Assembly (NCBI GenBank): GCA_030682655.1
Contig: JAUXNU010000050.1
Coordinates: forward strand, 1 to 35,115
DNA from: Actinomycetota bacterium
GTDB lineage: Bacteria > Actinomycetota > Coriobacteriia > Anaerosomatales > JAUXNU01
DNA length: 35,115 bases
Reading direction: 5' to 3'
A program made the position numbers and the translations under genes. Of this stretch, positions 1 to 35,115 are shown piece after piece (position 1 is the stretch's first letter; every line of letters starts with the position of its first letter). The notes under the pieces were generated by a model. The model was not told the DNA's origin, made no database searches, and was given only the letters and a program-made list of their open reading frames with translations.

Positions 1-85
1 CCGCCGCCCACAGGCGTCGACGTCTCTCATCGAACTCTCCCGCGAGCGCCCGATAGCGCTCTCCGATCGCATGCTCGTTGATCAT
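1..85 (-). CDS. IS transposase, N-terminal fragment (ISAzo13-like), cut by window edge
   Basis: Only the first 28 codons are inside the window; the gene continues past base 1. Reading the minus strand from the ATG at 85 gives MINEHAIGERYRALAGEFDE followed by RRRRLWAA. An opening with an acidic 'I-x-E-R-Y-x-A-L' segment and then 'DER-x-RRLWAA' is what I know from the start of ISAzo13-family DDE transposases. No catalytic residues are visible because the fragment is too short. The upstream sequence has only a weak purine-rich ribosome site. The call rests on family knowledge and a short match; another IS family with a similar N-terminus is possible. Confidence 0.6.
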   Translation of the reverse strand, partial: MINEHAIGERYRALAGEFDERRRRLWAA

Positions 86-138
86 ACGATCTTACTTCGA
101 CATCACCAGCCAATCTCCTACTTGTTGTTTGACGCTTC
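1..138 (-). mobile_element. End of an insertion sequence that probably cut into the CRISPR array
   Basis: The transposase start lies at 85, and the CRISPR pattern resumes abruptly at 139 with the last seven bases of a repeat. The 53 bases between (86-138) fit the untranslated end of an IS element. The boundary at 138/139 is inferred from where repeat identity stops. The other end, the terminal inverted repeat partner and any target duplication are outside the window. Confidence 0.45.
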
Positions 139-541
139 CTAAGACGCGGAAGAGACCGGCGTCGACTACTCGGCCAGCGTAGCACTTCGGAGTGTGGCGG
201 GGAGCTAAGACACAGTCGACAACCGGCACGAGCCACGCTGCAGCGTAGCACTTCGGAGTGTGGCGGGGAGCTAAGACAACCTCACGCTGGGTGAGTGCAT
301 CCCGATCAGCGTAGCACTTCGGAGTGTGGCGGGGAGCTAAGACCCACTAGCAGAGAGGAGGCGCAAGTGAGCAAAGCGTAGCACTTCGGAGTGTGGCGGG
401 GAGCTAAGACGCCGGTTGCTGAATACCCACACCGTGCCGTAGCGTAGCACTTCGGAGTGTGGCGGGGAGCTAAGACAGTCGGCGACTGGCGTCCTTCTGC
501 TCCCAAGCGTAGCACTTCGGAGTGTGGCGGGGAGCTAAGAC
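139..541 (-). CRISPR. CRISPR array, six intact 36-bp repeats plus a truncated one; type II-C-like repeat
   Basis: Identical 36-bp repeats lie at 176-211, 242-277, 308-343, 375-410, 441-476 and 506-541. Spacers between them are 29-31 bp and unrelated to each other. A seventh repeat keeps only its last seven bases (ctaagac, 139-145), exactly one 66-bp period before the first intact copy. Read on the minus strand the repeat begins GTCTTAGCTCCCC and ends AGTGCTACGCT. This resembles the type II-C repeat of Neisseria meningitidis, which shares the TAGCTCCC and AGTGCTAC blocks and the 36-bp length. crRNA sense is therefore taken as minus. No cas1, cas2 or cas9 is visible; they may lie beyond the left edge, past the insertion sequence, or be lost. 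Confidence 0.93.
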
Positions 542-573
542 CTGGCGTTCGAGGGATCGGACCTCCGGTCCGA

Positions 574-593
574 CTTAGCTCCCCGCCACACTC
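574..593. repeat. 20-bp inverted partial CRISPR repeat (anti-repeat) beside the array
   Basis: Bases 574-593 are an exact inverted copy of repeat positions 15-34, and lie 32 bases beyond the last repeat. They can pair perfectly with 520-539 in that repeat, forming a long hairpin. The loop contains a smaller hairpin, 557-563 with 567-573 around a tcc loop. On the minus strand this reads anti-repeat, short hairpin, first repeat. It could be an anti-repeat of tracrRNA type, a terminator or processing stem for lysA read-through, or a recombination remnant. There is no T-run, so a classic terminator is less likely. Confidence 0.7.
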
Positions 594-607
594 GCACGGA
601 AAGGGAT

Positions 608-1969
608 CTACCAGACCTCGCACTTCAAGAGGTCCTCGTAGGCTTCCCGCCGCACCACCCAGCGCCAGGATCCATCGCTCACGAACACGACGCCGGGACG
701 CACCTGCTTGTTGTAGTTGCTGCTCATCGACTGGCAGTACGCGCCGGTCGCGCACACACACAGCACGTCTCCGACGTCCGCGCACTGAAGCGGCGCATCG
801 TTGACCACGATGTCCCCGCTCTCACAATGCTTGCCGGCCACCGTCGCCACCATCTCGCGCGGCTGGTCCGCTTTGTTCGCGATCAGCGCCTCGTAGTGGG
901 CGTCGTACAGCGACGTGCGTATGTTGTCGGACATCCCGCCGTCGACCGCAACGTAGGTGCGGATGCCGGGAATCTCCTTGATCGAGCCAACCGCATAGAG
1001 CGTCACCCCTGCGTTGGCCACGATCGAACGTCCAGGCTCGACCGCCATCCTTGGCACGGCAAGGCCCCAGCGCTCGCACTCTTCCTTGATGCCGTCGACC
1101 ACTACCTTCCCGTAGTCCTTCACCGTGGAAGGCTCGTCGGGCAGGCCATACGCGATGCCGAGACCGCCGCCGGTGTCGAGCAGTCGCACCTCGACACCGG
1201 TCTCGTCCTTGATCTCACGCATGAACTCCACGATGACCTGGATCGCCTTGGCGAAGCTGTGAAGCGCGAAGATCTGCGAACCGATGTGCATGTGCAGACC
1301 CTCGAAATCGAGCCCGGGCAACTCGATGGAACGCTTGACGGCCTGCATCGCGAGACCTTGATTGCGCCCGAAACCGAACTTGGAGTCCTCGGCGCCGGTC
1401 ATTATGAAGTCGTGCGTGTCCGCCTCAACGCCCGGAGTCACGCGGATGACCACGCTTTGAGTGACGCCGCGCTCGACTGCCAGCGCGCTCAGACGCTCCA
1501 TCTCCTCGAAGCTGTCCACCACGATGCGCCCGACACCAGCGTCGAGGCATTCGGCGAGTTCGACGGGCGTCTTGTTGTTGCCGTGCACGTAGATGCGCTC
1601 CATCGGGAAGTCCGCGCGCAACGCGAAAGCGAGTTCACCACCGCTCGAGACATCGAGGCAGCAACCCTCCTCGGCGACGAGGCGGCACATCGCGACCGAC
1701 ATGAACGCCTTGCCTGCGTACACCACGTCGACATCGCGCCAGTGATAGGTCGTCCAGCGCACGTATTCCTGAAGCTGATGACGGATGGTCGCCTCGTCCA
1801 TGACATAGACGGCGGTCCCCACCTCGTGAGCGATTGCGACGGTGTCGACGCCGCCGATCCAAAGATGCCCGTCGCGCACCTCCGCGGTCATCGGAAGGAC
1901 CGACATAAGATCGGCTGCGGTCTTGCGATCGGGTACTGCCGGAGGACGCGGTTCGGATGGTCTGCCCAT
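608..1969 (-). CDS. lysA: Diaminopimelate decarboxylase
   Basis: This cytosolic PLP enzyme makes L-lysine from meso-diaminopimelate, the last step of lysine synthesis. The 453-residue protein has the fold type III alanine-racemase-like barrel with the PLP lysine in YAGKAF (K87), HIGSQ (229-232), the phosphate-binding GGGLGI (267-272), EPGR (311-314) and the cross-subunit CESGD (382-386), followed by GAYCQSMSSNYN. Length is slightly above the usual 410-440 because of a short N-terminal extension; the ATG at 1969 follows a gggag site at good distance, but M22 or M27 could also serve. It lies downstream of argS on the same strand. Its stop codon is only 15 bases from the inverted CRISPR repeat, so its transcript would run into the array in crRNA sense. 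Confidence 0.95.
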   Translation of the reverse strand: MGRPSEPRPPAVPDRKTAADLMSVLPMTAEVRDGHLWIGGVDTVAIAHEVGTAVYVMDEATIRHQLQEYVRWTTYHWRDVDVVYAGKAFMSVAMCRLVAEEGCCLDVSSGGELAFALRADFPMERIYVHGNNKTPVELAECLDAGVGRIVVDSFEEMERLSALAVERGVTQSVVIRVTPGVEADTHDFIMTGAEDSKFGFGRNQGLAMQAVKRSIELPGLDFEGLHMHIGSQIFALHSFAKAIQVIVEFMREIKDETGVEVRLLDTGGGLGIAYGLPDEPSTVKDYGKVVVDGIKEECERWGLAVPRMAVEPGRSIVANAGVTLYAVGSIKEIPGIRTYVAVDGGMSDNIRTSLYDAHYEALIANKADQPREMVATVAGKHCESGDIVVNDAPLQCADVGDVLCVCATGAYCQSMSSNYNKQVRPGVVFVSDGSWRWVVRREAYEDLLKCEVW

Positions 1970-2096
1970 GGCTCTCTCCCACTTCGTCTGCCGCCTCGAT
2001 CGCGGTCGGCTCCCTCTCCGTGTGAGTTAGTCTACACTAAGTTCATCGCTTTGCAAGCATTACGCCAAGGAACCCGTCGCCGGTCTCCCCGCGCCG

Positions 2097-3809
2097 CTAC
2101 ATCCGATCCGGAGCGCTGACCCCAACGAGTCCGAGCACCGCGGCAAGCGCGATTCGCGTGGCATCCACCGCGGCGAGCCGCGCGGCCGTGAGCTCGGGAT
2201 TCTCGGAGTCGACAACGCGGCACTGCGCGTAGAACTGGTGGAAAGCTGCGGCGAGCTCCTCGGCATAGGTCGTGAGCTTGTGCGGCGCGAGCTTGACGGC
2301 GGCGATCTCCACAACCTCCTCGAACTCTGCGAGTTTGCGCATGAGCGCGAGTTCGGCCTCACCGTCGAGCAGGTGGAGCGGGGCATCATCGCGTACGAGT
2401 TCACGAGCTGTCGCCGCGATGTCGACGTCCGTGTCGGCCGTATCCGCGCCAGCCGCCTTGCGAAGGATCGCGCAGATGCGCGCATGCGCGTACTGGACGT
2501 AGAACACGGGGTTCTCGCTGGACTGCTCGGTCGCAAGCGTGATGTCGAAATCGAGCGGCTGGTCGGTGCTCCGGCGCAGGAAGAAGTAGCGCGCAGCGTC
2601 GGCGCCGACCTCGTCGAGCAGGTCATCGAAGGTAACCATCTCGCCCGTGCGTTTGGACATGCGAACGACTTCGCCATCTCGGAACAGCGTCACCAGCTGG
2701 CCGATGACGAGATCGAGCTGGCCCGGATGGCCGAGGGCCGCAGCTGCGGCTTCCATGCGCTTCACATAGCCGTGGTGATCAGCGCCCCACAGATCGATGA
2801 CGCGGTCGAAGCCACGGTCGAACTTGTCCTTGTGGTACGCGACGTCAGCGGCGAAGTATGTGTACTCGCCGTCGGCCTTCCGCATCACACGGTCCTTGTC
2901 GTCTCCGAAGTCCGTGGAGCGGAACCAGACCGCGCCGTCCTTGTCGAACACGTATCCGGCCTCGCGCAGCGCTTCGATCCCCTGCTCAACGGCGCTCGGC
3001 GCACCGCCCGCGCCCGGTTCGTGCAGCGTGCGCTCCGAGAACCACACGTCGAAGTCGACACCCATTCCGCCTAGCACACGCTTGAGGTGCGCTAGAACCT
3101 GCGCGTATGCCTGCTCCTTGAAGTGCGCCTCGCGCTCCTCGGCAGGTACGCCGATCCATGCCTCACCCTCGGCCTCTAGTATCTCGCGAGCGATGTCGGT
3201 GATGTAGGCGCCTTGGTACCAGTCCTCGGCGAACTCGACCTCGTGACCTGTGAGCTCCATGTACCTTGCGGCGACGGACTTCGCGAAGATCTCCATCTGC
3301 ACGCCCGCGTCGTTGATGTAGAACTCGCGCTGCACGTCCCAGCCGGCATGCGCGAGCACGCGCGCGATGCCGTCACCGAGAGCTGCCCAGCGTCCGTGGC
3401 CGACATGCATCGGGCCGACAGGGTTCGCCGAGACGAACTCGACCTGGACTCGCTTGCCCTCGCCGATCTCGACCCGCCCGAAGTCGCTGCCTTTCGTGCG
3501 CGCCTCAACGACCACGCGCTGCAACGCATGGGCGGAAAGGCGGATGTTGATGAAGCCCGGACCCGCGATCTCGACGGCGTCAACGTCCGGGTGACCCGCC
3601 ATCCTCGCGGCAACGACCTCGGCAACCTGCCGAGGAGCCATGCCTGCGGCCTTTGCGAGACGCATGGCGATATTGGTCGCCCAGTCACCGTGATCCGGGT
3701 CGCGCGGACGCTCCAGATGGGGCTCGGGGATCTCGTCTAGTGCGATCTCTCCACTGCTGGCAGCGTCAACGAGCGCGGCACGAACGAGTTCGCGGAGTAC
3801 GTCGATCAC
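2097..3809 (-). CDS. argS: Arginyl-tRNA synthetase
   Basis: This cytosolic class I synthetase charges tRNA-Arg. In 570 residues it shows the N-terminal Arg-tRNA synthetase domain (about 1-90), the HIGH-type motif as HVGH (135-138) inside SANPVGPMHVGHGR, and the KMSKS-type loop as RMSKR (383-387). A C-terminal DALR anticodon-binding domain runs from about 450 to the end. Length is typical. The start is a GTG preceded by a gagg site. argS followed by lysA or other amino acid genes is a common bacterial arrangement; the 127-base gap to lysA shows no clear terminator. It is divergent from fhs. Confidence 0.96.
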   Translation of the reverse strand: MIDVLRELVRAALVDAASSGEIALDEIPEPHLERPRDPDHGDWATNIAMRLAKAAGMAPRQVAEVVAARMAGHPDVDAVEIAGPGFINIRLSAHALQRVVVEARTKGSDFGRVEIGEGKRVQVEFVSANPVGPMHVGHGRWAALGDGIARVLAHAGWDVQREFYINDAGVQMEIFAKSVAARYMELTGHEVEFAEDWYQGAYITDIAREILEAEGEAWIGVPAEEREAHFKEQAYAQVLAHLKRVLGGMGVDFDVWFSERTLHEPGAGGAPSAVEQGIEALREAGYVFDKDGAVWFRSTDFGDDKDRVMRKADGEYTYFAADVAYHKDKFDRGFDRVIDLWGADHHGYVKRMEAAAAALGHPGQLDLVIGQLVTLFRDGEVVRMSKRTGEMVTFDDLLDEVGADAARYFFLRRSTDQPLDFDITLATEQSSENPVFYVQYAHARICAILRKAAGADTADTDVDIAATARELVRDDAPLHLLDGEAELALMRKLAEFEEVVEIAAVKLAPHKLTTYAEELAAAFHQFYAQCRVVDSENPELTAARLAAVDATRIALAAVLGLVGVSAPDRM

Positions 3810-4141
3810 GCAGCAACCTCTCTTGGGCTCATATGCGCTGATTCATGGGGGTCTAGGATAGCGGTAAGCGATGTGGCGAGCAAAAGAGGGGGGCGCTGGG
3901 CGCGTACTCCGGTAGGAGCGCGCATCAAACGTGAACGGCAACTGGTAATTCCTGCCACACGCTCACCTCACTGCCTGCCTCCGCTGACCGATGATGGCGA
4001 CCACTCGCACGGGGGACTCGCGCACTCGACCCTATTGGCGCTAGGCTAGCCAGACAACCCCCTGCGTCACGGGGGACATGTCGACGTATCCCTGAATCGG
4101 CACGCCCACAGGCCTGGAACGCGTCACTGGAGGTAAACCCG
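3810..4141. other. Divergent intergenic region between argS and fhs
   Basis: These 332 bases hold no convincing gene. The left part carries the likely argS promoter. The right part is the leader of the Wood-Ljungdahl block: a short hairpin with five C-G pairs (4058-4062 with 4071-4075) and a strong GGAGGT ribosome site about seven bases before the fhs ATG. I found no good -35/-10 pair for fhs and no recognisable riboswitch. Because the gene block of 27.7 kb starts here, this is the most likely control region for the pathway. Confidence 0.6.
3855..3883 (-). promoter_or_regulatory. Possible sigma-70-type promoter for argS-lysA
   Basis: On the minus strand TTGCTC (3878-3883) and TATCCT (3855-3860) are separated by exactly 17 bases and lie about 45 bases before the argS GTG. 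Three of six -35 and four of six -10 positions match consensus. The call is by pattern only. Confidence 0.35.
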
Positions 4142-5836
4142 ATGAAGTCAGACCTGCAGATCGCTCAGGAAGCCACGCTCCGCCCGATCGTCGACGTCGC
4201 CGCAGAGATAGGCATCGGCGCAGACCGCTTGGAGCTCTACGGGCAGTACAAGGCCAAGGTCTCGCTGGACGTCCTCGACAGCCTTGCCGACCGTCCGCAG
4301 GGCCGCTACATCGACGTGACCGCAATCAATCCCACTCCGCTCGGCGAGGGCAAGACGGTCACGACCGTCGGCCTTGGCCAGGCGCTGAAGTACATCGGCA
4401 AGAACGTCATCACCTGCATCCGTCAGCCTTCTTTGGGGCCGGTCTTCGGCATCAAGGGCGGGGCAGCGGGCGGTGGCTACTCGCAGGTCATCCCCATGGA
4501 GGACTTCAACCTGCACCTGACGGGCGACGTACACGCCGTCACGATGGCCAACAACCTGCTCGCCGCCTACATCGACAACCACATCTACCAGGACAACGAC
4601 CTCGATATCGACCCGCATTCCATCACGTGGCGCCGGGTCGTCGATCTCAACGATCGCGCACTCCGGAATGTCGTTGTCGGACTGGGCAGCAAGCTCGACG
4701 GCGTGCCGCGCGAGACCGGCTTCGACATCTCCGTCGCGAGCGAGGTCATGGCGGTACTCGCGATGGCCACGGACCTGCAAGACATGCGCAAGCGACTGGG
4801 CCGCATCGTGATCGGCACGAACTCCGCAGGCGAACCCGTCACTGCTGAGGATCTCAAGTGCGCCGGCGCGATGACCGTGCTCATGAAGGACGCCATCAAG
4901 CCCAACCTCATGCAGAACCTCGAGGGTGGCGCCGTGTTCGTTCACGCAGGCCCGTTCGCCAACATCGCGCAGGGCAACAACTCGATCATCGCTGACAAGA
5001 TCGCGCTGAAGATCGCCGACTACGTCGTGACCGAGTCCGGCTTCGGGGCAGACATGGGCGCCGAGAAGTTCATGAACCTCAAGTGCCGTGCCTCCGGCCT
5101 GCGTCCCGACTGCGCAGTCATCGTGGCGACCGTGCGCGCACTCAAGTCCCACTCAGGCAAGTTCGAGGTCCGTCCTGGCAAGCCGCTCGACGAGCGCCTC
5201 AAGACCGAAGACCTCGAGAGCCTGGCTGAGGGCATCGTCAACCTCGAGAAGCACATCGAGAACATGAAGAAGTTCGGAATACCGGTCGTCACGGTCGTCA
5301 ACCATTTCCCGACCGATACGCAAGCCGAGCACGACTTCATCAAGGAGCGCGCCTTGGCAGCAGGATCGGACTTCGCGGTCACACACAAGGTGCACGCCGA
5401 TGGCGGCGCCGGTGGCGAGGAACTCGCCCGCGCCGTTGTGGAAGCATGCGAGCTACCGAAGGACTTCCGGTTCCTCTACACGGACGAGGCGTCCATCAAG
5501 GAGAAGATCGAGGCCATCGCCACCGAGATCTACGGGGCGGACGGAGTCGACTTTCTGCCCGCCGCGGAGGCCAAGGTCAAGCTCTACACCGACATGGGCT
5601 TCTCCAATCTGCCCATTTGCATGGCAAAGACACATCTGTCCTTGTCCCACGACCCGGCACTCAAGGGTCGTCCGACGGGTTGGCGTCTGCCCATCCGCGA
5701 CATCCGCGCCAGCGTAGGCGCGGGATTCCTCTACCCGCTATGCGGGGACATGCGCACGATGCCCGGCCTACCCAAGACACCCGCCGGCGATCATATCGAC
5801 ATCGACGAGCACGGCAACGTTGTGGGTCTCTTCTAG
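4142..5836 (+). CDS. fhs: Formate-tetrahydrofolate ligase
   Basis: This cytosolic enzyme joins formate to tetrahydrofolate with ATP, giving 10-formyl-THF. It is the first folate step of the methyl branch. The 564-residue protein is of usual length (about 555-560). It has the phosphate-binding loop TPLGEGKT (65-72), then QPSLGPVFGIKGGAAGGG, the DVHAVT segment and the AGPFANIAQG-N-N-S region, all standard for the family. The ATG follows a strong GGAGGT site. It is the first gene of the long + strand block and follows the only large intergenic gap, so it probably opens the operon; acsV starts 38 bases after its stop. Confidence 0.97.
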   Translation: MKSDLQIAQEATLRPIVDVAAEIGIGADRLELYGQYKAKVSLDVLDSLADRPQGRYIDVTAINPTPLGEGKTVTTVGLGQALKYIGKNVITCIRQPSLGPVFGIKGGAAGGGYSQVIPMEDFNLHLTGDVHAVTMANNLLAAYIDNHIYQDNDLDIDPHSITWRRVVDLNDRALRNVVVGLGSKLDGVPRETGFDISVASEVMAVLAMATDLQDMRKRLGRIVIGTNSAGEPVTAEDLKCAGAMTVLMKDAIKPNLMQNLEGGAVFVHAGPFANIAQGNNSIIADKIALKIADYVVTESGFGADMGAEKFMNLKCRASGLRPDCAVIVATVRALKSHSGKFEVRPGKPLDERLKTEDLESLAEGIVNLEKHIENMKKFGIPVVTVVNHFPTDTQAEHDFIKERALAAGSDFAVTHKVHADGGAGGEELARAVVEACELPKDFRFLYTDEASIKEKIEAIATEIYGADGVDFLPAAEAKVKLYTDMGFSNLPICMAKTHLSLSHDPALKGRPTGWRLPIRDIRASVGAGFLYPLCGDMRTMPGLPKTPAGDHIDIDEHGNVVGLF

Positions 5837-5874
5837 TCCGCCCGTGACACAGCGACAGAAAAGAGACACGTTTC

Positions 5875-7821
5875 ATGCCCAGGGTGACCTTCATCCCAGA
5901 CGACGTCGTTGTGGACGTGCAGCACGGAGAGAACCTCCTGCGCGCGGCCATGATGGCCGACGTCCAAGTGACGGCGACCTGTGGCGGCGACGGGACCTGC
6001 GGCAAGTGCCGGATGATCGTGGAACAGGGAGAGGCGCAGTCGTCTTCTTCGGCACGCTTGACTAACGAGCAGGTCGCAGGCGGGTACGTCCTCGGATGCA
6101 CGACCGAAGTCACCGGCGACCTCATCGTGCGAATCCCCCCGGAGGCCCGACCGGGTGTCGCTCCGTCCCGTGCACGCTCACGCCGAACCGTCGCAGCGTT
6201 GCTGACCGCCGAGGAGCACGCCGCGCGGGTGCCCTCGACGAAATCCGACCCACCCGCGCGCAAGCTCTACATCGAACTCCCGCGCCCGAACCTCAGCGAC
6301 AACGCCGACAGCGTCAGCCGACTTCAGATCGCCCTGCGTCGCGCGTACCGCCTGGGCGACACGGTCTGCTCTCTGGAGACGATCAGGCAGACTTCGCAGG
6401 CGATGCGCGATGGCGACTGGAACGTCACCGCACTCGTCGTCGAGCCGCACCGCGGCATACCGATCATCGCCGGCGTCGAACCGGGTGACACGACAGCATG
6501 TCAGTACGCTGTCGCAGTCGACATCGGCACGACCACCGTGGAAGTCGCGCTCGTCGACATGGCGGCAGAAACCGTCCGGGCGCAGTGTTCCGAGTACAAC
6601 CGCCAGGTGAAACTGGGCGATGACGTGATAACGCGGATAATCGCAAGCAGCTCCCCGGAGGGCTTGGTCGAGCTGCAAGACCTGGTTGCGGAGACGGTCA
6701 CACACCTGGTCAACCAGGTGTGTGAGGAAGCCGACGTCCCCGTCGAGCAGCTGAGCGCGTATGTAGTCGCCGGCAACACGGTAATGACGCATCTGCTCTA
6801 CGGCGTGTCGCCCGCGAGCATTCGTGGCGAACCCTACGTCCCGGTCGCCACGACCTTCCCGCTCGTGCCGGCGACCCGACTCGGCCTGCCGGGCGGTCCC
6901 GCCACACTCGTCATCGCGATGCCCTGTCCCGCGAGCTGGCTCGGAGGCGACATCGTCGCAGGCGTGCTCGCGGCGGGGATTCCGTGGACCGATCATCTCA
7001 CCCTGTTCGTCGACATCGGCACGAACGGCGAGATCGTACTCGCCGACCGCGATTGGCTAATCGCATGCTCGTGCTCGGCCGGCCCTGCGTTCGAGGGCGC
7101 CGGTATCTTGCACGGGATGCGCGCGGCGGAGGGCGCCATCGAGCAGGTGCGCATCGATTCGGAGACGCTGGAACCCGCGATACTCACGATCGGCAGCGTC
7201 AAGCCGCTGGGAATCTGCGGAAGCGGATTGATCGACTGCGTCTCAGAGCTCTTCCTCACCGGCGCCCTTGAACGCAACGGCCGATTCGCCTCCCGCACGG
7301 AATCCTTCTCTCGCATGCAGGTTGGCGAGCGCGGCCCGGAGTACGTGCTCGTACGTGCCGAGGACAGCGGGACCGGGTCCGCCATCGTGCTGACCGAGAC
7401 CGACATCGAGAGCCTCATGCGTGCCAAGGCGGCTATCCACGCAGGCATCAGCGTGCTGGCCGAGTGCGTGGACGTCGACATCGAGCAGGTCGAGGAGGTC
7501 ATCGTGGCCGGCGGCTTCGGCCACTACCTGGATCTCGAGCGGGTGATGGCCCTTGGCATGCTGCCGGAGCTGCCCGTGGAGCGGTTCGCCTTCATCGGAA
7601 ACGGTTCGCTTCTCGGAGCCCGACGCGTGGCGACATCGAGCGAGATGCTCAGGAAGGCCCACAAGATCTCGGAGATGATGACCTACGTCGAACTCTCGGT
7701 GAACGCCGGATTCATGGACCAGTACGTGTCTTCCCTCTTCCTACCCCACACCGATCTGACCCGGTTCCCGCGTTCGCAGGAGCTGCTCGAAGAGCGCTCT
7801 GCGATCAAGGGGGCGAGCTGA
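5875..7821 (+). CDS. acsV: Corrinoid protein reductive activator (AcsV/RACo-like)
   Basis: This ATP-dependent activator brings the inactive Co(II) form of the corrinoid iron-sulfur protein back to Co(I). The 648-residue protein begins with a plant-type [2Fe-2S] ferredoxin domain holding C36, C42, C45 and C75. A linker follows, then an ASKHA ATPase-like part starting with AVDIGTTTVEVALVD near residue 213 and continuing through DIGTNGEI and AGGFGHYLDLE, the C-terminal region known as DUF4445. Length and domain order match RACo of acetogens. The gene sits between fhs and the nickel ATPase gene, whose ATG follows its stop by one base, so the two are probably translated together. The partner AcsCD is encoded in the same block. 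Confidence 0.92.
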   Translation: MPRVTFIPDDVVVDVQHGENLLRAAMMADVQVTATCGGDGTCGKCRMIVEQGEAQSSSSARLTNEQVAGGYVLGCTTEVTGDLIVRIPPEARPGVAPSRARSRRTVAALLTAEEHAARVPSTKSDPPARKLYIELPRPNLSDNADSVSRLQIALRRAYRLGDTVCSLETIRQTSQAMRDGDWNVTALVVEPHRGIPIIAGVEPGDTTACQYAVAVDIGTTTVEVALVDMAAETVRAQCSEYNRQVKLGDDVITRIIASSSPEGLVELQDLVAETVTHLVNQVCEEADVPVEQLSAYVVAGNTVMTHLLYGVSPASIRGEPYVPVATTFPLVPATRLGLPGGPATLVIAMPCPASWLGGDIVAGVLAAGIPWTDHLTLFVDIGTNGEIVLADRDWLIACSCSAGPAFEGAGILHGMRAAEGAIEQVRIDSETLEPAILTIGSVKPLGICGSGLIDCVSELFLTGALERNGRFASRTESFSRMQVGERGPEYVLVRAEDSGTGSAIVLTETDIESLMRAKAAIHAGISVLAECVDVDIEQVEEVIVAGGFGHYLDLERVMALGMLPELPVERFAFIGNGSLLGARRVATSSEMLRKAHKISEMMTYVELSVNAGFMDQYVSSLFLPHTDLTRFPRSQELLEERSAIKGAS

Positions 7822-7822
7822 C

Positions 7823-8599
7823 ATGGCCTTCACGATCGCACTTGCAGGCAAGGGTGGAACCGGCAAGACGACAACTGCGGCGTTGGTGGTGCGTGCGTTG
7901 CGCGAGCTGGGAGCGCGTGCCGTACTGGCCGTCGACGCGGATCCGAACTCGACCCTGCACGAGGCGCTTGGCGTGGATGTCGAGCGCTCGGTGGGAGAGA
8001 TCACCGAAGAGATGATGCAGTCGACAGAGGCCACGCCCGGCGGCATGAGCAAAGACGCGTGGATGGAGTACAACGTCCAGCGCTACGTGGTCGAGACCCG
8101 CGAGTTCGATCTGCTGTCGATGGGCCGACCGGAGGGCGCTGGCTGCTACTGCTACGCCAACAACCTCATCCGGGGGTGTGTCGACGACCTCTCGCGGAGC
8201 TATGAATACGTCGTCATGGACAACGAGGCTGGGCTGGAGCACCTCTCAAGGCGCACGACGCGTGACGTGAGCGTGCTGCTGATAGTCTCCGACCCAAGCA
8301 TCCGCGGCGTACGCACCGCGCAGCGACTGAGCGAACTCGCCGACGAACTCGATATCACGATCGATTCGCGCTACTTGGTCATCAACCGCGCATCCACGCC
8401 GCTCGACCCGGCGCTCAAGACTGCGACCGAGCAGTCCGGGCTGAGCGTCCTTGGCGTGATTCCGTCTGACGACAACATCACCGCATGCGACCTGGCAGGC
8501 GAGGGGCTGTTCGAACTACCTCAAGACTCGCCCGCGCTCGCGGAGATCCGCAACATGATTCTCGCCGCAGTGCCAACGCTTCAAGACATGTCCGCCTAG
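7823..8599 (+). CDS. acsF: Nickel-insertion ATPase, AcsF/CooC family (CYC type)
   Basis: This MinD/ParA-type P-loop ATPase is expected to load nickel into acetyl-CoA synthase or CO dehydrogenase. The 258-residue protein has the deviant Walker A GKGGTGKT (9-16), the switch DADPNST (38-44) and a C-x-C pair at C108 and C110 (CYCYANN), the metal-binding motif of CooC-type proteins. It differs from the second family member at 24597, which carries C-M-C in another context. Placement directly after acsV favours a role in AcsB maturation, but whether it serves AcsB or CooS cannot be told from sequence alone. The symbol is therefore tentative. Confidence 0.85.
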   Translation: MAFTIALAGKGGTGKTTTAALVVRALRELGARAVLAVDADPNSTLHEALGVDVERSVGEITEEMMQSTEATPGGMSKDAWMEYNVQRYVVETREFDLLSMGRPEGAGCYCYANNLIRGCVDDLSRSYEYVVMDNEAGLEHLSRRTTRDVSVLLIVSDPSIRGVRTAQRLSELADELDITIDSRYLVINRASTPLDPALKTATEQSGLSVLGVIPSDDNITACDLAGEGLFELPQDSPALAEIRNMILAAVPTLQDMSA

Positions 8600-8632
8600 G
8601 CACGCAGCAGCCCCGTACTTCTGGAGGTACCG

Positions 8633-9490
8633 ATGTCAGCAAGCATCATCAGTGGAACCGAGGTCTCGGCGGCGCGACGTGCCGCGCTGGCCAAGCGCGT
8701 GGCCGAGCTGAAGACGCGCGGCGTCAACCCCGGCCTTGCCGTCGTGATCGTGGGCGAGGACCCGGCGTCGCAGGTCTACGTGCGCAACAAGGAGAAGGCC
8801 TGCGCCGAGATCGGCATCCACTCGGAGAAGATCGATCTGCCGACAACGACCACGCAAGAGGAGCTCCTCGCGGTCGTGCACGAGCTCAACGAGCGCGACG
8901 ACATCGACGGCCTGCTCGTGCAGTTCCCGCTTCCCGACCACCTCGACGAGGACGCCGTAGTCGACGCTATCCGCGTCGACAAGGACGTCGACGGCTTCCA
9001 TCCGGAGACGATCGGACGGCTCGTGGTAGGCAAGGAGACGTTCGTGTCGTGCACGCCGGCGGGCGTCATGGCGCTGCTCGACGCAAACGGCACGGACCTC
9101 AAGGGCAAGGACGTCGTGGTCGTGGGTCGCAGCAACAACGTCGGCAAGCCTGCGGCGCTGCTGTGTCTGGAGCGCCACGCCACCGTCACGATCTGCCATT
9201 CGCGTACTCAGGACCTCGCGGGCCATGTCGGGGCCGCCGACGTCGTCATCGTCGCGGTCGGACGCCCGGAGATGGTGAAGGGCGACTGGATCAAGGAAGG
9301 CGCGGTCGTGATCGATGTGGGCATCAACCGGCTCGACGATGGCCGGCTCGTCGGTGACGTGGAGTTCGAGGTCGCCAAGGAACGTGCCTCGGCGATCACG
9401 CCGGTTCCCGGCGGTGTAGGTCCGATGACCGTCGCAATGCTGATGGAGAACACCGTGAAAGCTGCTGTCCGCCACGCAGGCATCGAGTGA
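8633..9490 (+). CDS. folD: Bifunctional methylene-THF dehydrogenase / methenyl-THF cyclohydrolase
   Basis: This cytosolic enzyme interconverts 10-formyl-, methenyl- and methylene-THF using NAD(P). The 285-residue protein has the catalytic tyrosine and lysine in YVRNK (Y49, K53), VQFPLP (96-101), DKDVDGFHP (117-124) and the Rossmann segment [12 protein letters not shown] (162-173). C-terminal [15 protein letters not shown] is also present. Length is typical. GGAGGT precedes the ATG. No separate cyclohydrolase (fchA) is in the window, so FolD probably performs both steps. Its TGA is followed closely by acsD, suggesting coupled translation. Confidence 0.97.
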
Positions 9491-9504
9491 TTGGAGTACG
9501 CACA

Positions 9505-10452
9505 ATGGCATTCCAGGAGCCAATCGAGAAGATGAGCGGCCACATCCGCGAGGTCACCGTCGGAAGCGGCGAGAGCGCCCTCACGGTCGGTGGCGAGAAC
9601 ACGCTCCCCTTCTACACATGGGAAGGCAACATGCCCCGCACGCCGCTCGTGGCCATGGAGGTCTTCGACGTGGCCCCCGAGGGCTGGCCACAGACGCTCA
9701 CGGACGCGCTTGGCGACGTCCTTGGCGACCCCGCCGCATGGGCTCGCGCGTGCGTCGAGCACCACGGCGCGGACATGATCTGTGTGCAGCTAGCGAGCAC
9801 CGACCCCAACGGCGCCGACCGCAGCGCCGATGACGCTATAGAGACGGTCAAGGCTGTTGCCGCAGCTGTCGACGTCCCGCTGGTCATCTACGGATGCGGG
9901 AACGCCGACAAGGACGCCGACGTGCTCAAGCGGGTGGCCGAGGCCATGGCGGACCGCCCGATCGCTATCGGCCCCGCGACCGAGGACAACTTCAAGCCGA
10001 TCACGGCAGCAGCGCTGGGCTATGGCCACGTCGTCGTGGCGGAGACCCCCATCGACGTCAACATGGCCAAGCAGCTCAACATCCTGATCACGCAGCTCGG
10101 CCTGCCCGCCGACCGCATTCTGATGGACCCGTCCACGGGCGCGGTAGGCTACGGCATCGAGTACAGCTTTACGGTCATGGAGCGGCTCCGACTCGCCGCC
10201 CTCGGCCAGAACGACGACATGACGCAGATGCCCATGATCTGCAACCTCGGCAGGGAGGCATGGCGCTCCAAGGAGGCCAAGACTGCCGAGGACGAGGAAC
10301 CCGCATGGGGCGACGCACACAAGCGCGGCGTCATGTGGGAAGCCACAACGGCGATGACTTTGGCACTTGGAGGAGCGGACGTGCTCGTCATGAGACACCC
10401 CGAAGCGATCGCGCTTGTCAGGAAGGCAATCGACGGGCTGTCAACAAGTTGA
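9505..10452 (+). CDS. acsD: Corrinoid iron-sulfur protein, small (delta) subunit
   Basis: With AcsC this forms the methyl carrier between methyl-THF:corrinoid methyltransferase AcsE and acetyl-CoA synthase. The 315-residue product has the TIM-barrel CdhD/AcsD signature, with GENTLPFYTWEG near the N-terminus, YGCGNADKDADVL, and the conserved MDPSTGAVGYGIEYSF and WEATTAMTLALGGADVLVMRHP segments. A GTG at 9487 overlapping folD would add six residues, but the ATG at 9505 has a GGAG site eight bases upstream and is preferred. Unusually, acsD lies about 9 kb from its partner acsC, separated by a NADH-dehydrogenase-like module, cooS and acsB. Confidence 0.94.
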   Translation: MAFQEPIEKMSGHIREVTVGSGESALTVGGENTLPFYTWEGNMPRTPLVAMEVFDVAPEGWPQTLTDALGDVLGDPAAWARACVEHHGADMICVQLASTDPNGADRSADDAIETVKAVAAAVDVPLVIYGCGNADKDADVLKRVAEAMADRPIAIGPATEDNFKPITAAALGYGHVVVAETPIDVNMAKQLNILITQLGLPADRILMDPSTGAVGYGIEYSFTVMERLRLAALGQNDDMTQMPMICNLGREAWRSKEAKTAEDEEPAWGDAHKRGVMWEATTAMTLALGGADVLVMRHPEAIALVRKAIDGLSTS

Positions 10453-10481
10453 TGCAGCCGGATGCCGTGAAGGAGGCTAGC

Positions 10482-10976
10482 GTGGAAACCCTTTGCTCCT
10501 GTGAGGAGAAGGAAGTCGTGGCCGGCGTCGTAGGCAAGTACGCCGGCAGGGACGGCGTACTAGTCGACGTGCTCCATGATGTTCAGTCCGCTTTCAAGTA
10601 CTTGCCCGACTCGGTGTTGCGGCGAATCTCGACCGAACTCGACGTGCCGCTTTCCCGCGTCTATGGAGTCGCGACCTTCTACTCTGGCTTCCGGTTCACG
10701 CCCCCGCCCGAGAATGAGATCAAGGTCTGCACGGGAACCGCCTGCCACGTGCGCGGGGCTCCGGGCGTCCTCAAAGGGTTCGAGGACGCTCTGGGAATCG
10801 CGGCGGGCGAGAGGACCAGCGATGATTGGGTGGGGCTCGATACGGTCAGCTGCGTGGGTTGTTGCGCCCTTGCGCCTGCCCTCGTGGTGAATGGAGAGGT
10901 CAGACGGGGCAAGGACGCGGCCAAGGTAATCGAGAGCCTGAAGCCGATTCCGGAGTGTGACGAAGATGTTGCGTAG
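10482..10976 (+). CDS. NuoE-like [2Fe-2S] thioredoxin-fold subunit (copy 1)
   Basis: This is a small electron-transfer subunit of the NADH dehydrogenase / bifurcating hydrogenase type (NuoE, HndA, HydC). The 164-residue protein has an N-terminal helical part and the thioredoxin-like ferredoxin domain with four cluster cysteines: C83 and C88 (CTGTAC) and C124 and C128 (CVGCC). VYGVATFYSGF before the first pair is typical. The GTG at 10482 follows a perfect AAGGAGG by five bases and is preferred over an ATG at 10452. Its end overlaps the NuoF-like gene by 11 bases. Length and motifs are intact. The natural partner is NuoF-like 10966-12828; a second NuoE copy lies at 26244. Confidence 0.92.
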   Translation: METLCSCEEKEVVAGVVGKYAGRDGVLVDVLHDVQSAFKYLPDSVLRRISTELDVPLSRVYGVATFYSGFRFTPPPENEIKVCTGTACHVRGAPGVLKGFEDALGIAAGERTSDDWVGLDTVSCVGCCALAPALVVNGEVRRGKDAAKVIESLKPIPECDEDVA

Positions 10977-12828
10977 TCACGAGGACCTTGTTGCTCACCG
11001 CGAAAGCCTCCTAGGCGACGGAGAGCTGCCGGATTGCTGCATCCACGTGTGCGCAGGAACCGGGTGTCGGGCCGCCGGGAGCTACGAAACCTACGATGAG
11101 TTCAAGCGGCTGGCCGACCCGTCCCGCGTGCGAGTACGCGCCACCGGGTGTCAAGGGTTCTGTGAGAAGGGACCCTTGGTCATCATCGAGCCGCACGATA
11201 TCTTCTATCAGCGCGTCCTTCCCTCAGACACAGCGAAGGTACTGGACATCACCGTGGGACGCAATGTCGCCTTGCAGAACCTCCTGGTCGACGATCCGGT
11301 GACCGGAGAAACCAGCCGCGCCAAGCATGACGTGCGCTTCTATGGCAAGCAGAAGCCGATTGTGCTGGGCAAGTGCGGACGCATCGATCCGGAGGAGATC
11401 GACGACTGCATCGCACAAGGAGGCTACGGCGCACTCGCCAAGGCCCTCACCTCGATGACGCCCGAGGAGGTCATCGCCGAGGTCAAGCTCTCGGGCTTGC
11501 GAGGTCGTGGAGGGGCGGGCTTCCCAACAGGCGTGAAGTGGGAATCCGGACGCCGCACCGCCGGGGATATGAAGTTCGTGATCGCCAACGGTGACGAGGG
11601 CGACCCTGGAGCGTTCATGGACCGGAGCATCATGGAGGGCGACCCTCACAGCGTCCTCGAAGGCATGATCATCTGCGCCTATGCCGTCGGGAACTGCCGT
11701 CACGGCTACATCTACGTGCGCCAGGAGTATCCGCTGGCAGTGAAGCACCTCGAGATCGCGGTCACTCAGGCTCGCGAGCTCGGGTTGCTGGGAGACGACA
11801 TCCTCGGCAGCGGGTTCAGCTTCGATATCGAACTCCGCAGGGGCGCAGGGGCCTTTGTATGCGGAGAGTCAACCGCCCTGATGTTCTCGATCGAAGGTAC
11901 TCGAGGAATGCCTCGGGTGACTCCTCCACGCTCGGTGGAGGCGGGGCTCTTTGGCAAACCAACCGTACTGAACAACGTGGAGACGCTCGCGAACATACCC
12001 TGGATCATCACCGAGGGTGCTGCCTGGTTCAGGAACATGGGAACCGAGGACTCCCCCGGCACGAAAGTCTTCGCGCTCACCGGCAAGGTGAGGAACACGG
12101 GGCTCATCGAGGTGCCGATGGGCATCACCATTCGCGAAGTGGTGAACGAGATCGGCGGAGGCGTCCTCGGCGACCGTGAAATCAAAGCAATCCAGGTAGG
12201 TGGCCCATCGGGTGGGTGTCTAACCAGGGAGCACCTCGACCTCCCCCTCGATTTCGATTCGCTCGACGAGGTAGGAGCGATGATGGGTTCCGGAGGGCTA
12301 GTGGTCATGGACGAGGACGATTGCATGGTGGATGTGGCCCGCTACTTCTTGTCATTCACCCAGGTTGAATCCTGCGGAAAGTGCCCTCCGTGCAGAATCG
12401 GAACGTCCGAGATGCTCGCCATCCTTGACCGAATCACCCAAGGCAAGGGTAAGCCGGGGGACATCGAGCGTCTCCAGGCTATCGGCACACAGGTGCAGGA
12501 AACCTCGCTGTGCGGGCTCGGGCAGAGCGCTCCCAACCCCGTGCTCAGTACGCTCGCGCATTTCCGCGAGGAGTATGAGGCCCACGTGAACGACGGCTAT
12601 TGCCCAGCAGGCGTCTGCAGCGGCCTCGGCAGCTACCGAATCATGAGTGAGAAGTGCATCCTGTGTGGCCTGTGTTTGGACGCATGCGCGTTCGGTGCGG
12701 TTGTGGACGGGCACAGAAGCTACTTCATCGATAGCGAGACGTGCACTGCATGCCGGGCCTGTCTGCAGGTGTGCCCGGTTGACTGCATCGAAGTGGTGCC
12801 GGCGATGAATGAGGCGGTGACTCCATGA
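10966..12828 (+). CDS. NuoF-like NAD(P)-binding flavoprotein subunit with C-terminal ferredoxin (copy 1)
   Basis: This subunit is expected to exchange electrons between NAD(P)H, FMN and iron-sulfur clusters. In about 620 residues it has, in order: an N-terminal thioredoxin-like [2Fe-2S] domain (C29, C34, C62, C66); the FMN/NAD-binding domain with GRGGAGFPTG (180-189); the NuoF [4Fe-4S] site ESCGKCPPC (C470, C473, C476) plus LCGLGQSAPNP; and a 2[4Fe-4S] ferredoxin tail starting C564, C567, C570, C574. This architecture is that of HndC/HydB-type bifurcating or FDH-linked subunits, not plain respiratory NuoF. ATG at 10966 has a GGAG site; an in-frame GTG lies nine bases upstream. It overlaps the next gene by ATGA. 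Confidence 0.94.
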   Translation: MLRSHEDLVAHRESLLGDGELPDCCIHVCAGTGCRAAGSYETYDEFKRLADPSRVRVRATGCQGFCEKGPLVIIEPHDIFYQRVLPSDTAKVLDITVGRNVALQNLLVDDPVTGETSRAKHDVRFYGKQKPIVLGKCGRIDPEEIDDCIAQGGYGALAKALTSMTPEEVIAEVKLSGLRGRGGAGFPTGVKWESGRRTAGDMKFVIANGDEGDPGAFMDRSIMEGDPHSVLEGMIICAYAVGNCRHGYIYVRQEYPLAVKHLEIAVTQARELGLLGDDILGSGFSFDIELRRGAGAFVCGESTALMFSIEGTRGMPRVTPPRSVEAGLFGKPTVLNNVETLANIPWIITEGAAWFRNMGTEDSPGTKVFALTGKVRNTGLIEVPMGITIREVVNEIGGGVLGDREIKAIQVGGPSGGCLTREHLDLPLDFDSLDEVGAMMGSGGLVVMDEDDCMVDVARYFLSFTQVESCGKCPPCRIGTSEMLAILDRITQGKGKPGDIERLQAIGTQVQETSLCGLGQSAPNPVLSTLAHFREEYEAHVNDGYCPAGVCSGLGSYRIMSEKCILCGLCLDACAFGAVVDGHRSYFIDSETCTACRACLQVCPVDCIEVVPAMNEAVTP

Positions 12829-13352
12829 GTGTCGTGTTGACCAAGGAGTGCGCCGTCCGCTCCACACTGGAAAGCCTCGAAACGTTCGCCGCCGAGAAGA
12901 TGTGTCGCAAGTGCGTCGTGTGCCCGTTCGCAGTGAGCGAGATGACTCGCACACTTGGCGAGCTCATCACGGGCCAGGGCGTGAGCGGAGACACGGCCAG
13001 GGTCCGAGCAGTGGCGACTGGACTGCAGGAAACGGCGATGTGCAAGCTCGGGCAGGATATCGCAGTCCAAGTCCAGAATGCCCTCGATGACTCCGACGAC
13101 CGATTCCTGAGCCATGAAGCGGGCCGCTGTCCCGATGGGGTCTGCGCCGAACTGCTCTCGTATGTTGTCTCACCAGCCAAGTGCACCCTCTGCGGCGCGT
13201 GCAAGGACGTTTGCCCGGCAGACGCCATCGTCGGGGAGCGTCCCCCTTGGTACATGGCGGACTGCGCGCCATTCCGGATTCGGAGAGACAAGTGCACGAG
13301 ATGCGGGCTATGCGTGCCCGTCTGCGAACCGCAGGCTATCGAAACCCACTAG
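12825..13352 (+). CDS. Small iron-sulfur protein resembling only the C-terminal end of NuoF
   Basis: The 175-residue protein looks like the tail of NuoF without FMN and NAD domains. It has a NuoF-type [4Fe-4S] segment, MCRKCVVCPF (C27, C30, C33), with the distal cysteine in ETAMCKLGQ (C73). A C-P-D-G-V-C pair (102, 107) follows, then a 2[4Fe-4S] ferredoxin with C120, C123, C126, C130 and C157, C160, C163, C167. It starts by ATGA overlap with the full NuoF-like gene. It aligns by eye with that protein's last 170 residues, which suggests a partial duplication that kept only electron-carrying parts. It is intact, in frame and has its own start, so it is not a frameshift fragment. Its specific role is unknown; an extra electron wire between NuoF-like and NuoG-like proteins, or toward CO dehydrogenase, is inference. 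Confidence 0.88.
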   Translation: MSVVLTKECAVRSTLESLETFAAEKMCRKCVVCPFAVSEMTRTLGELITGQGVSGDTARVRAVATGLQETAMCKLGQDIAVQVQNALDDSDDRFLSHEAGRCPDGVCAELLSYVVSPAKCTLCGACKDVCPADAIVGERPPWYMADCAPFRIRRDKCTRCGLCVPVCEPQAIETH

Positions 13353-13364
13353 GAGGCGATCCGC

Positions 13365-15500
13365 TTGAGCGACGCTATCACACTTAACATCGACGGGCAC
13401 GACGTGTCGGTCGCGGATGGCACCCCCTTGATCGAGGCAGCAGCCCTGGCGGGAGTCCACATCCCCCACCTCTGCTACTGCCCGGGACTCAAGAGCACTG
13501 GCGCGTGCCGCATGTGCGTGGTCGAACTCGAGGGCTCGTCCAAGCTGATCGCCTCCTGCAGCCGACAGGCCAAGGACGGCATGGTCGTGCGAACGGACAC
13601 GCAGCGAGTCATGGATGCCAGACGCTTCGTAGCCGACCTCATCCTGTCCAACCACCCCGGCGATTGCATGAGCTGCGATAGGAATGGGACGTGCTCCTTG
13701 CAGGACGCCGCGTACCAGCTTGGCATTGAGAAGACGAGCTACTCGCTGAAGGACCCTGGATACCCCATCGACGACTCCAATCCATTCATCGTGCGCAACT
13801 ACAACCTATGCGTGTTGTGCGGGTGCTGCGTGCGAGTCTGCGCGCTGCAGAGCGAGGGAATCCTCGAGTTCATGGAGCGCGGTATGGAGACGAAGGTCGG
13901 AACGGCGGGCGACCTGCCGCTACAGGATTCCGGCTGCGACTTCTGCGGGAGTTGCGTCTCCGTCTGCCCGGTCGCCGCGCTCATCGAGAAGGACCGGCGT
14001 TTCCGTGGTCGCGAATGGATGGTCGAGCAGGTCGAGAGTGCTTGCTCATTGTGCGGATGCGGCTGCGACTCGGTCGTGGGTAGCATCGACGGCGCGGTCG
14101 TGCGAGTCACGTCGCCCTCACCCGTAGGGTACCTATGCGCCAGGGGTCGATTCGGACTCGACCACATTGACAGCCCAGATACCCTCCGCAAGCCCCTCGT
14201 GAGGCGCAACGGCGACCTCGTCGAGTGTGACTGGGAAGAGGCGCTCGACTTCGCAGCATCGCGCCTACGCGAGGTGCGCGACACCTCCGGCGCCGATTCG
14301 GTGGGCTGGATCGTCGGTTCCTCCGCAACGAACGAGGTGGCATACGCGTTCCGTGCGCTTGCGTCCAAATCGTTCGGCTCGAGCGCCCTAGGCGGTTCTG
14401 CAGCGACACGCGGTTCCGCGGGCCTCTCGCAGCTGGAAGAGACGTTCGGAGATCTTTCGGTCGTCGCTTCGGCACAGGACGTGGAGACCTCCACCATCAT
14501 CGTGGTCGTCGGCGCGGACGTCACGGCTGACTACCCTGCCGCAGGCGCGTGGATCGCCAGGGCACAGGCACGCAAAGCGCAGGTGGTCGTCATCGATTCG
14601 AGGATGACGACGATAGCCAAGCGCGCCCAGACTCATCTCCGACCGCAAGCTGGCACGGAGGGTCTGGCACTGGCCCGGCTGACGAAGGCGGTGCTCGACT
14701 CCGGCGACTACGACAAGGACTTCGTGAAGGGTCATACCGCCGGGACGACGCAACTCGAGAAGTTCCTCACGAGCGGGATACTCGTCGACACCGGCGAGAA
14801 GACCGGACTCCCAGACGATGACGTAGCCTCCTTGGCGGCGCTGCTCACGGCAACGGAAGGCCGCATCGTCTTCGTCGTCCCTGCGGACATCCACGATAGC
14901 GATGCGATTTCGTCCATCTCCAACGTGCTGCTCCTGTTGGGCCGCACCCAGGGATGCATCCTGCCCTGCACCTCGGCCAGCAACGTCCGCGGCCACTTCG
15001 AGCTATTCGGCGACTCCGGCTTCTCGGTTGCCGACATCACGGGAAGCGAGTCCATTCGCGCAATGGTCGTGTGGGACGAGGACTCCCTGAGCGATTGTGC
15101 TCAAGACGACTCCATCGCCGACTGGCTCGCCTCTCTTGACCTCCTCGTGATCGCCGCGCCGCTCATGCCCGAGCTGGCCGAGCATGCGGATGTCGTTCTT
15201 CCAGCCTCAGTTGTCTCGGACAACTCCGGAACGCGAATCAACATGGAGGGTCGTCGAGTGCGCCAGGGCGCCCTGCACGGGTCCGGCCAGGCCGACTATG
15301 ACACCCTGAGCGCCTTGGCCGGCCGCCTTGACGCGCCACTACCGTGGAACACCGCCGAGGAGTGTGGGGCAGCCATCGAGGCCATCCTCACCCCCGCCAG
15401 CGGCACCGAGACTGCTGGGCGCGCCTACACATTCGCGGTGCCGACCGGCGCCGCGGTCCCAACCGAGCAGTCCACCCGCGAAACGAAGGGAGATGACTAG
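13365..15500 (+). CDS. NuoG-like iron-sulfur protein with a degenerate molybdopterin domain
   Basis: The 711-residue protein has the full N-terminal electron-wire set of NuoG/FdhA: [2Fe-2S] with C37, C48, C51, C65; the H97-C101-C104-C110 cluster; a 2[4Fe-4S] ferredoxin (C149-C159 and C191-C201); and a further cluster at C227, C230, C234. The molybdopterin oxidoreductase-like domain follows but lacks a Sec/Cys active-site residue; the matching stretch reads GGSAATRGSAGLSQLEE. The C-terminal dinucleotide-binding domain also seems absent. A catalytic formate dehydrogenase function is thus unlikely; like complex I NuoG it may only carry electrons. The start is TTG, eight bases after AGGAGG. The stop is one base before cooS. 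It probably forms a complex with the preceding NuoE/NuoF-like and small proteins. Confidence 0.9.
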   Translation: MSDAITLNIDGHDVSVADGTPLIEAAALAGVHIPHLCYCPGLKSTGACRMCVVELEGSSKLIASCSRQAKDGMVVRTDTQRVMDARRFVADLILSNHPGDCMSCDRNGTCSLQDAAYQLGIEKTSYSLKDPGYPIDDSNPFIVRNYNLCVLCGCCVRVCALQSEGILEFMERGMETKVGTAGDLPLQDSGCDFCGSCVSVCPVAALIEKDRRFRGREWMVEQVESACSLCGCGCDSVVGSIDGAVVRVTSPSPVGYLCARGRFGLDHIDSPDTLRKPLVRRNGDLVECDWEEALDFAASRLREVRDTSGADSVGWIVGSSATNEVAYAFRALASKSFGSSALGGSAATRGSAGLSQLEETFGDLSVVASAQDVETSTIIVVVGADVTADYPAAGAWIARAQARKAQVVVIDSRMTTIAKRAQTHLRPQAGTEGLALARLTKAVLDSGDYDKDFVKGHTAGTTQLEKFLTSGILVDTGEKTGLPDDDVASLAALLTATEGRIVFVVPADIHDSDAISSISNVLLLLGRTQGCILPCTSASNVRGHFELFGDSGFSVADITGSESIRAMVVWDEDSLSDCAQDDSIADWLASLDLLVIAAPLMPELAEHADVVLPASVVSDNSGTRINMEGRRVRQGALHGSGQADYDTLSALAGRLDAPLPWNTAEECGAAIEAILTPASGTETAGRAYTFAVPTGAAVPTEQSTRETKGDD

Positions 15501-15501
15501 C

Positions 15502-17457
15502 ATGGACGATGAATGCACCAGTTGTCCCGACTGGAGACTGGCCACCAACTGCAGCGCTAGCGTGCAGATGCTCGAAAAGGCAACTGCAGACGGTGCGTCC
15601 ACCATGTTCCATCGCGCTCGCGAATCCAAGCCCTGCCCCATCGGCTCGAAGGGGCTGTGCTGCTCGGTCTGCGCTCTCGGACCGTGCCGCGTGACCGATG
15701 AAGGAGAGAACTCGAAAGTAGGCGTGTGTGGCGCGACGGCAGCTACCGTCGCAGCTCGGACTTTCGCGCGAATGGTCGCAGCGGGCACGGCCGCCCACTC
15801 CGATCACGGACGCGAGATCACCGAGCTCTTCCTGGCGACCGCCAAGGGCGAGGCACCGGGCTACGAGATCAAGGATGTGCGCAAGCTGCACTCCGTCGCC
15901 GCCGAGTTCGGAATCGACGTTGCTGACAAGGACAAGAACCAGATCGCACTCGAACTCGGCGAGAAGGCGCTCGCCGAGTTCGGTAAACAGCATGGTGAGC
16001 TCACCTTCCTGTCGAGAGCGCCGGCCGCAAGACAGGAAAAGTGGCGCAAACTCGGCATCGCCCCGCGAGGCGTAGACCGTGAAGTAGTCGAGATGCTCCA
16101 CAGAACGAGCGTGGGCGTGGACCAGGAATACAAGAACATCCTGATGCATGCGTCCAGAACCGCGCTTGCCGATGGGTGGGGCGGGTCGATGATCGCCACC
16201 GAACTCCAGGACATCCTCTTCGGCACGCCCAAGCCAGTGCGGTCGAAGGTGAACCTCGGAGTACTCAGTACCGACCAGGTCAACATCATCATCCACGGGC
16301 ACGACCCGATTCTCCCCGAAGCGATGGTAATCGTGTCGCGCGAACCCGAAGCGCTGGAACTCGCGCGATCGGTTGGGGCAACGGGGATAAACATCACCGG
16401 CATTTGCTGTTCCGCCAACGAGATTCTGATGCGCCACGGCGTGCCGCTGGCAGGCAACTATGTTCAGCAGGAACTCGCCATCGCGACAGGAGCGGTGGAG
16501 GCGATGGTCATGGACGTACAGTGTTGCCTCGAGTCGCTCCCAGAGATGGCGAAGTGCTACCACACCGAGATCTTCACCACCTCTGACAAGGCGATGATGG
16601 AAGGGGCGACGCACCTGGCGTTTGAGCCGGCTACGGCATTCGAGACAGCCAGGGAGGTGATTCGCCGAGCCATCGCCCGCTTTCCGCATCGCGGGGCCGT
16701 GAACATCCCCGACCAAGTCATGGAGATGGTCGCCGGCTTCAGCCATGAGACCATCAACTACATCCTTGGCGGCCAGTACCGCTCGTCGTACCGACCTCTC
16801 AACGACAACATCATCTCCGGTCGCATCCGTGGACTCGTGGCCATCGTGGGATGCAACAGCCCTCGTCTGCGGACCGGGCAGGTACATAGCGTGCTCATGC
16901 GCGAGCTGATCGCGAACAACGTGCTGGTCCTCGTGACCGGTTGCGCTGCAATCACCGCCGCCAAGGAGGGGCTGCTCGTTCCCGAGGCAGCCGAGCTTGC
17001 CGGCTCAGGTCTGCGCGAGGTGTGCGAGGCCGTCGGCATGCCGCCGGTCCTGCACTGCGGATCGTGTGTCGACAACAGCCGCCTGCTCACCGCGGTGTGC
17101 GGTATTCAGGCTGAGGGTGGTTTCGGTGACGACATAGCATACATCCCCGCAGCCGGATGTGCGCCGGAGTGGATGAGCGAGAAGGCTGTGGCCATCGGCC
17201 AATACTTCGTCGCGAGCGGCGTGATGGTCGTGTTTGGCAACACCTTCCCGACGCTCGGTAGCAAGAAGGTCTCGGATTTCCTGTTCGATGAGATCGAGGA
17301 TCTTATGGGTGCGCACTGGGTATACGAGCCGGACCCGCTCGAGATGGCGCGCATCCTGATCAAGCGAATCGACGGGGGACGAGCCATACACGGCTACGAC
17401 AAGGCAACGGAGCGGGTCCTCTTCGACATGGACATGCGGAGGGAGCTCGATGTCTAA
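15502..17457 (+). CDS. cooS: Nickel-iron carbon monoxide dehydrogenase catalytic subunit
   Basis: This enzyme interconverts CO and CO2 at the Ni-Fe-S C-cluster and supplies CO to acetyl-CoA synthase. The 651-residue protein has the D- and B-cluster cysteines with normal spacing (C45, C53, C54, C57, C62, C76), the C-cluster histidine region IIIHGHDP, and the cluster-binding GICCSANE, DVQCCLES, VTGCAAITA, HCGSCVDNSR and PAAGCAPEWMSEKA segments. Start is ATG 15502, nine bases after AAGGGAG; an ATG at 15493 in frame is closer to the site. The name acsA is equally apt because acsB follows, overlapping by eight bases. The nearby CooC-type ATPases fit nickel loading. Confidence 0.97.
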   Translation: MDDECTSCPDWRLATNCSASVQMLEKATADGASTMFHRARESKPCPIGSKGLCCSVCALGPCRVTDEGENSKVGVCGATAATVAARTFARMVAAGTAAHSDHGREITELFLATAKGEAPGYEIKDVRKLHSVAAEFGIDVADKDKNQIALELGEKALAEFGKQHGELTFLSRAPAARQEKWRKLGIAPRGVDREVVEMLHRTSVGVDQEYKNILMHASRTALADGWGGSMIATELQDILFGTPKPVRSKVNLGVLSTDQVNIIIHGHDPILPEAMVIVSREPEALELARSVGATGINITGICCSANEILMRHGVPLAGNYVQQELAIATGAVEAMVMDVQCCLESLPEMAKCYHTEIFTTSDKAMMEGATHLAFEPATAFETAREVIRRAIARFPHRGAVNIPDQVMEMVAGFSHETINYILGGQYRSSYRPLNDNIISGRIRGLVAIVGCNSPRLRTGQVHSVLMRELIANNVLVLVTGCAAITAAKEGLLVPEAAELAGSGLREVCEAVGMPPVLHCGSCVDNSRLLTAVCGIQAEGGFGDDIAYIPAAGCAPEWMSEKAVAIGQYFVASGVMVVFGNTFPTLGSKKVSDFLFDEIEDLMGAHWVYEPDPLEMARILIKRIDGGRAIHGYDKATERVLFDMDMRRELDV

Positions 17458-19630
17458 GATCATCGCGAGCGCGGCGATACGCGGTGCACACAGTATCGTC
17501 GGTAAGGCCGAGCAAGCCCTCGCCGAGGCCATGGAGGCACACGGCGCGACGACGGCTGTTGAATTCCCGAACACCGCCTACTATCTCCCCGTCATCTACG
17601 GCCTCACAGGCGAGAAGGTGGAGCGCCTCTCGGACATGGACAAGGTACTCGGCATGGCTCGAGACCTGCTGCCAGATGCGCCTTCCGACAAGATCTGGCT
17701 GCCGTACCTCGGCCCGGCGCTAGACGCCGGGATAGCCACCCTCCTGGCCGAGGAGTGCATCGAGGCGCTCCGCTACGTCGATAGCTCCCCAGTCACCGAT
17801 GGCATCTGGTTGGGCGCGGCCGACGACGTCATCATGCGCGCGCGCGGAGTGGAGTTCGTCGACGGCTCAGCACCCGGATTCGCCGCCGTGGTCGGCGCGG
17901 CGCCAAATCCGGAGACCGCGGCACACCTCGCCCGCGAGATGCAGGAGAAGATGCTCTACGTCTTCATGGCCGGACGCGACGGGAAAGACAGCTTCGCAGA
18001 GCAGCTCGATGAAGCGGGAGTGCAGCTTGGGTGGGACACGCGCCTCGTTCCATTCGGACCGGAGGTATACGGACACATCTATTCGCTCGGGTTCGCGACG
18101 CGGGTGGCGATGGCGTTCGGGGGCGTCCAGCCGGGAGACTACGAACGCATCCTCAAGTACAACAAGAACCGGGTGTTCGCATTCGTACTGGCCATGGGAG
18201 AGGTTACTGACGAGTGGTACGCAACCGCTGCGGGGGCGATCTCCTACGGCTTCCCGACGATTTCTACTTCCGACATCCCGCAGATTCTGCCCACCGGCGT
18301 GTGCACCTACGAGCACGTGGTATCCAATGTCTCCTGCGAGGAGCTCGTACAAAGGGCTATCGAGGTCCGCGGGCTCAAGATCAAGGTCATCGACATCCCC
18401 ATCCCCGTGCCCTTTGGTCCCGCATTCGAGGGCGAGCGGGTTCGCAAGGAGGACACCCACGTCGAAGTGGGAGGTCAGCGCAGCCCGGCTTTCGAGTGGC
18501 TGCGCGGCCGGGACTCCTCAGAGGTGGAGGACGGCAAGATCGAACTCCTCGGGCCTGACGTCGCCGACGTCGAAGAGGGGTCGCTGCTGCCATTCGGCAT
18601 CGTGGTCGACGTGTTCGGCCGCAAGATGCAAGACGATTTCGAGTCTGTTCTCGAACGTCAGTTCCACCACCTCATGAACTTCGCCGAGGGCGTCTTGCAC
18701 ATGGGCCAGCGCGACATGATCTGGGTCCGCATATCCAAGAAGGCCAAGGAAGCAGGCTTCTCCTTCAAGCACCTTGGCGAGATCCTACGCGCCAAGCTCC
18801 TCGACGAGTTCGCCGCAATCGTCGACAAGGTCCAAATCACGGTATACACCGATGAAAAGGAAGTGCTGGCGATCCGAGAACAAGCCCTGGCGTCCTACGA
18901 GGCCCGGGACGAACGCATGGCGGGACTGACCGATGAAGCGGTCGACGTGTTCTACTCATGCAGCTTGTGCCAGAGCTTCGCGCCGAACCACATATGTGTG
19001 GTCACGCCGGAGCGTCTGGGGCTGTGCGGCGCATACAACTGGCTGGACGCCAAGGCCAGCAATGAGCTCAATCCTGTCGGTCCCAACCAGCCGATCGCCA
19101 AGGGCGAGCTGGTCGACGCGAAACTCGGCCAATGGAGCGGTGTGAACGAGTTCATCCACGAGAAGTCGAATCGCAACGTCGAGCGCATGAGTGCGTACTC
19201 GCTGATGACCGACCCCATGACCTCGTGCGGCTGCTTCATGTGCATTGTGGCGCTCATGCCCATGTGTAACGGCGTGATGATCGTGAATCGCGAGTATCCG
19301 GGTATGACCCCGTCCGGCATGAAGTTTTCCACGCTCGCCGGCACCATCGGCGGCGGTTTGCAGGTGCCGGGCTTCATGGGCATCGGCCGTGGCTATATCT
19401 CGAGCAAGAAGTTCCTGTCCGCCGAAGGCGGCTTCAGCCGCGTGGTCTGGATGCCCAAGGAGCTCAAGGAACTCATGCGTGACCATCTTGCCGACACGGT
19501 CGCCGACATCGGTGACCCTGACTTCCTCGACAAGATCGCCGATGAGACAATCGCCGATACCGAGGAGGGCGTTCTCGAGTACATCATGAGCGTCGGCCAT
19601 CCTGCCCCGGCAATGGAATCGCTGTTCTAG
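17450..19630 (+). CDS. acsB: Acetyl-CoA synthase (CODH/ACS catalytic subunit)
   Basis: This subunit assembles acetyl-CoA from CO, the corrinoid-bound methyl group and CoA at the Ni-Ni-[4Fe-4S] A-cluster. The 726-residue protein is of bacterial full length. The A-cluster ligands are all present: C504, C507, C516 and C526 for the cubane and the C593-G594-C595 motif for the distal nickel, each two positions off the Moorella numbering. The long N-terminal domain that contacts CO dehydrogenase in bacteria is retained, unlike archaeal forms. The start overlaps cooS by eight bases with a ggaggg site inside cooS. acsC follows after a 31-base gap. Confidence 0.97.
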   Translation: MSKIIASAAIRGAHSIVGKAEQALAEAMEAHGATTAVEFPNTAYYLPVIYGLTGEKVERLSDMDKVLGMARDLLPDAPSDKIWLPYLGPALDAGIATLLAEECIEALRYVDSSPVTDGIWLGAADDVIMRARGVEFVDGSAPGFAAVVGAAPNPETAAHLAREMQEKMLYVFMAGRDGKDSFAEQLDEAGVQLGWDTRLVPFGPEVYGHIYSLGFATRVAMAFGGVQPGDYERILKYNKNRVFAFVLAMGEVTDEWYATAAGAISYGFPTISTSDIPQILPTGVCTYEHVVSNVSCEELVQRAIEVRGLKIKVIDIPIPVPFGPAFEGERVRKEDTHVEVGGQRSPAFEWLRGRDSSEVEDGKIELLGPDVADVEEGSLLPFGIVVDVFGRKMQDDFESVLERQFHHLMNFAEGVLHMGQRDMIWVRISKKAKEAGFSFKHLGEILRAKLLDEFAAIVDKVQITVYTDEKEVLAIREQALASYEARDERMAGLTDEAVDVFYSCSLCQSFAPNHICVVTPERLGLCGAYNWLDAKASNELNPVGPNQPIAKGELVDAKLGQWSGVNEFIHEKSNRNVERMSAYSLMTDPMTSCGCFMCIVALMPMCNGVMIVNREYPGMTPSGMKFSTLAGTIGGGLQVPGFMGIGRGYISSKKFLSAEGGFSRVVWMPKELKELMRDHLADTVADIGDPDFLDKIADETIADTEEGVLEYIMSVGHPAPAMESLF

Positions 19631-19661
19631 CAACCGATCTCGAACGGAGGCGTGAAACCAG

Positions 19662-21008
19662 ATGGCTCTCAGTGGATTGGACATATTCAAACTGCTGCCG
19701 AAGACCAACTGCGGTGATTGCGGGGTGCCGACCTGTCTCGCGTTTGCGATGAAGCTCGCGCAGGCTCAGGCGGAACTCGACTCGTGCCCACATGTCTCCG
19801 ACGAAGCCAAAGCCGCCCTCGGTGAAGCGTCCGCCCCACCGATGCGCGCCGTGACCGTCGGCGTCGGTGACGACGCCTTCACGGTTGGCGAAGAGACGGT
19901 TCTCTTCCGCCACGAGAAGACATTCGTGAACCCCTGCGCGATCGGTGTCTCGGTCGACTCGGGCGCCTCCGACGACGAGATCGATGCCGTCGTAACAGAC
20001 GCGAAGGCCGCCTCGTTCGAGCGCGTGCAGATGCAGCTGCGGTGCGGCTTCGTGGCCGTGCGCTCCTCGGCAGACGCAGGGCGCTTTGCAGCCGTCGCCG
20101 AGCGCGTGTCAGGTGCGACCACGCTCCCCCTCGTGCTCATGGCCGAGGACCCAGCGCACATGGCGGCGGCACTCGAGGTAATCGGCGACAAGCGCCCGCT
20201 CATCCATGCTGCCACCGAATCCAACGCCGACGCGATGATCGGACTCGCCGCAAAGCACTCCTGCCCGCTGGCGGTCCGTGGCGCCGGCCTCGACGCCGTC
20301 GCCGCACTGACCGAGAAGGCAGCGGCGGCCGGTCTGAAGGACCTCGTGATCGACTCGGCGCCAGCCACGCCCGGCGCCGCGCTTCGGGACCGTGTCTTCG
20401 CCCGCCGTGCCGCACTCAACCAGAAGTTCGCACCTCTCGGCTACCCGACCATCACGTTCCCGGGCGAGATCTCCGGCGGCGACGAAATGCTGGAGGCCGT
20501 CTACGGAGCGCTCGATGTCGTCAAGTACGGCAGCATCATCGTGCTCTCAGGAGCGGAACCCTGGCGCACGCTTCCGCTGCTCGTGCTTCGGCAGAACACC
20601 TTCACGGACCCGCAGCGCCCGATGCGGGCCGAGTCCAAGATATACGAGTACGGCACGCCCGGTCCGGACGCACCGTTCTTGGTCACAACGAACTTCTCGC
20701 TCACCTACTTCATCGTCTCCTCGGAGATCGAGTCGACCAAGACCGGCGCCTACCTCGGCGTCGTCGAATCCGAGGGTCTCTCGGTTCTCACCGCATGGGC
20801 TGCAGGGAAGTTCATCCCCGAAAGCATCGCCAAGTTCGTCGGCGGTAGCGGGATTGCCGAGAAGATCGGCCACCGGGAAATCATCATCCCCGGAGCGGTC
20901 GCTCAAATCAGCGGGGAGCTCGCCGAGGAGCTCGACGGGTGGAACGTAGTGGTCGGCCCCTACGAAGCTTCCGACATCCCCGCCTTCCTCAAGCGCAAGG
21001 CCGGCTAG
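19662..21008 (+). CDS. acsC: Corrinoid iron-sulfur protein, large (gamma) subunit
   Basis: This subunit carries the cobamide and a [4Fe-4S] cluster and delivers the methyl group to AcsB. In 448 residues it shows the N-terminal cluster motif with C17, C20, C25 and C42 (KTNCGDCGVPTCLAFA), then a TIM barrel and the C-terminal B12-binding part with TTNFSLTYF and the IIIPGAVAQISGELAEEL region. Length is typical. GGAGG precedes the ATG. Its partner AcsD is encoded about 9 kb upstream, and AcsE, which methylates it, about 4.4 kb downstream. Confidence 0.96.
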   Translation: MALSGLDIFKLLPKTNCGDCGVPTCLAFAMKLAQAQAELDSCPHVSDEAKAALGEASAPPMRAVTVGVGDDAFTVGEETVLFRHEKTFVNPCAIGVSVDSGASDDEIDAVVTDAKAASFERVQMQLRCGFVAVRSSADAGRFAAVAERVSGATTLPLVLMAEDPAHMAAALEVIGDKRPLIHAATESNADAMIGLAAKHSCPLAVRGAGLDAVAALTEKAAAAGLKDLVIDSAPATPGAALRDRVFARRAALNQKFAPLGYPTITFPGEISGGDEMLEAVYGALDVVKYGSIIVLSGAEPWRTLPLLVLRQNTFTDPQRPMRAESKIYEYGTPGPDAPFLVTTNFSLTYFIVSSEIESTKTGAYLGVVESEGLSVLTAWAAGKFIPESIAKFVGGSGIAEKIGHREIIIPGAVAQISGELAEELDGWNVVVGPYEASDIPAFLKRKAG

Positions 21009-21027
21009 GACGCCCGCGCAGCAGAAT

Positions 21028-23067
21028 GTGGTGCCCGCAATGCTAATAGCTCGCCCCGACAGAACAAGCGACCCGGAGTCACGGGATGAACACCTGTTCG
21101 CACCGTGCCGTGCGCGGTGCCCCGTGCACGTCGACGTGCCCGGCTACCTGGCCGCCATCGCCGAGGGCCGGTTCGTCGACGCGCTTGAGATCGTCCTGGA
21201 GCGCAACCCGTTGCCATCGGTCTGTGGCCGGGTGTGTCTGCGCCCCTGCGAAGACGGCTGCAGGCGCTGCCTTCTCGATGAGCCGGTCGCGATTGCGGCG
21301 CTCAAGCGCGCTGCTGCTGACATCGGCGTCTATCCTCCGGCGCGCCCCGTGCGCCCTCGACCAGAACGCGTCGCAATCGTCGGCGGAGGCCCCGCAGGCC
21401 TGACGGCCGCCCGCGACCTGGCCAATCTCGGGCTGTCAGTCAGCATCTACGAGTCCAAGCCTCGCCTCGGCGGGATGCTTCGCTACGGTATTCCGAACTA
21501 CCGGCTGCCCGACTACGCGCTGGACCGCGACATCAACTTCATACTGTCGCACGGCATCGAGGTGCACACCGGCGTCCGGATCGGCCGCGACATTACGATC
21601 GAGGAACTCAACGCTACCCACAACGCGGTCCTTGTCACCGTCGGACTCCAAGACAGCCGCGCGCTACCCATCCCGGGAGCGGACCGGCCGCAGGTGCTCA
21701 CGGCGCTGCCCTTCCTCGAAGCGTGCGCAAACGGTGATCGAATGGATCTTGGGACGCGCGTCGTGGTCATCGGCGGCGGCAATGTCGCGATGGACGTGGC
21801 ACGCGCGGTGCGGCGCTTCGTCGTCGACGAGGTCCGCGTGGTGTGCCTGGAGAGCCGCGACGAGATGCCCGCCGCCGAGCATGAGGTCCTTGACGCGGAG
21901 ATGGAGGGCGTCACCGTCCACTGCTCGTGGGGACCGCGCGAGGTCTTCGGCACTGACCATGTCGAGGGCATGCGCGCAGTGAGGTGTGACCGCGTGTTCG
22001 ACGACGAGCGCCGGTTCGCCCCCGTCTTCGACGAGACCATCGCCAAGGAGTTCAAGGCCGACACGGTGATCTTTGCTATCGGGCAGGGACCCGATGTCGA
22101 GGGGCTGGGTCTCCCGACGACGCCGCGCAAGTCCGTCCTGGTCGACCCGGTGGACCTCAAGACGCCGCTGGACAACGTATACGCAGCGGGCGACATCATC
22201 AACGGCCCGACCAAGATCATCGACGCCATCGCGTCGGGTCACCGGGCGGCAGCTGCAATCTACCGCGATCTCACTGGAGACGGCGAGATACTCGAGGCGC
22301 TTGACGAGGAGAACGCGGTCCTTGGCAAGGTGCCTGACACTATGGCCGCCGAGCTCGAGACACGCCGACGTATCCAGATGGAGCGACTCGAGCAGTGGGA
22401 GGCGATCCACACCTTCGACGAAGTCGAACTGGGCTACACCGAGTTCGAGGCAGCCCGCGAAGCACAGCGCTGTCTGTCGTGCACTGCAGGCGCCCGGCTC
22501 GCACGCGAGAAGTGCGCGTCATGCCTCACCTGCACGCGCGTGTGCCCTCACGGCGCCGCGTGCATCAATATGGGCGGCTACCTGTACTTCGAGATCGAGG
22601 CGTGCCATGCCTGCGGCGCGTGCGTCTCCCAGTGCCCCGCCCAGGCAATCACTCTGGAAGGCGCCTCCGAAGAAGACCTCTCGCGCCGCGTGCAGCGCAA
22701 GCTCATCGACCGCGGGCTCGATACGTCGCTCGTCTTCACGTGCGGCCACGCGCCCGACACCATTCCCGAAGCGGGTCTCGACTTCCGCGCGGTGCAGGTC
22801 TCGTGTCTGCTGCGCGTTAGCGAGCGCTCGGTCTTTGAGGCGCTCGATGAAGGTGCCTCGCGCATCGTGTTCACGCGCTGCACCGAGGGTGACTGCCGCT
22901 TCCCTCATGCACAAGAACTGGTGTCGAAACGTATCGACCACATCGGAAGCATGCTCGCCGAGATCGGCATGCGCGACTCGTTCCGCGTAACGGCCCTCCC
23001 GGCCACACAGGACGCCGGCTCGCAGCCTGCAGACTCGCAGAGCGCCCCGGAGGTAGATGGCCGATGA
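21028..23067 (+). CDS. GltD-like flavoprotein fused to 2[4Fe-4S] ferredoxin and MvhD-like domain
   Basis: About 675-679 residues with three parts. First, a GltD/NfnB-like pyridine nucleotide-disulfide oxidoreductase: N-terminal cluster cysteines (C27, C31, C66, C70, C74, C78), FAD site GGGPAG (119-124), second Rossmann motif VVVIGGGNVAMDVAR and a C-terminal FAD motif YAAGDI. Second, a 2[4Fe-4S] ferredoxin (C496, C499, C502, C506; C526, C529, C532, C536). Third, an MvhD-like domain with C572, C593, C618 and C623 (CTEGDC). Such parts occur in HdrA/MvhD electron-confurcating complexes. It overlaps metV by ATGA, so it very likely feeds electrons to methylene-THF reductase. HdrB and HdrC are absent. 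The start is uncertain: GTG 21028 or ATG 21040, neither with a good ribosome site. Confidence 0.9.
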   Translation: MVPAMLIARPDRTSDPESRDEHLFAPCRARCPVHVDVPGYLAAIAEGRFVDALEIVLERNPLPSVCGRVCLRPCEDGCRRCLLDEPVAIAALKRAAADIGVYPPARPVRPRPERVAIVGGGPAGLTAARDLANLGLSVSIYESKPRLGGMLRYGIPNYRLPDYALDRDINFILSHGIEVHTGVRIGRDITIEELNATHNAVLVTVGLQDSRALPIPGADRPQVLTALPFLEACANGDRMDLGTRVVVIGGGNVAMDVARAVRRFVVDEVRVVCLESRDEMPAAEHEVLDAEMEGVTVHCSWGPREVFGTDHVEGMRAVRCDRVFDDERRFAPVFDETIAKEFKADTVIFAIGQGPDVEGLGLPTTPRKSVLVDPVDLKTPLDNVYAAGDIINGPTKIIDAIASGHRAAAAIYRDLTGDGEILEALDEENAVLGKVPDTMAAELETRRRIQMERLEQWEAIHTFDEVELGYTEFEAAREAQRCLSCTAGARLAREKCASCLTCTRVCPHGAACINMGGYLYFEIEACHACGACVSQCPAQAITLEGASEEDLSRRVQRKLIDRGLDTSLVFTCGHAPDTIPEAGLDFRAVQVSCLLRVSERSVFEALDEGASRIVFTRCTEGDCRFPHAQELVSKRIDHIGSMLAEIGMRDSFRVTALPATQDAGSQPADSQSAPEVDGR

Positions 23068-23717
23068 TCGTCGTGCGCCAGAAACCCATCGACGAGATCT
23101 GCGCGATGATCGGCCGCCACAAGCGCGTGCTGCTCGTGGGCTGCAACACGTGTGCAGCCGTCTCGCTTGCGGGCGGCGAGACCGAGGTCGACACGCTCCT
23201 GCAGCTTCTCAAGCTCGCCACCAAGCGACGTGGCACGTCAGTGGAGTTCGCACCGGCGGTACTGCAACGACAGTGCGAGCCGGAGTACATCGAGTGTTTG
23301 CAGGACGAAAGCTACGACGCCCTGCTCTCGCTGGGATGCGGCGCCGGGGTCGCGCTCCTTGCCGAGACCGTCGGCAAGCCAGTGTACCCAGCGCTCGATA
23401 CGCTGTTCATCGGTGCGGCGAAAGGACTCGCAAGCTGGCGCGCAGAATGTTCCGCGTGCGGGAAGTGCGTCCTTGGCGTGACTGCGGGCATATGTCCGAT
23501 CACCCGGTGCGCCAAAGGGATTCTCAACGGCCCGTGCGGCGGCGTGTCCGATGGCACATGTGAGCTCGGCGACCGGCCGTGCGCGTGGGTCGAGATCTAC
23601 GAGCGGCTCGAAGCGTACGAGCGGACGGACGAGTTCGACGCGATCAACCCGCCCAAGGACAACTCGACGCACGCCATCTGCGAGTGGGACATGTCCGAGA
23701 AGGACGATGACCGATGA
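23064..23717 (+). CDS. metV: MetV: methylene-THF reductase partner (MTHFR C-terminal-like)
   Basis: This 217-residue protein belongs to the cysteine-rich family that pairs with MetF in acetogens to form the MetVF methylene-THF reductase core. It has an early C27-x2-C30 pair (GCNTCAAVS) and a cysteine-rich second half, CSACGKCVLG, GICPITRCAKG, NGPCGG and later cysteines, expected to bind iron-sulfur or zinc. Start and stop overlap both neighbours by four bases (ATGA), so the fusion flavoprotein, MetV and MetF are likely made in fixed ratio. The assignment rests on family pattern and context. Confidence 0.93.
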   Translation: MIVVRQKPIDEICAMIGRHKRVLLVGCNTCAAVSLAGGETEVDTLLQLLKLATKRRGTSVEFAPAVLQRQCEPEYIECLQDESYDALLSLGCGAGVALLAETVGKPVYPALDTLFIGAAKGLASWRAECSACGKCVLGVTAGICPITRCAKGILNGPCGGVSDGTCELGDRPCAWVEIYERLEAYERTDEFDAINPPKDNSTHAICEWDMSEKDDDR

Positions 23718-24580
23718 GCCTCCGCGACGCACTGGAATCGGGGCGCTTCGTGGTCACGTCCGAGGTAGGACCCCCGAAAGGCACCAACATTGCGGCGATG
23801 CTCGAAACCGCCGAGATGCTCCGCGGGCGCGTCGATGCGCTGAACGTCACCGACAACCAGGCCGCCGTGATGCGGCTCTCCACGCTCGCAGCGTGCGCGC
23901 ACCTGAAGAACGCCGGGTTCGATCCGGTCCTACAGGTCACCTGCCGGGACCGCAACCGCCTCGCGCTGCAGTCCGATCTCCTTGGCGCTGCTTCGTTCGG
24001 GATCACCAACGTGCTGGCGCTAACCGGCGACCATGTCGCCGTCGGCGACCACCCGCAAGCCAAGGGGGTGTTCGACCTGGAGTCTGTGCAGCTGCTTGAG
24101 GTGATCGCGGCGCTCAATGCCGGCGCCGACGCTGCGGGCAAGGAGCTGCATGGGACGCCCGACTTCGTGTTCGGTGCGGTCGTGACGCCGGATGCGCTCC
24201 CCCTGCGACCCCAGCTGGCCAAGTTCCGCAAGAAGGTGGCGGCTGGCGCGCAGTTCTTCCAGACGCAGGCCGTCTACGACGCGGAGTCGTTCAAGCGATT
24301 CATGGAGCACGCCCGGCAGTTCAACGTCAAGATCATGGCGGGCGTGGTCGTGTTGCGCTCTGCAGGGATGGCGAAGTTCATGAACCGCAGCATCCCGGGT
24401 ATCGTGGTTCCCGACGAGGTCATCGCCGAGCTAGACAGCTCGTCGGACCCGCAGGCGACCGGCATCGAGATCACCGCCCGGTTCATCGGCGAAGTGCGCG
24501 ACCATTGCGACGGAGTACACATCATGGCCGTCGGCGCCGAGCATCTCGTACCGACCGTGCTCGACGCGGCCGGACTCTAG
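23714..24580 (+). CDS. metF: 5,10-methylene-tetrahydrofolate reductase
   Basis: This FMN- or FAD-dependent TIM-barrel enzyme reduces methylene-THF to methyl-THF, the last folate step of the methyl branch. The 288-residue protein has the catalytic glutamate in TSEVGPPKG (E17), DNQAA, LQVTCRDRNR and LALTGDH, followed by FFQTQAVYD and MAGVVVLRSAGMAKFM. Its length matches bacterial MetF without a regulatory domain. It lacks any sign of its own NADH site, which fits dependence on MetV and the upstream flavoprotein fusion. It overlaps metV by four bases; cooC follows after 16 bases. Confidence 0.95.
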   Translation: MSLRDALESGRFVVTSEVGPPKGTNIAAMLETAEMLRGRVDALNVTDNQAAVMRLSTLAACAHLKNAGFDPVLQVTCRDRNRLALQSDLLGAASFGITNVLALTGDHVAVGDHPQAKGVFDLESVQLLEVIAALNAGADAAGKELHGTPDFVFGAVVTPDALPLRPQLAKFRKKVAAGAQFFQTQAVYDAESFKRFMEHARQFNVKIMAGVVVLRSAGMAKFMNRSIPGIVVPDEVIAELDSSSDPQATGIEITARFIGEVRDHCDGVHIMAVGAEHLVPTVLDAAGL

Positions 24581-24596
24581 GGAAGGGCGTGTACGC

Positions 24597-25382
24597 GTGA
24601 AGATCGCTATCTCGGGCAAGGGGGGTGTCGGCAAGACCACGCTGTCTTCGGGCTTGGCCCGCGCGTGGGCGTCCGAGGGTCGTCGTGTGATCGCTATCGA
24701 CGCCGACCCGGACGCCAATCTCGCCACCGCGCTCGGCGCCGACGCCGCGGCAGCGGCCGCATGCGTGCCGCTTTCCGAGATGGACGACCTCATCGAGGAG
24801 CGCACCGGCGCCCGCCCGGGCCAGGGCGGCATGTTCAGCTTGAACCCGGACGTCTCCGACGTGGTCGAACGGTGCGGTACCGACATCGGTGGCGTGACCC
24901 TGCTACGCATGGGGACGGTCGAGCGCGGCGGATCGGGCTGCATGTGCTCGGAGGGCGTGTTCCTCAAAGCATTCATGCACCACTTGCTCGTCGAACGAGA
25001 CGACGTCGCGATACTCGACATGGAAGCCGGAATCGAGCACCTTGGCCGAGGAACAGCGGAAGCTGTCGACGTGCTCGTCGTGGTCGTGGAACCCGGAGCG
25101 CGAAGCGTCCAGACGGCGCACCAGGTAAACTCCTTGGCGCAGGACATCGGCGTGCGCGAAGTCCTGGCCGTGGGCAACCGCGTACGGGGTAGCGAGGACA
25201 TCGCCTACCTGCGCGAGGCGCTCGGGGAGATCGAACTCATCGGCGCACTGCCAGAAAGCGAGGCTGTACGTAAGGCGGACCGCGAGGGCCGCTCGCTGTC
25301 CGGTACAGACCAGACGTTCACCGACGCGCTGCGCACCATTGCGGCGGCGCTCGTAGGCGAATCCGAGCGTTCGAGAGAATGA
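24597..25382 (+). CDS. cooC: CO dehydrogenase nickel-insertion ATPase, CooC family (CMC type)
   Basis: This is the second MinD-like nickel chaperone of the cluster. The 261-residue protein has the Walker A GKGGVGKT (8-15), DADPDANLATALG (37-49) and the C-x-C nickel motif within GSGCMCSEG, then DMEAGIEHLGRGTA. This set is typical of CooC from CO dehydrogenase operons. The start is GTG at 24597 after GGAAGGG. It overlaps the acsE region by a few bases. Having both this and the CYC-type ATPase (7823) suggests one serves CooS and the other AcsB, which sequence alone cannot prove. Confidence 0.93.
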   Translation: MKIAISGKGGVGKTTLSSGLARAWASEGRRVIAIDADPDANLATALGADAAAAAACVPLSEMDDLIEERTGARPGQGGMFSLNPDVSDVVERCGTDIGGVTLLRMGTVERGGSGCMCSEGVFLKAFMHHLLVERDDVAILDMEAGIEHLGRGTAEAVDVLVVVVEPGARSVQTAHQVNSLAQDIGVREVLAVGNRVRGSEDIAYLREALGEIELIGALPESEAVRKADREGRSLSGTDQTFTDALRTIAAALVGESERSRE

Positions 25383-25393
25383 GGAGGACTCAG

Positions 25394-26218
25394 ATGCTTG
25401 TCATCGGCGAGAAGATCAACATCATGAGCAAGACCATCGGACCGGCAATGAAGGAGCGTGACCCCGAGCCGATCCGCCAGATGGCGCACAGGCAGGTCGA
25501 AGGTGGCGCAAACGTGCTCGACATCAACCTGGGGCCGGCAACCAAGAACGGCCCCGAGATGATGGAGTTCGTCGTCAGAACCGTCCAGGAGACGGTACCG
25601 GACATCCGGCTCTGCCTCGACACGATGAACCCGGATGCGATGGCGGCAGGACTAGCGCTGTGCAACCTGCAGCCCATCATCAACTCCACGTCCGCCGAAC
25701 GGGCGCGCCTCGAGACCTTCCTGCCTCTCGCCAAAGAGTACGGCGCCGACATCATCGGCCTGGCCATGACCGAGGCGGGAGTCAGTCGCGACGCGAACGA
25801 ACGGCTCATGGCGGCGACCGAGATCATGGGCGCGATGATGGAGTTCGACGTGCCGCTGGAGCGCCTCTACCTCGACCCGCTGCTCCTGCCGATCGCGGTC
25901 GCCCAACAGCAGGCGGCCGAGGCTATCGAGTCGATCGCCATGTTCAAGCAGCTCAACGAACCGCCGCTCAAGACCGTGGTCGGGCTCTCGAACATATACA
26001 ATGGGTGCCCCGAGCACGTGAAGTCCCCGTTGGCAGCGGCTCTCTTGGCCCTTCTGATTCCTGTCGGCCTCGATGCGGCGATCATGGACCCGAACGACGA
26101 GCTGCAGATGGCCGTCGTCAACCAGGACCAGTCGGTGCTTGCCGCCGACACCACGGTCGAGAAATCGATGGCCGTGCTTAGAAACGAGACACTGTACTGC
26201 AACTCGTACCTCGACTGA
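25394..26218 (+). CDS. acsE: Methyl-THF:corrinoid iron-sulfur protein methyltransferase
   Basis: This cytosolic pterin-binding TIM-barrel enzyme moves the methyl group from methyl-THF to cobalt of AcsCD. The 274-residue protein has the characteristic opening LVIGEKINIMSKTIGPAM, the pterin-binding GANVLDINLGPA, LDTMNPDAMAAGL, PIINSTSAE, and GLSNIYNGCPEH followed by DAAIMDPND. Length is close to Moorella MeTr (262). The ATG at 25394 lies six bases after GGAGG; an in-frame ATG at 25379 inside cooC is less likely. It ends the acs group; the formate dehydrogenase group starts 25 bases later. Confidence 0.96.
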   Translation: MLVIGEKINIMSKTIGPAMKERDPEPIRQMAHRQVEGGANVLDINLGPATKNGPEMMEFVVRTVQETVPDIRLCLDTMNPDAMAAGLALCNLQPIINSTSAERARLETFLPLAKEYGADIIGLAMTEAGVSRDANERLMAATEIMGAMMEFDVPLERLYLDPLLLPIAVAQQQAAEAIESIAMFKQLNEPPLKTVVGLSNIYNGCPEHVKSPLAAALLALLIPVGLDAAIMDPNDELQMAVVNQDQSVLAADTTVEKSMAVLRNETLYCNSYLD

Positions 26219-26243
26219 TCGATCGTCGCCGAGAGGACCGGCA

Positions 26244-26777
26244 GTGAGCCAGGACCGTTGCACATGCGCCGAGGAGCAGGAAACCCGCGAGATCGATCTC
26301 GCGTTGCTCGACCCTGTCTTCGAGCGCTACGCGGACGATCCCGGAGCACTCATCCCGGTGCTGCAGGCAACTCAGGAGACCTACGGCTACCTCCCCGAAC
26401 CGGCGATACGCGCAGTCGCGAGTGCGCGCAACGTCCCCCTCTCGGAGGTCTACGGCGTTGCCACGTTCTACGCGCAGTTCCACCTGAGGCCGCGTGCCGA
26501 AACGATCGTTCGCATCTGCCATGGCACGGCCTGCCACGTGCGAGGCGCTCCCGAGGTGACCCGCGCGGTCGTCGAAGAACTCGGCGTGAAGGTGGGCGAG
26601 ACGACTCAAGACCTGGCGTTCACAATTGAGTCTGTCGCGTGCGTGGGCTGCTGCTGTCTCGCACCCGTCATGCTCGTCGGTTCCGAAACCTACGGACAGC
26701 TGGACGTAGTGCAGACCCGTCGCATAGCCGCCTCCCTGCGCGAGAAGGCAGATGAGCGAAAGGATGCCCTGGAGTGA
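26244..26777 (+). CDS. NuoE-like [2Fe-2S] subunit (copy 2, formate dehydrogenase-linked)
   Basis: The 177-residue thioredoxin-fold ferredoxin has the cluster pairs CHGTAC and CVGCC, after VYGVATFYAQFHLRP, as in NuoE/HndA/FdhE2-type subunits. GTG at 26244 follows gagagg; longer readings in the same frame run into acsE and are not believable. It overlaps the NuoF-like gene by GTGA. It is clearly related to the copy at 10482 but differs over most of its length, so the two are not a recent duplication. Context with fdhA points to an NAD(P)-linked formate dehydrogenase. Confidence 0.93.
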   Translation: MSQDRCTCAEEQETREIDLALLDPVFERYADDPGALIPVLQATQETYGYLPEPAIRAVASARNVPLSEVYGVATFYAQFHLRPRAETIVRICHGTACHVRGAPEVTRAVVEELGVKVGETTQDLAFTIESVACVGCCCLAPVMLVGSETYGQLDVVQTRRIAASLREKADERKDALE

Positions 26778-28597
26778 GCGGTCCGGTTCCCGTTGAATTG
26801 CGTACCCTGGGAGAGTCCGTCGTCATCCGTGTCTGCACAGGCCCGGGATGCGTGGTGAACGGATCACTGAACGTAGCTGACCGTTTCGAGGAAGTCATCG
26901 CGGCGGTTGGAGCCGAAGACCGCGTACGCGTTGTGCGGACGGGTTGCCACGGGCTGTGCGAGGAAGGGCCCCTCGTCGCCGTCTCTCCACAAGACATCTT
27001 CTACCCGCGCGTGAGCGAGGAGATGGCCGCCCCGATCGTCGAACGACTCATGGAGGATGGCTCCTTCGTGGAGGAGTATCTGTTCCGCCCATCCGAGAAC
27101 GAGGCGCCGATCGAGCGCTATTCCCAGCTCCCCTTCAATCTCACGCAACAACGCATCGTGCTGCGCAGCTGCGGGGTGATCGACGCCGAAGACATCGATG
27201 ACGCAATCGCGTGCGGTGCCTACGACGGCCTGCGCCGCGTGCTCGCTGGGTTCACTCCCGATGCCCTGATCGATGAGATAGAGAGATCCGGGTTGCGTGG
27301 CCGAGGCGGCGCGGGCTTTCCCACTGGCCGGAAGTGGCGGCTCGCTCGCCAAGCCGATGGAGAGCCAAAGTACGTCATATGTAATGCCGACGAAGGCGAT
27401 CCAGGCGCGTTCATGGACCGCAGCGTGATAGAGGGCGACCCGCACAGCGTCCTCGAGGGCATGGCGATCGCCGCGTTCGCCATCGGCACCGATACCGGGT
27501 ACGTCTACGTCAGGGCCGAGTACCCGCTGGCGGCGAGGCGGTTGCGTATTGCAGTCGCGCGGGCCGAGGAGCGCGGGCTGCTTGGCGACAGGATCCTCGG
27601 CAGCGACTTCTCCTTCTCCGTGCGCGTCACGGAAGGCGCTGGCGCCTTCGTATGCGGCGAGTCCACCGCGTTGATGTTCTCCATCGAGGGCAAGCGCGGG
27701 ATGCCGCGTGTCACACCGCCCAGGTCGGTAGAGAAGGGTCTCTGGGGCAAGCCGACGGTGCTCAACAACGTTGAGACGTTTGCCAACGTCCCCTGGATAG
27801 TGACACAAGGGCCGGACCGGTTCCGCGGTTTCGGCACCGAGAACTCCTCAGGCACCAAGGTCTTCGCCCTGACGGGCAGGGTCAGGAACACCGGACTCAT
27901 CGAGGTTCCCATGGGCACCACGATACGCGAGATCGTCTATGACATCGGCGGCGGCGTCCGGGGAGGCCGGCGGTTGAAAGCCGTGCAGATGGGCGGCCCT
28001 TCCGGTGGATGCCTGCCGGAGAAGTACCTCGACCTCCCCGTGGACTTCGACTCGCTCGACAGCGTCGGCGCGATGATGGGCTCGGGCGGACTCGTGGTCC
28101 TTGACGAGGGTGACTGCATGGTCGACATGGCCCGCTACTTCCTAACGTTCACGCAAGACGAGTCGTGCGGAAAGTGCGTGCCCTGCCGAATTGGAACCAA
28201 GCGCATGCTGGAGATTGTCACGCGCATCACCAATGGCAGCGGCGAAGAGGGCGACATCGAGAAGCTCGAACGGCTCGCGAGCGATGTGAGTCGCACTTCG
28301 CTCTGCGGCCTCGGCCAGTCGGCACCCAACCCAGTGCTCACCACGATCCGCTACTTCCGCGAGGAGTACGAGGAGCACATCCGGGAGAGCCGCTGTCGGG
28401 CCGGTGCCTGCGCAGAGCTGTCCCGATTCATCATCCATGCCGAGGCCTGCAAGGGCTGCACGGTCTGCAAGAAGCGCTGTCCGGTAGGCGCCATACGGGG
28501 CGAGATGAAAGAACCACATGCGATCAGCGTGGATCGCTGTATCAAGTGCGGCGTATGCGTTGAACACTGTCCGTTCGACGCGATCGAGAGAATCTAG
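26774..28597 (+). CDS. NuoF-like NAD(P)/FMN subunit with ferredoxin tail (copy 2, formate dehydrogenase-linked)
   Basis: The 607-residue protein has the N-terminal thioredoxin-like [2Fe-2S] domain (CTGPGC, TGCHGLC), the FMN/NAD domain with GRGGAGFPTGRKW, the [4Fe-4S] site ESCGKCVPC (C465, C468, C471) with LCGLGQSAPNP, and a 2[4Fe-4S] tail (C559, C562, C565, C569; C589, C592, C595, C599). All expected ligands are present. It starts at GTG 26774, overlapping nuoE by four bases. With the selenoprotein FdhA and the NuoE copy it would form a soluble NAD(P)-dependent, possibly ferredoxin-bifurcating, formate dehydrogenase that supplies formate to Fhs. Confidence 0.94.
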   Translation: MSGPVPVELRTLGESVVIRVCTGPGCVVNGSLNVADRFEEVIAAVGAEDRVRVVRTGCHGLCEEGPLVAVSPQDIFYPRVSEEMAAPIVERLMEDGSFVEEYLFRPSENEAPIERYSQLPFNLTQQRIVLRSCGVIDAEDIDDAIACGAYDGLRRVLAGFTPDALIDEIERSGLRGRGGAGFPTGRKWRLARQADGEPKYVICNADEGDPGAFMDRSVIEGDPHSVLEGMAIAAFAIGTDTGYVYVRAEYPLAARRLRIAVARAEERGLLGDRILGSDFSFSVRVTEGAGAFVCGESTALMFSIEGKRGMPRVTPPRSVEKGLWGKPTVLNNVETFANVPWIVTQGPDRFRGFGTENSSGTKVFALTGRVRNTGLIEVPMGTTIREIVYDIGGGVRGGRRLKAVQMGGPSGGCLPEKYLDLPVDFDSLDSVGAMMGSGGLVVLDEGDCMVDMARYFLTFTQDESCGKCVPCRIGTKRMLEIVTRITNGSGEEGDIEKLERLASDVSRTSLCGLGQSAPNPVLTTIRYFREEYEEHIRESRCRAGACAELSRFIIHAEACKGCTVCKKRCPVGAIRGEMKEPHAISVDRCIKCGVCVEHCPFDAIERI

Positions 28598-28659
28598 GAC
28601 GAGGTGCTCTTCGGCGAGACGCCCAGTCCGCCGGGAGCCAGGAAGGAAGGGATGAGCCG

Positions 28660-29085
28660 ATGAGAGTCAGAGACATCATGACAGCCCGCGTCGTCGCAAT
28701 CGCACGCGAGGCCACGGTCGCCGAAGCCGCCCGCAAGATGCGAGACGAGCGAGTGGGCTCAATCCTCGTGGTCGAGGACGACCAGCTTGTGGGTATCCTC
28801 ACCGACCGTCAGATAACCCACAGTGTGACTGCCGATGGTCTCGATCCGCGCACCGTAGCCGTAGGCGACGTCATGCACGAGGATTTCGTCCCGCTTGAGC
28901 CGGACATGGATCTTCTCCAGGCGATGCGGCTTATGCGCGAGCTGACGATGCGCCGTCTACCGGTGGTCGAGAATGGCAAGCCGGTCGGCATCGTGTCCGT
29001 ATCGGACATCGCGGACTTCGTACGGGAGGGCGTGGACACGATACTGATGGAAGGCAGCGTGCGAGCGCGCCGGAAAAAAGCCTAG
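28660..29085 (+). CDS. Two-CBS-domain protein
   Basis: The 141-residue protein is two CBS domains with little else: DIMTARVVAI to GILTDRQIT, and DVMHEDFVPL to GIVSVSDIADF. Such stand-alone pairs bind adenine nucleotides and report energy state to partner proteins. It is inserted between the NuoF-like subunit and FdhA. That position suggests regulation of formate dehydrogenase or of the electron-transfer complex, but the target is unknown. A ggaagg site lies about nine bases before the ATG. A lysine/arginine-rich tail ends the protein. Confidence 0.9.
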   Translation: MRVRDIMTARVVAIAREATVAEAARKMRDERVGSILVVEDDQLVGILTDRQITHSVTADGLDPRTVAVGDVMHEDFVPLEPDMDLLQAMRLMRELTMRRLPVVENGKPVGIVSVSDIADFVREGVDTILMEGSVRARRKKA

Positions 29086-29117
29086 GACTGTCCGCAGGAG
29101 CACTGAGAGAGGCGCAA

Positions 29118-31838
29118 GTGACACAGACATCCGCAGAGAGGATCACTCTCACTATCGACGGACGGTCGATCGAGGCGCGCGCCGGGCAAATGGTGCTCGA
29201 GGTCTGCCGAGAGGTCGACATCCGCATACCGACCCTGTGTCACGACCCGCGCCTGGAACCCTACGGAGGCTGCCGACTCTGTCTGGTGCAGATCGAGGGC
29301 GTGCGCGGCTTCCCCATTTCGTGTACCACACGCGCCGCCGACGGCATGATCGTGACCACCAACAGCGAGGAGATAGCTCAGCTGCGGCGTTCCATCGTCG
29401 AGCTGTTGCTCTCCGACCACGAGCTGCGCTGTCTGTCGTGCGACTCGGTCGGCGCGTGTGCTCTGCAGGATATCGCCTACGAGTTCGGGATTGAGGAGTC
29501 GCCCTACCAAGGAGAGCGGCACCGTGTATGGACGGGAGTCGACGACGGGCTGATCGAGCGCGACTACGCCAAGTGTATCTCGTGCGGCCGCTGTGTTCGC
29601 ATCTGCCACGAGGTCCAAGGCTGCGACGTCTACGGATACACCGATCGCGGCTTCGAGGCAATACCAAACACTCCGTATGGCACGTCGCTGCTCGACGCCG
29701 GCTGCGAGTTCTGCGGCCAGTGCGTGTCGACGTGTCCCGTCGGCGCGCTGACCGACCGCATGCGGCGCTTCACGGGCCGAGCCTGGGAGCTGGAGCACAC
29801 CGACACGACCTGCGGCTATTGTGGTGTCGGCTGCACGATCACGTACGCACACAAGAACGGCACTATCACCGGCGCCTCGGCGCCGCTGGACCGTGGTGTC
29901 AACCAGGGAAACCTCTGCGCCAAGGGGCGCTACGGCTACGGGTTCGCCGCGCATCCCGACCGCCTCACGACCCCGCTCGTCAGACGCGACGGCGAACTCA
30001 CGCCTGCGACCTGGGACGAAGCGATCGCCGCGGTCGCTGCCGGCATCCGCCGTGTGGTCGACGAGCACGGCCCCGACGCGTTCGCCGCGCTTGCCTCGGC
30101 CAAGTGCACGAACGAGGAGAACTACGCCTTCCAGAAGATGATCCGCGCGGGAGTCGGCACGAACAACGTCGACCACTGCGCCCGGCTTTGACACAGCTCC
30201 ACGGTGGCCGGTCTGGCCGCCTCATTCGGAAGCGGAGCGATGACGAACTCGATCGGCGACCTCGGGCAAGCCGACGTCGTCTTGGTCGTGGGCTCGAACA
30301 CCACCGAAGCACACCCGATCATCGGCATCGAGCTCAAGAAGGCAGCGCGACGCGGGACCGAGATCGTCATCGTCGATCCGCGGCGCATCCGGCTCGTAGA
30401 CCATGCGTCGCAGTGGTTGCAGATCGACCCGGGCACCGACATCGCACTCGTCAACGCGATGATGCGGGTCATCGTCGACGAGGGCCTCGCCGACGACGCC
30501 TTCATCGCCGAGCGCACCGAGGGCATCGAGGAACTGCGCGCCGTGCTTGCCGGGTATGATTCCGACACGGTCGCGGAGATCGTCCGCGTACCTGCCGAGG
30601 AGATTCGCGCCGCTGCGCGCACCTACGCGCGCGCAGACGCCGCCGCGATCGTGTACTGCATGGGCGTCACGCAGCACGAGTCGGGTACGGCGCAGGTCCG
30701 GGCGCTTGCCAACCTCGCGATGCTCACCGGCAACATCGGGCGACCCGGCACCGGCGTCAACCCGCTCCGCGGCCAGAACAACGTCCAGGGTGCGTGTGAT
30801 ATGGCGTGCTTGCCGGTCAACCTGCCCGGCTACGCCAGCGTCACGGACGATGTCGCACGCGCAAGGTTCGAGAAAGCGTGGGGCGCCACGCTCTCCTCGG
30901 CAGCGGGTCTGACCCTGACGGAGATGATGGACGCAGCGGCGACCGGCCACGTGCGAGCCATGTACGTGATGGGCGAGAACCCCGTGCTGTCCGACCCCGA
31001 CCAGGCGCACGTCGTCGAGGCACTTGAGAAGCTCGATTTCCTCGTCGTGCAGGACCTCTTCCTGACCGAGACGGCCGCGCTGGCCGACGTCGTACTGCCA
31101 GGAACGGCATCTGTCGAGAAGAACGGCACGTTCACGAACACCGAGAGGCGAGTCCAGCGCGTGCACGCCGTGGTTCCGGCACCCGGAGACGCACGCAGCG
31201 ACCTCGAGATCATCGGACGCGTCTCGACCGCTCTCGGCTACGAGATGCCATTCGCCGAACCCGCCGAGGTCATGGCCGAGATAGCCGGGGTCACGCCCTC
31301 GTACGGCGGCATCAGCTACGAGCGTCTCGAGTCCGGCGGCCTCCAGTGGCCATGCCCGACAGAGACGCATCCGGGTACACCCATCCTGCATGTCGACAGC
31401 TTCACCCGCGGGCTCGGCGCGTTTGCGCCGACGGAGTACCTCCCCCCGAGCGATGCAGCTGGCGGCGGCTACCCGTTCGTACTGACGACCGGCCGCGAGC
31501 TGTGGAACTACCACACGAACAGCTTGACGGGACGCTCGGCTGGACTCGCCGAACTCAATCCGGTGGCTCACGCCGAGATACACCCGGCCGACGCAAACCG
31601 CCTCGGACTGTGCGACAACGACTGGATCGAGATAGCGAGCCGCCAAGGAACCCTCTGCGTCCAGGTGCGCATCTCCCAGCGCCCGAAGCGAGGCCTGCTG
31701 TTCATGCCGTTCCACTTCGGGAAGGCGCCCGCAAATCGGCTCACATCGACCCGTCGTGATCCGGTCGCCAAGATTCCCGGGCTCAAGTACAACGCAGTGA
31801 GTGTTCGAGCGTGCGAAGCGCCAGAGGCCGGCGTGTAG
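29118..31838 (+). CDS. fdhA: Formate dehydrogenase alpha subunit, selenocysteine-containing (TGA at 30189-30191 read as Sec)
   Basis: This subunit reversibly converts CO2 and formate at a molybdenum or tungsten bis-pterin centre. Read through the in-frame TGA, it has 906 residues: NuoG-like wires ([2Fe-2S] C41, C52, C55, C69; H101, C105, C108, C114; 2[4Fe-4S] C153-C163 and C196-C206), a [4Fe-4S] site C232, C235, C239, C267, then the catalytic domain. Sec358 sits in DHCARL-U-HSSTVAGLAASFG, the classical FDH active site, and a dinucleotide-binding domain forms the end. Without read-through the catalytic domain would be lost. A SECIS hairpin follows the TGA. The GTG start at 29118 follows gagagagg. 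The stop is three bases from a convergent gene. Confidence 0.95.
30203..30221 (+). promoter_or_regulatory. Bacterial SECIS hairpin for Sec358 of fdhA
   Basis: A seven-pair stem (30203-30209 with 30215-30221, one G-U pair) closes the loop GGTCT, 11 bases after the TGA at 30189-30191. The GGUCU loop is the SelB-recognised loop of the E. coli fdhF element, and spacing from the UGA is in the normal range. The hairpin lies inside the coding frame, as expected for bacteria. It implies SelA, SelB, SelD and tRNA-Sec elsewhere in the genome. Confidence 0.88.
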
Positions 31839-31841
31839 CCC

Positions 31842-32138
31842 CTACGCCTCGCCCTCACCCTGGTCTTCGCTGCCGTTGCCTGTCTCCCGAGGGCCGAGTT
31901 CGAGCATGCCAGACTGCAAGAGGTCATCGTAGCGCGCAGCCCCAAGACACGTCCGCGCCGAAACACACCACGCCGCACAGACCGGCGCGACCTTCCGGGT
32001 CACGCGCGCCCCGCACTTGGGACACTTCCGCCGCTGCTCGTCGGAGAACAGCTCGACCATCGTGGCGCACTCGGGACAGCGCACGTCGTCGGTGGTGATG
32101 TAGCGTCCGTCCGAACCGGGGCACGAGGCGGTTCCCAT
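31842..32138 (-). CDS. Small zinc-ribbon protein of unknown function
   Basis: The 98-residue protein has two CPxC knuckles, RCPECATMVELF and KCPKCGARVTRK, forming a zinc ribbon, and further cysteines in CAAWCVSARTCLG. Proteins with the pattern 'CPGxDxRY...CPxC...FFxDExRRxCPxCG...CAxWC...CLG' recur in anaerobes that have CODH/ACS or HD-domain phosphohydrolases; that association is from memory and no function is established. It ends convergent with fdhA, three bases away, so it belongs to the minus-strand group. The C-terminal tail is acidic and low-complexity. Confidence 0.8.
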   Translation of the reverse strand: MGTASCPGSDGRYITTDDVRCPECATMVELFSDEQRRKCPKCGARVTRKVAPVCAAWCVSARTCLGAARYDDLLQSGMLELGPRETGNGSEDQGEGEA

Positions 32139-32208
32139 GGCGTCTCCCTGTCGCAGTCACGTCCTGTGACAAGGATACCCAGCAACGCGCATGCCGCATC
32201 CGGACTCG

Positions 32209-32760
32209 CTAGGGAGCGATCGTGAAGTCGGCACGTGCACCGCTCGGGAGCTCGTAGCTCACCGTGTATGTCTCGCCCTCGCCCCTCGGGGCCGCAAAGA
32301 CGACGTTTATGTCGACTCCACCGCCAGGTGCCAGTCCCGGAGCGTCGCCGGCATCTCCCTCGTCCACCCCGTGTGTCCGGACGGAGAAATCGTCCACCTC
32401 GAGTACTCCCTCGGTGCCTTGCGCAACCGGTAGCTGCTCCTCGTACGGCAGAGCGATGAACGAATCCGAAACGTTGCGCACCTGGAGCTCAACAACGAGC
32501 AGCTGCCCGGAGAATGTGGCGTCGACAACCTGGATATCGAGGCCCTCAAGGGTGATGGTGTCGCCGACCTGTCCGGTCGCGGCTCCAACGCCATTGAACA
32601 CCTGACCCCGATCGGGTCCGTACGCATTCGACCACCAGAGGAACCCCCCGATGGCTGCGAAGACGACGACCGCGACGACCAGACGCTGTCGTAGCGTGCT
32701 CGGCCAGTCTCCCCCGCCGCCGACCGCGTGTCCTTTGCGAAGATTCATCGGGAACCACAC
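32209..32760 (-). CDS. Membrane-anchored DUF4352-like protein
   Basis: The 183-residue protein has a short basic, glycine-rich N-terminus, one hydrophobic segment (about residues 26-45, LVVAVVVFAAIGGFLWW) and an exported beta-rich domain with LLVVELQVRNVSDSFIALPY, the pattern of DUF4352/telokin-like extracellular domains. It lacks a lipobox cysteine, so it is likely an uncleaved signal anchor. Start is GTG 32760, with AAGGGG upstream, or ATG 32748. It lies 62 bases downstream of rlmH on the same strand. Function is unknown. Confidence 0.72.
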   Translation of the reverse strand: MWFPMNLRKGHAVGGGGDWPSTLRQRLVVAVVVFAAIGGFLWWSNAYGPDRGQVFNGVGAATGQVGDTITLEGLDIQVVDATFSGQLLVVELQVRNVSDSFIALPYEEQLPVAQGTEGVLEVDDFSVRTHGVDEGDAGDAPGLAPGGGVDINVVFAAPRGEGETYTVSYELPSGARADFTIAP

Positions 32761-32822
32761 CCCGTGCCCCTTTCTCCTCTGTGAACGCTACGCCAGGCAC
32801 CGGCGCTCAACAAGACCCATTC

Positions 32823-33283
32823 CTACCGGTGGTACGGCTCCCCCCGCATGATGCGAAACGCCCGGTAGACCTGCTCAAGGAGCACGACCCGCGCAAGCTG
32901 GTGCGGCAGCGTCATCGCACCGAAGGACAGGCGCTCCTCGGCACGCTCGAGAACTGCTTCGCCGAGGCCGGCAGCGCCTCCGATGACGAAAGCGAGATGA
33001 CTTCGACCGTCGAGCCCGTGGGACGCGACCCATGCTGATAGCGCCTCCGAAGACAACTGGCGTCCGCAGGCGTCGAGGGCTACCAGATGCGCACTATCGG
33101 GGAGCACGCGGAGGATGTCGGCCGCCTCCTCGGCGATCGCACGGGATTCGTCGCGAGAGACATCACGGTCGGCGACCTCGACGATGTTGACCGTCGCGTA
33201 CGGGCCGAGACGCTTGACGTACTCCGCCGCGGCATCCCGCCACCACGGCTCCTTGAGCTTCCCGACCGCTATGATCGTGACCC

Positions 33284-33287
<4 letters not shown>
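32823..33287 (-). CDS. rlmH: 23S rRNA (pseudouridine-1915 N3)-methyltransferase
   Basis: This SPOUT-family enzyme methylates pseudouridine 1915 in helix 69 of 23S rRNA. The 154-residue protein matches the usual length (about 155-159). It starts VTIIAVGKLKEPWW, contains LDACGRQLSSE, the SAM-binding knot FVIGGAAGLGEAV and the C-terminal LPHQLARVVLLEQVYRAFRI-MRGEPYH signature. The ATG overlaps the htrA stop by ATGA, a coupling often seen where rlmH follows an htrA-type protease. Confidence 0.96.
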
Positions 33288-34669
<1,382 letters not shown>

Positions 34670-34984
34670 TCATGCACCTCGCTCGACACAAGCATCCGCA
34701 ACGCTTCGGAGTATACCCGCGGACACCGGTCCTCTGGTTACACCCTACGGTTCTTCACGATAACGCCACGGAGCGACGAGGTGCCCGCATCGACCGCCCG
34801 CGCTGCGCGACCGGTCTGCATTCGTCCCCCAGTGGGTAAGTCCAAGGCAGCGATTCCTTCTGCACCTGGTACTTCGTTCCCGGCGCTACTCTCAGCGGAC
34901 AGACCAAGGCCTGCGACGCGCGAGGTGCACTCAGACTGAGGGGCCTGGCAGCGGGTCGCCGGGCTCGTGAGAAAGGGGCTAGTC
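34670..34984. other. Divergent intergenic region between htrA and catalase
   Basis: In these 315 bases I see no convincing gene. Minus-strand reading frames here lack a ribosome site and run into the catalase gene. A purine-rich AAAGGGG lies seven to eight bases before the catalase ATG. I could not identify a promoter or a clear PerR/OxyR-type site. Confidence 0.5.
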
Positions 34985-35115
34985 ATGAATGACAAGCGCA
35001 ACGCGCTCACAACCGGATTCGGTAAGCCGGTCGACGACGACCAGAACTCGGTTACCGCAGGATCACGCGGGCCGGTGCTCATGCAGGACGTGCATCTGCT
35101 CGAGAAGCTCGGCCA
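34985..35115 (+). CDS. katA: Catalase (heme), N-terminal fragment cut by window edge
   Basis: The 43 visible codons read [20 protein letters not shown] and continue [23 protein letters not shown]. This is the conserved start of small-subunit clade 3 monofunctional catalases (T-T-x-x-G-x-P-V-x-D-x-x-N-S-x-T-x-G-x-x-G-P-x-L-x-Q-D). The catalytic histidine and heme-binding residues lie beyond the window. AAAGGGG upstream supports the ATG. It would remove hydrogen peroxide in an otherwise strictly anaerobic background. Confidence 0.9.

Follow-up and report, generated by a model that had tools for sequence, protein, structure and literature searches.

A GltD-ferredoxin-MvhD fusion protein as the predicted NADH-type electron-input subunit of a compact MetVF methylene-THF reductase in Wood-Ljungdahl actinobacteria

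The electron donor of MetVF sets the ATP yield of acetogens, and its identity is disputed: in vitro the purified enzyme takes ferredoxin, a donor that the energy balance on H2 + CO2 forbids (PMC8760232), and for the Moorella complex the second substrate is still open (PMC13040438). The same question is raised by a 35,115-nucleotide stretch of actinobacterial DNA (‘the window’, a single contig of a 2.94 Mb genome), where the gene for a three-part redox protein directly precedes metV and metF. Does this protein deliver electrons to MetVF, from which donor, and by a linear or a bifurcating route? The protein is termed ‘GFM’ here (for GltD-ferredoxin-MvhD fusion), a label coined in the present analysis. 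The features that bear on the question are as follows:

4142..31838, plus strand: Wood-Ljungdahl operon, enclosing GFM, metV and metF
19662..21008, plus strand: acsC (corrinoid protein large subunit), the upstream neighbour of GFM in actinobacteria
21040..23067, plus strand: GFM, from Pfam, alignments and a structure model; the frame opens at GTG 21028, with the likely start at ATG 21040
21100..22239, plus strand: Fer4_20 + Pyr_redox_2 (GltD/NfnB-like) region, GFM residues 25-404
22504..22653, plus strand: 2[4Fe-4S] ferredoxin region, GFM residues 493-542
22738..23004, plus strand: MvhD/FlpD region, with Cys572, Cys593, Cys618 and Cys623 conserved across the order
23064..23717, plus strand: metV (PF12225, 1e-32), with an ATGA overlap with the GFM gene
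23714..24580, plus strand: metF (PF02219, 4e-37), with an ATGA overlap with metV

Within the GFM frame (21028-23067, plus strand), ATG 21040 is the probable start because relatives begin at the residue encoded there. Pfam places a Fer4_20/GltD flavoprotein (Fer4_20 at residues 25-99, 1.8e-20; Pyr_redox_2 at 114-404, 1.3e-30), a ferredoxin (Fer4 dicluster at 493-542, 2e-6) and MvhD (FlpD at 586-659, 9e-12) in the one chain, and thus bears out the original prediction of a fused NAD(P)H-type flavoprotein, 2[4Fe-4S] ferredoxin and MvhD-like domain. The GltD region contains six N-domain cysteines, the FAD motif GxGxxG, a GGGNVAMD motif, an NADH-type CLES motif, Arg159 and Lys93. The eight conserved cysteines of the ferredoxin region (496, 499, 502, 506, 526, 529, 532 and 536), preceded by an RCLSC stretch at 481-485, are kept throughout 31 aligned members, apart from one Cys replaced by Gly; in the MvhD region, Cys572, Cys593 and Cys618 are nearly invariant and the fourth, Cys623, is found in 26 of the 31 and absent from five. 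The AlphaFold model (pLDDT 86.6, pTM 0.86) has NfnABC, StnC and NfnL as its closest solved folds, and a profile built from 14 GFM sequences returned NfnABC, StnC, SudA/NfnB and NfnL as its best matches. With Fer4_20, Pyr_redox_2 and this fold match, GFM belongs to the GltD/NfnB-like flavoprotein superfamily. A search of NCBIfam gave no model above its cut-off for GFM.

The Wood-Ljungdahl operon of the window is nearly complete, and runs in the order fhs, RACo, cooC, folD, acsD, a nuoEF-like block, cooS, acsB, acsC, GFM, metV, metF, cooC, acsE, nuoEF-like genes and fdhA, the last encoding a selenocysteine formate dehydrogenase. By gene content, with MetF (PF02219) adjoining MetV (PF12225), it encodes a MetVF-type methylene-THF reductase, its activity being predicted. 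No relative of MetV was found in the PDB, and the predicted model of MetV is weak (pLDDT 67.7). HdrB and HdrC had been described as missing, which holds for the window, where HdrA is absent as well; CCG-domain proteins of the same genome occur only in other contexts, away from GFM-metVF. Nor does an rnfC2 gene stand beside metVF in the window, and RnfC_N finds a single match in the genome, a 498-residue frame that adjoins a [NiFe]-hydrogenase gene on a different contig. The genome also carries a second metVF, beside a MetH-like gene and without GFM, so that a different donor may serve MetVF in this lineage.

The two four-base overlaps noted as locking GFM to metV and metV to metF are present, with ATGA at both joints, and the arrangement recurs well outside this genome. 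A survey of the order (60 relatives plus the genome itself) found the full-length fusion in 14 of the 60 and in the genome of the window, with a score gap separating full fusions from GltD-ferredoxin proteins that have no MvhD part. The succession acsC-GFM-metV is kept in all 14, with metF next wherever the contig extends that far, and metV adjoins GFM in 15 of 15 loci once the window is counted. GFM and metV overlap by four bases in 12 of these relatives and by 13 bases in two, metV and metF by four bases in all 13 loci measured, and protein identity in the relatives spans 42-95%; no HdrA-core, HdrB or HdrC gene was seen interspersed among the conserved genes in any of the 14. MetV itself is found in 61 of 61 genomes of the order, usually as a separate copy. 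Across 396 sampled genomes of the phylum, a search at a threshold of E < 1e-110 added 35 genomes with a GFM match; 29 of these loci were fetched, and metV lies directly downstream in 26, the remaining three being cut by a contig edge. In the comparison with other genomes that had been suggested as a check, the domain order thus stands next to metV in every uncut locus (26/26) of the other actinobacterial groups. Recurrence of gene order and overlaps, among 14 order relatives so divergent and in other actinobacterial groups, places the pattern far beyond chance. These hosts belong to a family of uncultured, CO2-fixing anaerobes.

Outside the phylum, four Chloroflexota loci combine the fusion with metV, one of them as a stand-alone three-gene unit; the fusion and metV occur together at L183/L209, L184/L210 and L202. 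Locus L209 carries GFM-metV-metF with no acs genes around it, and L202 likewise has GFM with metV-metF and no acs gene near. At L210, HdrA-like, MvhD, GFM, MetV and an HdrC-HdrB-like fusion stand together, a set that by gene content is intermediate between the Moorella type and the GFM type, and at L050 fragments of metV/metF lie upstream of a GFM-like gene whose FlpD is a separate frame. Wide occurrence of the fusion without metVF, named at the outset as what would refute the proposal, is for the most part not seen: the exceptions, within the stretches read, are L049, L051 and L182/L211 (two Chloroflexota genomes and one from Bacillota).

Taken together, GFM is probably the subunit through which electrons enter a MetVF-type methylene-THF reductase, serving a linear, non-bifurcating chain from NADH to methylene-THF; the cell would then probably use NADH directly for methyl-folate, without the large heterodisulfide-reductase assembly of Moorella. 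The domains, their fusion in one gene, the conserved operon, the cofactor motifs and the kinship with the GltD domain of Moorella HdrA are observed directly; we infer from sequence a physical GFM-MetVF complex, its electron path, its use of NADH and its direction. NADH would reduce the FAD of the GltD domain, from which two electrons would exit singly to the two N-domain [4Fe-4S] clusters and pass through the 2[4Fe-4S] ferredoxin domain to the [2Fe-2S] MvhD domain; the latter would dock on MetV, which would hand the electrons to the FAD of MetF for conversion of methylene-THF to methyl-THF. The domain order of the chain matches such a relay. Transfer from NADH (-320 mV) to methylene-THF (-200 mV) is exergonic (PMC8760232), even without coupling. 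Because it would be linear and non-bifurcating, the chain would do the job of RnfC2 in Acetobacterium woodii, with the HdrA/MvhD modules of Moorella and without HdrABC.

The original prediction had left the donor as NAD(P)H; its NAD(P)H-type flavoprotein stands, and the donor can now be refined to a predicted NADH. In 44 of 46 GFM homologues a CLES or CLE variant follows the second dinucleotide motif, without RR and with the second strand ending in an acidic residue, whereas the NADPH enzymes NfnL, StnC, NfnABC and those of the SudA type have a YRR-type strand end at the matching position. The GltD domain of Moorella thermoacetica HdrA (L168), a protein that oxidises NADH (PMC9430772, PMC8760232), carries ACLES, and in an approximate-likelihood tree it forms one branch with GFM and the complex-I-linked GltD of the order, apart from the Nfn/Stn-like RR branch (base support 0.95-0.99). 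Motif and grouping together lead to the prediction of NADH, the specificity itself being read from one motif. Use of NADPH, as by NfnL, StnC and GltD, is quite unlikely by comparison: it would fit the RR motif of L045 and L151 (in place of CLES) and of L169, and the GGGNVA of GFM conforms to GxGxxA, which some authors tie to NADP (PMC7483475), but the great majority of homologues and the NADH-oxidising Moorella HdrA share the opposite signature. A distinction between GxGxxA and GxGxxG was rejected as a test of NAD against NADP, as GGGN.A is common to Moorella HdrA and the NADPH enzymes. The GltD domain of L169/L202 (Chloroflexota) falls on the NADPH branch, which suggests that the GFM architecture may have been assembled independently, and more than once. 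It is also unlikely that reduced ferredoxin is the donor, either by itself or entering linearly together with NADH, with GltD serving mainly to link the NADH pool to ferredoxin. Purified MetVF enzymes do work with reduced ferredoxin in vitro (PMC8760232, PMC8515935), and the ferredoxin domain of GFM is conserved; yet every member retains complete FAD and dinucleotide sites in GltD, which would then be superfluous, and GltD and MvhD flank the ferredoxin domain, as a relay would have it.

The suggestion that the fusion might bifurcate is not supported. Under that scheme NADH (or NADPH) would be split between methylene-THF and ferredoxin by way of the ferredoxin domain, or the reverse by confurcation; the 2[4Fe-4S] domain could meet ferredoxin, the free energy of the reaction suffices, and the HdrABC-containing (type IV) enzymes have been proposed to bifurcate (PMC8760232). 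Arg159, the equivalent of NfnL Arg201 (an arginine near FAD N5), is invariant (46/46), but it is not diagnostic, since StnC, whose flavin does not bifurcate (PMC10482914), has Arg239 at the same place. The proximal-cluster ligand is Glu126 in NfnL (PMC9503767) and Lys170 in StnC (PMC10482914); Lys93 of GFM aligns with the latter and is Lys in 46 of 46 members. An additional cysteine of GFM, Cys66, was considered as a substitute for the NfnL glutamate and dropped, because 13 of the 31 aligned members have Ile or Leu there. There is a single flavoprotein domain, and the GFM-metV-metF unit contains no gene for NfnA, the TrxR-like HdrA core, HdrBC or a HydB-like partner. Bifurcation by GFM is thus improbable, given the lysine as in StnC and the lack of a second acceptor branch. 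Even less probable, to a degree that makes it very doubtful, is service to another enzyme of the operon (reactivation of the corrinoid protein, or CODH/ACS), with adjacency to metV a relic of operon history. In favour, acsC lies directly upstream throughout actinobacteria, and RACo, though separately encoded, needs a reductant; against it, the coupling overlaps join GFM to metV and not to acsC, MvhD and GltD belong to the known partner set of Moorella MetVF, and L202 and L209 keep GFM-metV-metF with no acs gene near, an arrangement that links GFM with MetVF and not with AcsC. Pairwise identities do not discriminate between partners (GFM correlates at 0.87-0.89 with MetV, MetF and AcsC alike). 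Input from a hydrogenase through MvhD was also considered and rejected; apart from GFM, the genome has a single FlpD gene, located alongside a [NiFe] hydrogenase on a different contig.

The GFM gene has probably been drawn before, since gltD is among the figure abbreviations for WLP gene neighbourhoods of uncultured actinobacteria in Merino et al. 2020 (PMC7325909); the accessible text of that paper describes hdrA-mvhD-metVF-hdrCB for one genome, and proposes neither a GltD-ferredoxin-MvhD fusion nor an NADH-input role. If GFM-MetVF is a reductase type of its own, Wood-Ljungdahl actinobacteria would have it as their standard enzyme, purifiable as a compact complex that would directly reveal how MvhD docks on MetV. 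A compact, natural, Hdr-free MetVF with its own NADH-type input would make the donor question testable using three genes, would set the NADH-oxidising module apart from the HdrABC core with its putative bifurcation, and would provide a concrete bioenergetic model for these actinobacteria, for which genomes are the main source of knowledge.

Several relatives share parts of this design. StnC of the Stn transhydrogenase and NfnABC (8oh5, 9bov, 9n5u), the best fold and profile matches, resemble GFM in a GltD domain passing electrons down a chain of iron-sulfur clusters and in the lysine at the proximal cluster, but their ligand is NADPH (RR motif) and their target a NuoG/NuoF-like module rather than MvhD and MetVF. 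The bifurcating flavoproteins NfnB/NfnL share the arginine near FAD N5, whereas their Glu126 ligand and NfnA partner are both missing for GFM. A GltD-ferredoxin protein from a complex I operon of the same order (L034) is 38% identical to the GltD-ferredoxin part and has the CLE motif, but lacks the MvhD domain, has His at the Lys93 position and is located among nuo genes. Archaeal HdrA of type Ia, an HdrA-MvhD fusion (PMC12054007), likewise joins a flavoprotein, a C-terminal ferredoxin and MvhD in a single chain, although there the flavoprotein is HdrA, not GltD, and the partners are HdrBC.

Reviews up to 2026 recognise four types of acetogen methylene-THF reductase: MetF, MetVF, RnfC2-MetVF and HdrABC-MvhD-MetVF (PMC8760232, PMC13040438). 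A fused input protein of the GFM kind is absent from all four, and judged by gene content GFM-MetVF matches none of the three that contain MetVF. Type II (MetVF alone) has no dedicated input gene, whereas GFM precedes metV in all uncut actinobacterial loci found. With type IV, of Moorella thermoacetica, it has in common the MetVF core, MvhD (here a fused domain) and a GltD domain of the same branch with an identical CLES motif, inserted there in HdrA; it differs in having no TrxR-like HdrA core, HdrB or HdrC, and in the fusion of GltD, ferredoxin and MvhD. Type III, RnfC2-MetVF of A. woodii, is likewise a three-gene unit in which one flavoprotein/iron-sulfur subunit is expected to feed NADH without bifurcation, and GFM-MetVF is predicted to be NADH-dependent and non-bifurcating in the same way, but its input subunit is not RnfC-like, the fold and cofactor set being unrelated. 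On balance, GFM-MetVF may well constitute a fifth type of the acetogenic enzyme, reduced to a minimal three subunits, with the NADH-oxidising portion of the Moorella complex freed from HdrABC and fused into one ‘wire’.

The genome that carries the window (G000) encodes, on other contigs, further proteins with domains of this kind and a second metVF that is not accompanied by the GltD-ferredoxin-MvhD fusion protein (GFM):

L034 (G000:C174), 7149-9305: GltD-ferredoxin protein without MvhD, within the complex I (nuo) operon
L033 (G000:C37), 1592-7274: second metVF, without GFM
L208 (G000:C45), 511-3163: RnfC-like protein, immediately 3' of the gene for a [NiFe]-hydrogenase large subunit
L203 (G000:C151), 1736-5638: HdrA-like/ferredoxin/FlpD protein (537 aa), adjoining the gene for a [NiFe]-hydrogenase large subunit

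The GltD-ferredoxin protein of the complex I operon, in which the proximal-cluster ligand position (Lys93 in GFM) is occupied by His, is present across the whole order, and the second metVF has a homocysteine-biosynthesis-like and a MetH-like gene upstream.

Within the window itself, additional features were recorded:

171-593: repeat array, six copies of 36-38 nt, spacing 65-67 nt
10450-17457: cooS and a NuoE-NuoF-Fd-NuoG-like block
29118-31838: formate dehydrogenase gene, in-frame TGA at 30189-30191 (context HCARL-U-HSSTVAGL)

With 51-54% to relatives 65-90% alike, the product of cooS is an outlier, unlike AcsB, which fits; the block upstream of cooS is absent from relatives. Apparently, the CODH was swapped in place, with an NADH-dehydrogenase-like module. 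The in-frame TGA is likely a selenocysteine codon; a small gap between two formate dehydrogenase frames is found again in relatives. The array, which also includes one inverted partial copy, is CRISPR-like in its spacing.

Elsewhere, the following loci were recorded:

L045, 1215-3200, and L151, 1411-3477: GFM proteins with YRR in place of CLE at the dinucleotide site
L055 (Deltaproteobacterial MAG), 667-5573: nuoE, NuoF-GltD fusion (1069 aa), metV and metF, consecutive
L202 (Anaerolineae), 4608-8372: GFM-MetV-MetF
L210 (Chloroflexota), 5276-13000: HdrA-like protein, MvhD, GFM, MetV and HdrC-HdrB-like fusion in one cluster

The YRR proteins are candidate natural cases of a switch to NADPH, and the NuoF-GltD set is predicted to provide MetVF with a further NADH-type input. 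The Anaerolineae GltD domain falls in the NADPH (RR) branch, and this architecture possibly arose there independently. The L210 cluster may represent an intermediate between the Moorella-type (type IV) HdrABC-MvhD-MetVF enzyme and the Hdr-free form.
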